From positions 1 to 54,017 of the forward strand of contig DASTYK010000027.1 in the NCBI GenBank assembly GCA_035764935.1: DNA of 54,017 nt. The letters are read 5' to 3'. Position 1 is the first letter of the stretch, and every line of letters begins with the position of its first letter. Made by a program: the position numbers and the translations under genes. The notes beneath the pieces are model-generated. The model made no database searches. It was given only the letters and a program-made list of their open reading frames with translations, and had not been told where the DNA came from. Source of the stretch: Longimicrobiales bacterium. Its GTDB lineage: Bacteria > Gemmatimonadota > Gemmatimonadetes > Longimicrobiales > RSA9. Below, in pieces: positions 1-54,017 of this stretch.

Positions 1-32
1 GCGGGCTTCACCGGCGGCTGGCTCCAGGGACG

Positions 33-1574
33 GTGCCCGTGAGGCGCTTTGGACCGCCACGCCTCGCTCCGGCGCTCGCGCTCGCGCTCGCGCTCGGACT
101 CGGAATCCCCCACGCGCTTCCGGAATCAGCCACCGCGCAGCAGCCGCAGCGCAACGTCATCCTCATCCTGAGCGACGACCACCGTTACGACTTCATGGGC
201 TTCATGGACGAGGCCCCGGATTTCCTGGAGACGCCGAACCTCGATCGCATGGCGGCCGAGGGCGCGCACCTGCGCAATGCGTTCGTCACGACGTCGCTCT
301 GCTCACCCAGTCGCGCGTCGATCTTCACGGGGCAGTACGCGCATCGACACCGCATCGTCGACAACACGTCGCCGATCCCCGCAGGCACGGTCTTCTTCCC
401 GCAGTACCTGCAGCAGGCGGGGTACGCGACGGCCTACGTCGGCAAGTGGCACATGGGTGAGACCGACGACGCGCCGCAGCCCGGCTTCGATCACTGGGTC
501 AGCTTCCGGGGGCAGGGCGTCTACGTCGACCCGGAGCTGAACGTCAACGGCGCCCGGAGCCGTTTCGAGGGCTACACCACCGACGTCCTCACTGATCAGG
601 CGCTCGACTGGCTCGCGCGACGGCGTGGCTCCAGCGAACCGTTCTTCCTGGTGCTGTCGCACAAGGCCGTGCACGCGGAGTTCGTTCCTGCACCGCGACA
701 CGCCGGCCGGTACGCCGACATCGAGATCCCCTATCCGGTCACGATGGCGAACACGGAGTCGAACTACCGCGGCAAGCCGCACTGGGTGCGCGCGCAGCGG
801 CAGAGCTGGCACGGCGTCGACTTCATGTACCACGGCGACATGGACTTCGATGAGTTCTACCGCGCGTACGCGGAGACGCTGCTGGCGATGGACGAGGGCG
901 TCGGCCGCGTTCTGAAGTTCCTGGAGCAGTCCGGGCTCGCTGACGAGACGCTCGTCCTCTACATGGGCGACAACGGTTTCCTGCTCGGCGAGCACGGGCT
1001 GATCGACAAGCGTCACGCATACGAGGCGTCGATCCGCGTGCCCATGCTGGCGTGGGCGCCGGGCCTGATCGACCCCGGCACCACGATCGATGCACTGGTC
1101 CGCAACATCGACGTCGCGCCAACCGTGCTGGAGATCTTCGGCGTGCGCGCAACGCACACGATGGACGGCGCGAGTTTTCTGGGTCTGCTCAGCGGCTCCG
1201 ACGCTGCGCGTGCCCGGACCGCGAGCCAGGATGCACGGGCCGCGGTGCCGGCGCCGGCGGGACTCCCCGGTGAGCCGGCGCTGCTGTACGAGTACTACTG
1301 GGAACACGCGTTCCCGCACACACCCACGACGTTTGCATTGCGTGGTCCGCGCTTCAAGTACATCTACTACCACGGCGTCTGGGACACGCAGGAGCTGTAC
1401 GACCTCGCGACCGATCCGCTCGAGCAGCACAACCTGATCGATGTGCCCGCCTACGCGCAGCATGTGAGCGCGATGCGCGCGGCACTGTTCGATCGGCTCG
1501 AAGCCACCGGCGGAATGGCCATCCCGCTCAAGCCCGCAACACCGTGGCAGGGAGCGGAGCGCCGCATCCCGTAA
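33..1574 (+). CDS. Secreted sulfatase (formylglycine-dependent)
   Basis: A 513-residue arylsulfatase-family enzyme predicted to hydrolyse sulfate esters outside the cytoplasm. The GTG start at 33 opens a signal peptide (residues 1 to about 36) with an Ala-Leu repeat hydrophobic core. The core sulfatase signature C90-S-P-S-R94 is present; Cys90 is the residue that becomes formylglycine. ILILSDDH (44-50) supplies the N-terminal metal-binding Asp pair and GDNG lies in the C-terminal half of the fold. The native substrate cannot be read from sequence. A sodium/solute symporter follows 63 bases downstream on the same strand, which suggests release and uptake of a desulfated sugar or similar compound, but this is inference. 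No formylglycine-generating enzyme gene is in the window. Confidence 0.93.
   Translation: MPVRRFGPPRLAPALALALALGLGIPHALPESATAQQPQRNVILILSDDHRYDFMGFMDEAPDFLETPNLDRMAAEGAHLRNAFVTTSLCSPSRASIFTGQYAHRHRIVDNTSPIPAGTVFFPQYLQQAGYATAYVGKWHMGETDDAPQPGFDHWVSFRGQGVYVDPELNVNGARSRFEGYTTDVLTDQALDWLARRRGSSEPFFLVLSHKAVHAEFVPAPRHAGRYADIEIPYPVTMANTESNYRGKPHWVRAQRQSWHGVDFMYHGDMDFDEFYRAYAETLLAMDEGVGRVLKFLEQSGLADETLVLYMGDNGFLLGEHGLIDKRHAYEASIRVPMLAWAPGLIDPGTTIDALVRNIDVAPTVLEIFGVRATHTMDGASFLGLLSGSDAARARTASQDARAAVPAPAGLPGEPALLYEYYWEHAFPHTPTTFALRGPRFKYIYYHGVWDTQELYDLATDPLEQHNLIDVPAYAQHVSAMRAALFDRLEATGGMAIPLKPATPWQGAERRIP
73..96 (+). repeat. Four perfect CGCTCG hexamers in the sulfatase signal peptide
   Basis: Four tandem copies of CGCTCG encode the alternating Ala-Leu core of the sulfatase signal peptide. 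The unit is a multiple of three, so copy-number change would lengthen or shorten the hydrophobic core without a frameshift. Confidence 0.8.
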
Positions 1575-1637
1575 GGGGCCGTCATGTCACGCACACCTGT
1601 CGACATCCGCTGATGTCGCTCTGACGGGGGAGGGGCA

Positions 1638-3263
1638 GTGAATCAGCTTGCCGCAGCCGACTGGGCCGTCATCGCGCTGTACTTCCTGCTCGTGTTCGGC
1701 GTCGCGATCTGGGCGACAGTGAGCGAGCGGCGCGGCAAGTCACTCGACACGGCCGATTACTTCCTCGCCGGCCGGGATGCCGGCTGGTTCGTCATCGGCG
1801 GCTCACTGTTCGCCTCCAACATCGGGTCGGAACACCTGGTCGGCCTCGCCGGAACCGGTGCAGCCAGCGGTGTCGCCGTCGCGCAGTTCGAGGTGCTCGC
1901 GTCGCTGATCCTCCTGGTCCTCGGCTGGGTCTTCGTGCCGTTCTACCTGAGCAGCGGCGTCTACACCATGCCCGAGTTCCTCGAGCGCCGCTACTCGTCC
2001 GCTGCCCGCTGGTACCTCGCCGTCATCTCCATCGTCGGGTACGTGCTCACCAAGATCTCCGTCACCATTGCGGCGGGCGGCATCGTGTTCGAGGCCCTGA
2101 TGGGGATCGACTTCTGGACCGGCGCACTGATCGTCGTCGTGATCACGGGCATCTACACCATCTTCGGCGGCCTGCGCGTCGTGCTGTATACCGACCTGCT
2201 GCAGATGTTCGTGCTGATCGGCGGCGCGGTCGCCGTGACTGCACTCGGCCTGTCCGCGGCGGGCGGCTGGGGAGCACTCACGACGAGTGTGCCGGACGGC
2301 TTCATGAGCCTCTGGAAGCCCGCTACCGATCCGGATTTCCCCTGGACCGGCATCCTGTTCGGCGCACCCATCCTCGGCATCTGGTACTGGTGCACCGATC
2401 AGTTCATCGTGCAGCGCGTGCTCGCCGCGGAGAACCAGGCCCAGGCACGCCGCGGCACCATCTTCGCCGGGTTCCTGAAGCTGCTGCCGCTCTTCATCTT
2501 CGTGCTGCCCGGCGTGATCGCGTACGCGCTGGTGCAGTCCGGCGACCTCGAGCTTGCCGCGCCGGACCAGGCGCTGCCCAGCCTGGTCGGCGCACTGCTG
2601 CCTGTCGGTCTGCGTGGCCTCGTCGTGGCGGGCCTGCTCGCCGCGCTCATGAGCTCGCTTTCTTCCGTGTTCAACTCGACGTCGACGCTGATCACGTGGG
2701 ACGTGTACCGCAGGCTGCGCCCGGCTGCGAGCGAGCGGCAGCTCGTGATCGTGGGACAGATCGCGACGGCGGTGCTCGTCGTGTTCGGCCTGCTCTGGAT
2801 CCCGCTGATGGACCTGATCTCGGGCCAGCTCTACCAGTACATCCAGAGCGTGCAGTCGTACATTTCGCCGCCGATCGCGGCCGTGTTCCTGCTCGGGGTA
2901 TTCTGGCAGCGCGTCAACGCGAAGGGTGCGATGGCGGCACTGCTGGGCGGCTTCGTGCTCGGCGCGGCGCGCCTGATTGCGGAGCTGAATGCGACGTCCC
3001 TGCCAGACGGTTTGCTGCTCGACTTCGCGCGGATCAACTTCCTGCACTTCGCGGCGCTGCTGTTCGTGTTCTGCGCGCTGCTTGCGATCGTCGTGAGCCT
3101 GCTGACGCCGCCGCCTCCATCATCGAAAACCGCTGGCCTGACCTACCAGACCGCGGCCGCGCCGGACACGGATGCGGTGTCGGTGCGCGCGCGTCGGGCG
3201 GACCGCGCCTGGACTGCCGTGCTGCTCGTGGCCGTCGCCGCGTTGTGGCTGTTCTTTTCGTGA
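1638..3263 (+). CDS. Sodium/solute symporter (SSS family, SGLT-like)
   Basis: A 541-residue polytopic inner-membrane protein of the SSS family, with about 13-14 hydrophobic segments. Near the N-terminus YFLAGRDAGW, then GGSLFASNIGSEHLVGLAG, matches the conserved TM1-TM2 region of bacterial SGLT-type sugar transporters. SSLSSVFNSTSTL around residue 340 matches the TM8 sodium-site region. The GTG start is preceded by a purine-rich GGGGGAGGGG ribosome site. The gene follows the sulfatase on the same strand, so co-expression is likely. The substrate is unknown; a sugar is the best guess from family resemblance. A second SSS gene in the window (42060-43862) is only distantly related. Confidence 0.9.
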   Translation: MNQLAAADWAVIALYFLLVFGVAIWATVSERRGKSLDTADYFLAGRDAGWFVIGGSLFASNIGSEHLVGLAGTGAASGVAVAQFEVLASLILLVLGWVFVPFYLSSGVYTMPEFLERRYSSAARWYLAVISIVGYVLTKISVTIAAGGIVFEALMGIDFWTGALIVVVITGIYTIFGGLRVVLYTDLLQMFVLIGGAVAVTALGLSAAGGWGALTTSVPDGFMSLWKPATDPDFPWTGILFGAPILGIWYWCTDQFIVQRVLAAENQAQARRGTIFAGFLKLLPLFIFVLPGVIAYALVQSGDLELAAPDQALPSLVGALLPVGLRGLVVAGLLAALMSSLSSVFNSTSTLITWDVYRRLRPAASERQLVIVGQIATAVLVVFGLLWIPLMDLISGQLYQYIQSVQSYISPPIAAVFLLGVFWQRVNAKGAMAALLGGFVLGAARLIAELNATSLPDGLLLDFARINFLHFAALLFVFCALLAIVVSLLTPPPPSSKTAGLTYQTAAAPDTDAVSVRARRADRAWTAVLLVAVAALWLFFS

Positions 3264-3356
3264 GGCATCGAACAGAGCGGACTCCGCGGCTCCGACAACA
3301 ACAGCTCGCCGCCGCACCATGCGACGACGAGCCTGCTCGTGACTGCGGGGGAGGCG

Positions 3357-3587
3357 CTACCGCGAAACCCGCCGGTCGGTGCCGCGATACGAACGGCGCC
3401 GTTCCACGCCGCCGCGCTCGTCGCGGATCACCAGCTCGCTTTCGGGGAACGCGCTCGTGATCCTGCGGCCTTCCTGGATCGCCTCGCGCTTGGTGGCAAA
3501 CAGCTGACCGCGCCGCTCGTTGGTGCGCAGCAGCTCCCACTCATCCTGGCCGGCCGGAATCACGTGGAACGTGATCCTGTCTCCCAT
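3357..3587 (-). CDS. Small DUF2188-like protein
   Basis: A 76-residue protein resembling the DUF2188 family: an N-terminal strand (ITFHVIPAGQDEWELLR), then LFATKREAIQEGRRIT, then a charged strand ELVIRDERGGVE. DUF2188 has no established function. The start at 3587 is chosen because GGAGGTG lies just upstream of that ATG; an in-frame ATG at 3599 overlaps this ribosome site and is less likely. The frame stays open far upstream on this strand, but that extension runs antisense to the TerB-like gene and is not credible. The gene is convergent with the symporter and divergent from the TerB-like gene. Confidence 0.72.
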   Translation of the reverse strand: MGDRITFHVIPAGQDEWELLRTNERRGQLFATKREAIQEGRRITSAFPESELVIRDERGGVERRRSYRGTDRRVSR

Positions 3588-3731
3588 GCCCACCTCCATC
3601 TGCGGGACCGCCCCCGAACATGGGAAGAAGCATGCCCGGTTCTGCGGCGGGGTATTTCGTCCCGCCCGGCCTTGCCGCACCCCGGGCTTCATCCCACTTT
3701 GCGCGCTCTCAGCCGATTCCTGGAGTGCTCG

Positions 3732-4211
3732 ATGCTCGAACCCATCCGGACGTTCTTCCAGCGGAACATCGCGATCGACATCGACAGCGGTGGAGCGCAC
3801 GCGCGGCCCGCGCCGGCGGCGCAGGAGAAGCTGCACGTGGCGGCGTGTGCGTTGCTGCTCGAGCTCGCGCACGCGGACGACGAGTTCGCGGACATCGAGC
3901 GCAGCCATATCGAGGCGGTACTGCAGCGTCACTTCGGGCTCGAACCCCAGGTCGCGAGGGAGCTGATCGAGCTGGCGGAGTACGAGCGTGCCAACGCGAT
4001 CGACCTCTTCCAGTTCACGACACTGATCCGCAACAGCTACGACCTGGGCCAGAAGACACTGCTTGCCGAGATCATGTGGGGGCTTGTGCTGACGGACGGC
4101 CAGATCGCGCGCCATGAGAGCTACATGCTGCGCAAGATCGCGAACCTGCTCGACCTGGAGCCCGGCTACCTGTCGAGCGCTCGCCGCCGCGTCGAGGATT
4201 CCGGGGCCTGA
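3732..4211 (+). CDS. TerB-like (tellurite resistance) domain protein
   Basis: A 159-residue, all-helical, soluble protein. From residue 33 it matches the TerB-like fold: LHVAACALLLELAHADDEFADIERSHIEAVL, then a second ADDEF-like acidic loop, LTDGQIARHESYMLRKIANLL. TerB-like domains are common stand-alone proteins that are often unrelated to tellurite, and the two acidic loops resemble metal-binding helix-loop-helix elements. Start: ATG at 3732; in-frame codons upstream lie in the intergenic region before DUF2188. The SCO1-like gene begins 3 bases after its stop, so the two are probably co-translated. The role is unknown. Confidence 0.8.
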   Translation: MLEPIRTFFQRNIAIDIDSGGAHARPAPAAQEKLHVAACALLLELAHADDEFADIERSHIEAVLQRHFGLEPQVARELIELAEYERANAIDLFQFTTLIRNSYDLGQKTLLAEIMWGLVLTDGQIARHESYMLRKIANLLDLEPGYLSSARRRVEDSGA

Positions 4212-4214
4212 GCC

Positions 4215-4850
4215 GTGCGCAGCCGTCGCATCCTGATCGCGCTCGCCGCGGTCAACGCAGTCCTGATCGCCGCCCTCGGCTTCACCGTCGTGCGTGCCCG
4301 TTCCGCGGAGTGGCACGGCACGCTGCTGGACCCGCCCATGACGGCGCAGTCCTTCGAGCTGGTCTCCGCCCGCGGGCCCGTCAGCTCCGCCGACCTGCGC
4401 GGCCGCTGGACGGTCCTGTTCTTTGGCTACACCCGCTGCCCGGACGCCTGCCCGCTGACGCTGGAGAAACTGCGTCGTGTGCACGATGCGCTCGGCGATG
4501 ACGCGGAGCAGGTGCAGGTCGCCCTTGTGACCGTGGATCCGGAGCATGACACGCCCGACCGGCTCGCCGGCTACGTGGAGCGATTCGACCCATCATTCCT
4601 CGGGTTGACTGCCGACGCGCCCACGATCGAGGCAGTGACCAAAGCCTACGGGATCTACCACGCGGGCAGCGACCCTGCCGGCGCCGCGGCGGACGGACAT
4701 GCCGCACATGCCCCGCCGCGGAATGCGCTGATCGATCACACCACCCATGTCCTCGTGCTCGATCGTGACGGCCGCCTCGCCATGCTCTGGGGGCCGGAGC
4801 TCACGGCGGAGCAGATGAGCGGGGACCTGCGGCGGCTCCTGCGTCGATGA
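4215..4850 (+). CDS. SCO1/SenC/PrrC family copper chaperone-like protein
   Basis: A 211-residue membrane-anchored thioredoxin-fold protein. An N-terminal hydrophobic segment (residues 6-25) is followed by the Sco domain with C75-P-D-A-C79 in GYTRCPDACP and His175 in LIDHTTHV. These are the canonical copper ligands, so copper delivery to the CuA site of cytochrome oxidase or thiol redox are the likely roles. VTVDPEHDTP is a typical Sco segment. A His-rich insert HAAHAPPRN precedes the ligand His. The GTG start lies 3 bases after the TerB-like stop, and its stop overlaps the next start as ATGA (4847-4850). No oxidase genes are in the window. Confidence 0.9.
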   Translation: MRSRRILIALAAVNAVLIAALGFTVVRARSAEWHGTLLDPPMTAQSFELVSARGPVSSADLRGRWTVLFFGYTRCPDACPLTLEKLRRVHDALGDDAEQVQVALVTVDPEHDTPDRLAGYVERFDPSFLGLTADAPTIEAVTKAYGIYHAGSDPAGAAADGHAAHAPPRNALIDHTTHVLVLDRDGRLAMLWGPELTAEQMSGDLRRLLRR

Positions 4851-5488
4851 CCGACGCCACAGCCACGGCGACGTCGCATCCGCTCCGCGTCCTGCTCTTC
4901 GGCATCGCGGCAATCGGGCTCTCACACCTGCTGGACCCGTTCGGCTGGCGCTATTTCCACTTCGACGGGGTCTACTCCGACGACTTCGGCCGCATGCTGC
5001 GCGTCATGGGTTACGTCCCGGTGTGGCTCGCGCTGGCGATCGCATTCGTGCTGCACGACCGGCCACTCGGCCGCGGGCGCTGGTGGCGCGGGGCGACGAT
5101 CGTGGCCGGCGTCGCGGCGGCGGGCATCGCGGGGGAGCTGCTCAAGCTGCTTCTGCGGCGCGAGCGACCGCGCGCGCACGAGGGCGAGTACGTCTTCCGC
5201 TCCTTCACGGAGCGCCCGCTTTCCAGTGGCGGCCTGGCGTGGCCGAGCAGCCACGCGATCGTCGCCTTTGGCGCTGCCGCGATCCTTTCGCGGCTGTTCC
5301 CGCGCGCGCGCATCGTCTTCTGGGCCCTTGCCTGGGGGTGTGCGCTTTCCCGAGTCGCCGACGGCGCGCACTTCGTGAGCGACGTCGTGACCTCGGCCGT
5401 CGTGGCGTGGCTGGTGGTCGACCGTGTCTGGCACTTCGCCACGAAGCGCGCGCCCGCGCGCGGAACGGACGTTGCAACCCCCGCCTGA
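4847..5488 (+). CDS. PAP2 family membrane phosphatase
   Basis: A 213-residue integral membrane phosphatase with the three type 2 phosphatidic acid phosphatase motifs: K100-(x6)-R107-P108, P133-S-S-H136 and S168-R-(x5)-H175-(x3)-D179. His136 and His175 are the expected catalytic pair. About five membrane segments are visible. Likely substrates are undecaprenyl pyrophosphate or lipid phosphates, but sequence does not decide between them. The start ATG overlaps the SCO1-like stop (ATGA), indicating translational coupling. The C-terminus ends in an Arg/Ala-rich tail. Confidence 0.9.
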   Translation: MTDATATATSHPLRVLLFGIAAIGLSHLLDPFGWRYFHFDGVYSDDFGRMLRVMGYVPVWLALAIAFVLHDRPLGRGRWWRGATIVAGVAAAGIAGELLKLLLRRERPRAHEGEYVFRSFTERPLSSGGLAWPSSHAIVAFGAAAILSRLFPRARIVFWALAWGCALSRVADGAHFVSDVVTSAVVAWLVVDRVWHFATKRAPARGTDVATPA

Positions 5489-5528
5489 GGCCTGCGCACG
5501 AGGAATCTGCACAACGAGGGACAGTCGT

Positions 5529-6920
5529 TTGGCAACGCAAGCAACCGAAACGGACGTCGGCCCGCCGATGCTCGTCGTGGTCAGCGACGGGCCCGATCCC
5601 GACGCGAGCCTGCGTGCCGGCAAGCGGGAGGTCTGGCGCTGGGGGGAGAACCAGGGAGGTCGGCGCGACGGCAAGCGCTTCCATGGTGACCCGACCGAGC
5701 CGGGCACCTACGAGTGGGTGCGCGGCGCGCGTGCGGTCACGGCGGTCGTGATGCTGCGCGACCACGATCGCGCGCGCGACGTGGTCCGTGCCATCCGGCA
5801 GGTGCGCAGCGATACGGCCGCGCTGATCCTCGCCAGCGGAATCCCCGATGCCCCCGGTGACGGCACACTGGCCCGCCCCGGTGAGCTGCGCGACGTCCTG
5901 CGCATCGACATCGAGGAGGAGCTGCTCCGGCTCGAGGCGGAACGGCGGGTGTTCTGCCTGCGCAACTTTGCAGCGGGTGCGGACACCGTGCCGATCCTCG
6001 TGCACCCGGACCCGGACCCCGACGCGGTGTCGAGCGCGTTTGCGGTGCGTGCGCTCCTGGAGCGCTCCCCCGACGCCATGCCGATCGTGACGCGGCGCGC
6101 GATCACCCGGCCGGAGAACCGGCGGATGACTGACCTGCTCGGCATCCGCGTCGTCGAGGTGGGCCGTGACGAGCTGCTCGCGTTCGACCGCGTCATCGCC
6201 GTCGACATGCAACCAGCCGACCTGTGCGTGCCGGACGGTCCGAAGCTCGCCGTGATCGACCACCATCCATTCGACCACTGCCTGTGCGCATCGCTGCACG
6301 ACGTGCGGCCGCACCTTGGCTCCACGGCCACGATGCTCACGCAGTATTTCCGCGCAATGGACGAGCAGCGCGTGGGACAGTCGCTGGCGACCGCACTGCT
6401 GTTCGGCATCAAGACGGATACCGACGGACTGACACGCAAGGTCACGCCGGAGGACGTCGAGGCGTACGCGTTCCTGCAGGAACGCGCCGACATGGAGGTG
6501 CTGAACCGCCTGGAGCGACCTGCCTACCCGGTCGAAGCCGCGCGCGCGTTCGGCGCAGCACTCGACCGACTGTGTCAGCAGGACGACGTGGTGGTCGCGT
6601 TCGCCGGGGAGCTCACGCCGGAAGCGTCGCACATCCTCGCCGATCTCGGTGATTTCTGTCTCGGAATCGATACCGCGTGCTGGGCGCTCGCCGCGGGCTA
6701 CGTGCAGGACGAGCTGACGGTATCCGTCCGGCACCTCGGTGCACCGCCGGGTGCAGGTGCGCTCGCGCGCGAGCTGGCAGGGGAGGGGGGAAACGGCGGC
6801 GGCCACGACACCATGGCACGGTTCTCAATGCCGGTCGATCGTGGCCGCGAGTGGCTTGGCGATGAGCCTGCGCGCGCGCTGCTGGACGCCGCGATCGCCG
6901 CGCTGGACAGGCTGCGCTAG
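5529..6920 (+). CDS. DHH-family phosphoesterase with N-terminal extension
   Basis: A 463-residue cytosolic protein. An N-terminal region of about 150 residues, opening MLVVVSDGPDPD and containing VTAVVMLRDHDRARDVVRAIR, looks like a nucleotide-binding or regulatory fold. It precedes a DHH domain with HPDPDPDAVSSAF (motif I), IAVDMQ (motif II) and VIDHHPF (motif III). A DHHA1 RNA-binding-like tail includes GGGHDTMARF. The DHH superfamily includes RecJ, NrnA-type nanoRNases and pAp phosphatases; the arrangement resembles archaeal TrkA-N/DHH proteins more than RecJ. TTG at 5529 is chosen because GAGGGA lies about 8 bases upstream; ATG at 5568 is the alternative. The stop shares the bases CTAG with the convergent gene at 6917. 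Confidence 0.8.
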   Translation: MATQATETDVGPPMLVVVSDGPDPDASLRAGKREVWRWGENQGGRRDGKRFHGDPTEPGTYEWVRGARAVTAVVMLRDHDRARDVVRAIRQVRSDTAALILASGIPDAPGDGTLARPGELRDVLRIDIEEELLRLEAERRVFCLRNFAAGADTVPILVHPDPDPDAVSSAFAVRALLERSPDAMPIVTRRAITRPENRRMTDLLGIRVVEVGRDELLAFDRVIAVDMQPADLCVPDGPKLAVIDHHPFDHCLCASLHDVRPHLGSTATMLTQYFRAMDEQRVGQSLATALLFGIKTDTDGLTRKVTPEDVEAYAFLQERADMEVLNRLERPAYPVEAARAFGAALDRLCQQDDVVVAFAGELTPEASHILADLGDFCLGIDTACWALAAGYVQDELTVSVRHLGAPPGAGALARELAGEGGNGGGHDTMARFSMPVDRGREWLGDEPARALLDAAIAALDRLR

Positions 6921-7348
6921 TCGTCTACGCACTCTCCGAGCTCATCCGGGCCCATGCCCTGGAGCAGTGAGTCGATCACCTCGCGCGCGTAGCTCTCCGG
7001 ATCGACCTCCGCATCCAGGCCACGGATGTGGGACAGGACCAGCCGCTCACCATTCGCGCACTCCAGCCCGATGTAGGCGGAGGGGTACACCCGCGCACCA
7101 TCCGTGATGCTCTCCACCTCGTGCGGCACGCCCGCCACGCCCAGGCGCGCATCGCCGCTCTCCAGCGCCGACACGATACGCTCCCACGTGTCATCCAGCG
7201 GGAACCTCGTGGACGCAAGGATGTTGGGCTGACCCGCGATCAGCAGGGCAACATCGAGGTCCACGTCGTGCTCCTCGCGATTGATCGCGATGCTGTGAAT
7301 GACGGGGAACGGCCCCGCGAGAAAAACCGGTACCGGCGGAGAATCCAT
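6917..7348 (-). CDS. Hypothetical acidic protein
   Basis: A 143-residue soluble protein I do not recognise. It is acidic, with alternating predicted strands (FPVIHSIAINREEHDVDLDVALLIAG) and an acidic C-terminal tail ending ELGECVDD. There is no signal peptide or membrane segment. ATG at 7348 is preferred because GGAG lies 6 bases upstream; another ATG at 7351 and a longer start at 7411 are possible. It is downstream of the hydrolase on the same strand, after a 93-base gap. Its stop codon overlaps that of the convergent DHH gene. Confidence 0.6.
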   Translation of the reverse strand: MDSPPVPVFLAGPFPVIHSIAINREEHDVDLDVALLIAGQPNILASTRFPLDDTWERIVSALESGDARLGVAGVPHEVESITDGARVYPSAYIGLECANGERLVLSHIRGLDAEVDPESYAREVIDSLLQGMGPDELGECVDD

Positions 7349-7441
7349 CATCAGCTCCCGGCGCCTGAGAGTGAGCCGCACGACCTGGGTGCGGAGCCAG
7401 CGTCTGTCCATTACCCGTGTCTGCCGATCTGGGTCCGCGCC

Positions 7442-8536
7442 TCAGAGCGTGTGCAGCAGTGCGCGGATCAGCCGCAGGAACCTGTACCCCTCGCGCGCCA
7501 GACCGACTGCGCCGAGGTCGTGCTGCGCACCGCCGGAGTGTGCGAACAGGGCCGTGATCTCCGAGTGGATCAACCGGTCCTGCAGCACCCGTGACAGCCG
7601 CACGGTCTCGGTGAATGGGAGCAGGCGGTCATCGCGCCCGTGGGCGAGCAGTGCGGGCACGCGCAGCACCGGCAGGTACGGTGCGGGGTCGAGCAGCGGA
7701 TCCGAATCGAGTGCCGCGCGTGCGAGTGCATGTGCGAGAGCACGGTTCTGCGGTGTTCCTTCGGCCGGCCTGTTTGCCGGTGGGGCGACCCGGTCGAACA
7801 GCTCACGGTGTGCACTGCCGAGCGATGTGCGCAACCGGTGCTTCAGCGGATCGAGCGCAGCGTCCCAGGCCGGAACACCGAGCTCTCCCGCCTCCAGCGC
7901 GAGTGTGTGCACCGCACGTGCGACGTCCGCATCCGCTTCGTGGCCGGACACCGCCGTGAGATAGTTGCCCAGCATGATCCAGCGGCCGTACGGGTCCGGC
8001 TCGATGTGGTAGCTCACGCCGTCCAGGCTGTGCTCGCCCGTGAGCCCGAAGACGAAGATGCGCTCGAGATCTTCGTAACCGCCCCACGCGACGACCGCGC
8101 GCAGCAATGCCGCGGTGTCGGGATCGCTCGCCGCGATCAGCGCCTGCGTCGCACCGAACGAGAAGCCCACCAGTCCGATGCGCGCGGGATCCACCTCCGG
8201 CCGGTCGTGCAGCGACCGCACCGCTGCCTGGATCGTCTCGATCGTGATCGCAGGAGCAACACGCAGCGCACGCCATTCCGGGATCTCCGGGACGAGCACC
8301 GCGTGACCGCTCGCGGCGACGGCCCGTGCGAAGGTACGGAGCCCGGTATGCGCGCGCCCGGTACGCGTGAGGCCGTGCAGGATCACATAGCCGGGAAGCT
8401 TGCGGTTGCCGCGTGCCGGCAGGTACAGGTCGGCCGGGATGCCGATGCCGCTGCGCTGGTACGACGTCGCCAGCCCGCGCACCCGTGCGCGCTCCGGGCG
8501 CTGGTGCGCGCGCAGAAAGGCCAGTGCGGACGGCAT
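7442..8536 (-). CDS. Alpha/beta hydrolase (dienelactone-hydrolase-like)
   Basis: A 364-residue alpha/beta hydrolase without an obvious signal peptide. The oxyanion-hole motif HGLTRTG (54-60) precedes the nucleophile elbow GFSFGA, a G-x-S-x-G match. HGRDDRLLP near the C-terminus carries the likely acid residue and FAHSGGAQHD the likely catalytic His. The substrate is unknown; an ester or thioester is plausible. Only one base separates its start from the stop of the histidine kinase, so the two are probably translated together. E1, kinase, hydrolase and the small unknown protein all read on the minus strand. Confidence 0.82.
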   Translation of the reverse strand: MPSALAFLRAHQRPERARVRGLATSYQRSGIGIPADLYLPARGNRKLPGYVILHGLTRTGRAHTGLRTFARAVAASGHAVLVPEIPEWRALRVAPAITIETIQAAVRSLHDRPEVDPARIGLVGFSFGATQALIAASDPDTAALLRAVVAWGGYEDLERIFVFGLTGEHSLDGVSYHIEPDPYGRWIMLGNYLTAVSGHEADADVARAVHTLALEAGELGVPAWDAALDPLKHRLRTSLGSAHRELFDRVAPPANRPAEGTPQNRALAHALARAALDSDPLLDPAPYLPVLRVPALLAHGRDDRLLPFTETVRLSRVLQDRLIHSEITALFAHSGGAQHDLGAVGLAREGYRFLRLIRALLHTL

Positions 8537-8537
8537 G

Positions 8538-9941
8538 CTACGCCGATTCGCCTGCCGTGATCGGCAGCATCACGTAGAAGCAGGTCCCGTGCTCCGGCTC
8601 GCTTTCCACGCGGATGTGGCCGTTGCTCTGGCGCACGATGCCATACGCCATGGAAAGGCCGAGGCCGGTGCCGCGCCCGACCGGCTTGGTCGTGAAGTAT
8701 GGATCGAAGATGCGCGCCATGGTGCCGGCGCTCATGCCCACGCCCGTGTCACGCGCCTGAACGACCGCGTAGCGGCCGGGCTGGATCTCCAGCTCCCGTG
8801 CACGGTCGGGGGACACGGTCTCCGACACGGTCTGGATGCGGAACGATCCGCCGCGCGGCATCGCGTCGCGCGCGTTCGTCGCGAGGTTCAGCAGCACCTG
8901 TGTGAGCTGGCCCGCATCGGCGTGCACCTGCAGCGGCATGTCGGCGAGGTCCAGCTCCAGCCGGATGTCTTCGCCGATGATGCGATGCAGCAGCCGCGCG
9001 ATGTCGCGCACGACATCGTTCAGGTCGAGCGGCCGGGGCTGCAGGATCTGCCGGCGCGAGAACGCCAGGAGCTGGCGGGTCAGGAGGCGGGCGCGGTCTG
9101 CCGCAATGAGCATCGCCTCGACCTCCGGCCGGACGTCGCTGTTCGGCGGCAACGCCGCCATCGCGAACTGTCCGTGCCCCATCATGGCGGTGAGCAGGTT
9201 GTTGAAGTCATGTGCGATGCCGCCCGCGAGCGTGCCGATCGACTCCATCTTCTGCGACTGCTGCAGCCGCGCCTCCAGCTCACGCTGCTCGGTGATGTCG
9301 TTCAGCGCGCCGATGAGTCGCACCATCTCGCCCGCCATGTCACGCTGCATCATGGCGGTCGCGTGGATCGCGCGCTCCGTTCCATTCGGCAGCTGCAGCC
9401 GGTACTCGACCTGCGTCCTGCCACCGCGCTCCATGAACCGGTCCAGCTCGCGCCGGACGCGCTCCCGGTCTTCGGGATGCACGAACTCCAGGTAGCGTTC
9501 GATGGTCATGCGCTCGGCCGGATGCATGCCGAGTGCGCGTCGCAGCTCCTCCGCGACTTCCATGTCGTTGGTGCGCAGGTCCCACACCCACAGGTACAGC
9601 CCGGTCGCCTCGATCGCGATGCGGACCTGCTCCTCCTGCCGCCTCAGCCGCTCCGCAGCGGTGCGCAGCGCCCGCGCCTGGTCGTCGAAGGCATGCTCCA
9701 GCTCCAGCTGGCGGCGCATCAGCACCGACGCGAGCACGCCGACCACGATCCCCGCGGCGATGTAGGCGACGCGGAAGACCGCTGAGTCCACGCCCGCTCC
9801 CTGCTCGAATGCGACCCCGAGCAGGATCGTGAACGCGGCAAAGCCGCCGGGCACGACGAACCTGCGAACGCCGCTGCGGCCGTCGCCAATGAGAAGGCGC
9901 GACACCCCACGTCGTGCAGGGCGCCGCGCCTCGTCTGTCAT
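8538..9941 (-). CDS. PAS-domain sensor histidine kinase
   Basis: A 467-residue membrane sensor kinase with two N-terminal membrane segments (residues ~30-75), a coiled region and a PAS domain (~105-220, VWDLRTND to ALNDITEQ). A HisKA domain carries the phospho-acceptor His244 in GGIAHDFNNLL. The HATPase domain has N box LNLATNARDAMP, G1 box ARDTGVGM, F box DPYFTTKP and G2 box GTGLGL. The HDFNN-type H box groups it with NtrB-like kinases. ATG at 9941 is used; an upstream TTG at 9956 would add five residues, and neither has a strong ribosome site. There is no fused receiver and no adjacent response regulator; the nearest is at 30324-30716. Confidence 0.9.
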   Translation of the reverse strand: MTDEARRPARRGVSRLLIGDGRSGVRRFVVPGGFAAFTILLGVAFEQGAGVDSAVFRVAYIAAGIVVGVLASVLMRRQLELEHAFDDQARALRTAAERLRRQEEQVRIAIEATGLYLWVWDLRTNDMEVAEELRRALGMHPAERMTIERYLEFVHPEDRERVRRELDRFMERGGRTQVEYRLQLPNGTERAIHATAMMQRDMAGEMVRLIGALNDITEQRELEARLQQSQKMESIGTLAGGIAHDFNNLLTAMMGHGQFAMAALPPNSDVRPEVEAMLIAADRARLLTRQLLAFSRRQILQPRPLDLNDVVRDIARLLHRIIGEDIRLELDLADMPLQVHADAGQLTQVLLNLATNARDAMPRGGSFRIQTVSETVSPDRARELEIQPGRYAVVQARDTGVGMSAGTMARIFDPYFTTKPVGRGTGLGLSMAYGIVRQSNGHIRVESEPEHGTCFYVMLPITAGESA

Positions 9942-9963
9942 CGGGTCGCTGTCCAAGAGTGGC

Positions 9964-12093
9964 TCAGTACTGCGCGATGCTTTCGATGGCGCTCAGCACG
10001 TTCTCCGTCTGCGGCAGGATCGCGTCCTCGAGCTGGGGCGAGTAGGCGACCCACGTGTCGAGCGACGCGACGCGCCGGACCGGTGCGTCCAGCCAGGGGA
10101 ACAGCTCGTCCGCGACCCGCGCCGCGATCTCCGAGCCGATGCCCCAGGAGAGCGCGTCCTCGTGCGCAATGATCACGCGGTTGGTCTTCTGCACGCTCGC
10201 GGCGATCGTCTCCATGTCCAGCGGGTTGAGCGAGCGCAGGTCCACCACCTCGACGCTGATGCCGCGCTCCTCCGCCTGCTTGGCAGCGTTGAGCGACCGC
10301 TGCACCAGCGCGCCGCACGCGATCACGCTGACGTCCGTGCCCTCGCGCACCACCTTCGCCTTGCCGAACGGCACCATGAAGTTCGGGCCCGGGTCCTTCC
10401 CCTTGTTGTAGACCTGGCGATACAGGTGCTTGTGCTCCAGGAACAGCACCGGATCCTCGCAGCGGATCGCCGTGCGCAGCAGACCGTTCGCGTCCTCCGC
10501 CGTCGCGGGCAGCACGACGCGCAGCCCGGGCGTGTGCGTGAACAGCGTCTCGCCCGTCTGCGAGTGGTAGATCGCGCCACCCTTCAGGTAGCCGCCGTAG
10601 GCGACACGGATCACGACCGGCGCATCCCACGCATTCGCCGAGCGGTAGCGCATGGTGGCCAGCTCGTCGCGGATCTGCATCATCGCCGGCCAGATGTAGT
10701 CGAAGAACTGGATCTCCACGACCGGCCGGAGTCCGCGTAGCGCCATGCCGATCGCGCGCCCGACGATGTTCGCCTCCGCCAGCGGCGAGTTGAAGACGCG
10801 GTTGCTGCCGAACCGGCGCTGCAGGCCATACGTGCACTTGAAGACGCCGCCCTTGCCCTTGCACTCCTCCAGCACGTCCTCGCGCGAGGCGTCGGCGACG
10901 TCCTGGCCGAACACGACGATGCGCGGGTCGCGCTCCATCTCGTCACGCAGGCACGCGTTGATGAGATCGACCATGGTCGTCTCGTTGCCGCGGTACTGCG
11001 GGTCATCCTCGGTGTCGAACGGCTCCGCGGTCGGATCGACCTCTTCCGAGTAGAGCCAGCGCATGGCGGTCTCGGGCGCCGGCTGCGGCTGCTCCAGCGC
11101 GCGGTCGCTCGCGGCCTTCACCTCGCTGGTGATCTCTTCCTCGATCGCCTTCAGTTCCTCGTCGGTCGCGAGGCCGTTCTCGACGAGATGCGCGCGCAGC
11201 CGGTTGATCGGGTCGCGCTGCTCGTCATCGGCGCGCTCCGTCTGCGGCCGGTACATCTGGTCGTCGTCGGAGAGCGAATGCGAGTAGCGCCGGACCACGT
11301 GCGCGTGCAGCAGGGCGGGGCCCCTGCGCTGACGACAGTGCTCGACCACTCGCTGCGCGGCCTCGTAGCTCGCGAACACGTCGTTGCCGTCACACTCCTC
11401 GATCAGCAGCCCCGGCATTCCGGTGAGCAGCTTGCTCACGCTGCCGCCCGCCGTGTTGACCTCGACAGGCACCGAGATCGCAAAGCCGTTGTCCTCGACC
11501 ACGAAGAGCACGGGCAGCTTCAGGTTGCACGCCGTGTTCATCGCTTCCCAGAACTCCCCCTCCGACGTCTGCCCCTCACCCGTCGTCACGACCACGATCT
11601 CGTCGTCCGCGAACTCCTCGATCCCGTTGCGCATCGCGTCGTCGCGACTGGCGCGCATGGCCGTCTCGGCGGCTCCGACAGCCTGCAGGAACTGCGTGCC
11701 GGTGGGCGAAGACGTGCTCGTGATGCGCAGCTTCCGGTGCCCCCAGTGCGCCGGCATCTGGCGGCCGCCGCTCGACGGATCGCTCTCCGCTGCAACCGCC
11801 TGCAGCAGGTGCTCGTACGGGGTCATGCCGAGCGCCTGCGTGAACGCGCGATCCCGGTAGTAGAAAAAGAACCAGTCGGAGCCGGGCCGCAGGTGCTCCG
11901 CGAGTGCGACCTGTACGGCTTCGTGGCCCGCGCCCGAGATCTGGAAGAAGATCTTGTTCTGCCGCTTCAGCAGGATCTCCTGGTCGTCCGTCCGCCGCGC
12001 GGCGACCATCGTTCGATAGAGGCGCAGCAGCGTCTCGCGGTCGAGCGTAGTCTTCGGCTGCTTGCGCCGGACCGTCTTCGTCCTGGTTGCCAT
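9964..12093 (-). CDS. Fused E1 alpha-beta subunits of a 2-oxoacid dehydrogenase
   Basis: A 709-residue thiamine-diphosphate enzyme joining E1 alpha (residues ~15-340) to E1 beta (~375-709) through an acidic linker. This would decarboxylate pyruvate or a branched-chain 2-oxoacid and pass the acyl group to an E2 lipoamide. E1 alpha shows FYYRDRA, the ThDP motif beginning GEGQTSEG (GEG instead of the usual GDG) and ending VEDN, and [11 protein letters not shown], the phosphorylation-loop equivalent. E1 beta shows [18 protein letters not shown] and [12 protein letters not shown]. The start is ATG 12093: a TATAAT -10 box lies at 12172-12177, so the TTG at 12165 would sit at the transcript 5' end. 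No E2 or E3 gene is adjacent. Confidence 0.9.
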
Positions 12094-12171
12094 GGGGAGC
12101 TCGGGTTGGATCTGCAAACCTGCGACCGGCAACGACTTGGAAGTGTTCGAGGGCGGTCGCGACAATGGCCT

Positions 12172-12177
12172 ATTATA
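12172..12177 (-). promoter_or_regulatory. -10 box TATAAT for the E1 fusion gene
   Basis: A perfect TATAAT reads on the minus strand, about 80 bases upstream of the E1 start codon, in otherwise GC-rich DNA. No convincing -35 hexamer is present at 16-18 bases. It helps reject the upstream TTG as start codon. Confidence 0.6.
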
Positions 12178-12209
12178 CCCGCCGATGCGCGGGCCGGCCA
12201 GTGCCGGCG

Positions 12210-12239
12210 TTTACACGCCCGCGCGCGCGCCGGTAGATT
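12210..12239 (+). promoter_or_regulatory. Promoter for the 12270-15872 operon
   Basis: TTTACA (12210-12215) and TAGATT (12234-12239) are separated by 18 bases, a good housekeeping-type promoter. The start codon at 12270 is about 25 bases downstream of the expected transcription start. The surrounding GCCGGTAGATTC recurs upstream of the gene at 15951. Confidence 0.55.
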
Positions 12240-12269
12240 CGGGCGGTCGTTTCACAGGGGAGCTCCAGC

Positions 12270-12518
12270 GTGTCGACATCACCGATTCTCGGCTACGCGG
12301 CCATGGCACTGCGCCGACCGACGCTGATCCCGTCGCTGCTGCGGGCGGGCTGGCGCTTCCGTGCGCGCGACTGGTGGCGTCGTCCGCCGTTCCTGCCCGT
12401 GCCGCCGAAGACGTACATGGCGTGGCGGAACGAGACCGCCTTTGGTACGCAGGATACCCGAACGCCACCGGACCTGCTGGCGCGCTATCTCCAGTGGACG
12501 GAGTCGATGCGACGATGA
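12270..12518 (+). CDS. Small basic Trp/Arg-rich conserved-type protein
   Basis: An 82-residue basic protein with no assigned function. It has an amphipathic N-terminal half (YAAMALRRPTLIPSLLRAGWRF) and the sequence RARDWWRRPPFLPVPPKTY, which suggests membrane-surface association. The start is GTG with GGGGAG upstream. Its stop overlaps the next start as ATGA (12515-12518), making it the first gene of a tightly coupled run. I recall similar short proteins from Gemmatimonadota, but this is from memory, not a search. Confidence 0.7.
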   Translation: MSTSPILGYAAMALRRPTLIPSLLRAGWRFRARDWWRRPPFLPVPPKTYMAWRNETAFGTQDTRTPPDLLARYLQWTESMRR

Positions 12519-12919
12519 AGTGGTTGCTGGTGATCCTGATCGTGCTCGGGTTTGCGTGGTCGGTGCCTGCCGGCCGCGAGCGCATCCGTGACGTGCTGCA
12601 GCCGGTGGGTGAGCAGCTCGAGCCTGTGCTCAACTGGGCGCTCGATCCCATGCGCCGCGCCGGGGCGCGGCGGGAGCTGGACTTCATCCTGCGCGCAATC
12701 GAGAACGAGCGGCAGATGGGACGGCCCTTCCCGAACCCCGCCACCTTTCACGAGTGGGTCGGCTCCAGCGTGGATGCCCTGAACGACGGGCTCGATCCAT
12801 GGGGCCAGCCGTACACGCTCGAGGTGTCGCGGCAGACCGCCACGGTCGTGTCCGCAGGGCCTGACCGCACGCGCGGCACGGCCGACGACGTAAAGGCGTC
12901 CCGCAGCTTCGGCCGCTGA
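12515..12919 (+). CDS. Membrane-anchored protein with GspG-like C-terminus
   Basis: A 134-residue protein with one N-terminal membrane segment (residues 3-16, WLLVILIVLGFAW) and no prepilin peptidase site. A helical region follows (REL DFILRAIENERQMG), then a C-terminal segment DPWGQPYTLEV, then SAGPDRTRGTADDV. That tail resembles the DPWG-x-PY ... GPDG-x-x-GT-x-DD block of type II secretion major pseudopilins (GspG). The protein may therefore be a degenerate pseudopilin-derived envelope protein. No other secretion genes are nearby. The next gene begins with GTG immediately after its stop. Confidence 0.72.
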   Translation: MKWLLVILIVLGFAWSVPAGRERIRDVLQPVGEQLEPVLNWALDPMRRAGARRELDFILRAIENERQMGRPFPNPATFHEWVGSSVDALNDGLDPWGQPYTLEVSRQTATVVSAGPDRTRGTADDVKASRSFGR

Positions 12920-14161
12920 GTGGACGGCTCGCTCCTCGAGCTGATCCAGCGCTGGATCATCGAGCTCGGACCCTGGGTCGTCTACCTGGTCACCATGCTC
13001 GAGACCGCCGCGTTCGTCGGCCTGTTCATCCCGTCCGGCCCGACCATCCTGTTCGCGGCCTTTCTCACGACGACCCGCTTCTTCGAGCTCGAGCACGTCC
13101 TGCTTGCGACGCTGCTCGGCGGCTTCAGCGGCGATCAGCTCGGCTACTGGCTCGGTCGCGCCTACGGCGTGCGCGGCGTGGTGCACGGCGGCCGGGTCGG
13201 CCGGCTCTGGCACGGCTACGAGCACAGGGCGGTGACGCTGTTCCGCCGCCACTCCGTGCTGGCCGTGTCCCTGGCACGCTGCATCGCGTTCGTGCGCACC
13301 ATCATGCCCTGGTTCGCGGGCATGAGCCGCATGCCATACGGCCGCTTCGTCCTCTACGACGTTCTCGGCGTCCTCGTCTGGGGCGTGGGCCACGTCACGC
13401 TCGGGTACCTCGCCGGCCGGAGCTGGCGCGCACTGGCGACGCTGCTCGGGTCGGCGACGGTCGCGCTCCTCGCTATCGTCGCGATCGCCGGTCTTGCCGT
13501 GTACCTGCGCCGCCGGCACGCGGCCGGCACGATGGCGGAGTCGAACGGCCTGTTCCGCGTGGGGCTGACCGGCAACATCGCGAGCGGGAAGAGCGCGGTC
13601 GAGGCCGTGTGGACGTCGCTGGGCGCGCACGTCGTGGACGCGGATGTGCTCGCGCGCGAGGCGGTCGCACCGGGCAGCGAGGGGCTCCAGCGCGTCGCCG
13701 CTCACTTCGGGGAGGAGGTGCTCCTGCCCGATGGCTCGCTCGATCGCGCCGCGGTCCGCGACATCGTGTTCCGCGACGAGGGCGCGCGCACGACGCTGGA
13801 GTCGATCGTCCATCCCGAAGTCGAGCAGCTCCGCCTCGCCCGCGAGGATGCGCTGCGCGCGCAGGGCGCTCGCATCGTGGTGCACGCGATTCCGCTGCTC
13901 TTCGAGGTCGGCATGGAGCAGGCCTTCGACATCGTCGTGCTGGTCGATGCGCCGGAGGAGGAGCGGCTGCGACGGCTCGTGGAGACGCGGAATTTGCATG
14001 AGGACGAAGCCCGGCGCATGATCGCCGCGCAGATGCCCGCGGCGGACAAGCGCGGGCGCGCAGCGATCGTGATCGAGAATGACGGTACACTGGCGGACCT
14101 GGAGCAGAGGGCGGTCGAGACATGGCGGGAGATCGAGCGGCGCGCGGGCGTATCCGCGTAG
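12920..14161 (+). CDS. coaE: DedA membrane protein fused to dephospho-CoA kinase
   Basis: A 413-residue fusion. Residues 1-200 form a DedA/SNARE-associated domain with several membrane segments (FVGLFIPSGPT, GDQLGYWLGR, FVRTIMPWFAGMSRM). Members move or flip undecaprenyl phosphate and other lipids. Residues ~212-413 form a complete dephospho-CoA kinase with P-loop G218-N-I-A-S-G-K-S225, VVDADVLAREAV, SIVHPEV and IPLLFEVGMEQAFD. This enzyme phosphorylates dephospho-CoA to CoA. An internal ATG at 13532 (M205) marks the likely ancestral kinase start, but no ribosome site precedes it and there is no intervening stop, so one fused protein is expected. Its 3' end overlaps the PHP gene by 40 bases. 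Confidence 0.88.
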   Translation: MDGSLLELIQRWIIELGPWVVYLVTMLETAAFVGLFIPSGPTILFAAFLTTTRFFELEHVLLATLLGGFSGDQLGYWLGRAYGVRGVVHGGRVGRLWHGYEHRAVTLFRRHSVLAVSLARCIAFVRTIMPWFAGMSRMPYGRFVLYDVLGVLVWGVGHVTLGYLAGRSWRALATLLGSATVALLAIVAIAGLAVYLRRRHAAGTMAESNGLFRVGLTGNIASGKSAVEAVWTSLGAHVVDADVLAREAVAPGSEGLQRVAAHFGEEVLLPDGSLDRAAVRDIVFRDEGARTTLESIVHPEVEQLRLAREDALRAQGARIVVHAIPLLFEVGMEQAFDIVVLVDAPEEERLRRLVETRNLHEDEARRMIAAQMPAADKRGRAAIVIENDGTLADLEQRAVETWREIERRAGVSA

Positions 14162-14808
14162 ACCTGCACATCCACACGAACGCGTCGTTCGACTGCCTGA
14201 CGGACCCCGTCCGGCTGGTCGAGCACGCGCTCGCCGTCGGTCTCGACCGCATCGGCGTCACGGACCACAACGAGCTGTACAACGCGCTCATGCTGAAGGA
14301 GCGCTATCCTGACCGCATCGTCGTGGGCGAAGAGGTGAAAACGGCCGAGGGCGTGGACGTGATCGGCTACCTCATCGAGCACCAGATCCCGAAGGGAACG
14401 CCTGCGCGCGAGACGTGCGAGCGCATCCGCGCGCAGGGCGGCGTCGTCTACGTTCCGCACCCGTTCGCGTCCGGCAAGGGTGGCGGTGGCCGCATCCTCG
14501 AGGAGATCCACGACCTGGTGGATGCCGTCGAAGCCTTCAACGCGCGTATTCACACGCAATCGCTGAACGAGCAGGCGGCGGAATGGGCGCAGCAGCGAGG
14601 ACTGCCCACTGGCGCCGGCTCGGATGCGCACACGCTGGCAGAGGTCGGGCGCGGGTACGTGGAATTGCCGCCGTTCGACGACACGCGCGCCTCCTTCCTC
14701 GAGGCGCTGCGCCGTGCACGCGTGTACGGCACCGAATCACCGCGCCGCGTGCATCTCGCGAGCACGTGGGCGAAGCTGCGCAGAAAGCTGCCGGGAGGTG
14801 TATCGTGA
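14122..14808 (+). CDS. PHP-domain phosphoesterase
   Basis: A 228-residue soluble PHP (polymerase and histidinol phosphatase) domain protein. Metal ligands are visible: D14-L-H16-I-H18, T47-D48-H49, G69-E70, H113 in VPHPF and D168-A-H170 in GSDAH. PHP enzymes hydrolyse phosphoesters. Relatives include histidinol phosphatase and the TrpH/YciV group acting on 3',5'-bisphosphonucleotides and RNA ends. This protein lacks the large insertion domain of some members, so its substrate is open. It overlaps the DedA-CoaE gene by 40 bases and the NrnA-like gene through GTGA, so coupled translation is likely. Confidence 0.83.
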   Translation: MAGDRAARGRIRVDLHIHTNASFDCLTDPVRLVEHALAVGLDRIGVTDHNELYNALMLKERYPDRIVVGEEVKTAEGVDVIGYLIEHQIPKGTPARETCERIRAQGGVVYVPHPFASGKGGGGRILEEIHDLVDAVEAFNARIHTQSLNEQAAEWAQQRGLPTGAGSDAHTLAEVGRGYVELPPFDDTRASFLEALRRARVYGTESPRRVHLASTWAKLRRKLPGGVS

Positions 14809-15872
14809 AGTGGCTCGAGACCCCGTCCCGGCGGGAGGAGCCGATCCGCCGCATCCTCGCGGAACTCGAGGACGCACAGGACATCGTGCTCACCACGCAC
14901 GTGAACGCGGACGGCGATGGCACCGGCTCGCAGGCCGCGTTTGCCGCACTGCTCCAGGCGCGCGGGAAACACGTCCACATCGTGAACCCGACCGCGTACC
15001 CCGAGGCATTCCGCTACCTGCTCGACGAAGAGGAAATGATCGTCGACCTGGGCGACGCACGTGCGGAGGGCGTCCTGGCGACGTGCGACACGCTGTGCGT
15101 GCTCGATACGGGCGAGTGGTCGCGCATCGGGCGAGTCGGACGCGCACTCTCGGATCGGCGCATCCTCGTGATCGATCATCACCTGCCCGGTGAGGACCCG
15201 ATCGATGGGACCGATCTGCGTGATCCGGCCGCGTGCGCGACCGGTGAGTTGGTCTACGACCTGTTCACCGCGACCGGCACCGACTGGTCCCGCCAGGCGC
15301 TGCACGGCATCTACGCGGCGATCCTGACCGACACGGGATCCTTCCGCTTTGCCAATGCAACGCCGCGCGCACATGCGATCGCCGCCGACCTCATCGCGCG
15401 CGGCGTCGATCCCGAGGAGATGTACCGGCGCATCTATGCCACCGTGCCGCTGCGCCGGATCGCCCTGCTGCGGCACGCGCTCGAGCGGCTGGACGTCGAT
15501 CCGGTGCTGCCGATCACGTGGATCACCATCGAGTCCGGTATCATGGACTCGCTCGGCTGCACGTCCGATGACCTCGACGGCGTGATCGAGCACGCGCGCT
15601 CGATCGAGGGGACGGAGGTCGCCCTGCTGTTCCGTGCGACCGCCGATGGCTCGACCAAGGTCTCGCTGCGCTCGAGTGGCGCGGTCGACGTGAACGCCGT
15701 CGCCCGCCGCTTCGGGGGCGGCGGCCACGCGAAGGCGTCGGGTGCCCTCATGGGCAAGCCGCTCCAGGAAGCGCGCCACCTGGTGCTGGAGGCGGTGCGC
15801 GAAGCCGTACGCCGGGAGCTCGGTGAACGTGGCGCGGCCGTGGAGCCGCCGGAGGAGCGTCGGGGTCCGTGA
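14805..15872 (+). CDS. NrnA-like DHH/DHHA1 oligoribonuclease / pAp phosphatase
   Basis: A 355-residue cytosolic protein with the full DHH-DHHA1 layout of NrnA: H32-V-N-A-D36-G-D38 (motif I), CVLDTGEW (motif II), VIDHHLPG (motif III), LTDTGSFRF (motif IV) and a C-terminal GGGGHAKASGA substrate-binding loop. NrnA removes nucleotides from very short RNAs and dephosphorylates 3',5'-ADP. The GTG start overlaps the PHP stop (GTGA) and is preceded by GGGAGGTG, a near-perfect ribosome site, which sets the start. The frame is open further upstream but overlaps the PHP gene. It is the last gene of the 12270-15872 run. Confidence 0.87.
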   Translation: MKWLETPSRREEPIRRILAELEDAQDIVLTTHVNADGDGTGSQAAFAALLQARGKHVHIVNPTAYPEAFRYLLDEEEMIVDLGDARAEGVLATCDTLCVLDTGEWSRIGRVGRALSDRRILVIDHHLPGEDPIDGTDLRDPAACATGELVYDLFTATGTDWSRQALHGIYAAILTDTGSFRFANATPRAHAIAADLIARGVDPEEMYRRIYATVPLRRIALLRHALERLDVDPVLPITWITIESGIMDSLGCTSDDLDGVIEHARSIEGTEVALLFRATADGSTKVSLRSSGAVDVNAVARRFGGGGHAKASGALMGKPLQEARHLVLEAVREAVRRELGERGAAVEPPEERRGP

Positions 15873-15884
15873 CGCGGCCGGGCT

Positions 15885-15912
15885 TTGCCGGGTGGCGGCC
15901 GGCCGGTAGATT
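15885..15912 (+). promoter_or_regulatory. Promoter for the TIGR00300 gene
   Basis: TTGCCG (15885-15890) and TAGATT (15907-15912) are 16 bases apart, about 38 bases upstream of the ATG at 15951. The block GCCGGTAGATTC is shared with the promoter at 12210-12239. Confidence 0.45.
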
Positions 15913-15950
15913 CCGCGCCGACCCGTCCCGATGAAAGGCAGCCAAACCGC

Positions 15951-17120
15951 ATGTCATTCGTCTACCAGCCACCCGCATTCGACGAGCCGCCCCTCCGCGA
16001 TGCACCGGACGCCCGCTTCGTCCCGGCCCCTGCGGACGGTGTGCTGCCCGATGATTTCTTTGCGACGACCAACCTGCCCACCTACGTGCGCGTGAAGGGC
16101 ACGTGGCGCCTGCCGCGCTTTCCGCGCATGGACGGCGCTCTCGTGCTGGAGGACGACGGCTCCGTCCGTATCGTCGAGGCGCGCTACGTGACCGCCGGCC
16201 AGCCCGTCGCGACCGGCTACGCCGAGGACGGCAGCGAGGGCATCTTCGTGCACACGTCCGCGTTCATGGGAAGCGACGAGCCGGGCGAGTTCGCCTTCAT
16301 GCGTTCCGCTGTCAGCCGCGAGAAGCCGGTCGACTACCCGGAGCTCGCGCGCATGCTGCACGAGGAGCGCGAGCGCGGCGGTCACGTCGTGTGGGTCGTC
16401 GGACCCGCCGTTCTCCACGCGCGGGGACGCGACGTCATCACCTGGTTCATCGAGAACGGCTACGTCAACGCGTTCCTCGGCGGCAACGCGGTCGCCGTGC
16501 ACGACATCGAGCAGGCCCTGATGGGCACGACGCTCGGGATGGATCGCAGCGGACGACCCGTCTCCGGCGGCCACGCGTTCCACATGCGGGCCATCAACCA
16601 GATCGCACGGGCCGGCTCGATCCGCGGCGCCGTCGAGCAGGGGCTCCTCGACAACGGGATCATGCACGCCTGCGTCCGCAACGACGTCCCGTTCGTGCTG
16701 GCCGGCTCGATCCGCGACGATGGGCCGCTGCCGGACACCGTCGCAGACGTGGTGCGCGCCCAGGAGCTGATGCGCGAGCATGCACAGAAGGCAACCATGG
16801 CGATCATGGTGGCCACCGCACTCCATGCAATCGCCTTCGGAAACATGCTGCCCGCGTACGTGCAGGAAAGCGAAACCGAGCTGCGGCCGCTCACGACGAT
16901 TGCCGTCGACTCCTCCGAGTTCGTCGTGAGCAAGCTGAAGGACCGCGGAACGCACCAGGCGTTCGGCGTCATCACCAACGCGCAGGACTTCCTGCACGTG
17001 CTGCGCTACTTCGTGGAGCAGCTCCAGCCGGGTCGCGGCGAGCCCGCACCCGGACCGCCGCCCGCCACCGTTGACGCACCGCCACGCGAGATCAGCGACC
17101 GCGGCAGAGTCGGGGCATGA
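15951..17120 (+). CDS. TIGR00300 / LOR-SDH region protein (archaeal-type ornithine cyclodeaminase)
   Basis: A 389-residue protein with two parts: an N-terminal LOR/SDH-bifunctional-enzyme region (VLPDDFFATTNLPTYVRV, residues ~35-150) and a C-terminal NAD-dependent region with NGYVNAFLGGNAVAVHDIE, PFVLAGSIRDDGPLPD and TIAVDSSEFVVSKL. This layout is that of TIGR00300 proteins. The methanococcal and cyanobacterial (AgrE C-terminal) representatives convert ornithine to proline with loss of ammonia, so ornithine cyclodeaminase is the best functional guess. ATG at 15951 is the natural start. Its stop overlaps the next start (ATGA). speA and speB lie a few kilobases downstream, which fits arginine/ornithine metabolism. 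Confidence 0.82.
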   Translation: MSFVYQPPAFDEPPLRDAPDARFVPAPADGVLPDDFFATTNLPTYVRVKGTWRLPRFPRMDGALVLEDDGSVRIVEARYVTAGQPVATGYAEDGSEGIFVHTSAFMGSDEPGEFAFMRSAVSREKPVDYPELARMLHEERERGGHVVWVVGPAVLHARGRDVITWFIENGYVNAFLGGNAVAVHDIEQALMGTTLGMDRSGRPVSGGHAFHMRAINQIARAGSIRGAVEQGLLDNGIMHACVRNDVPFVLAGSIRDDGPLPDTVADVVRAQELMREHAQKATMAIMVATALHAIAFGNMLPAYVQESETELRPLTTIAVDSSEFVVSKLKDRGTHQAFGVITNAQDFLHVLRYFVEQLQPGRGEPAPGPPPATVDAPPREISDRGRVGA

Positions 17121-17770
17121 GCAGCAGGCAGAATGGAATGGATGCAGTGAACGACAGCGAAAGAACGGCCGCCACGATCACGCCGGCGCAGAAGTGGGTG
17201 AACGCAGGGCCGGACGAAGGTGCGCTGCACGCGCTGCTCGACCGCATCGTCGAGCACATCCCGCGCGAACAGATCGACGTACTCTGGATCTTTCCGACCC
17301 GCATTGCCGGCGGTGTCGAGTCCACCGTGATCGTGATCGCCGGATTCGACGCCGACGCGGACCGACGCACCGTCGCGACCGCCCACTTCCGCGTCACGCG
17401 CGACCGCCGCGGACGCGCCAGCGTCGCACTGCAGATGCAGGAGCACGGCACCGCTCCGATCGGCGCTACACAGCGCGTCGTCGATGGCGTACTGCGCCGA
17501 CTCGGCGACGAGGTGGGCCGCGAGGCGCCGCGTCGCGTCGAGATCACGGGCAGCGCACCGGCATGGTGGGAGCTCTACGCCGAGGTCGGCGGCGAAGTCC
17601 CGGAAGATGCACTGGGCGACGAGCAGCAGGAGGCGGAGCTCGAAGCGCAGCAGCATCCGGCACAGCAGCAGTTCACCGAGGACGACGGAGCCTCCACGCC
17701 ACCCCACGGGGACGTCCTGGAACCCGCGGACGAGGCGGCGGATGCGACCGGCGAGGAACATCCGCGGTGA
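17117..17770 (+). CDS. Hypothetical protein with acidic Gln/Glu-rich tail
   Basis: A 217-residue soluble protein I do not recognise. Residues ~30-155 form a compact alpha/beta region (IDVLWIFPTRIAGGVESTVIVIAGF, then TAHFRVTRDRRGRASVALQ). Residues ~160-217 are a disordered acidic tail rich in Glu, Gln and Ala. The start ATG overlaps the TIGR00300 stop by four bases, so the two form an operon that ends at a strong hairpin 7 bases downstream. No catalytic motif is visible. Confidence 0.72.
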   Translation: MSSRQNGMDAVNDSERTAATITPAQKWVNAGPDEGALHALLDRIVEHIPREQIDVLWIFPTRIAGGVESTVIVIAGFDADADRRTVATAHFRVTRDRRGRASVALQMQEHGTAPIGATQRVVDGVLRRLGDEVGREAPRRVEITGSAPAWWELYAEVGGEVPEDALGDEQQEAELEAQQHPAQQQFTEDDGASTPPHGDVLEPADEAADATGEEHPR

Positions 17771-17777
17771 AACGAAC

Positions 17778-17811
17778 CGAGCCGGCGTGCGCGGAAACGC
17801 ACGCCGGCTCG
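17778..17811 (+). terminator. Strong hairpin terminator after the TIGR00300 operon
   Basis: A perfect 14-base-pair stem (CGAGCCGGCGTGCG and its complement) closes a CGGAAA loop, 7 bases after the stop of the preceding gene. The following tract is only weakly U-rich (TGTCCTGTC). Confidence 0.75.
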
Positions 17812-17884
17812 TGTCCTGTCAGCCCGGGAGGCGCAAGAGCACGCCGTACCAGTTGCGCCGCCGCCCCGGCACTGCTATCAATAG

Positions 17885-17911
17885 TCATTGTTGATAATGA
17901 TTCTCGATCCC
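17885..17911 (+). promoter_or_regulatory. Fur-like operator upstream of fur
   Basis: GATAATGATTCTCGATCCC at 17893-17911 matches 13 of 19 positions of the classical Fur box. The overlapping 19-mer starting at 17887, six bases upstream, also matches 13 of 19, so GATAAT-type hexamers are arrayed. The arms TCATT and AATGA (17885-17900) form an inverted repeat. A possible promoter (TTGCGC at 17853, TATCAA at 17876, spacer 17) would place the transcription start inside this operator, suggesting autoregulation of the gene at 17926. Confidence 0.65.
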
Positions 17912-17925
17912 GGGTCCGCCGCCCC

Positions 17926-18405
17926 ATGAGCTTCACGCATCTGTTCCGTCGATACCTGCGCGATCAGGGCCTGCCGGTGACGCAGCAGCGCGAGTCGATC
18001 GCCGAGGTCGTCTTCGCAAGCGCGGAGCACCTGTCGGTTGAGGACATCGAGTCGCGGCTGCGGGAGCAGGGCGAGCGGATCGGCAAGGCGACGATCTACA
18101 GGACGCTGGAAATGCTGGTGAAGAGCGGCCTGGTCGCGGAGCATGATTTCGGCGAGGGCTTCAAGCGTTACGAGCACCTGTTCGGGCAGCAGCCGGTGCG
18201 GGAGCACCTGATCTGCACGGAGTGCGGCAAGGTGGAGGAGTTCGCCAGCGCGGAGCTTCTGCGTCTGCAGGAAACCGAGGCGCGCAGGCGCGGCTTCCAG
18301 CCCGCGCGCTACCGGCTGCAGATCTACGGGCTGTGCGCGTCGTGCCAGGCGTCGGGCGTGGAGCTGAAGTGGGAGGGGCTGAGCTGTCCGGTGCTGGTGG
18401 ACTAG
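17926..18405 (+). CDS. fur: Fur-family metalloregulator
   Basis: A 159-residue Fur-family repressor. The winged-helix region contains VTQQRESIAEVVF and the recognition segment RIGKATIYRTLEMLVKSGLV. The structural zinc site has C97-x-x-C100 and C137-x-x-C140. YEHLFGQQPVREHLIC provides His residues expected for regulatory metal. Overall it resembles Fur (iron) more than Zur or PerR, which the Fur-like box just upstream supports, but metal specificity is not proven. ATG at 17926 is chosen; the frame is open far upstream, but that part overlaps the neighbouring gene and terminator. It is transcribed alone and ends facing the dispersed repeat. Confidence 0.88.
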   Translation: MSFTHLFRRYLRDQGLPVTQQRESIAEVVFASAEHLSVEDIESRLREQGERIGKATIYRTLEMLVKSGLVAEHDFGEGFKRYEHLFGQQPVREHLICTECGKVEEFASAELLRLQETEARRRGFQPARYRLQIYGLCASCQASGVELKWEGLSCPVLVD

Positions 18406-18434
18406 CGTCGGCGGGTGCTGCCTCGGTTTTTTTT

Positions 18435-18714
18435 CACCGCCGAGGCGCGGAGGGCGCCGAGTTCCATAGCGCAGACAACCCAGTGAACACAAAGGCCTGC
18501 GCGATCGCACAGGCCTTTTCGTAGGGAAGCATTCATTCTGTAGTGGTTTCCCCGCCGCGAGGCGACGACGCGGATCAGCTTCCGGGGCGGCGCAGCAAAC
18601 TGCAAACAAAAAAGGAAGCCGACGCAGTCAGCTGCAGGCATTCCGCGAACGCTCCGTGTCCGCTGTGACCTCCGTGTGAAAAAACTCCGCGCTCTCTGCG
18701 CTCTCAGCGGTGAT
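18435..18714. repeat. Dispersed intergenic repeat element, copy A
   Basis: The 347 bases between fur and speA contain no credible gene. They hold CACCGCCGAGGCGCGGAG on the plus strand at the left (18435-18464). At the right (18652-18714), two related units read on the minus strand, for example CACCGCTGAGAGCGCAGAG. A perfect hairpin lies between. An internal core with CGGCGCAGCAA is shared with copy B. Short frames across it, such as 18402-18749 minus, are artefacts of the repeat. Confidence 0.75.
18491..18518. terminator. Bidirectional hairpin terminator between fur and speA
   Basis: The 9-base-pair stem AAAGGCCTG/CAGGCCTTT encloses a 10-base loop that itself contains the palindrome GCGATCGC. 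A-rich sequence on the left and TTTT on the right allow it to serve both convergent genes. It sits inside repeat copy A. Confidence 0.7.
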
Positions 18715-18752
18715 AAGAGAACCTGAGGCGCCGAGTCAGCCAGATGCAACGT

Positions 18753-20645
18753 TCAGGCGATCTCCCCCTCCAGGTACGTATACCCGTCCAGTCCGCTGAT
18801 GTAGTCGGCGATGAACGCGTTGGCCTCTTCGCGCGTGATGTCGCGTGAGTTCGCGACCTTGCGGCGGAAGGTCGTGACCAGGTCCTGCACATTGAACTGC
18901 ACGTAGTTGAGCACTTCCGTGATCGTGTCGCCGTGCACGAGGTCGCCGATCTCGTAGCCGTCGTCGGTCAGGCGGATGTGCACGGCATTGGTGTCGCCGA
19001 ACAGGTTGTGCAGGTCACCGAGGATCTCCTGGTATGCGCCGGTCAGGAAGATGCCGAGCACGTAATCGTCGTCGCCCTGGAAGGAATGCAGCTCGAGCGA
19101 CGGCTTCGGCTTCCTCCAGTCGACGAAGTGATCGATCTTGCCGTCGGAGTCGCAGGTCACGTCCTGCAGTGTTCCGCGGCGGGTGGGCTCTTCGTCCAGG
19201 CGGTGGATCGGCATGATGGGGAAGAGCTGATCGATCGCCCAGGAATCCGGCAGCGACTGGAAGAGCGAGAAGTTGCAGAAGTAGCGATCGACGAGCATGG
19301 CGTCGATCTCGGGGATGATGTCCTCGAACTCCTCGGGAACCTTCCGTACGACGTCGGCGACGCGGTTCATGAGCGCGAGGTGGTAGCGCTCGGCGAGGGC
19401 GCGCTCGCGGAGTGTCATGACGCCGGAGGTGAAGTGCTGCATCATCTGCTCCTTGGCGTACGAGGTGTCGTGGTAGACCTCGCGCACGGAGCGCTCGTCG
19501 AACTCGTTGTAGGTCGCGGCGAGCTCGTGCAGCAGGGAGTGAGCCTCTTCGTCGGGTGTCTCGGGGGCCTCGTGCTTCTGCGTCTCGATATCGATCACGT
19601 TGATCAGCAGGAGCGCGTGGTGTGCCGTGAGTGCGCGGCCGGACTCGCTGATGATGTTCGGCATGGGGACGTCGTTCTCGCGGCATGCCTCGGCGAGTCC
19701 GTAGACGATGTCGTTTGCGTACTCCTGGATGGAGTAGTTGACGGACGCGCTGCCGGTCGAGCGGGAGCCGTCGTAATCGACGCCCAGGCCGCCGCCAACG
19801 TCGACGTAGTCGATGCCGACGCCCAGCTTGCGCAGCTCGACGTAGTAGCGCGCGACTTCCGTCATCGCCGCCTTGATGTTGCGGATGTCGGGGATCTGCG
19901 AGCCGAGATGGAAGTGCACCATCTTGAGGATGTCGAGCTGGCCGGCCGCTTCCAGGCGGTCGAGCACGCGCGCGAGCTGCGACGCGTTCAGACCGAACTT
20001 GCTCCGCTCGCCGGCTGACTCGGACCAGCGACCCGCGCCGGTCGCCGAGAGCTTGATGCGTACGCCGGCGGTCGGCTTGACGTTGGTGCGCTGCGCGATC
20101 TTGAGCAGCGTGTCGACCTCGCTGGGCTTCTCGATCACGATCAGCACCTCGTGACCGAGCTTCTGGCCGATCAGCGCGAGCCGGAGGTACTCCTCGTCCT
20201 TGTATCCGTTGCAGACGATCAGGTGGTCGGTCCGCTCGGACATGGCGAGCACCGCCTGAAGCTCCGGCTTGCTGCCGACCTCGAGGCCGACACCGTGCCG
20301 CTCGCCGAAGGCGACGATCTCCTCGAGCACGTGGCGCTGCTGGTTCACCTTGATCGGATAGACCGTGGTGTAGCGCCCTGTGTATTCGAACTCGTCGATC
20401 GCGAGCTTGAACTTCTCCGAGAGCGTCTCGATGCGCGTGCGCAGGATGTCCGAGAAGCGGAGCAGCAGTGGCAGGCCGACGCCCTGCGCCTGCAGGTCCA
20501 TGGCGAGCTCGAACAGGTCGAGGCCCCGTGCCGCGTCCTTGGTCGGGTGCACCGTGACGTGCCCCCGCTCGTTGATATCGAAATAGCCGATACCCCAGCC
20601 GTCGATGTTGTAGAGCTCGCGCGAGTCCTCGGTCGTCCAGCCCAT
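18753..20645 (-). CDS. speA: Biosynthetic arginine decarboxylase
   Basis: A 630-residue PLP enzyme converting arginine to agmatine, first step of the agmatine route to putrescine. The PLP lysine is K99 in YPIKVNQQ. Other family landmarks are HFHLGSQIPD, YVDVGGGLGVDYDGS, ISESGRALTAHHA and, in the C-terminal domain, YFCNFSLFQSLPDSWAI and TCDSDG. Length matches SpeA. ATG at 20645 is selected because GGAG lies 5 bases upstream; in-frame codons to 20870 overlap the divergent promoter region and have no ribosome site. It is divergent from speB, sharing a 245-base intergenic region. Confidence 0.95.
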   Translation of the reverse strand: MGWTTEDSRELYNIDGWGIGYFDINERGHVTVHPTKDAARGLDLFELAMDLQAQGVGLPLLLRFSDILRTRIETLSEKFKLAIDEFEYTGRYTTVYPIKVNQQRHVLEEIVAFGERHGVGLEVGSKPELQAVLAMSERTDHLIVCNGYKDEEYLRLALIGQKLGHEVLIVIEKPSEVDTLLKIAQRTNVKPTAGVRIKLSATGAGRWSESAGERSKFGLNASQLARVLDRLEAAGQLDILKMVHFHLGSQIPDIRNIKAAMTEVARYYVELRKLGVGIDYVDVGGGLGVDYDGSRSTGSASVNYSIQEYANDIVYGLAEACRENDVPMPNIISESGRALTAHHALLLINVIDIETQKHEAPETPDEEAHSLLHELAATYNEFDERSVREVYHDTSYAKEQMMQHFTSGVMTLRERALAERYHLALMNRVADVVRKVPEEFEDIIPEIDAMLVDRYFCNFSLFQSLPDSWAIDQLFPIMPIHRLDEEPTRRGTLQDVTCDSDGKIDHFVDWRKPKPSLELHSFQGDDDYVLGIFLTGAYQEILGDLHNLFGDTNAVHIRLTDDGYEIGDLVHGDTITEVLNYVQFNVQDLVTTFRRKVANSRDITREEANAFIADYISGLDGYTYLEGEIA

Positions 20646-20890
20646 CTCTGCTCCGGTGTAGGTGGCCGCCTCAGTACGTGGCGGCGCGATAGTCTGGCGC
20701 ATTCGACCCACCGTCTCAAGTCCCGCGGCGCGGCGATCCGGTGGCCGGAGCCGCCCGGCGGCGTGCGAGACGCGGGATTTCGCCCGTCGCTGCGTTGCCG
20801 CCCGCGCCTGTGCGCGTATCTTGCCGCCTCCGCGGCCGTGTCCGCCCTGGTGCGGCACGGACCGAGCCACGAGGATGCTGGAGAAGAGGG

Positions 20891-21859
20891 ATGCGTCTAC
20901 CTGCGGGACTGCAGAAGCTGGAGTGGGAGCTGCCCCACACGTTCATGGGGCTGGAAGAGGAAGCGAACGATTTCGAGCGCGCGGGGGTGGTGATCCTGCC
21001 CGTGCCGTACGAGGCCACCACCAGTTACGGGGGGGGCACGGCGAACGGGCCCGCCGCGATCGTCGAGGCGAGCCGCTTCATCGAGCTGTACGACCAGGAG
21101 CTGGACACGCTGCCGAGCGACGTCGGCATTGCGACGCTGCCCGCGCTGGCGCTGTCCGGCGCGGGCCCGGAGCAGGCGGTCGCGGAGCTGCGCGAGGCGT
21201 ATGACGCCGTGCTCGACGCCGCGGGCGACAGGCTCGTGATCACGCTGGGCGGTGAGCACTCCATCTCCAGCGCTCCGATCCTGGCGCATGCGGAGCGGCT
21301 CGGTCGCGCTGGCCGGCGGCTGAGTGTGCTGCAGGTCGACGCGCACACGGATCTCCGGCCCGACTACGAGGGGTCGCCCTGGTCGCATGCATCGATCATG
21401 GCGCGCGTGGCGGAGGCGTGTGACATCACCGCCGTCGGGATCCGGGCGCTGACCAGGGAGGAGGTCGAGTTCGCGCGCAGTCGCGACACGATCAACATCT
21501 TTTTCGCGGACGACATTCACGACGGCACGGGGTGGATCGACGACGTGATCGCGACGCTCGGCGACGACGTGTACATCACGTTCGACGTCGACGGCTTCGA
21601 CCCCTCGCTCGTGCCGGCTACCGGCACGCCGGAGCCGGGCGGCCTGCAGTGGTACCCGGTAATGAAGCTGCTCCGCCGTGTGTTCGCCGAGCGGCGCGTG
21701 CACGGCGTGGACGTCGTCGAGCTTGCACCGATCGCCGGTTACCATGCCGCCGACTTCCTGGTCGCAAAGCTGGTCTACAAGATGGTCGGCTACTGGCAGG
21801 CGGGCCGCCGCGGGCGATCCATCGGGAGAGGGGCGTACGGCACGAGCCGTAGCCCCTGA
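20891..21859 (+). CDS. speB: Agmatinase / arginase-family ureohydrolase
   Basis: A 322-residue ureohydrolase with all six manganese ligands of the family: H123 (GGEHS), D150, H152 and D154 (VDAHTD), and D232 and D234 (FDVDGFDP). SHAS (165-168) adds a substrate-site segment. Its divergent pairing with speA makes agmatinase (agmatine to putrescine plus urea) more likely than arginase. The length is normal for agmatinases. Start: ATG at 20891, preceded by GGAGAAGAGGG. The ABC permease follows 64 bases downstream. No spermidine synthase is in the window. Confidence 0.92.
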   Translation: MRLPAGLQKLEWELPHTFMGLEEEANDFERAGVVILPVPYEATTSYGGGTANGPAAIVEASRFIELYDQELDTLPSDVGIATLPALALSGAGPEQAVAELREAYDAVLDAAGDRLVITLGGEHSISSAPILAHAERLGRAGRRLSVLQVDAHTDLRPDYEGSPWSHASIMARVAEACDITAVGIRALTREEVEFARSRDTINIFFADDIHDGTGWIDDVIATLGDDVYITFDVDGFDPSLVPATGTPEPGGLQWYPVMKLLRRVFAERRVHGVDVVELAPIAGYHAADFLVAKLVYKMVGYWQAGRRGRSIGRGAYGTSRSP

Positions 21860-21923
21860 AACTCTGCCAACCTTCCGGACGTTGTGGGCTGTCCAAGCCG
21901 TCAGCCGCTTTCCGGGAGGATCC

Positions 21924-24311
21924 GTGTCACAACTGCGACTGGCCGGACGCGCACTCCTGCGCAGTCCGGCCTACTCCGTCATTGCGTTGCTCACGCTCGT
22001 GCTGGGGCTGGGCATGAACACCGCCGCATTCAGCCTCGTGCGGAGCGTGCTGCTCGCGCCGCTGCCGTACCCGGACGGCCACGAGCTGGTCGTGGTGCGG
22101 GAGGTGAACCGGCAGGCGCGCGAGATGGACGTCGCGTGGAAGAACTTCGTCGACTGGCGGGACCGCTCGCGCGCCTTCAGCGGACTTGCGGCGTACAGCG
22201 ACTTCGAATCGACGATCCTCGGACCCGATCGCCCCGTGCGCACGCAGGTCGCGGCAGTGACCGAGGATTTCTTTCCGCTGCTGGGCGTGGCACCGCTGCA
22301 GGGTCGGGCGCTGCAGGCGCAGGATCATCGCAGCAACGCTGCCCCTGCGGTCGTGGTCAGCCACCGCTTCTGGCAGACGCACCTCGGCTCGAGCACCGAG
22401 CGGCTGCTGAGCGTCGATGGGCATGACGCCCGCGTGGTCGGTGTCCTGCCCCCGGGGCTGGAGTTCCCGATCGGCACGGACGTCTGGTACGCCGCAGAGC
22501 TCATCGAGCAGAGCCAGAACCGCACCGCGCACAACTACAGCGTGATCGGACGGCTGCGCGACAATGCCCCCGTCGCTGCAGCGGAGGCGGAGCTGGACGC
22601 AATCACGCGCTCCTTCCGCGACGAGCTCGGTGCCGGGACAGACGTAGGCGACTACTTCCCGGTCGAGGCGAGCGTCGCGACACTGCACGAGGACATGGTC
22701 GGCGTGATGCGACGTCCGCTCGTCATCCTCTTCGGCACCTCGCTGATCCTGCTGCTCGTCGCGTGCGTCAACCTGGCGAGCACGACGCTCGCTCGCGTCA
22801 CGGACCGGGGCCGCGAGCTGGCGTTGCGGCACGCACTCGGTGCGAGCCGGGGCGAGCTGGTGCGCCTGCAGCTGCTGGAGACCGGGCTCCTCGCCGGCAC
22901 GGGTGCCCTCCTCGCGTTCGGGCTCGCCGCGCTCGTCGTGCAGGTCGTGCGGTCCACGGCGCCTGCGGGTCTCACGCGCTTCGACAGCGTGAGCCTCGAC
23001 GGCACGGTCGGGCTGTTCACCCTCGCGCTCGCCCTGCTCACGGCGCTCCTGGCCGGACTGTGGCCCGCGCTGCTCGCGACCCGCAGGATGGCCGGATCAC
23101 TGCGCGGCGGCTCCCGTACGGGTACGAGCAGGGAATCGCGGCGCGCCTGGCGCGTTCTCATCGGCGCAGAGTTCGCGGCCGCATTGCTGCTGCTCGTCAC
23201 CTCGGGCCTGCTCGTGCGCAGCTTTGTGCGCGTGCTGGAGGTCGATCCCGGCTACCGGACGAGCGGTGTGCTGGTGGCGACGGTCGATCCGCCCGAATCG
23301 CTCTATCCCTCTCCCGACGAGCGCCTGCGCTATTACGAGGAGCTGCACGGCCGGCTGCGGGCGCTCGCAGGCGTCGCGGACGTGGGCCTGGTTTCCCGGC
23401 CGCCGCTGGCGTCCATTGCCAACGGCCTGCTGCAGGTGACCGGCGGCCCTGTCACCGACCTGACCGGCAATTACCAGATCGCGAGCGACGGCTACTTCAG
23501 CACGCTCGGCATCGGACTCGTCCGCGGGCGCACGTTCGACGAACGGGACCGCGCGGGCAGCACGCCGGTGGTGGTGGTGAGTCGCTCCTTTGCGGACGAG
23601 GCGTGGCCGGGCATCGATCCGATCGGACACCAGGTGTCGAGTGGCGGCATGGAGGACAGCATCCGCTGGGCGACGGTGATCGGTGTGGTCGAGGACGTGC
23701 GGCAGGTCGAGCTGACGCGCGACCCGCGACCGACCGTATACCTGTCCTACCGGCAGCGGCCGTTCCGCACGTGGAGCATGAGCGCGGCGCTCCGGCCGGG
23801 TGCTGGCACGGCGGCCGCGCTGATACCTGCCGTGCGCGAAGCGGCCTCGTCAATCGACCCGAATGTGCCGGTCCGTTTTGCCACCATGGAGCAGCGCCTC
23901 GCGGACACGCTGGTGCAGCGCCGTTTCGTGCTCATGGTGATCGGCGCCTTCTCCGCGCTGGCGCTGCTGCTGTCGGCGATCGGCGTCTACGGGGTGGTCG
24001 CGTACGCGGTCACCCGACGGCGTCGCGAGATCGGCATCCGCCTGGCACTCGGCTCGCCGCGCCGCGCGGTGGTCAGTGCGATACAGCGTGACACGCTCGT
24101 GCCGGCCGCAGTCGGCGCTGCCACCGGCATCCTGGCGGCCCTCGCGCTGACGCGTGTGCTGGAGAGCCTGCTGTACGAGGTGCAGCCCGCCGATCCGCTG
24201 ACGTATGTCTCGGCAGCGGCCGTGCTCGGGCTGACGGCGTGGGGTGCCAGCCTGGTCCCGGCGCTGCGCTCCATGCGCGTCGGGCCGCTGGAAACGATGC
24301 GTACGGAGTAG
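21924..24311 (+). CDS. ABC transporter permease, ADOP/MacB-FtsX type
   Basis: A 795-residue permease with duplicated MacB-type periplasmic core and FtsX domains, the layout of the ADOP family (acidobacterial duplicated orphan permease). An N-terminal membrane segment (SPAYSVIALLTLVLGLGMNTAAFS) precedes a periplasmic domain. Then come three membrane segments with the coupling region GRELALRHALGASRGELVRLQLLE, a second periplasmic domain from ~430 to 660, and a second FtsX set with RRREIGIRLALGSPRRAV. GTG at 21924 follows GGGAGGA and defines the start. No ATP-binding subunit is adjacent, which is usual for ADOP genes. Cargo is unknown; lipoprotein or lipid extrusion is the family theme. Confidence 0.88.
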   Translation: MSQLRLAGRALLRSPAYSVIALLTLVLGLGMNTAAFSLVRSVLLAPLPYPDGHELVVVREVNRQAREMDVAWKNFVDWRDRSRAFSGLAAYSDFESTILGPDRPVRTQVAAVTEDFFPLLGVAPLQGRALQAQDHRSNAAPAVVVSHRFWQTHLGSSTERLLSVDGHDARVVGVLPPGLEFPIGTDVWYAAELIEQSQNRTAHNYSVIGRLRDNAPVAAAEAELDAITRSFRDELGAGTDVGDYFPVEASVATLHEDMVGVMRRPLVILFGTSLILLLVACVNLASTTLARVTDRGRELALRHALGASRGELVRLQLLETGLLAGTGALLAFGLAALVVQVVRSTAPAGLTRFDSVSLDGTVGLFTLALALLTALLAGLWPALLATRRMAGSLRGGSRTGTSRESRRAWRVLIGAEFAAALLLLVTSGLLVRSFVRVLEVDPGYRTSGVLVATVDPPESLYPSPDERLRYYEELHGRLRALAGVADVGLVSRPPLASIANGLLQVTGGPVTDLTGNYQIASDGYFSTLGIGLVRGRTFDERDRAGSTPVVVVSRSFADEAWPGIDPIGHQVSSGGMEDSIRWATVIGVVEDVRQVELTRDPRPTVYLSYRQRPFRTWSMSAALRPGAGTAAALIPAVREAASSIDPNVPVRFATMEQRLADTLVQRRFVLMVIGAFSALALLLSAIGVYGVVAYAVTRRRREIGIRLALGSPRRAVVSAIQRDTLVPAAVGAATGILAALALTRVLESLLYEVQPADPLTYVSAAAVLGLTAWGASLVPALRSMRVGPLETMRTE

Positions 24312-24374
24312 GTCAGCGGCCACCTGTACGCTGCGGGTCCGGGGCCGCGCTTCGGCAGGACTGAATGTGGAGCG

Positions 24375-24893
24375 CTACCGGCTGATCCAGCGCCCCACAC
24401 CTGCGGTCGCATCGACGCGATCGTGCATGCTTCGCAGGACTTCGGGCGCGCCCGTGCAGCCATAATCGTGCTGCACGGTGTGCGTGCGTCCGCCGAGCGA
24501 CAACGTCAGCCTGACGTGCGGCGCGTCCGTGTGATACGCGCCGCACTCCTTTTCACCGTGCAGGTAGCGGGGCGCCAGGTCGAAGAAGCCGTCCGCCTCG
24601 AGGCTGCGCATGAGAGCGGCCGCAGAGTCGCGCGGAATCCCGGCCGTCGCGGTGCCGCTGAGATCGGTGAAGCGGCGGCCATCGAAGCTCACGACACCGC
24701 TGGCGTCGATCCTCACCTCGTACACGGGGCAGGTGCCGAAGCAGGGCCCGCGCTCCATTACCACCCGGGCGCCCTCGTCCACGCTCGTGCTGCGGGTGTC
24801 CTGCTGCGTTCCGCCGTTCTGGGCGGGAGCACATGATGCGGCGAGCAGAACGATGCAGCCGGTCAGACGATGCAGCACGTGGTGCACTCTCAC
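24375..24893 (-). CDS. DUF6438-like secreted lipoprotein
   Basis: A 172-residue exported protein. A hydrophobic signal (LTGCIVLLAASC) ends in a lipobox-like LAASC. The mature domain opens RGPCFGTCPVYEVRID, the hallmark of DUF6438-type proteins, and continues with VSFDGRRF and a C-terminal RTHTVQHDYGC. Four conserved-looking Cys residues (CFGTC, KECG, YGC) could form disulfides. Function is not established. The GTG start at 24893 overlaps the metzincin stop as GTGA, so it is translated with it. It is convergent with the ADOP permease. Confidence 0.78.
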   Translation of the reverse strand: MRVHHVLHRLTGCIVLLAASCAPAQNGGTQQDTRSTSVDEGARVVMERGPCFGTCPVYEVRIDASGVVSFDGRRFTDLSGTATAGIPRDSAAALMRSLEADGFFDLAPRYLHGEKECGAYHTDAPHVRLTLSLGGRTHTVQHDYGCTGAPEVLRSMHDRVDATAGVGRWISR

Positions 24894-27676
24894 TGGACCG
24901 TCACCCTTCTGCGCATGTGGCTGCGCACACCGTTGGACAGTTCGACCTGCAGCTCGCGATCGCGCGACTCCACCACGGCAGCGCCGCCGCGCGCGAAGGA
25001 GAGAATCTCGCCGGTCGTTGCGTCGCGGACGACCGCGAGCGGGCTCTGCACTGCATCCCACTGCACACGCACGCGCGCCCCGTCGATCCGGGTGACGCGC
25101 ACATCCGGCGCCGGGCCGCCCGCGGGTGCGGCTGGCCGCACGACGTCGACGCCCGCACCGCGCAGGTGCAGCTGCGCCGGCGCACGGCCGCGCAGCATGC
25201 GGAGCGGCACGGCGTACGCGAAGTGCCGAGCGTCGGGTGCGTGGTCGACCGTGTTTCCGTCGAAGCGCAGGGTCGCGAGTGTGCCACCGTCCGCGGCCGT
25301 CACGCTGAGCGTGTAGCGGCCGCCCCCTTTCGGCAGCACCGGAGCCGCGACCGTCTCGAACGCCGGTTCGAGAATGACACCATCTTCACTGATGCGTCCC
25401 CACACGACGAGCACCGGTTCCCTGGCGGCAGCGACTGCCGCCTCGTCCTCGCGGTACTGCATCACGGCCTCATACGTGTAGTCGCTCGACCACGTCGGGT
25501 CACAGTAGCTCATCAGGTCGTAACGCAGCGACGACGCATGCAGCTCCCCGGTGCGCAGGTCCCATCCCGGATGCGCGATGGCGCCGTTGGCGTGCGGATA
25601 GTTCGGGTCAGGATTCGCCGGTCCGCCGCACGCGACGTGTCTGCGACCGAAATTGTGCCCCCACTCGTGGGCGAGCGTCTCGGCGCGCAGGTTGCTCCAG
25701 TCGACGCCCACCGCGGCCGGCAGGCCGATGTAGCCGTACCCGGTCCCGCCACGATCGTAGGAAGGCTTGATGACGCCGTAGTAGTAGCGTTCACTGCCGT
25801 CGGCGACACTCAGCAGCCGGATCTCCTGCAGCAGCCGGTTCCACGTGCTGTCGTACTGCGCCGCGAGCGCGCCGGTAAACGTGTATGCGTTGCGGACGTC
25901 CACGTCCATGTCCGCGAGCGGATACACCGAGTAGGTGCGGTCGACGTACGCCGCCAGATTACCGGTGTTGACGTCGCCGGTGAGGCCGTTCGCACTCTGC
26001 AGCACGGGCACGAGCCGGGCGCGGAACGGTGCCGCGCTGCGGACGTCGGGCGCATGCGCGTCGCCGTCGGCAGGATAGGCGTTGTCGCTCTCGTCCGTTT
26101 CAGCGATGCCGTTGTCCGGATCGACGTCGACCCGGAACGACATGCCCGGCCGGACCAGGTCGCCGGGCAGCCGGATGTTCCAGCTGCCCGAGAGCGACTC
26201 CTCGTCCGGCGCGATCGGTGCGCCGCCGCCCGGTGCTTCCGCCATGCGCGTGTCGACGAGCACGCCGTCATGGTAGATGCGTGCCCGGACTTCGGGCCGC
26301 TCGTTCGTTTCCGCGTTGGCGCGCGCGAAGACCCGCAGCAGCGCGTCCCGACCGGTGATCAGCGGGACCGAGCCGTCGGGGCGCTGCACGGACTGCGTGA
26401 TGTGAGCGTGCAGGACGTCGAAATTGAGCCCACCGCTGTTCACGGCATACGAAACGTCCACGTCCGCCTGCGCGGCAGACACGATCTCCACCTGTCGCAG
26501 TCCGGGCGTCGCTACGTACACGGAGCCCTCGAGCTGCACGTGGTCGGCCGTGATCGTGTAGGTGCCGGGGTCGAGGCCGCTCAGCAGCGTGGTTTCACCG
26601 AGGGACGCGTGGTACGCGTTGGGCCCGCTCACGGAAACGTCCGCATGTCCGGGCTGAATGCCCGTCACCGTGACCTGCATGCTGCCGCCGATGATCCACT
26701 CGGCCGTCAGCGTCAGGTCCGTGTAGGCGGACCACGCATCGATCAGCACGAACCAGTCGCCCGCGGCCGGTGCGCGGACCAGGCACTGCTCGAGCGACTG
26801 CGGTGTCGTGGAGGCACAGTGGTGCAGTGATGTCGATGCGAAGCCGCCGGCCCGCAGGTACAGGTCGGCGTCGCCATTGCCGCCCTCGGCGCGGACGACG
26901 AGGCGAGTTGCGCCCTGCGGCACCGGGATCCGGAAGAGATGCGGTGTCCCGGTCGAGGCAGACAGCCCGGTGACCGGAATGCCGCTCTCGAGCACGGGAA
27001 CGTCCTGGTGCGCGATCGCGAGCGCCGTGAAGGTGAGTGCCAGCTGGGTTTCCGGGACCGAAGCGTGGACGGTCTGCTCACCGGCAGGGCCGAGAGTCCA
27101 GCGGGCACGGGCCACGCCGGCCGCGTCGGTTTGCCGCAGCGTGTCGGAAAGGATGCCCGAGGATGCGGCAAAACGGACTGCCCGGTTCGCGACCGGGTTC
27201 TCGTATGCGTCGCGCAGCAGGACGCGAAGTGGCTGCGGCAGGTCAGCGCCAGGCTCCGCCACCATCCCGTTGGCAGTCAGCGGAAAGATCGTGACGGGCG
27301 GACCCGCCTGAACCTCGAGCTCGATGGTCACGACCGAAAGGCCTTCGGCGCTCGCATGCAGGCGCTGCGCTCCGCTGATCGGACCTGCGGTCCACGTCAC
27401 GGAGGCCTGCCCGTCGCGATTCGTGGAGGATTCGCTGCGGTCGAGCGTCCCGCCGCCGGACTCGACTCCCCACGTTACGCGGACCCCCGGCACCGGGCGA
27501 TTCGCGCCGTCAAACGCGGTCACGGTGATCGGCTGGCCGAATGCGGTGCCGACAACGCCGATCTGATCGCCGCCCCCGGTGATCACGATCGACCGTGGTG
27601 CGCCCGGGCCCGACGGATCGCCGCAGGCGCCGACCAGGAGCACGACCAGGGCGAGAACGGGCAGGACGAGGCGCAT
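24890..27676 (-). CDS. Secreted metzincin-type metalloprotease lipoprotein with Ig-like and PPC domains
   Basis: A 928-residue lipoprotein. The signal MRLVLPVLALVVLLVGAC has a good lipobox (VGAC). Two Big_1/Ig-like domains follow (~25-230; ITVTAFDGANRPVPGVRVTWG, then LRDAYENPVANRAVRF). A PPC domain (~245-340; DADLYLRAGG, DWFVLIDAW) and a CARDB-like region come next. The peptidase domain has H670-E-W-G-H674-N-F-G677-R-R-H680 and a downstream DLMSYC Met-turn. This HExxHxxGxxH plus Met-turn defines metzincins, which bind one zinc with three His. A C-terminal beta-rich region may bind substrate or surface. It is translationally coupled to the DUF6438 lipoprotein. The target is unknown. Confidence 0.85.
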   Translation of the reverse strand: MRLVLPVLALVVLLVGACGDPSGPGAPRSIVITGGGDQIGVVGTAFGQPITVTAFDGANRPVPGVRVTWGVESGGGTLDRSESSTNRDGQASVTWTAGPISGAQRLHASAEGLSVVTIELEVQAGPPVTIFPLTANGMVAEPGADLPQPLRVLLRDAYENPVANRAVRFAASSGILSDTLRQTDAAGVARARWTLGPAGEQTVHASVPETQLALTFTALAIAHQDVPVLESGIPVTGLSASTGTPHLFRIPVPQGATRLVVRAEGGNGDADLYLRAGGFASTSLHHCASTTPQSLEQCLVRAPAAGDWFVLIDAWSAYTDLTLTAEWIIGGSMQVTVTGIQPGHADVSVSGPNAYHASLGETTLLSGLDPGTYTITADHVQLEGSVYVATPGLRQVEIVSAAQADVDVSYAVNSGGLNFDVLHAHITQSVQRPDGSVPLITGRDALLRVFARANAETNERPEVRARIYHDGVLVDTRMAEAPGGGAPIAPDEESLSGSWNIRLPGDLVRPGMSFRVDVDPDNGIAETDESDNAYPADGDAHAPDVRSAAPFRARLVPVLQSANGLTGDVNTGNLAAYVDRTYSVYPLADMDVDVRNAYTFTGALAAQYDSTWNRLLQEIRLLSVADGSERYYYGVIKPSYDRGGTGYGYIGLPAAVGVDWSNLRAETLAHEWGHNFGRRHVACGGPANPDPNYPHANGAIAHPGWDLRTGELHASSLRYDLMSYCDPTWSSDYTYEAVMQYREDEAAVAAAREPVLVVWGRISEDGVILEPAFETVAAPVLPKGGGRYTLSVTAADGGTLATLRFDGNTVDHAPDARHFAYAVPLRMLRGRAPAQLHLRGAGVDVVRPAAPAGGPAPDVRVTRIDGARVRVQWDAVQSPLAVVRDATTGEILSFARGGAAVVESRDRELQVELSNGVRSHMRRRVTVQ

Positions 27677-27712
27677 GCGGACGGCATCCGGTGAAGTTCG
27701 GCGAGATCCTGA

Positions 27713-27718
27713 AATATA
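27713..27718 (-). promoter_or_regulatory. Possible -10 box for the metzincin-DUF6438 pair
   Basis: An AT-rich island (TATATT on the minus strand) in GC-rich DNA, 37 bases upstream of the ATG at 27676. No recognisable -35 hexamer is present, so this is weak. Confidence 0.3.
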
Positions 27719-27750
27719 GTGCTGCGCACAGCCTGCGCGCGCGGTGTGTG

Positions 27751-29535
27751 TTACGGCCGGGCGGTGACCCGCTTTTCCCGCTCGATGAATTCGAGCAGCC
27801 CGAGCTCCGGCTCCTCGCGATAGCGACGGAAGAGCAGGTGCAGGTCGAGCGGGTCGTCGATCGGAAAGCGCGCGGGGATCAGCCCGCGCGGGCTCATGAT
27901 GAACGGCCAGAACTGCCGGCCGCCGATCGCGCCGTGTGCACCGACCTGGTCGTCGAAGCAGATGCAACGATCACGTTCGGGGTCATAGGCGCCGACGAGC
28001 ACCAGGTCGCCGGCGTTGTCGTACTGCACCAGCTGCGCGAGCGCGCGCCGCTCCACGACCGTCGGCGCATAGTCGGCCAGCGGATCATCACCCGCCAGCA
28101 CCTCGACCTCGCCGCTGGGCGTGATCAGCGCGCGACCGGTCAGCGATTCGACGTGCGCGCCGTCCAGCATCCGCGTGACGACGAGACCGATGCCACCATG
28201 TGCGACGAGGAAGTAGTACAGCGCGCGGCGTTCCGGCTCGCCGCGGATCTCGTCGAACGAGAGCGGCCGCTCCGGCTCCGTCCAGTACAGGTGCGCAAGC
28301 GACGACGAGTACGTGACCACCATGCGCTCGTCTGCGCGCACCACCTCCGCGACCAGCGGGAACACGCCGTACTGACTGCGCAGCCAGCGGCCGAGCCGCT
28401 GGCCACCCCGCCGCACCGGCATGCTCGACGTCTGCGAGACCTCCTCCAGCTCCTGCACCAGGAAGTCCATCACCTCGCGCGACTCGGGGGCGTAGTCGCC
28501 GGTGCCGGCCATCACCAGCACGCCATGCTCGACCGCGTTGTCGATCGTCTCGCCCAGCGTCTCCCCATACTCGACGCGGTAGGGAGTCGACGGCGTCTGT
28601 CCGTGGTCGCTCAGGATGTAGAGGTCGTACGGCCTGCCAGGCACCCGACGCAGCATCTTCAGGATCTCGCCAATGCGGCGGTCGAGCGCCCGCAGGCATG
28701 CGTATGCGGGCCTGGACTGCGGACCGAAATGGTGTGCGAACTCGTCGTAGACGTTGTACGTGGTGTAGATCGCCGGCACACCATTGTAGATGTCCAGCAG
28801 CACGGCCATCGTCTGCAGCTCGCGCAGCACCACGTTGCTGCCGATGTGCAGGAACGGCAGGTACCACCAGTAGTGCGTCGCCTCGCCCTTCGCCTGGCTG
28901 ACCAGCCGGTTCCATTCCTCCTGCAGGTACTCCCAGGCCGAGGCGAGGACCATGCGCGTCGTGCGGATCGGGTGCGTCAGGGTCAGCAGGAAGAGCCGGC
29001 CGCCCCCGATGTTCTCCAGGAAGCGGCGCGGCGTCTTGGCCGAAAGCGTGAAGTACGAACGGTCGGCGCCGCCGTCGTAGATGTTGACGTAGCTGGTGCC
29101 GCCGTTGAGGATCCCGTCCTGCGGCAGCCGGTCGCGGACGTGCTGCACGTCCGCCGGCCGCGAGCCGAGGATCACGCGCCGGTCACGCTTCTCGTACCAG
29201 CGGAAGGCCGGGATGTTGTCCTTGGTCCCGTAGAAGATCGCGCCCTGGGCCGCGGGGGTGGCGCTCGGCAGGCCCGCCGGGTAGCGGCGCACCTCCCAGC
29301 CGTCGCGCTCGATCAGCCGCCTGAGCCGGGGGCAGTACCCTTGCTCGAGCGCACGCTGGAAGTCATCATGCGCCAGCGCGTCGATCTGCACGACGATGAA
29401 CCCGCGCTGTTCGCGCGCTGCGCTGTCCGCGTCCTTGCCAGCCCGCCGCTCCGCAGCGAACGGAAAATACTTGACGCGGTAATACAGGCGGTACAGAGCG
29501 CGGCGCAGCCGCTTCAATCGATCTGGAGCCGACAT
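27751..29535 (-). CDS. Type I phosphodiesterase / alkaline phosphatase superfamily protein
   Basis: A 594-residue protein of the alkaline phosphatase superfamily, probably cytoplasmic or peripheral since the N-terminus is basic (RLKRLRRALYRLYYRVKY) with no signal. Metal-site segments are VVQIDALAHDDF (N-terminal Asp), YDEFAHHFGP (Asp/His) and LSDHGQTPS (Asp-His). GLPSATPAAQGAIFYG provides the expected Thr/Ser nucleophile region. Nucleotide pyrophosphatase/phosphodiesterase-type chemistry is likely; the substrate is unknown. ATG at 29535 lacks a ribosome site and its bases overlap the start codon of the divergent ccdA-like gene, so the true start could lie slightly downstream. It precedes the metzincin gene on the same strand. 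Confidence 0.78.
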   Translation of the reverse strand: MSAPDRLKRLRRALYRLYYRVKYFPFAAERRAGKDADSAAREQRGFIVVQIDALAHDDFQRALEQGYCPRLRRLIERDGWEVRRYPAGLPSATPAAQGAIFYGTKDNIPAFRWYEKRDRRVILGSRPADVQHVRDRLPQDGILNGGTSYVNIYDGGADRSYFTLSAKTPRRFLENIGGGRLFLLTLTHPIRTTRMVLASAWEYLQEEWNRLVSQAKGEATHYWWYLPFLHIGSNVVLRELQTMAVLLDIYNGVPAIYTTYNVYDEFAHHFGPQSRPAYACLRALDRRIGEILKMLRRVPGRPYDLYILSDHGQTPSTPYRVEYGETLGETIDNAVEHGVLVMAGTGDYAPESREVMDFLVQELEEVSQTSSMPVRRGGQRLGRWLRSQYGVFPLVAEVVRADERMVVTYSSSLAHLYWTEPERPLSFDEIRGEPERRALYYFLVAHGGIGLVVTRMLDGAHVESLTGRALITPSGEVEVLAGDDPLADYAPTVVERRALAQLVQYDNAGDLVLVGAYDPERDRCICFDDQVGAHGAIGGRQFWPFIMSPRGLIPARFPIDDPLDLHLLFRRYREEPELGLLEFIEREKRVTARP

Positions 29536-30259
29536 GGAATCGGTGTCGTTCGCCGTCGCATTCTTCGCGGGCGTACTTTCATTTCTCTCGCCATGCGTAC
29601 TGCCGCTGGTGCCGGGCTACCTCGGCTTCATTACCGGGATGTCCCTGGATGATTTGAAGGGGGACCCCCGCCGAAGCGCAGTCCTCGTGCCAGCCCTGTT
29701 CTTCGTCGCGGGTTTCGCGACGATCTTCCTGCTGCTGGGCGCGTCCGCGACGTTCCTCGGGCAGCTCCTGCTGCGCTACCAGGACTGGATCAGCCGGATC
29801 GGCGGCGTGCTCATCATCCTGTTCGGGCTCCACCTGCTCGGCGTGTTCCGGCTCACGCCGCTGATGCGCGAGCGCCGCATGCAGATCAAGGACCGACCGG
29901 CCGGCCGCCTCGGCGCGTACGCGACCGGGCTCGTCTTCGGCGCCGGCTGGACACCGTGCATCGGGCCCGTGCTCGGAGCGCTGCTCACGTATGCAGCCGC
30001 GCGCGAGACGCTCGGATCCGGCATGCTCCTGCTCGGCGGCTATGCTGCCGGCCTGGCCGTTCCGTTCCTGCTGGCAGCTCTCGCGACCGGGATGTTCCTC
30101 GAGGCGAGTCGGAAGCTGCGCGGGTGGATTCCCACGCTGGAGAAGGTGTCCGGCGGCGTGCTGGTGTTCGTCGGGCTGCTGCTGGTGAGCGGCACGTTCA
30201 CCTGGCTCTCGACCTACTTCGTGCGACTCACGCCGGAGTTCCTGCTCGAGCGGATCTAG
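29534..30259 (+). CDS. ccdA: CcdA-type cytochrome c biogenesis / thiol transporter
   Basis: A 241-residue inner-membrane protein of the CcdA/DsbD-beta family with six membrane segments and both redox cysteines: C21 in LSPCVLPLVPGY and C142 in WTPCIGPVLGA. It carries reducing equivalents from cytoplasmic thioredoxin to envelope proteins, for cytochrome c maturation or other thiol reduction. ATG at 29534 has GGAG 6 bases upstream. The same four bases CATG also hold the start of the divergent phosphodiesterase gene. The SCO1-like gene at 4215 could be a client, but it is far away. A hairpin follows the stop. Confidence 0.92.
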   Translation: MESVSFAVAFFAGVLSFLSPCVLPLVPGYLGFITGMSLDDLKGDPRRSAVLVPALFFVAGFATIFLLLGASATFLGQLLLRYQDWISRIGGVLIILFGLHLLGVFRLTPLMRERRMQIKDRPAGRLGAYATGLVFGAGWTPCIGPVLGALLTYAAARETLGSGMLLLGGYAAGLAVPFLLAALATGMFLEASRKLRGWIPTLEKVSGGVLVFVGLLLVSGTFTWLSTYFVRLTPEFLLERI

Positions 30260-30296
30260 TCCCTCGGCCTGACGTGCGTACCCGCCGGCAGGGCGG

Positions 30297-30320
30297 CCGG
30301 GTTCCTGTGAGGAAGCCCGG
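30297..30320. terminator. Hairpin between ccdA and the response regulator
   Basis: CCGGGTTCC and GGAAGCCCGG pair with a single bulged base around a five-base loop, in the 64-base gap between two convergent genes. No clear U tract follows. Confidence 0.45.
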
Positions 30321-30323
30321 CGC

Positions 30324-30716
30324 TCAGGCCGGCGTGTCGTTTCCGGCAAGCAGGGCGGGGAGCCGGCGCAGCAGCTCGCGCGGCTCGACCGGCTTGGTGA
30401 GGTACTGCGTGCAGCCCGCTTCCATGCACGCGCGCTGCTCGGCGGCGCCGACACGGCCAGTCAGGGCGACGATCGGGATGTGCGCCGTCGCCGGACTGCC
30501 CGACACCTCGCGCGCGACGTCGAGCCCCGGCCTGTCCGGCAGGCCGAGGTCGAGCAGCACCAGATCCGGTGGCTCTGCCCCAACGGTTTCCAGCGCTTCG
30601 GCCGCCGTGCCCGCCTCCTGCACCCGGTAGCCGGCGTCCTCGAGCAGCAGCCGGAACGCCTGGCGGAGCAGGGGATCATCTTCGACCAGGAGGATCGAAC
30701 TGGGGGATTCAGTCAT
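30324..30716 (-). CDS. Single-domain response regulator (CheY-like)
   Basis: A 130-residue receiver-only protein. The acidic pocket is E12-D13-D14, the phospho-acceptor Asp is D56 in LLDLGLP, the switch Thr is T86 in ALTG, and the conserved Lys is K108 in TKPVEP. No output domain follows, so it acts through a partner. ATG at 30716 follows the ABC exporter stop by 11 bases on the same strand, making an operon likely. The only kinase in the window (8538-9941) is remote; partnership is not demonstrated. Confidence 0.9.
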   Translation of the reverse strand: MTESPSSILLVEDDPLLRQAFRLLLEDAGYRVQEAGTAAEALETVGAEPPDLVLLDLGLPDRPGLDVAREVSGSPATAHIPIVALTGRVGAAEQRACMEAGCTQYLTKPVEPRELLRRLPALLAGNDTPA

Positions 30717-30727
30717 TGCGGCTGAAG

Positions 30728-32584
30728 CTAGACATCCCCCTCGGCAGCGGCAAGCGGCGTATCCTCCAGCTCTTCGGCCAGAAGCTGGCGGTGCAGCAGC
30801 TGCGCATACAGGCCGTTGCGCGCGATCAGCTCCCCGTGCGTTCCCTCCTCGACGATCCGGCCGTCGTCCAGCACGAAGATCCGGTCGGCGTGCATGACCG
30901 CGCTCACCCGATGACTGATGATGAGCGCGGTGCGCGCACGTACGACGTCGCGCAGCGCCTCCAGGATCTGCGTTTCCGTGTGCGTATCGACGGCCGAGAG
31001 CGCGTCGTCGAGCACGAGCACGGCCGGGTCGCGCGCCAGTGCCCGCGCCAGTGTTGCGCGCTGGCGCTGGCCGCCGGACAGGTTGACGCCGCGCTCGCCG
31101 AGCCGCGTCGCGAAGCCGTGCGGGAACGAGGCAATCGTCTCCGTCAGCCGTGCGACCCGCGCGGCCTCCTCGATGCGACGATCGAGGCGCTCGGCATCGA
31201 CGTCCGCGAGCAGCGGGGTGGACGGCGCGTCGTCCGTGCCCTCCTCGCGCGGCAGGCCGAGCGCGATGTTCTGCGCGATCGTTTCCGAGAATACGAACGT
31301 ATCCTGCGGCACGACGCCGATCGCGTCGCGCAGCTGCGACAGCGAGAGCTCCGGCAGCGGCACGCCGTCGAGCAGCACGACACCGCTCGTCGGATCGTAG
31401 CGGCGCGTGAGCAGCGCCACGACCGTCGACTTGCCCGAGCCGGTCGGCCCGACCAGCGCCGCCGTCTGCCCCGGCTCGATGCGCAGGCTGACGTCCTCCA
31501 GCACCAGGCGCTCCGACTTCGGGTAGCGGAACGTCACGTTGCGGAACTCGATGCCGCCTCGCACCGGGTGCAGCAGGGCAGGCTCGGCGGGATCCTGCAC
31601 GTCCGGCTGGCGCAGCAGGACCGACTGGATGCGGGTCAGCGCTGCGGCACCGCGCTGGAACAGGTTGGTGACCCAGCCGATCGCGATCATCGGCCAGATC
31701 AGCATGGCGAGGTAGATGCCGAACGCGATGAAGTCGCCGGCGGACATCGCGCCGCGCATCACCAGCGTGCCGCCGTACCAGAACACGACCAGCATGCCGA
31801 CCCCGGTCAGCGCCGACAGCGTCGGGTGGAAGACCGCGGAGATGCGCGCCAGCACCATGTTCTTCTCGAGGTAGCCCGCGTTCAGCTCGTCGAACTCACG
31901 CTCCTGCGCACTCTCCTGCCCGTATGCGCGCACGATGCGGACACCGCTCAGGTTCTCCTGCACCATCGTCTGCACGACGCCGAAGTGCTCCTGCACCGCT
32001 TCCCACCCCGCGTGCAGCCGCCGCGAGAAGTAGAGCATGACCGGCCCGAGAAGTACCAGGGGCAGCAGGGCAACGAGGGTGAGCCGGACGTCGTAACGCA
32101 GCATGAACGTCAGCGAGAACGCCGTCGCTACGACCGTGTTCACCATGTACATGATGCCCGGCCCGATCGCCATGCGCACGGCATTCGTGTCGTTGGTCGC
32201 GCGGCTCATCAGGTCGCCCGTGCGCACTCCGGCGTAGAAACCGGCGTCCAGGCGCAGCAGGTGATCGAAGAGCTCGTCGCGCAGGTCGGTCTCCATGCGA
32301 CGGCTGATGCCGTTGAGAAGCTGGCGCATGCCGAAGCGGGCGACCCCGCCCACCGCCGCGATGGCGATGATGCCGAGCGCGTGCAGCGCGACCCCGCCGG
32401 TCGTGATGTCCGCCTCGCCGAGAACGTCGATGCTGCGGCCGACCATCCACGGCACCAGCGCGGCAAACCCCGCGGCCACGACGATCAGCAGGATCCCGGC
32501 GATGATCCCGCCCGTGTAGGGGCGGGCATACGGCAGCATTGCCTGGTAGCTGCGGATCGAGCCGGTCCTGGGAGTGTCCTTCAT
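30728..32584 (-). CDS. ABC exporter half-transporter (MsbA/MdlB-like) with degenerate catalytic Glu
   Basis: A 618-residue fused membrane and ATPase half-transporter. Six membrane segments span ~15-310, including GDLMSRATNDTNAVR in the coupling region. The ATPase has Walker A G379-P-T-G-S-G-K-S-T, Q-loop VPQDTF, signature LSGGQ (502-506), Walker B VLVLDD (522-527) and D-loop SAVD. Asp527 replaces the usual catalytic Glu, as in the degenerate subunit of heterodimeric exporters such as BmrC and TM287. No second half-transporter is adjacent, so the protein either pairs with a distant partner or works as an impaired homodimer. The substrate is unknown. The response regulator follows 11 bases downstream. 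Confidence 0.9.
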   Translation of the reverse strand: MKDTPRTGSIRSYQAMLPYARPYTGGIIAGILLIVVAAGFAALVPWMVGRSIDVLGEADITTGGVALHALGIIAIAAVGGVARFGMRQLLNGISRRMETDLRDELFDHLLRLDAGFYAGVRTGDLMSRATNDTNAVRMAIGPGIMYMVNTVVATAFSLTFMLRYDVRLTLVALLPLVLLGPVMLYFSRRLHAGWEAVQEHFGVVQTMVQENLSGVRIVRAYGQESAQEREFDELNAGYLEKNMVLARISAVFHPTLSALTGVGMLVVFWYGGTLVMRGAMSAGDFIAFGIYLAMLIWPMIAIGWVTNLFQRGAAALTRIQSVLLRQPDVQDPAEPALLHPVRGGIEFRNVTFRYPKSERLVLEDVSLRIEPGQTAALVGPTGSGKSTVVALLTRRYDPTSGVVLLDGVPLPELSLSQLRDAIGVVPQDTFVFSETIAQNIALGLPREEGTDDAPSTPLLADVDAERLDRRIEEAARVARLTETIASFPHGFATRLGERGVNLSGGQRQRATLARALARDPAVLVLDDALSAVDTHTETQILEALRDVVRARTALIISHRVSAVMHADRIFVLDDGRIVEEGTHGELIARNGLYAQLLHRQLLAEELEDTPLAAAEGDV

Positions 32585-32709
32585 TCAGGTCGCCCGAGGT
32601 CCCACGGAGTGCACACCCGCACACTCGATGAAGGGAGTCGAATCAGTGAAAAGCGCGGCGGGACGCGGATTTCTACGGTACGGCACGGGCGCGCGGGGCA
32701 CCCCGGGCA

Positions 32710-32725
32710 TGGCATATCGGTTGCA
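32710..32725 (+). promoter_or_regulatory. Sigma-54-like promoter upstream of the glycine-zipper lipoprotein
   Basis: TGGCATATCGGTTGCA keeps the -24 GG and -12 GC elements at the canonical spacing and matches TGGCA-N6-TTGCA. It lies about 93 bases before the ATG at 32819. The rest of the 234-base region between the divergent genes shows no other clear element. Confidence 0.6.
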
Positions 32726-32818
32726 CCTACTCCGAGCGTCAAACGACAGAATACCGAGACGGTAGGGAACGGAGCGAACGCAATCAAGCGCTCCGGCACT
32801 TTATTCAGGAGAACGCTC

Positions 32819-33667
32819 ATGCCGCGTACGAACCGCTGGGCCGCGCTGGCCCTGATGATTCCGCTGGCGATGCTGCCGGCAGCGTGCGGCGACAACGGAG
32901 ACGAGCGGGCCGCGCTGGAGCAGGACGAGCTCGAGCGCGAGCTGGACCTGGCGCTGCAGGGAGATACGCTCGACGGCACGTTCCAGGACACCGCCCAGTC
33001 GATGGACACGGTGCCCGAGGCGGCGGCGCCCGCGCCGGCGACGCCTCGGCCCGAGGCACCGCGTGCGTCGACGCCGCGTCCGGCGCCGTCCAACAACACG
33101 CCGGCGCCCGCGCCGCGTCCGGCTCCCCGGCCGACCACGGCCACCGTGCAGGCGGGTACGACGTTCGCGCTCAGCCTGAACGAGGAGCTGTCGACGGAGC
33201 GCAACCAGGCGGGTGACGGCTTTACCGCCACGCTGTCGGAGCCGATCCTGGACGCGAACGGCGACGTCGCAATCCCGGCCGGCGCCACGGTGCGTGGTCG
33301 CGTGACCAAGTCCGCGAAGTCCGGCCGTGTCGGTGAGACGGCGGTGATCACGGTTGCGTTCGAGGCGGTCAGTTTCAACGGCCGCAGCTACCCGCTGCAG
33401 GCCACCGTGGTCGAGGCAAACCCGGAGCGCCGCAACCGCACGCCCACGAGTGAGCAGGTCGCCAAGGCCGCAGGTGGTGCCGCCGCAGGTGCGGTGCTGG
33501 GTCGCGTGCTCGGCAAGAGCACCAGCTCGACGATCAAGGGCGCGGTCATCGGCGCCGCGGCCGGTACCGCGATCGCCATGGGCACGGCGGACGTCGATGC
33601 AGTGCTGCCCGCGGGCTCGCGGATGGTGATCCGGCTGGACGCGCCGGTCGAGGTGCGGCGGACCTGA
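32819..33667 (+). CDS. Glycine-zipper envelope lipoprotein
   Basis: A 282-residue exported protein. The signal ALALMIPLAMLPAAC ends in a lipobox-like site. An acidic stretch (DNGDERAALEQDELERELD) leads to a Pro/Ala-rich linker (~65-110). A beta-domain follows (TFALSLNEELSTERNQAGDGFTATL ... IPAGATVRGRVTKS). The C-terminal glycine zipper GGAAAGAVLGRVLG and GAVIGAAAGTAIA probably inserts in or lies on a membrane. Similar beta-domains occur in acidobacterial envelope proteins of unknown role. ATG at 32819 follows AGGAG at 8 bases. Expression appears driven from a sigma-54-like promoter, and a hairpin follows the gene. Confidence 0.78.
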   Translation: MPRTNRWAALALMIPLAMLPAACGDNGDERAALEQDELERELDLALQGDTLDGTFQDTAQSMDTVPEAAAPAPATPRPEAPRASTPRPAPSNNTPAPAPRPAPRPTTATVQAGTTFALSLNEELSTERNQAGDGFTATLSEPILDANGDVAIPAGATVRGRVTKSAKSGRVGETAVITVAFEAVSFNGRSYPLQATVVEANPERRNRTPTSEQVAKAAGGAAAGAVLGRVLGKSTSSTIKGAVIGAAAGTAIAMGTADVDAVLPAGSRMVIRLDAPVEVRRT

Positions 33668-33695
33668 CGTCTCGGACTTCGTCTACCAACTGCTT

Positions 33696-34090
33696 CTACC
33701 ACAGAGCGCACAGAGGGCACTGAGCCTGTGCCGCGGGAATACGAAGGGTGCTGTCCACATGGGCAGCACCCTTCTTCATGTCGAAGCGTTTCCACGGGAA
33801 CTTCAATTTTACCGCTGAGAGCGCGGAGGTCGCTGAGAACGACGCTGAGTGTTCTTCGAGTAACGCAACCCCTGCGTCCGATTCAGGATCCCGCTTCTGG
33901 TTTGCATTTCCCGGAATAACGACGCGCCTGCTGATTCAGGCTGATCGGGCGGCCGGCGCAGCAACTACAAAAAGTGTTTGCCGTACCGGGGGCCCGCCAG
34001 AAACGCGGAACCCCTCAGCGTCGTTCTCCGCGCCTCGGCGCCTCCGCGGTGAAGAAACTCCGTGTTCTCAGTGCCCTCGGTGGTTAGAAG
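33696..34090. repeat. Dispersed intergenic repeat element, copy B
   Basis: The 432 bases between the lipoprotein gene and ggt hold no credible gene. Plus-strand units lie at 33696-33726 (ACCACAGAGCGCACAGAG) and 33808-33850 (ACCGCTGAGAGCGCGGAG). Minus-strand units fill 34014-34090 (ACCACCGAGGGCACTGAG on that strand). GAGAACGACGCTGAG occurs in inverted orientation on both sides of the core. A hairpin sits at 33743-33774 and a CGGCGCAGCAA core at about 33953, as in copy A. Frames such as 33748-34251 arise from the repeat. Confidence 0.75.
33743..33774 (+). terminator. Hairpin in repeat copy B
   Basis: An 11-base-pair perfect stem GAAGGGTGCTG/CAGCACCCTTC encloses a 10-base loop, 75 bases after the lipoprotein stop. 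The flanks are only weakly U-rich (TTCATG), so it may terminate inefficiently. Confidence 0.55.
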
Positions 34091-34099
34091 AAAAGGGGA

Positions 34100-35938
34100 T
34101 CAGTAGCCAGCTGCCTTTCCTCCCGTCCGCGGATCGAACGCCCCGCGCCAGCGGCCATCCAGGCGCAGCAGCGCCGGTGAGGTGCCGATGCCGCCGATCT
34201 CCTCCAGCTCGTGGCCGTAGCGCTGCAGCGTGCTCAGCACGTCCGGCGTGAAGCCGCCGGTCTCGTAGCGCAGCACGTCCGGGAGGTGCTGGTGATGGAT
34301 GCGGGGCGCGGCGACGGCGGTGGTCACGTCCATGTCGTGGTCGATCATGTTGGAGATGACCTGCCAGGTCGCGGTAATGATGCGGGGGCCGCCGCGGGCG
34401 CCGGCGAGGATGACCGGGCGGTTGGTCTCGGGCTCGAGCACGATCGTAGGCGTCATCGCCGACAGCATCCGCTTTTCCGGCTCGATCGCGTTCGCCTCGC
34501 CCTGCACGAGACCGAACATGTTCGGCTCGCCCGGCTTGGACGTGAAGTCGTCCATCTCGTCGTTCAGGACGAACCCGGCGCCGCTCACGGTGACGCCGGA
34601 GCCGTAGAGGTCATTGATCGTGGTCGTGAGCGCGACCGCGTTGCCGTCCTCGTCGACGACGGAGAAATGCGTCGTGTGCTCGGGCTCGTCGAAGTGAAGC
34701 GAGCCGGGACGCACGTCGGCGGAGGGCGTGGCGCGCCGCGGCGTGATCTGGCTGCGGAGCTGCGACGCGTACTGCTCCGAGAGGAACTGTGGCCGCGGTA
34801 CGTCGACGAAGTCGGGGTCGCCCAGGTAGTGGTTGCGATCGGCGAATGCGCGGCGCATCGCCTCGGCGGTGTAATGCAGCGACTCGGGCGAATGCCAGCC
34901 GAGCGCACGCAGGTCGTAGCCCTCGAGGATGTTCGCGATCAGCGCGAGCGTGAGGCCGCCCGAGCTGGGCGGTGGCATGGAGATGACCGTGTGGCCGCGG
35001 TAGAGGAAGACGACGGGGTCGCGCCACTTCGCCTCGTAGCGCCGCAGGTCCTCGTGCGTGATGATCCCGCCACCGCGCTGCATCTCGGCGACGATCAGAT
35101 CGGCTGTCTCACCCTCGTAGAAACCGGCCGGCCCGTGCTCCGCGATGCGGCGCAGTGTTGCCGCGAGTTCCGGAATGCGCCAGCGCGTACCCTCGGCGAT
35201 CGGCGTCCCGCCCGGCAGGAACAGCGTGCGTGATCCCTCGAACTGTCCGAGCCGCTCGGCCGCTCCCGCAATGGATCCGGCCAGCTCCGCGTCCACGATG
35301 AAGCCCTCTTCGGCGAGGCGGATCGCCGGTGCTACCACGTCCTCCCAGGGCATGCTGCCGAAGCGTTCGTGTGCGGCATACAGTCCGGCGACCGCGCCCG
35401 GTACGCCGGACGCCAGGTATCCGACCACCGATCGGTCCGTCGTGTTGCCCTGCGCGTCCAGGTACATGTCGCGCGTGGCGGCGAGCGGCGCCTTTTCCCG
35501 GAAGTCGAGCGACGCCGTCGTGCCGTCGGCCAGGCGCGTGACCATGAAGCCGCCGCCGCCGAGGTTGCCTGCCTCGGGGTAGACGACCGCGAGTGCGAAC
35601 GCGGTAGCAACCGCGGCGTCGACCGCGTTGCCGCCCTCGCGCAGGATGCGCACGCCCGCATCGGTCGCGAGCGGCGCATCGCTGGTCACCATGCCGCGTT
35701 CGGCGACGGCGGGCGTCGCATCGAGCGCGAAGCGCCACTCGTCGGGAACCGCCTGCGTCACCTCCGTCGGCGGTGTCGGCGGCGCTTCGGCAAAGGGGGC
35801 ACAGGCGGCGAGCAGAATTGCGGCGGATGCAGACACATGCGTCAGCATGTGCCGGAGTGCGCCGGTGCCCGGGAAACCTCTGCGTGAGAAGACCGCGCCT
35901 CTCCGGTGGTCGTCCTGCTGTGCGGGACTGCGCTTCAA
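34100..35938 (-). CDS. ggt: Gamma-glutamyltransferase, exported
   Basis: A 612-residue gamma-glutamyltranspeptidase that cleaves glutathione and other gamma-glutamyl compounds outside the cytoplasm after self-processing. The nucleophile is Thr422 in HTTHFSVVDEDGNAVA. Other landmarks are TSDAPLATDAGVRILREGGNAVDAAVAT, PPPSSGG and AGARGGPRIITATWQVI. TTG at 35938 is chosen because GGAGG lies 5 bases upstream; the internal ATG at 35848 has no ribosome site. The resulting N-terminus holds SRRGF, a Tat-like motif, before a hydrophobic segment ending LLAAC, so a Tat-exported lipoprotein is possible. It follows the M20 amidohydrolase by 22 bases on the same strand. Confidence 0.92.
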   Translation of the reverse strand: MKRSPAQQDDHRRGAVFSRRGFPGTGALRHMLTHVSASAAILLAACAPFAEAPPTPPTEVTQAVPDEWRFALDATPAVAERGMVTSDAPLATDAGVRILREGGNAVDAAVATAFALAVVYPEAGNLGGGGFMVTRLADGTTASLDFREKAPLAATRDMYLDAQGNTTDRSVVGYLASGVPGAVAGLYAAHERFGSMPWEDVVAPAIRLAEEGFIVDAELAGSIAGAAERLGQFEGSRTLFLPGGTPIAEGTRWRIPELAATLRRIAEHGPAGFYEGETADLIVAEMQRGGGIITHEDLRRYEAKWRDPVVFLYRGHTVISMPPPSSGGLTLALIANILEGYDLRALGWHSPESLHYTAEAMRRAFADRNHYLGDPDFVDVPRPQFLSEQYASQLRSQITPRRATPSADVRPGSLHFDEPEHTTHFSVVDEDGNAVALTTTINDLYGSGVTVSGAGFVLNDEMDDFTSKPGEPNMFGLVQGEANAIEPEKRMLSAMTPTIVLEPETNRPVILAGARGGPRIITATWQVISNMIDHDMDVTTAVAAPRIHHQHLPDVLRYETGGFTPDVLSTLQRYGHELEEIGGIGTSPALLRLDGRWRGAFDPRTGGKAAGY

Positions 35939-35960
35939 GTGAACCTCCGATCCGTGAATC

Positions 35961-37142
35961 TCATCCGCGTCGCAGCCGCTCGATCGCGCAGGCGGCGAGC
36001 GCCGTCGCGCCGAGCGGCAGCACGCGCTCGTCGATGTCGAAGTCCGGGCTGTGGTGCTCGCGCGGCCGCTCCAGTGCCGCGCCGAGCCAGAAGAACGTGC
36101 CGGGCGCATGCTCGAGCAGCACCGCGAAATCCTCGGACGGCATGGAGGGCTCCTGCTCGCCCACGGCGTCCGCACCGAGCGCACTCGCTACGGCCTCGCG
36201 TGCGAGCGCGGTCATGGCCTCGTCGTTCAGCACCGGCGGGTAGCCGTCGCGGAACTCGACCTTCCCGCGCCCGCCCAGTGCGTTCACCACGTCGAACGCG
36301 CGCGTGATCTCGCGCTCCAGGACATCGCGCACGTCGCTGTCGAAGTACCGGATCGTGCCGCTCATGTCGACGCGCGCGGCCAGGATGTTTTCCGCGTCGC
36401 CGCCGCTGATCCGACCGATGTGGACGACGGCCGCCGCGCCGGGCGGAATGCGACGCGCCACCGCGTTCTGGACGGCAAGAATGGCGTGCGCGGCGAGGAC
36501 GATGGCATCGACGCCTTCGTGAGGGCGGCCGGCGTGTGCGCTCTGCCCGTGGACAGTCGCGCGCAGCGTGACGGAGCCGGCCATGTACGGCCCGGCGCGC
36601 ATGAAGCAGCGGCCGAACGGCAGGTGCGCGCCGACGTGCAGGCCGAAGACCGCGTCGACACCCTGCATCGCGCCGTCCTCGACCATGCGCATCGCGCCAC
36701 TGCGGTTCTCCGCATCGGACATCTCTTCGGACGGCTGAAAGAGCAGGCGCACGGTACCGGCAGGCAGCTCCCTGCGCTCCTGCTGCCGGGCGAGGATCTC
36801 GGCGGCGCCCGCCAGCATGGCGACGTGCGCGTCGTGTCCGCACGCGTGCATGACGCCATCGATGGTCGAGCGGTACTCGACGTCGTTCTCCTCCTGCATC
36901 GGCAGCGCGTCCATGTCCGCGCGCAGGGCGACGGTCGGTCCGTTGCCGTTGGCCAGCTCCGCCACGATGCCCGTCCGTCCGACGCCGGTCCGCACGGTGT
37001 AGCCGAGCTCCTCGACGAGCCGGGCGGCGGTTGCCGCGGTCCGTGTTTCGCGGAAGCCCAGCTCGGGATGGCGGTGCAGATCGCGCCGGAGCCCGGTCAG
37101 CTTCGGCTGGAGCGTGGTGGCGTGCTCGAGCAGGGTGGTCAT
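35961..37142 (-). CDS. M20-family amidohydrolase (hippurate/IAA-amino acid hydrolase-like)
   Basis: A 393-residue metallopeptidase of the M20D type that removes acyl groups from N-acyl amino acids. Metal and catalytic segments are MHACGHDAHVAML, FQPSEEM and the C-terminal PSEDFAVLLEH. RRDLHRHPELGF near residue 20 and the dimerisation domain GQSAHAGRPHEGVDAI are typical. Typical substrates include N-acetyl or hippuryl amino acids; the real one is unknown. ATG at 37142 is used, though its ribosome site is weak. A possible promoter (TTGCCC at 37197-37202 and CAGATT at 37174-37179, minus strand, spacer 17) lies just upstream in the gap shared with murQ. Confidence 0.88.
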   Translation of the reverse strand: MTTLLEHATTLQPKLTGLRRDLHRHPELGFRETRTAATAARLVEELGYTVRTGVGRTGIVAELANGNGPTVALRADMDALPMQEENDVEYRSTIDGVMHACGHDAHVAMLAGAAEILARQQERRELPAGTVRLLFQPSEEMSDAENRSGAMRMVEDGAMQGVDAVFGLHVGAHLPFGRCFMRAGPYMAGSVTLRATVHGQSAHAGRPHEGVDAIVLAAHAILAVQNAVARRIPPGAAAVVHIGRISGGDAENILAARVDMSGTIRYFDSDVRDVLEREITRAFDVVNALGGRGKVEFRDGYPPVLNDEAMTALAREAVASALGADAVGEQEPSMPSEDFAVLLEHAPGTFFWLGAALERPREHHSPDFDIDERVLPLGATALAACAIERLRRG

Positions 37143-37210
37143 GGCGGCCCGTCCACGGTAAGATTGGTCGCGCAATCTGGTCGGGATTCGTAGAGGGGGC
37201 AAGGTCCCAG

Positions 37211-38128
37211 GTGGCTGATAGAAAACAGCTCGACCCGCGGCTGACGGAGCAGCGGAATCCGCGCAGCATGCGTATCGATCAGCTCTCGACGATCGAAATC
37301 GTCGACCTGATCAACGCGGAGGACCGCATGGTCGCCGAGGCGGTCGGGGAGGAGCGCGCCGCGATCGCGCGCGCGGTGGATATCGTGGTCGACTGCTTCC
37401 AGAACGGCGGTCGACTTTTCTATGTGGGCGCCGGCACGTCCGGCCGCCTCGGCGTGCTCGACGCGTCCGAGATGCCGCCCACGTACGGCACCGACCCGGA
37501 GATGGTGCAGGGCATCATTGCCGGCGGGTATGCCGCGCTGGTGCGCGCACAGGAAGGCGCCGAGGACAACCCCGCGGATGGTGCGGCAGTGATGGACGAG
37601 CGCGGCGTGCGCGCGGGCGACTTCGTGCTCGGCATCGCGACGTCCGGCACGACACCGTACGTGCACGGCGCGCTGCGTCGCGCACGGGAGCTGGGTGCGC
37701 GCACCGGCTTTCTGCTGTGCACCTATCCATCGCAGGAGCTGATCGCGACGCACGACGTCGTCATCGCGCCGCTGGTCGGTCCCGAGGTCATCACCGGCTC
37801 GACGCGCATGAAGGCGGGCACCGCGACCAAGATGGTGCTGAACACGATCACCACGTCGGCGATGGTCCGGCTCGGCAAGGTGTACGGCAACCTGATGGTG
37901 GACCTGCAGGTCACGTGTGAGAAACTGCGCGACCGTGGCCAGCGCATCCTGGTGGAGACACTGGGCGTGGAGCGCGGCCATGCCGCGGACCTGCTCGAGC
38001 GTGCGGGCGGACACGTGAAGACGGCGATCGTGATGGGCAGCCTGGACGTGGATCGCGACGAGGCGCGCCAGCGCCTGCAGGACGCGGGCGGCGTGATCGC
38101 GAGCGTCGTCGGAGACCTCGGTGCCTGA
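37211..38128 (+). CDS. murQ: N-acetylmuramic acid 6-phosphate etherase
   Basis: A 305-residue SIS-domain enzyme that splits the lactyl ether of MurNAc-6-phosphate to give GlcNAc-6-phosphate and D-lactate, in cell-wall recycling. Diagnostic segments are TEQRNPRSMRID, VGAGTSGRLGVLDASEMPPTYG (with the catalytic Glu) and VGPEVITGSTRMKAGTATKMVLN. Length matches MurQ. The GTG at 37211 is preceded by AAGG; the open frame upstream overlaps the divergent gene. It overlaps anmK by 8 bases, so the two steps are co-translated: AnmK makes the MurNAc-6-phosphate that MurQ consumes. Confidence 0.95.
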   Translation: MADRKQLDPRLTEQRNPRSMRIDQLSTIEIVDLINAEDRMVAEAVGEERAAIARAVDIVVDCFQNGGRLFYVGAGTSGRLGVLDASEMPPTYGTDPEMVQGIIAGGYAALVRAQEGAEDNPADGAAVMDERGVRAGDFVLGIATSGTTPYVHGALRRARELGARTGFLLCTYPSQELIATHDVVIAPLVGPEVITGSTRMKAGTATKMVLNTITTSAMVRLGKVYGNLMVDLQVTCEKLRDRGQRILVETLGVERGHAADLLERAGGHVKTAIVMGSLDVDRDEARQRLQDAGGVIASVVGDLGA

Positions 38129-39275
38129 CGGGCTGCGCGCGATCGGCCTGATGTCGGGCACGTCGCTGGATGGTATCGATGCGGCGCTGGTGCGCTTCAC
38201 GGGCCCGCCCGACGCCCTGCACTGGGAAATCGAGGCGTTCGTGAGCGTGCCGTTCCGCGAGGGGCAGCGCACGCAGATCCACGACGCGATCATGCACGGC
38301 GGTGCGCCCGGCATCTGCATGCTGCACGCGCAGCTCGGCGAGTGGCTGGCGGATGCCGCGCTCGAGGTGTGTCGCGCCGCCGGGGTTCGACCGGACCAGG
38401 TGCACGTGATCGGCTCGCACGGCCAGACGGTATGGCATGAGCCGCCGACGGCGGAGCGACGCGGCGCGACGCTGCAGCTCGGCGACCCTGCAACGATCGC
38501 GGAGCGCACCGGCATCAGCGTGGTGAGCGACTTCCGTGCGCGCGACATGGCGGCGGGAGGACAGGGTGCACCTCTGGTGCCGTGGCTCGACCGGCAGCTC
38601 TTCTCGGTGCCCGGGCGTGCGCGCGTGCTGCAGAACATCGGCGGCATGGCGAACCTGACGCGCGTGCCGCCGCAGGGCAGTGACGAAGCATTGCTCGCGT
38701 TCGACACCGGCCCCGGCAATGCACTGATCGATGCCGCGGCCGAGCTCGCGACCAGCGGCGGACAGTCGTTCGACCGCGATGCCGAGCTTGCGAACAGCGG
38801 CAGCGTGGATGATGCGCTGCTCGAGGAGCTGCTCGCGCACCCCTTCCTGGATGCGGAGCCGCCCAAGTCGACGGGGCGCGAGGTGTTCGGTCGCCCGTTC
38901 GTGCAGCGCATCGTCGAGCGTCGGCCGCCGGAGTCGCATGCCGACTGGTGCGATCTCATCGCGACGCTGACCGTGTTCACCGCGCGCACGATCTCCGATG
39001 CAATCGAACGGTGGGTCAAGCCGCTCGACTACGACGAGGTGGTGGTGACCGGCGGTGGCGCGCGCAACCCGTTGCTCATGCGGCTGCTGCGCGAGGAACT
39101 CGCCCCGGTGCCCGTGCACGACGGCAGCGTGCTCGGCGTCGACCCCGATGCCAAGGAGGCGCTCGCATTCGCCGCGCTCGCGTGGGCCCATCTGAACGGC
39201 CTGCCCGGCAACGTGCCCGAGGCCACGGGCGCCGCCGGTGCGCGCGTGCTCGGCAGTCTTACGCCCGGTCGATGA
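38121..39275 (+). CDS. anmK: Anhydro-N-acetylmuramic acid kinase
   Basis: A 384-residue kinase that opens the 1,6-anhydro ring of anhydro-MurNAc while phosphorylating it, producing MurNAc-6-phosphate. Landmarks are GLMSGTSLDGIDAALV at the N-terminus, IGSHGQTVWHEP, FDTGPGNALID and VTGGGARNPLLM. The length is typical. The GTG start overlaps murQ by 8 bases and the stop overlaps the next start as ATGA. An anhydro-MurNAc importer is needed for this route; the symporter at 42060 is a candidate, by inference only. Confidence 0.95.
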   Translation: MPDGLRAIGLMSGTSLDGIDAALVRFTGPPDALHWEIEAFVSVPFREGQRTQIHDAIMHGGAPGICMLHAQLGEWLADAALEVCRAAGVRPDQVHVIGSHGQTVWHEPPTAERRGATLQLGDPATIAERTGISVVSDFRARDMAAGGQGAPLVPWLDRQLFSVPGRARVLQNIGGMANLTRVPPQGSDEALLAFDTGPGNALIDAAAELATSGGQSFDRDAELANSGSVDDALLEELLAHPFLDAEPPKSTGREVFGRPFVQRIVERRPPESHADWCDLIATLTVFTARTISDAIERWVKPLDYDEVVVTGGGARNPLLMRLLREELAPVPVHDGSVLGVDPDAKEALAFAALAWAHLNGLPGNVPEATGAAGARVLGSLTPGR

Positions 39276-40990
39276 GCCAGCGCCAGGAGCGGCGCCGCCA
39301 GCAGCCCTCGCGTGCGCCGCGCAGCGAAGCGGGCGCCCGGTCCGATCCGCAGCGCGTGCGCGCCGCTGATCGCTTCCGCAGCGCCGCGCACCGGCACGCG
39401 ACCTCCATCCTCGTCGCGCTCGGCGTCGTGCATGCACTCCTGTCACTGCTTGCACTCGATCCCACGCCACACACCGGCGGCGACAACGCCGGCTACATCA
39501 GCCTCGCCCGTTCACTGCTCGAGCGCGGCGCATACCTGGAACTGTGGGACCCGGCGGAGCCGATCCACACGAAGTATCCGCCGGTGTTTCCGCTGCTGCT
39601 TGCCGCTGCCATGGCGATCGGCATACAGCCGTGGATCGGACTCAAGCTGATCGTCATCGCGTTCAGCGTCATGGGCGTCGCATTCACGTTCCTGTGGATC
39701 CGCGCGCGCGGACGGCCGCTGCTCGCGACCGGTGTCGGTACCATCGTCGCGCTCTCACCCGGCATCCTGCTGCAGAACCACTGGGTGCTCTCCGACGTGC
39801 CGTTCTGGGGACTCACCATGCTGGCGCTCTGGGCGGTCGAGACGGCACCGCGCCACCGGCTCGGCGGGCGCGCCCTGCTGGCGATCCTCGTCCTCGTCCT
39901 CGCCTACTTCACACGCTCCGCGGGACTGCCGCTGCTGCTCGCGGCCGGGCTCTGGCTGGCGTGGCGCCGGCGCTGGAAGCAGCTCGCACTGCTGGCCGGG
40001 ATCGCGGTGCCGCTGGCCGCGTGGTGGGTGCTCCGCGCGCGGAGCGCGGGCGGCATCGACTACACGGGCGAGCTGTGGATGCGCAACCCGTACGATCCTG
40101 CCGCGGGCACGATCGGCGTGCTCGATCTGTTTCCGCGCATTGGCGAGAACCTCGTCGCGTACGTCACGACGCACCTTCCTTTCCTGCTGACCGGCAGAGC
40201 GGGGTCGACCGGCCTGCTGCTCTCCGTCGCGGTGACGATGCTCGCGCTCGGCGGCTGGGCCTGGCGCGTGGCGGCGTGGCGTCGCCTCCGTCCGGGGGAG
40301 CTCGTGCTGCCGCTCTACATGGGCGTGATCCTGATCTGGCCGGCCGTGTGGGCCGGTGACCGGTTCCTGCTGCCCGTGTACGGCGTGATCCTGTTCTTTG
40401 CGGGCGACGCGCTGGTGCATCTCGCGAAGCGACTGCGTGCGCCGCTGGCGTTCAGCGCGGGCGCGGCGGCCGTCGTGGTCATCATGCTGCTGCAGCTGCC
40501 CTCGGCGGCGGTCGCCGTGCGCATCGGCCGGCAGTGCCAGGACGCATACGCAGCGGGTGCACGCTATCCGTGCCTGCCGCAGCCGTGGCAGAACTACTTC
40601 GCGCAGTCCGAACGCCTGCCGGAGCTGCTGCCGGACGGTGCGGTCGTCCTCAGTCGCAAGCCACGGCTCACCCATGCCCTGAGCGGTGGCCGCACCTACA
40701 GCATGACGTACCCGTTCACGCCGGACCCGCAGCAGTTCTTTTCCTTTGCAGACTCGATCGGGGCGCGCTACCTGCTGTTCGACGAGCTGGGCGCACTGGC
40801 GCAGAACTACCTCGTGCCCGTGCTCACGCGCCGGCCGGATGCCTTCTGCATCCTGGACGCGACAGGCCCGACGGGCACCGCGCTCTTCGGCATCCGCGAG
40901 AACGCACTCGCGGGGACGGAGCGGGAGCCGGGCAGCGGGCCGATCAACTTCGAGATCTGCGACGCGTCCTACCGTCGCACAGCCGAGTAG
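39272..40990 (+). CDS. GT39/ArnT-like membrane glycosyltransferase-family protein
   Basis: A 572-residue polytopic membrane protein with 10-12 hydrophobic segments after a basic N-terminal tail (RQERRRQQ). The first extracytoplasmic loop, TPHTGGDNAGYISLARSLLERGAYL, carries the acidic D-N pair and the R-x-L-L-E-x-G context typical of GT39/PMT/ArnT-like lipid-sugar-dependent glycosyltransferases. HTKYPPVFP follows, as in ArnT relatives. The C-terminal ~130 residues form a soluble extracytoplasmic domain with several Cys. Donor and acceptor are unknown. ATG overlaps the anmK stop (ATGA), so it is in the murQ-anmK operon. Confidence 0.78.
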   Translation: MSQRQERRRQQPSRAPRSEAGARSDPQRVRAADRFRSAAHRHATSILVALGVVHALLSLLALDPTPHTGGDNAGYISLARSLLERGAYLELWDPAEPIHTKYPPVFPLLLAAAMAIGIQPWIGLKLIVIAFSVMGVAFTFLWIRARGRPLLATGVGTIVALSPGILLQNHWVLSDVPFWGLTMLALWAVETAPRHRLGGRALLAILVLVLAYFTRSAGLPLLLAAGLWLAWRRRWKQLALLAGIAVPLAAWWVLRARSAGGIDYTGELWMRNPYDPAAGTIGVLDLFPRIGENLVAYVTTHLPFLLTGRAGSTGLLLSVAVTMLALGGWAWRVAAWRRLRPGELVLPLYMGVILIWPAVWAGDRFLLPVYGVILFFAGDALVHLAKRLRAPLAFSAGAAAVVVIMLLQLPSAAVAVRIGRQCQDAYAAGARYPCLPQPWQNYFAQSERLPELLPDGAVVLSRKPRLTHALSGGRTYSMTYPFTPDPQQFFSFADSIGARYLLFDELGALAQNYLVPVLTRRPDAFCILDATGPTGTALFGIRENALAGTEREPGSGPINFEICDASYRRTAE

Positions 40991-40997
40991 CTCCAGC

Positions 40998-41921
40998 ATG
41001 GACACGCGCAGGATCGGCCCGCTCGAGGTCTCCGTCGTCGGCCTCGGGTGCAACAACTTCGGCAAGCGCCTCGATGCGGCGCAGACGGAGCGCGTCGTGC
41101 ACGCAGCCCTCGATGCCGGCATCAGCTTCTTCGATACCGCGGACCGCTACTCGGCCGGCAGGAGCGAGGAGTATCTCGGGCGCGCACTGCGCGGCCGGCG
41201 CCACGAGGCCCTGATCGCAACCAAGTTCGGCAAGCCGGTCGGCGACGCGCCGGCGAGTGCGACCGCCGCGTACATCCGGCAGGCCGTGGATGCCAGCCTG
41301 CGCCGGCTCGGCGTCGACCACATCGACCTGTACCAGATCCACGAGCCGCACCCGGAGGTGCCGATCGCCGAGACGCTGGGCGCGCTCGATGAGCTGGTGG
41401 GCGCGGGCAAGGTGCGCGCGATCGGCTGCTCCAATTTCTCGGCACAGCAGATCGAGGAGGCGGAGTCCACCGCGCGTGCGTCCGGTGGTGCGCGCTTCGT
41501 CAGCGTGCAGAACGAGTACAGCCTGCTCGTGCGGGAGCCCGAGCAGGATGGCGTGCTGGACGCGTGCGCGCGCTACCAGCTCGCGCTGCTGCCGTTCTTC
41601 CCGCTCGCGAGCGGGCTGCTGACGGGCAAGTACCGGGTGGGCCGGCCGCTGCCGGAGAACACGCGGATCACGAGCGGCTGGCTCGACACGCATTACACCG
41701 AAGCGAACCTGGCGCGCGTGGAGCGACTGAGCGCCTTTGCGCAGGCCCGGGGCCACACGCTGCTCGAGCTCGCGTTCGCCTGGCTGCTGCACCGGGGCGA
41801 GGTTGCGAGCGTGATCGCCGGCGCGACCCGGCCCGAGCAGGTCAGGGCGAATGCGGCCGCCACGCGCTGGCAGCTGAGCGCGCAGGAGCTCGCCGAGGTC
41901 GACGCCGCACTGGCCGGATAG
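40998..41921 (+). CDS. Aldo/keto reductase
   Basis: A 307-residue cytosolic NADPH-dependent oxidoreductase with the full catalytic tetrad: D46, Y51, K76 and H115 (FFDTADRY, TKFG, YQIHEPH). GCSNFSA and the C-terminal VIAGATRPEQV cofactor loop are typical of the YajO/Tas-like group. The aldehyde or ketone substrate is unknown. ATG at 40998 lies 7 bases after the preceding stop, in the murQ-anmK operon. In-frame codons upstream overlap the membrane protein and are ignored. Confidence 0.92.
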   Translation: MDTRRIGPLEVSVVGLGCNNFGKRLDAAQTERVVHAALDAGISFFDTADRYSAGRSEEYLGRALRGRRHEALIATKFGKPVGDAPASATAAYIRQAVDASLRRLGVDHIDLYQIHEPHPEVPIAETLGALDELVGAGKVRAIGCSNFSAQQIEEAESTARASGGARFVSVQNEYSLLVREPEQDGVLDACARYQLALLPFFPLASGLLTGKYRVGRPLPENTRITSGWLDTHYTEANLARVERLSAFAQARGHTLLELAFAWLLHRGEVASVIAGATRPEQVRANAAATRWQLSAQELAEVDAALAG

Positions 41922-41984
41922 CGCCGAGTCGTTCAGTCGCAGCCGCCAATGGCCGATGCCGAGGCCGTTGCCTGCAGCGAACCT

Positions 41985-42026
41985 GCAAGGCATACGCCTT
42001 GCCTCTGCCTGCGCCCGACCGCAGGC
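41985..42026. other. Two tandem hairpins before the second symporter
   Basis: GCAAGGC/GCCTTGC (41985-42002, four-base loop) and GCCTGCG/CGCAGGC (42007-42026, six-base loop) form two perfect 7-base-pair stems in the 138-base gap. No U tract follows, so they could act as a processing or partial-termination site; this is inference. Confidence 0.5.
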
Positions 42027-42059
42027 ACGTTCCGCAGCGGAGCCGGGAGGGGATAGCGG

Positions 42060-43862
42060 ATGATCGGAATCGACTGGGCCGTCGTGCTCGTCTACATGCT
42101 CGGCACACTGGCGCTCGGTATCTGGCTGAGCCGGCGCGCCTCCGGCTCACTCGCGGACTTCTTCGTGGGCGGCCGCGGCATCTCCTGGTGGCTGGCCGGC
42201 ACTTCCATGGCCGCCACGACCTTCTCCATCGACACCCCGCTCTACGTCGCCGGCGTCGTCGGCACGCGCGGCATCGCCGGCAACTGGGAGTGGTGGGCGT
42301 ACGGCATCGCCCACGTGATCATGATCTACATGTTCGCGCGCCTGTGGCGCCGCGCCGAGATCATCACCGACAACGAGCTGACGGAACTTCGCTACGGCGG
42401 CACGCCCGCCGCCACGCTGCGTGCGGTCAAGGGCTTCCTGTTCGCCGTCGTGATCGGCTCGATCGGCGCCGGCTACGCGATGCTCGCCATGGTCAAGGTC
42501 GTCGATGCGCTCCAGATCTTTCCGTCGCTCGGCCTCGACCTGGGTGACAACGGCAAGCTCTGGGCGATCATTTTGATCAGCGTGTTCGTGCTGGTCTACG
42601 CGGGTGCCGCCGGTCTGTGGGGCGTGGTCGCGACCGACTTCTTCCAGTTCTTCCTCGCGCTCATCGGCGCGATCATCGTGGCCTGGGCGGCAGTGGCGCA
42701 CGTGGGAGGGCTGGACGACGTCGTGCGTCTCGCGCAGGCCAATACCGAGTTCGACGCGCTCTCCTTCACGCCGTTCCACTTCGGTGGTGATACGCTCATC
42801 AGCTGGTCGCGAACCGCGGGCATTACGGCCACGACGTTCTTCGCGTACGTAACGGTGCTATGGTGGGCGTTCCGCCGCTCGGACGGCGGCGGCGAATTCA
42901 TCCAGCGCATCTCGTCAGTGAAGACAGAGAAGGACGCGGAGAAGGCGGCCTGGTTCTTCAACATCATGCACTACGTCGTGCGCACCTGGCCCTGGATCCT
43001 GGTCGCACTGGTCGCGCTGGCGCTGTACCCGGACCTCGAAGACCCCGAGCTCGGCTACCCGATGCTGATGCTCGACTTCCTGCCGGCAGGCCTGCTCGGA
43101 CTGGTCGTCGCGTCCCTGCTCGCCGCGTTCATGAGCACGATGTCCACGCTCATCAACTGGAGCGCGAGCTACATGACCAACGACCTGTACGCGCGCTTCA
43201 TGCGGCCGCACGCCTCGCAGAAGGAGCTGGTGTTCGCCGCGCGCGTCGCGTCCGTCATCGTGCTGATCATCGCGGGCTTCGCCGCGTTCCAGTCCCAGTC
43301 GATCGCGACCGTCTACCGTCTCATCCTGGCCATCGGCACCGGGCCCGGTCTCGTGCTCATCCTGCGCTGGTACTGGTGGCGAATCAACGCGTGGGCGGAG
43401 CTGGCCTCCATGGTCGCGGGCTTCATCGTCGGCTTCCTCACCTCCGTGGAGAACCCGATCTACTCGCTCGTCATCGACGACTTCGGACTCCGCCTGATGG
43501 TTACCGCCGGAATCACCCTGCTGATCTGGGTGCCCGTCATGCTGCTGACGAAGCCGGAGAACGATGAGAAGCTGGACGCGTTCTATACGCGCGTCCGCCC
43601 CGGCGGCCCCGGCTGGGCACGTCAGCGTGAGCGCACCGGCATCGCACCCGCACAGGACCTCGCCTCCGACATCCAGCGTGTACTCGCCGGCGTGCTGATC
43701 CTCTTCGGCGCGATGTTCGCCGTGGGCGGCGTCCTGCTGCTGCGCTGGGGCACGGCGATCATGATGACGATCATGCTGGTGGTGGGGCTGGTCTGGCTGA
43801 AGAAGCTCGGTGCAACGCAGATCGCGCCGCCGACCGCCGAGGCGCCGACGCATCCGTCGTGA
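42060..43862 (+). CDS. Sodium/solute symporter (SSS family), long form
   Basis: A 600-residue inner-membrane transporter of the SSS family with about 13-14 membrane segments. Landmarks are FFVGGRGISWWLAGTSMAATTFSIDTPL near TM2 and LAAFMSTMSTLINWSASYMTNDLY around TM8, where the sodium-site Ser/Thr residues lie. A cytoplasmic loop with RPGGPGWARQRERTG and a further C-terminal pair of membrane helices extend it beyond the 541-residue homologue at 1638. The ATG follows GGGAGGGGATAG. Position within the murQ-anmK run makes a muropeptide sugar or related substrate plausible but unproven. Repeat copy C begins directly after its stop. Confidence 0.9.
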   Translation: MIGIDWAVVLVYMLGTLALGIWLSRRASGSLADFFVGGRGISWWLAGTSMAATTFSIDTPLYVAGVVGTRGIAGNWEWWAYGIAHVIMIYMFARLWRRAEIITDNELTELRYGGTPAATLRAVKGFLFAVVIGSIGAGYAMLAMVKVVDALQIFPSLGLDLGDNGKLWAIILISVFVLVYAGAAGLWGVVATDFFQFFLALIGAIIVAWAAVAHVGGLDDVVRLAQANTEFDALSFTPFHFGGDTLISWSRTAGITATTFFAYVTVLWWAFRRSDGGGEFIQRISSVKTEKDAEKAAWFFNIMHYVVRTWPWILVALVALALYPDLEDPELGYPMLMLDFLPAGLLGLVVASLLAAFMSTMSTLINWSASYMTNDLYARFMRPHASQKELVFAARVASVIVLIIAGFAAFQSQSIATVYRLILAIGTGPGLVLILRWYWWRINAWAELASMVAGFIVGFLTSVENPIYSLVIDDFGLRLMVTAGITLLIWVPVMLLTKPENDEKLDAFYTRVRPGGPGWARQRERTGIAPAQDLASDIQRVLAGVLILFGAMFAVGGVLLLRWGTAIMMTIMLVVGLVWLKKLGATQIAPPTAEAPTHPS

Positions 43863-43868
43863 GGGTTA

Positions 43869-44090
43869 TTTCTACCACGGAGCGCACCGAGAGCACTGAG
43901 AACGGACCGACGTGGCGTGACATCCGGAAAGATGGGGAACAACAGCGGTCGCGCTGCTGTTGGCACTGACAGAACTGCGCGCGTCCAACACGCGAGGAGC
44001 GATTCGCAAATGAGATTCGAGATGGATTCCGGCGCGTCCCTCCTTCCGGCAATGATGTCTGTGCGCTCCGTGTTCTCTGTGGTGAATTCT
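43869..44090. repeat. Dispersed intergenic repeat element, copy C
   Basis: A plus-strand unit at 43869-43905 (ACCACGGAGCGCACCGAG) and a minus-strand unit at 44056-44090 (CACCACAGAGAACACGGAG on that strand) flank a hairpin: CAACAGC at 43940-43946 pairs with GCTGTTG at 43956-43962. The right unit lies inside the signal-peptide coding region of the next gene. Confidence 0.7.
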
Positions 44091-46142
44091 GTACTCGCAT
44101 GCGTGCTGGTCGCTGCGCTGGCCGCATGCGCATCAGCCCCAACCACGCGTCCCGGTGCCGGCGAGCTACCTGGAACGCCTGACACGGTCGCGGGCGAACG
44201 CGTCAATGCGCTGCCCCCGGTCCCTGTCGTCGACGGCGCGCTCGCGCTCGACGTCGTCTATCCCGTCGAAGGCCAGACTGTCGCAACCGACTCCACCTTC
44301 GTCTTCGGCAGCACCGGCAGCGGCCGGACACGCCTCACGATCAACGGTACCGCCGTCGATGTCGCACCGAACGGCGCTTTTCTCGCGTTTCTCCCGGTCC
44401 CGCGCGAGGGGGTCTACCGCCTTGAGGCGCTGAAGGACGGGGCGACCGCGAGCCTGCAGCTCAGCGTGCAGGTGCCGCAGCCGGACGTGCGCACCGGCGG
44501 TGCAGCGATCGTTGCGGGGAGCACGTATCCGGGCGGCGCCTGGGCAGTACAGCCGGACCAGGCGATCGAGGTCGGGTTCCGGGGGACACGCGGCGGGCAT
44601 GCGTGGCTGGTGCTTCCGGGCGGGGCGCGCGTGGCGCTGCACGAGGTGACCGGAACGCGCGACAGCGGCGATCGCAACTTTGTCGCCGATCCTGCCGCGG
44701 GCACGCTGCAGGCCGCGCCGTGGTCGCGCTACGAGGGCGTGCTCGTGCCGCGACCTCTGGCGAGCGGCGACACCAGCATCGCACAGCCGCTCATCGGCGG
44801 CGTGGGCGCGCGTGCGGGGCAGGGTGTCGTGGAGCCTGATGCCGGGCAGGCGCCGGACGTGGCGCGTGCTGCGGTGCTCGGCGAGCCCGTCGCGGGCGCA
44901 CCGGCGGTCGCGGCTGCGCCGGCAGCCAACGACGTCGCAGGTGATGCGTACTTCGAGCTGATCGTTGGCGCCGACACGGTGCGCTCACCGCTTCGGCTGA
45001 ACCTGCGAGTGCTGGATCCCGTGATGCCGCGCGTCGCGGTGGCGAGCGGCCCGCTCGAGGCGGGCCCGGACTGGGAGGTCCGCGGGCGGCCGCACACGTC
45101 GGGGCCGTTCCACTGGTTCTGGCCGCACGGCACGCGCCTGCAGATCGTCGAGCAGCGCGGTGACATGCTGCGCGCGCGGCTGACGGAGACGCTTTCCGCA
45201 TGGGTGCCGGCAGCTGACGTGCGGCTGCTGCCTGCGGGCACGCCAGCGCCGTTCGCGACGATCGGTGGCGTGCGGATGGTGCACCGCCACGACGCGATCG
45301 ACGTGCACGTCCCGATGGCGGAGGCCCTGCCGTTCCGGGTGGACGAGTCCGACCACACGCTCACGATCGACGTGTACGGCGCGACCAGCACGTCGAACTT
45401 CTTCCAGTACGGACAGCTAGATCCGCTGATCCGGCGTGCCGAGTGGAGCCAGCCGGACGACGACATCTACCGCATCACGCTGCACCTGGCGCAGCCTGTG
45501 TGGGGGTACGAGTCGTACCGCGCGTCCAATGGCGACCTGGTCGTGCGCGTGCGACGTCCGCCGCCGATCGATCCGGACCGGCCGCTGCGCGGCCTGCGCA
45601 TCGCGGTGGACGCCGGTCATCCGCCGGCGGGCGCGACCGGCCCGACGCGGCTGAAGGAGGCGGACGCGAACCTGTGGATCGCGCAGGCACTGCGGCCGAT
45701 GCTCGAGCAGGCGGGCGCGCACGTCATCATGATCCGCCCGGACACGGCGGCCGTGGCTCTGGGCGCCCGTCCGCAGATGGCCGCCGACTCCAACGCGCAC
45801 GTGCTCGTGTCGATTCACAACAATGCGTTCCCGGACGGCGTCAACCCCTTCGAGAACAACGGCACCAGCGTCTACTACTTCCATCCACGCTCTGCACAGC
45901 TCGCACAGCACGTGCAGCGCGAATTGCTGGATGAGCTGCGGCTGCGCGACATCGGGATCGGCCGCGCCGACCTCGCCCTTGTCCGGCCGACATGGATGCC
46001 TGCGGTGCTCAGCGAGACGATGTTTCTGATGATCCCGCAACAGGAGGCTGCATTGCGGAACCCGGACGTGCATCGTCGCATTGCCGAAGCGCACCTGCGC
46101 GCGCTCGAGTCGTTCCTGCGCGAACGGGCCGTCGCGCAGTAG
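44010..46142 (+). CDS. N-acetylmuramoyl-L-alanine amidase lipoprotein
   Basis: A 710-residue exported lipoprotein: signal with lipobox LAAC40, a long beta-rich region (~65-520) with an SH3-like part, and a C-terminal Amidase_3 domain. Its zinc ligands are H537 (DAGHPP), E550 (LKEADANL) and H603 (SIHNNA), with catalytic E669 (LSETMFLM). It cleaves the amide between MurNAc and the stem peptide of peptidoglycan. ATG at 44010 is preferred because GAGGAG lies upstream; ATGs at 44052 and 44055 are alternatives, and the GTG at 43917 is unlikely. The leader is built partly from repeat copy C. It fits the nearby murQ-anmK recycling genes. Confidence 0.85.
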   Translation: MRFEMDSGASLLPAMMSVRSVFSVVNSVLACVLVAALAACASAPTTRPGAGELPGTPDTVAGERVNALPPVPVVDGALALDVVYPVEGQTVATDSTFVFGSTGSGRTRLTINGTAVDVAPNGAFLAFLPVPREGVYRLEALKDGATASLQLSVQVPQPDVRTGGAAIVAGSTYPGGAWAVQPDQAIEVGFRGTRGGHAWLVLPGGARVALHEVTGTRDSGDRNFVADPAAGTLQAAPWSRYEGVLVPRPLASGDTSIAQPLIGGVGARAGQGVVEPDAGQAPDVARAAVLGEPVAGAPAVAAAPAANDVAGDAYFELIVGADTVRSPLRLNLRVLDPVMPRVAVASGPLEAGPDWEVRGRPHTSGPFHWFWPHGTRLQIVEQRGDMLRARLTETLSAWVPAADVRLLPAGTPAPFATIGGVRMVHRHDAIDVHVPMAEALPFRVDESDHTLTIDVYGATSTSNFFQYGQLDPLIRRAEWSQPDDDIYRITLHLAQPVWGYESYRASNGDLVVRVRRPPPIDPDRPLRGLRIAVDAGHPPAGATGPTRLKEADANLWIAQALRPMLEQAGAHVIMIRPDTAAVALGARPQMAADSNAHVLVSIHNNAFPDGVNPFENNGTSVYYFHPRSAQLAQHVQRELLDELRLRDIGIGRADLALVRPTWMPAVLSETMFLMIPQQEAALRNPDVHRRIAEAHLRALESFLRERAVAQ

Positions 46143-46152
46143 CAGCCGAGCC

Positions 46153-49100
46153 ATGCTGCGGTTGCGACGAGCCGCGCTTGCTGCACTGAGCTGCTGTGCG
46201 CTCTCCCTGGCCGGAGGCGCACCCGCGGTGGCGCAGGTGGATCCCGGCGCCACGTACCGCACGCTCACGACGTCGCACTTTCGCGTCACGTACCAGGACG
46301 GCCTCGAAGCACTGGCGCGGCATGCCGCCGGACGTGCGGAGATCACCTTTGCGATCCTGTCACGCACGCTCACGAGCCCGCCCGGGCTGCCGATCGACAT
46401 CGTCATTGCCGACGACCGCGACGTTTCCAACGGCATCACCACGCCGCTGCCGTCGAACCGCATCTGGATCTACGCCAGGCCGCCGGTCGAAACGCCATCG
46501 CTCGCGTTCAATCACGACTGGGTGGACCTCGTCATCACGCACGAGCTTGCCCACGCCTTCCACCTGGACGCGCACGGTCCACTCGGTCGTGTGCTGCGCA
46601 CGGTCTTCGGGCGCGTGCCGTTCACCTGGCCCGTGTTCCCGGCGCTGGGGACGCCGCTCTGGTCGATCGAGGGACTCGCCGTGCAGGTCGAGTCGGCGTT
46701 GACCGGGTTCGGCCGCATCCATGGCACCTGGCACGACGCCGTGGTCCGCACGGCCGTGCTGGCCGGTGCGCCCGATCCGATCGACCGCGTAAGCGGCTCC
46801 ACGCCGATCTGGCCCGGCAACGAGCGTGTCTACATCTACGGATCGCTCTTCCTCGACTGGATCACGCGCACGTACGGCGACTCCGTGCCGTCCATGCTCG
46901 TGAACGAGACTGCGGACGCCTGGCTGCCACCGGCCCTCTTCTTCGATCGGATTCCCCGTGCGACTACCGGGCAGACGTTCACGAGGCTCTACGACGCCTG
47001 GCTCGACTCGCTGCGTACGGAGTACACCGCCCTCGCGGACTCCCTCCGGCGCGACGGTCTCACCCGCGCGGCCGTACTGACCGCGGACGGCTACCGCGCA
47101 GCGCATCCGCGCTTCTCGCCCGATGGCCGTCGCATTGCCTACGCAGCCGCGGACGGCCGCACCGTCGCACAGACGCGCATCATCGATGCACATACCGGTC
47201 GCCAGCTCGCTGCAACTCGCCGCAACAGTCTCGCGTCGCTCGCGTGGCTGCCGGACGGCAGCATCATCACGTCACAGCTCGAATGGCAGGACGCGGCGCG
47301 CCTGTACTCCGATCTGTACCGGATCGACGAGCGCGGACGGGAGCAGCGGCTGACGCGCGGTGAACGGCTGCAGCACCCCGACGTATCGCGCGACGGGCGC
47401 CGAATCGTGGCCGTCGCCAACGAGGGAGGCAGCACCAGCATCGTGCTTCTCGACTACGCCGCCGGACGCATCCTTGCCCGGCGCACGATCGTACCGCCGG
47501 CGTCGCACGTGCAGTGGGCCCTGCCGCGCTTCTCGCCCGACGGCAGCAGGATCGCAGTGTCGCGCAGCAGCGGTGGCGTCTACCAGGTCGTGCTGCTCGA
47601 CACGGACGGCAACGTGCTGCGCGAGATCACAGGCGACGCCGCGCTGGACATGGGGGCGACGTTCTCGCCCGACGGCAGATGGCTCCTGTTCAGCTCCGAC
47701 CGGTCCGGTATCGCCAACCTCCTGGCGGCGGACCTGCACCGGCCGGACGCGCCCATCCTTCAGGTGACCAGCGTGCTCGGTGCCGCGTACGAGCCCGACG
47801 TGGCGCCGGACGGCAGCGCCATCGTGTACAGCGAGTATCACGCGGACGGCTTCCATGTCGTCCGCATTCCCTTCGAGCCCGACACGTGGCGCGTTGCGCC
47901 TGCATCGGCGATCGAGCCAGGCAGGCCTGCCGTCAGTGCCCAGGATGCGCGACAGCGCTGGAACGACAGCAAGGACGGCTCGCGGGCGACGATGTTCGAT
48001 GCGATCGCCGTCGCCGCCGATACGGCCGTGCTCGGGGAGGATACGTACAGCCCGTGGCCCACACTCCGGCCCTACTACTGGCTGCCGCTCGCCTGGAGCC
48101 AGGAGGACGTCGGCACGTTCGTCGGCGCCTCCTCCTACGGCACGGACGTCGTCGGAAAGAACGCATGGAGCGCGGCACTGTCCGTTGCAACGTCCAGCGG
48201 GCGAACCGCCGGTGAGGTGGCCTGGTCGTACGCAGGCTTCCGCAACCCGGTGCTGACAGCAGGCGTCACCCGCGACTGGGACCGCATCGGCTTCGTGCGC
48301 CTGCCGCAGGACACGTCGCTGATCCGGCCCGTGGTCGAACGCGAGGACGCGCTCCTCGCCCGACTCTCGTTCGTGCGACAGCGCGCGCGGCGCGCGGTGA
48401 GCGCGACCATCGGTGGCGAGCTCGTACGCCGCAGCCGCACCATCGAGGACGGGCTCGGCGCCACGCTCGTCGATCGGTCCGACGACCTCGCCGGCATCGT
48501 CGCCAGCGCAGGGCTTGCCACGTCCCGGGCTCAGCCGTTCTCCATCTCGCTCGAGGACGGCGTATCCCTCTCGCTCACCGGTCGGCGACGCTGGGACCGC
48601 TCACCCGACGTCCGCGACGCGAGCTACACCGAGATCACCACGCACAACGCGCTCTACCGGTCCCTCGACCTGCCCGGGTTCTCACGACACGTGCTCGGGG
48701 TGCGCGCCAGCGGGCTGCACCGCAGCGGCAACGGGGCCACACCATCCTCCATCGGCGGCGCCAGTGGCATCCTCCTCGCCGCACCCATCGACCTGGGTGT
48801 CGGACCGGGCACACTGCTGCTGCCCGTGCGCGGGTTTGCCCGCGGTGTGCGCGCCGGTACCAGCGCCTGGACCGCCAGCGCCGAGTACCGCTTTCCGATT
48901 GCCGCCGTCGGCCGTGGCGTCAGGTTGCTGCCCGTCTTTGTCGATCGCGTGAGCGGATCCGTCTTCGCGGATGCAGGCGACGCATGGTGCTCCGATGACA
49001 TCGCCGGACGGTACCTCCGCTGCATGCGCACGAGTCCCGGCTCACCACTGCTGTCCGGCGGCGCGGAACTGAGCCTGGATCTCGGCTTCTTCGGCTACGG

Positions 49101-49191
49101 CTCCCTGCGCACGCGGCTCGGTGCGGCGGTTCCCGTGCAGGGACCTGGCGACGGCGTCGCGTTCTATCTGCGGTTCGGTCACGCATTCTGA
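46153..49191 (+). CDS. Large secreted gluzincin-like metallopeptidase with TolB-type propeller and C-terminal barrel-like domain
   Basis: A 1012-residue exported protein with an N-terminal signal (residues 1-27, AGGAPAVAQ). A peptidase-MA-like domain has H130-E-L-A-H134 and a third ligand E173 in SIEGLAVQVES. A beta-propeller follows (~290-600), with repeated FSPDGRRIAY, FSPDGSRIAV and FSPDGRWLLFSSD blades of the PD40/TolB type. The C-terminal ~370 residues are rich in alternating strands and end FYLRFGHAF, with a terminal Phe as in outer-membrane barrels. It may be a surface or outer-membrane-anchored peptidase; the substrate is unknown. ATG at 46153 is 10 bases after the amidase stop, so the two are probably co-transcribed. 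Confidence 0.82.
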   Translation: MLRLRRAALAALSCCALSLAGGAPAVAQVDPGATYRTLTTSHFRVTYQDGLEALARHAAGRAEITFAILSRTLTSPPGLPIDIVIADDRDVSNGITTPLPSNRIWIYARPPVETPSLAFNHDWVDLVITHELAHAFHLDAHGPLGRVLRTVFGRVPFTWPVFPALGTPLWSIEGLAVQVESALTGFGRIHGTWHDAVVRTAVLAGAPDPIDRVSGSTPIWPGNERVYIYGSLFLDWITRTYGDSVPSMLVNETADAWLPPALFFDRIPRATTGQTFTRLYDAWLDSLRTEYTALADSLRRDGLTRAAVLTADGYRAAHPRFSPDGRRIAYAAADGRTVAQTRIIDAHTGRQLAATRRNSLASLAWLPDGSIITSQLEWQDAARLYSDLYRIDERGREQRLTRGERLQHPDVSRDGRRIVAVANEGGSTSIVLLDYAAGRILARRTIVPPASHVQWALPRFSPDGSRIAVSRSSGGVYQVVLLDTDGNVLREITGDAALDMGATFSPDGRWLLFSSDRSGIANLLAADLHRPDAPILQVTSVLGAAYEPDVAPDGSAIVYSEYHADGFHVVRIPFEPDTWRVAPASAIEPGRPAVSAQDARQRWNDSKDGSRATMFDAIAVAADTAVLGEDTYSPWPTLRPYYWLPLAWSQEDVGTFVGASSYGTDVVGKNAWSAALSVATSSGRTAGEVAWSYAGFRNPVLTAGVTRDWDRIGFVRLPQDTSLIRPVVEREDALLARLSFVRQRARRAVSATIGGELVRRSRTIEDGLGATLVDRSDDLAGIVASAGLATSRAQPFSISLEDGVSLSLTGRRRWDRSPDVRDASYTEITTHNALYRSLDLPGFSRHVLGVRASGLHRSGNGATPSSIGGASGILLAAPIDLGVGPGTLLLPVRGFARGVRAGTSAWTASAEYRFPIAAVGRGVRLLPVFVDRVSGSVFADAGDAWCSDDIAGRYLRCMRTSPGSPLLSGGAELSLDLGFFGYGSLRTRLGAAVPVQGPGDGVAFYLRFGHAF

Positions 49192-49265
49192 TCCTGTGAC
49201 AACGTGCGCGGCACGCTTCCTGTACCGGATGCTGCTGGAGTATCAACTGCAGCAGGAGGAGCATC

Positions 49266-49505
49266 ATGGGCGGCAAGCGACCCGATCAGCACCAGATCGC
49301 CCCGGGCGAGGGGCGCGCGACGGACTACAAGACCCTGCGTCGCAACGAGACACTCGACAAACAGCAGGACATCCAGAGCGAGGAGCCGCTGAACCCGCGC
49401 GAAGCCGCGTTCAACCGCGAAACGCAGAAGCGCGAGGCGGCCGATCGCGAGGAGCACGAGCCGCGCAACCGCGAGGAGCGGCGCGAGCAGGAGAAGAAGC
49501 GCTGA
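49266..49505 (+). CDS. Small charged disordered protein
   Basis: A 79-residue, extremely hydrophilic protein rich in Glu, Arg and Lys (REAADREEHEPRNREERREQEKKR) with no hydrophobic core, signal or Cys. The ATG is preceded by an excellent ribosome site (AGGAGGAG, 4 bases away), which supports real translation. Function is unknown; such proteins can be stress- or nucleic-acid-associated. The 334 bases that follow, before the next gene, hold a promoter, operator-like repeats and a hairpin. Confidence 0.68.
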   Translation: MGGKRPDQHQIAPGEGRATDYKTLRRNETLDKQQDIQSEEPLNPREAAFNRETQKREAADREEHEPRNREERREQEKKR

Positions 49506-49683
49506 CCCGATAGCCGGCGTTCGCCAGGGCGGGTGCGGGTTAAAGCGGCCCAGCCCGAATCCGCCCCGCCACGGTGGACCGCCGACCTCTCCACAGACCT
49601 GTCCACAACGCCCGTGCAAAACGCGAAAATCACGCATCCCGGCGTGCCTTCCGGGGTATCAACAAATGTGCAAAAGTTTCCGC

Positions 49684-49735
49684 TTGACCCCCATGGTATG
49701 GGGTGCTAACGTGGACGCCCCACGACATATTGTGG
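49684..49735 (+). promoter_or_regulatory. nrdJ promoter with tandem NrdR-box-like sites
   Basis: A promoter with TTGACC (49684-49689) and TAACGT (49707-49712) has a 17-base spacer. An NrdR-box-like 16-mer at 49720-49735 (CCACGACATATTGTGG) matches 12 of 16 positions of the published consensus. A weaker, palindromic second site CCCCATGGTATGGGG (49689-49703) lies within the spacer, about 31 bases centre to centre, the spacing expected for paired NrdR boxes on one helix face. This suggests NrdR repression of the ribonucleotide reductase gene. Confidence 0.6.
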
Positions 49736-49791
49736 TGACCGCGACTTTCGCGGCGCTGACCTGCGGCTTGACGCGCTGATCCTGATGACCC

Positions 49792-49820
49792 GGGGCGCCA
49801 GTGCCCCTCGTTTCTTTTTT
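49792..49820 (+). promoter_or_regulatory. Hairpin plus U-rich tract in the nrdJ leader
   Basis: GGGGC and GCCCC (49792-49796 and 49803-49807) form a 5-base-pair stem directly followed by a T-rich tract (TCGTTTCTTTTTTATT), then the ribosome site and ATG. It has the layout of an intrinsic terminator placed as an attenuator, although the stem is short. Confidence 0.4.
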
Positions 49821-49839
49821 ATTGCTGGAGAACTGCCTC

Positions 49840-52401
49840 ATGAGCCCGAGCCCGAATCCCCTCGCGGCGGCCGACGTGCTGCCGGACGATCTCCCGCCGG
49901 CCGATCTCTCGGAGAACGCGCGCATCGTGCTGAAGCGCCGCTACCTGAAGAAGGATGAGCGGGGCCGTCCGGTGGAGGAGCCGGAGCAGATGTTCTGGCG
50001 TGTCGCGCGCGTGATCGCGGAGGAGGATCGGAAGTATGGCGCGAGCGAGGGTGCGGTCGAGACGCTGGCGCGCGAGTTCTACCGGCTGATGACGCAGCGC
50101 CTGTTCGAGCCGAACTCGCCCACGCTGATGAACGCGGGCCGTCCGCTCGGCCAGCTGAGCGCGTGCTTCGTGCTGCCTGTCGAGGACGCGCTGTCGAACG
50201 GCAAGGACGGCATCTACGACACGCTGCGCTCCATGGCGCTGGTGCACCAGTCGGGTGGCGGCACCGGCTTCGCGTTTTCGCGGCTGCGTCCGTCCAACGA
50301 CGTCGTGAAGTCGACGATGGGCGTCGCGTCGGGCCCGGTGTCGTTCATGAAGCTGTATGACGCGTCGACGGAGGTCGTGAAGCAGGGCGGCACGCGTCGT
50401 GGCGCGAACATGGGCATTCTGCGCGTGGACCATCCGGACATCCGCGAGTTCATCACCTGCAAGCTGGACGTGACGCAGGTGACGAACTTCAACATCTCCG
50501 TGGCCGTGACGAACGAGTTCATGGAGGCGGTCAGGGCGGGCTCGAAGTACGAGCTGCTCTCGCCGCGCAACGGCGAGGTCGTGGGCGAGGAGGATGCGCG
50601 CGAGATCTTCGACCTGATCGTTCATGGTGCGTGGGCGACCGGTGAGCCGGGCGTGTTCTTCATCGATGCGGCGAACCGCTACAACCCGGTGCCGCACCTG
50701 GGCAGCTACGAGGCGACCAACCCGTGCGGCGAGCAGCCGCTGCTGCCGTACGACGTGTGCAACCTGGGCAGCGTGAATGTCGGCGCGTTCGTGAAGAGCG
50801 ATGCGCCGGCGAACGCGTCGTGGTCGGACCGGATCGACTGGGACGCGATGCGTCACGTGATCCACATGTCGACGCACTTCCTCGACAACGTGATCGACGC
50901 GAACAACTACCCGCTGCCGGAGATCACGGACCTGGCGCAGCGCATCCGCCGCATCGGCCTGGGTGTGATGGGCTACGCGGACCTGCTGGTGCGCGTGGGC
51001 GTGCAGTACAACAGCGAGGAGGGCATCCGGGTCGCGAACGAGCTGATGCGCTTCGTGGACGAGGAGTCCAAGCGCGCATCGGAGAAGCTGGCGGAGAACC
51101 GCGGCACGTTCCCCGAGTGGGAGCGCAGCATCTGGGGCCCCGACGCGACGTGCGCACGCGACGCGCAGGGCAACCGTGTCCGGCCGATGCGCCGCCTGCG
51201 CAACTGCAACGTGACCACCGTCGCACCGACGGGCACGATCTCGATCTTCGCCGACTGCTCGGGCGGCATCGAGCCGCTGTTCGCGGTTGCGTTCATGCGC
51301 AACCAGGCGGGCGCGCTGATGCCGGACGTGAACCGTGACTTCGTCGCGGCGGCAAAGGAAGGCGGCTGGTACTCCGAGGACCTGATGCGTCGCATCGCCG
51401 AGGAGGGGCACATCCACTTCGACGAGGTGCCGGCCGAGGTGCAGCGCGTGTTCGTGACCGCGCACGACGTGACGCCGGAGTGGCACATCCGCACGCAGGC
51501 GGCCTTCCAGGAGTGGGTCGACAGCGCGATCAGCAAGACGTGCAACTTCAAGCGCGAGTCGACGGAAGAGGACGTGCGCGAGATCTACCTGATGGCGTAC
51601 GAGCTGGGCTGCAAGGGCGTGACCGTCTACCGCGACGCCTCGCGTCCGCAGCAGGTGCTGTCGACAGGCAAGACGGCGAAGGAGGTGAGTGGTACTGCAG
51701 CGCCCTCCGCGGCGACGTCGCCGGCCGTCTCCGACCTCGAGGCGCAGCTCGCGGACGCACGCGAGACGATCCACCGGCTGCAGCACAACATCGAGGGGCT
51801 GCGCCACGAGCTGGCGGAAGAGGAAGCGCGCAACCAGAAGCGTCGCATCAAGCGCACGCGCCCGGCGGTGCTCCGCGGCTCCACGCGGCGCATGCCCTCG
51901 CCGCTCGGTGACCTGTATGTCACGGTGAACGAGGACGAGCATGCCCGGCCGTTCGAGGTGTTCGCGACGCTGGGCAAGGCCGGCGGTGCCGCGATGGCGG
52001 ACGTCGAGGCGATCGGCCGCCTGATCTCGCTCGGCCTGCGCTCGGGGATCTCGCTCGCCGACATCCACATGCAGCTGCGCGGCATCTCGTGCGACCGCGC
52101 CGTCGGGATCGGGCCGAACAAGGTGCTGTCCGTGCCGGACGCGATCGCGCAGGCGATCGCCCAGCACATGCAGGAGCGGGAAGGTGTGCAGCAGGAACTG
52201 CCGATGCCGCGGCCGGTCAGCTCACCCGCGCCCGCCGCGCCATCGGCAGGTAGTTCTGCCGCGCCGCAGGAATCGTTCGACCTGGGTGGCTATGACCCGG
52301 GCGAGACGTTCATCGGCACGTGCCCCGAGTGCAAGAGCGGGCTGCAGTTCATGGAAGGCTGCGTCAAGTGCCTCGCGTGCGGCTACTCGGAGTGCGGCTG
52401 A
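49840..52401 (+). CDS. nrdJ: Adenosylcobalamin-dependent ribonucleotide reductase (class II)
   Basis: An 853-residue class II reductase converting ribonucleotides to deoxyribonucleotides with a radical from adenosylcobalamin, independent of oxygen. C109 (LSACFVLP), N294-P-C296-G-E298 (NPCGEQ) and RNCNVTTVAPTGTI mark the active-site core. A coiled coil (~625-675) links to a TSCPD-like domain and a C-terminal CPEC...CVKCLACGYSEC tail that supplies redox or zinc-binding cysteines. ATG at 49840 follows GGAG by 9 bases; the upstream GTG at 49801 lies in the leader hairpin and is rejected. It stands alone, with no separate thioredoxin or nrdR gene adjacent, and ends at a strong terminator. Confidence 0.95.
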   Translation: MSPSPNPLAAADVLPDDLPPADLSENARIVLKRRYLKKDERGRPVEEPEQMFWRVARVIAEEDRKYGASEGAVETLAREFYRLMTQRLFEPNSPTLMNAGRPLGQLSACFVLPVEDALSNGKDGIYDTLRSMALVHQSGGGTGFAFSRLRPSNDVVKSTMGVASGPVSFMKLYDASTEVVKQGGTRRGANMGILRVDHPDIREFITCKLDVTQVTNFNISVAVTNEFMEAVRAGSKYELLSPRNGEVVGEEDAREIFDLIVHGAWATGEPGVFFIDAANRYNPVPHLGSYEATNPCGEQPLLPYDVCNLGSVNVGAFVKSDAPANASWSDRIDWDAMRHVIHMSTHFLDNVIDANNYPLPEITDLAQRIRRIGLGVMGYADLLVRVGVQYNSEEGIRVANELMRFVDEESKRASEKLAENRGTFPEWERSIWGPDATCARDAQGNRVRPMRRLRNCNVTTVAPTGTISIFADCSGGIEPLFAVAFMRNQAGALMPDVNRDFVAAAKEGGWYSEDLMRRIAEEGHIHFDEVPAEVQRVFVTAHDVTPEWHIRTQAAFQEWVDSAISKTCNFKRESTEEDVREIYLMAYELGCKGVTVYRDASRPQQVLSTGKTAKEVSGTAAPSAATSPAVSDLEAQLADARETIHRLQHNIEGLRHELAEEEARNQKRRIKRTRPAVLRGSTRRMPSPLGDLYVTVNEDEHARPFEVFATLGKAGGAAMADVEAIGRLISLGLRSGISLADIHMQLRGISCDRAVGIGPNKVLSVPDAIAQAIAQHMQEREGVQQELPMPRPVSSPAPAAPSAGSSAAPQESFDLGGYDPGETFIGTCPECKSGLQFMEGCVKCLACGYSECG

Positions 52402-52458
52402 TTCCGGTGCCGGCCTGAGGACGGGCCGGATGTAGTACCGTTCGCTTCAGTGCTGCAG

Positions 52459-52499
52459 GGAAGCGCCTTCGCCCGATGCCGGGGAAGGCGCTTCCGTTT
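52459..52499 (+). terminator. Intrinsic terminator after nrdJ
   Basis: A perfect 12-base-pair stem GGAAGCGCCTTC/GAAGGCGCTTCC (52459-52470 and 52484-52495) with a 13-base loop is followed by GTTTTC. This is the clearest rho-independent terminator in the window. Confidence 0.85.
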
Positions 52500-52778
52500 T
52501 CAATTGACCTGTCCCTGCTGCTGGCGGTGTTCCGGCGGATCCGATAGTCGAACGTCGGCTCCGATGGGTTCTCGGGGACGAGTGTCCTGATTTGCACACA
52601 GGGACGTGTGCTCTGCGAGGGACGCCGCTGTGTCCACGATACTCCACGAAGCGCATCGGGCCAACGGGTTTCGATGAATGCAATCGTGGTACGACGATTG
52701 ACTTCTCCTGTCCGGCAGATGTGCGCGCGCGGATGCCGCCTTACGCGCACACGATGTCTGCAGCTCAGGAGTCGAACG
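52500..52778. other. Intergenic region without recognised feature
   Basis: This 279-base stretch separates the nrdJ terminator from the next gene. I see no coding frame with a ribosome site, no RNA gene and no convincing promoter. Only the AGGAG ribosome site just before the ATG at 52779 is recognisable. Confidence 0.5.
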
Positions 52779-53276
52779 ATGTCTCTGCTTCGCCCCACTC
52801 TCCTCGCGGTCGGTTTCTTCGTCCTCAGCGGGACGGCTGCCGAAGCCCAGCGTGTGCCCTCGTCCGTGTGGACCCGCAGCGATGTGCGCCGGGACAGCCG
52901 CGATGGCCGCGACAGCGATTCGGATTCCGATTCGGACAGCGATCGGCGCCGCAACCGCAGCGTGTGGGACCGTTATCCGGATCGGGACCGCGACCGGGAT
53001 CGTGATCGCGCCCGCAATCGATATCCGACTACTGCCCGCGATGTCCTGCTCGGCCGCACGCGTGACCGCGACCGGCAGATCGACCGGATCCATGACGACT
53101 GGCACCGCCGCAACGACCGCTACAAGGGGTCGCGCGAGTGGGACCGTCGACACCAGGAGCTGCACAGGGATCTCGATCGCATGCGTCGCGACTCGGATCG
53201 CATGCGGCGGGATGGACGCTATGACTCCCGCCCCCGCAACAACGGCGCGGGCCGTGCGTCGGGGCGCGTCAACTGA
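52779..53276 (+). CDS. Secreted Asp/Arg-repeat protein
   Basis: A 165-residue exported protein. A clean signal peptide (SLLRPTLLAVGFFVLSGTAAEA) is followed by highly charged low-complexity sequence: an Asp-Ser repeat (DSDSDSDSDSD), then Asp-Arg repeats (DRDRDRDRDRAR), and a C-terminal helix rich in Arg, Asp and His (RRHQELHRDLDRMRRDSDRMRR). The mixed-charge repeats suggest a disordered or salt-bridge helical protein, perhaps binding cell-wall polymers or cations; this is inference. ATG at 52779 follows AGGAG by 8 bases; the frame is open upstream but lacks a ribosome site there. Confidence 0.68.
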   Translation: MSLLRPTLLAVGFFVLSGTAAEAQRVPSSVWTRSDVRRDSRDGRDSDSDSDSDSDRRRNRSVWDRYPDRDRDRDRDRARNRYPTTARDVLLGRTRDRDRQIDRIHDDWHRRNDRYKGSREWDRRHQELHRDLDRMRRDSDRMRRDGRYDSRPRNNGAGRASGRVN

Positions 53277-53307
53277 CGCCACCGCAAGCCGAAGCTGACG
53301 GTGAACG

Positions 53308-54017
53308 ATGAACGATTCCGGTACGACGCTCGAACATGATGCGGCGTCGCAAGCCTCGACGAACGTAGCGGCGCTGGCGCCGTCACCCTTGCCGGTGACG
53401 GCGCACGTGCTTCTGGCCCTGTGGGCCGTGGGCATGGTGCTGCTCGGAATCGAGACGCCGGAGCGCTACGAGTCGCTGCTTCAGGAGGACCGGTTCATCG
53501 AGTGGTGGACGGTGCCGCTGTTCGCCGTTGCCGGCGTGTTCGCGCTGCGCCGTGCCGTTCGTCACCGTCGCACTTTCGACGCTCTCGTTGGTCTCTTCTG
53601 CATCTTTGTCGCGGGCGAGGAGTTCAGCTGGGGGCAGCGCCTGCTGGGACTCACACCGCCTGCTCCGTTCCTGGAGCACAATTACCAGCAGGAGCTCACG
53701 CTCCACAACTTCGCCGACATCTTCGGACAGCCGAAGACGGTGCTGGTCCTCGCCCTGGCCGGCTTCGGCATCCTGCTTCCGCTCCTGTCGCTGAGCCGGC
53801 GCGGCCGCGAGCTGCTGGAGCGTGTCGGCGCCACGTCGCCGCGCATTGCTGCTGTCCCATGGTTCGCCCTGGCGATCACACTCCTCGTGACGTATCCGCT
53901 TTCGTTCACGGGGGAGTGGGTCGAGACGCTCGCCGGCGGCCTGTTCCTGCTGACCTACGCACCTGCCCCGCGCGATGCCGCCACGGCCGCCATGGCCGGC
54001 GCGGCCGTTGCACTCGG
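53308..54017 (+). CDS. Polytopic membrane protein with EEFSWGQR motif (3' end outside window)
   Basis: A partial protein of at least 236 residues whose reading frame runs off the window end. It has about six hydrophobic segments. Between segments 3 and 4 lies AGEEFSWGQRLLG, then EHNYQQELTLHNF, a pattern that recurs in bacterial membrane proteins of unknown function. The acidic and His residues there may bind a metal. The N-terminus (residues 1-30) is polar. ATG at 53308 is the first good start, 31 bases after the preceding stop; the ribosome site is weak. Confidence 0.75.
   Translation, partial: MNDSGTTLEHDAASQASTNVAALAPSPLPVTAHVLLALWAVGMVLLGIETPERYESLLQEDRFIEWWTVPLFAVAGVFALRRAVRHRRTFDALVGLFCIFVAGEEFSWGQRLLGLTPPAPFLEHNYQQELTLHNFADIFGQPKTVLVLALAGFGILLPLLSLSRRGRELLERVGATSPRIAAVPWFALAITLLVTYPLSFTGEWVETLAGGLFLLTYAPAPRDAATAAMAGAAVAL

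Follow-up and report, generated by a model that had tools for sequence, protein, structure and literature searches.

The window analysed here is a 54,017-nt stretch of a Longimicrobiales genome (contig DASTYK010000027.1, positions 1 to 54,017 of the forward strand). Positions 42060–46142 hold a sodium:solute symporter gene and a predicted lipoprotein N-acetylmuramoyl-L-alanine amidase gene, and the entire gap between the two is occupied by an element of approximately 220 bp (about 43869–44090). The features of this junction are as follows, in window coordinates:

42060–43862, plus strand: sodium:solute symporter gene, the upstream neighbour (PF00474, E 2.1e-32; list of open reading frames)
43859–43867, plus strand: what may remain of the ancestral amidase start (GTGAGGGTT, with a GTG overlapping the symporter TGA), suggested by overlaps in four syntenic orthologues
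43869–43900, plus strand: left arm of the element (TTTCT ACCACGGAGCGCACCGAGAGCACTGAG), 43874–43900 matching the arm consensus at 20 of 20 fixed positions and preceded by a T-rich flank that starts at about 43869
43901–44056, plus strand: element interior, unique in the genome; with 43863–44095 as BLASTN query, other copies match over the arms only
43940–43962, plus strand: central 10-bp hairpin CAACAGCGGTCGCGCTGCTGTTG, from RNA folding
43994–43999, plus strand: Shine-Dalgarno-like GAGGAG, 10 nt 5' of ATG 44010, read from the sequence
44010–44012, plus strand: most likely present-day start codon ATG, from the Shine-Dalgarno-like site, coding score and list of starts
44010–46142, plus strand: predicted lipoprotein amidase gene (PF01520, E 2.4e-33; Amidase_3 domain at residues 531–700)
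44057–44090, minus strand: right arm of the element (repeat copy C), read on the plus strand as SVRSVFSVVNS
44091–44129, plus strand: native hydrophobic core and lipobox VLACVLVAALAAC, with the Cys codon TGC at 44127–44129 and comparable cores in orthologues

About 6 nt separate the symporter stop codon from the left arm. On the minus strand, positions 44057–44083 read ACCACAGAGAACACGGAGCGCACAGAC, which agrees with 19 of the 20 fixed positions of the arm consensus ACCACNGAGNNCACNGAGNNCACNGAG, and the outer flank of this right arm (GAATTC) resembles the flanks of other copies (TAATTCACCAC, TCATTCACCAC). The original prediction had taken this copy for a solitary unit, but it is the right arm of an inverted pair whose left arm lies at 43874–43900. 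The RNA folding of the element was mildly better than that of shuffled sequences (z −1.68). Rfam gave no credible match within 33500–46200, and neither a terminator nor a promoter was found in the spacer between symporter and amidase by a consensus scan.

The element belongs to a repeat family. The core motif ACCACNGAGNNCACNGAG has 53 exact matches in the 3.83-Mb genome under study (G000, a draft of 195 contigs), while the reversed control has none, and so its abundance is not due to chance. The arms are 27 nt long and consist of three 9-nt units (CACNGAGNN), with copies mostly arranged as inverted pairs, plus then minus (n = 24 pairs, spanning 41–428 bp). As short dispersed elements with terminal inverted repeats they agree in structure with MITE-like bacterial elements such as ERIC, YPAL, NEMIS and RPE; conservation of the full-length sequence between copies was not found, outer and inner arms being common to them but interiors failing to match. 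The richer copies carry inner CGC-type arms. No clear target-site duplication was seen, either at the amidase copy or in the family, the mean longest word shared between flanks being 3.17 against 2.59 in shuffled flanks, a value reached by 5.7% of shuffles. Maintenance of the hairpin by covariation between the arms was considered and rejected, as the variable positions hardly exceeded shuffled partners (2.63 versus 2.32, fraction 0.11).

To locate the arms relative to genes, a simple codon-usage gene caller was used. Among the 59 intergenic arms of G000, 31 lie in convergent gaps, 28 in tandem gaps and none in divergent gaps, although the latter make up approximately 15% of the intergenic bases sampled. 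A stop codon is faced on the outer side by 46 of the 59, at a median distance of 14.5 nt. The copy at the amidase gene follows this habit at its left end, with its right end entering the next gene. Location is less strict in G004, where four arms lie in divergent gaps; a further G004 candidate (L217) was rejected as a likely spurious gene call. Elsewhere in the window, copies at 33698–34084 and 18645–18711 adjoin the ends of gamma-glutamyltransferase and arginine decarboxylase genes. In two tandem gene pairs (L110, 2693–2728; L087, 11156–11197) the right arm stops 8–14 nt before the next start codon, with the element forming the whole 5' leader. It should also be noted that in the copies of G084 (L199–L208) the arms enclose a GC-rich hairpin flanked by runs of A and T, like bidirectional terminators.

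The strict 27-mer has a patchy distribution: of 298 genomes in the phylum, 13 contain it, seven of these in many copies. It was also present in at least 120 stretches of viral contigs, some of which may be cellular. An origin as a RAYT-mobilised REP element was rejected, with no Y1 transposase (PF01797) detected in G000, G002 or G004. Searches of the open literature with exact sequence strings, long or short, did not find the family.

The effect of the element on the amidase gene was examined through its reading frame. Codons 44058–44090 encode S V R S V F S V V N S, followed directly by V L A C V L V A A L A A C, which bears out the original prediction that the minus-strand repeat is read in frame immediately before the hydrophobic core and the lipobox. 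The symporter stop codon (TGA, 43860–43862) lies in the amidase frame, which is open only from 43863, and as a result every plausible amidase start falls inside the element. The leader would therefore owe its start codon, its n-region and some of its hydrophobic segment to the element. The start most likely in use is ATG 44010, judging from its sequence context: the mean coding score per codon is −0.305 upstream of 44010, scoring as non-coding, versus −0.10 over 44010–44090, scoring as neutral. The alternative starts ATG 44052, ATG 44055 and GTG 44061 all lie within the element as well and would also give a good lipoprotein signal, with a better n-region charge (+1, compared to 0 from ATG 44010 owing to its E and D residues). 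The predicted leader has a positive n-region with an Arg codon at 44064, a hydrophobic core with a best 12-residue Kyte-Doolittle mean of 2.96, and a lipobox of the pattern [LVI][ASTVI][GAS]C (here LAAC), from which it is inferred that the amidase is exported and lipidated. That repeat DNA contributes part of this predicted leader is regarded as quite likely.

Symporter and amidase genes adjoin in six other genomes of the family, from six genera, and the distance from the symporter stop codon to the lipobox Cys is 264 nt here versus 95, 44, 44, 107, 89 and −52 nt in these relatives. Four of the six show a stop/start overlap between the two genes (TGATG, GTGA, ATGA, ATGA). A GTGA-type relic of such a start may persist here, although chance alone often places a start triplet across a TGA. 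Leaders of orthologues are ordinary (MRTRPLALLCLAALAAC in G001, VKRTGAVLFVALLAMAC in G008) and have comparable hydrophobic cores (LALLCLAALAAC in G001, VLFVALLAMAC in G008), with a lipobox conserved in those read. SVRSVFSVVNS was absent from every orthologue leader read, and none of the orthologues examined combines the same leader with absence of the repeat. As a separate observation, the amidase leader in another genus (G003:C125, L003) contains a tandem peptide repeat, FRATTFT-FRATTLT-FRATTLA. In a contig scan for a same-genus orthologue, the sole match was a relative at 33% identity. When 43864 is joined to 44091 the result is GTGAGGGTACTCGCATGC, translated as MRVLACVLVAALAACAS, which resembles the orthologue leaders; this junction is plausibly the empty site before insertion, as judged from other genera whose proteins are about 50% identical.

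The explanation proposed is that a palindrome-ended dispersed element of approximately 220 bp, made of two inverted arms of 9-nt CACNGAGNN units and a variable interior, inserted at the symporter/amidase junction within the first few amidase codons. This would have parted the ancestral overlapping start from the signal-peptide core and brought the right arm into one reading frame with the native hydrophobic core and lipobox. Translation would now begin inside the element, most likely at ATG 44010, and the start codon, the n-region with its Arg adjacent to the hydrophobic segment, and the beginning of that segment would all derive from the element. Taken as a whole, this explanation is considered quite likely to be correct. 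We infer that the change was an insertion and not a deletion, and that the 220 bp probably arrived as one unit, although its interior matches no other copy.

It could be argued that the repeat is essentially 5' untranslated sequence, with the gene starting at or after 44079 and the frame open across the repeat by accident. An array read as TCN GTG NNC cannot hold a stop in that frame, and so the open translation of the arm, which is stop-free by construction in the amidase frame, is uninformative; the neutral coding score of the leader points the same way, and a study of REP elements cautions that REPs placed at N-termini are in many cases extragenic copies annotated wrongly (PMC3733652). At this locus that warning is answered by the closure of the amidase frame at the symporter stop. 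Starts from 44070 to 44082 would give a leader lacking positive charge, and those at 44079 and 44082 would still come from the repeat. Between the repeat arm and the Cys codon there is a single start codon, GTG 44103; its product would begin MLVAALAAC, and these 8 uncharged residues before the Cys are too few for a signal peptide and lack the charge of one. The true start downstream of 44090 that would have undermined the original prediction was accordingly not found. With the lipobox conserved in the orthologue leaders read, an untranslated repeat is judged unlikely.

The arms were also found within other genes. In the nicotinate-nucleotide adenylyltransferase gene nadD (L108 = G000:C168:1-4061, gene at 1903–2568), which is the only NadD match in G000, the whole 88-bp element (431–518 of L064) lies in frame, giving an insert of about 31–38 residues. 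This insert is absent from 12 aligned orthologues, two of which (G011 and G003) have other long linkers. The gene for the error-prone polymerase DnaE2 (L090 = G000:C99:175-5192, 1756–5001, minus strand) carries a long in-frame insert with three arms in a variable linker, and arms were detected in the same DnaE2 linker in a second genus (G011:C20:21667-21829). Read from the sequence alone, an S-adenosylmethionine hydrolase gene (L093, G000:C126:2234-7407) ends inside an arm at 2648–2674, with the C-terminus ...GTAVNHREH. A further fusion flagged by the gene caller (L096) was rejected, a downstream start being preferable there and giving a signal peptide (MPRLRLIPLIAGTLLAGAMAG).

These copies bear on whether the amidase leader was selected for better export or added regulation, as the exaptation put forward in the original prediction would imply. 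The amidase gene is intact, its uninterrupted product being 48–54% identical to the best near-full-length orthologues, and starts 44052–44061 would give one Arg followed by a long hydrophobic stretch, where the native-type counterpart is reconstructed as MRVLACVLVAALAAC. However, in NadD and DnaE2 the reading frame differs between arms and the resulting peptides are unrelated, which suggests tolerance of an almost stop-free repeat rather than selection for one peptide. An insertion that was tolerated, with the native start lost and element-borne starts rescuing expression, would be sufficient and fits the data equally well. Of the exaptation, the contribution of repeat DNA to the predicted signal peptide stands, and adaptive recruitment to a selected new function is judged improbable. 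It is more doubtful still that arms and spacer are ancestral and the short overlaps of the relatives arose by deletion: all six syntenic relatives, in six genera, have no such spacer, and the strict motif is patchy in the phylum. Finally, a repeat-induced misjoin is conceivable in a draft of so many contigs, but with the gene order conserved in six other genomes and the frame intact across the junction it has very little probability.

The family can be compared with known systems. In Yersinia, the palindromic sequence YPAL/RU-2 is reported to make up part of the signal peptide predicted for a putative exported protein at locus YPO1552 (Delihas 2007, PMC2229807). As in the amidase, a short repeat is fused in frame and forms part of a predicted signal peptide, but YPAL/RU-2 is a distinct element of ~168 bp proposed to make a new small protein, whereas here a conserved lipoprotein amidase would have had its start and n-region replaced. 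Rickettsia palindromic elements are dispersed both in frame inside conserved protein genes and between genes (PMC2229807, PMC10969869), and the NadD and DnaE2 copies resemble them in the former. They belong to another lineage and, compared by description only, are reported to encode a conserved peptide, unlike the arms described here, which are read in different frames and enclose interiors that are not conserved. REP/REPIN elements with RAYTs and TIRYT-linked terminal inverted repeats share with the present arms inverted pairing, an extragenic location downstream of genes or between convergent genes, and occasional intragenic copies, REPs also being found inside replication and repair genes (PMC3733652). 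The present family differs in its 27-nt arms of three 9-nt units, with no GTAG/CGTC tag recognised, and in the lack of a Y1 transposase noted above. The repeat family appears to be undescribed, while the kind of effect is already known.

It is tentatively suggested that these repeats form a family of palindromic elements that invade proteins, is patchily distributed and has so far gone undescribed, with the amidase as an insertion that re-founded the start of a conserved gene. On either strand the 9-nt arms hold almost no stop codons, and in one frame GTG recurs every 9 nt, so that an element inserted at the start of a gene might perhaps bring its own start codon and signal-peptide n-region. 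Automatic annotation would overlook such inserts or make spurious proteins of them. With its syntenic comparisons, the amidase is a clear case of a mobile-looking repeat rewriting the start and export signal of a conserved gene, and, considered alongside the inserts in NadD and DnaE2, it suggests that repeat families invading proteins are not confined to those known in Rickettsia and the enterobacteria.
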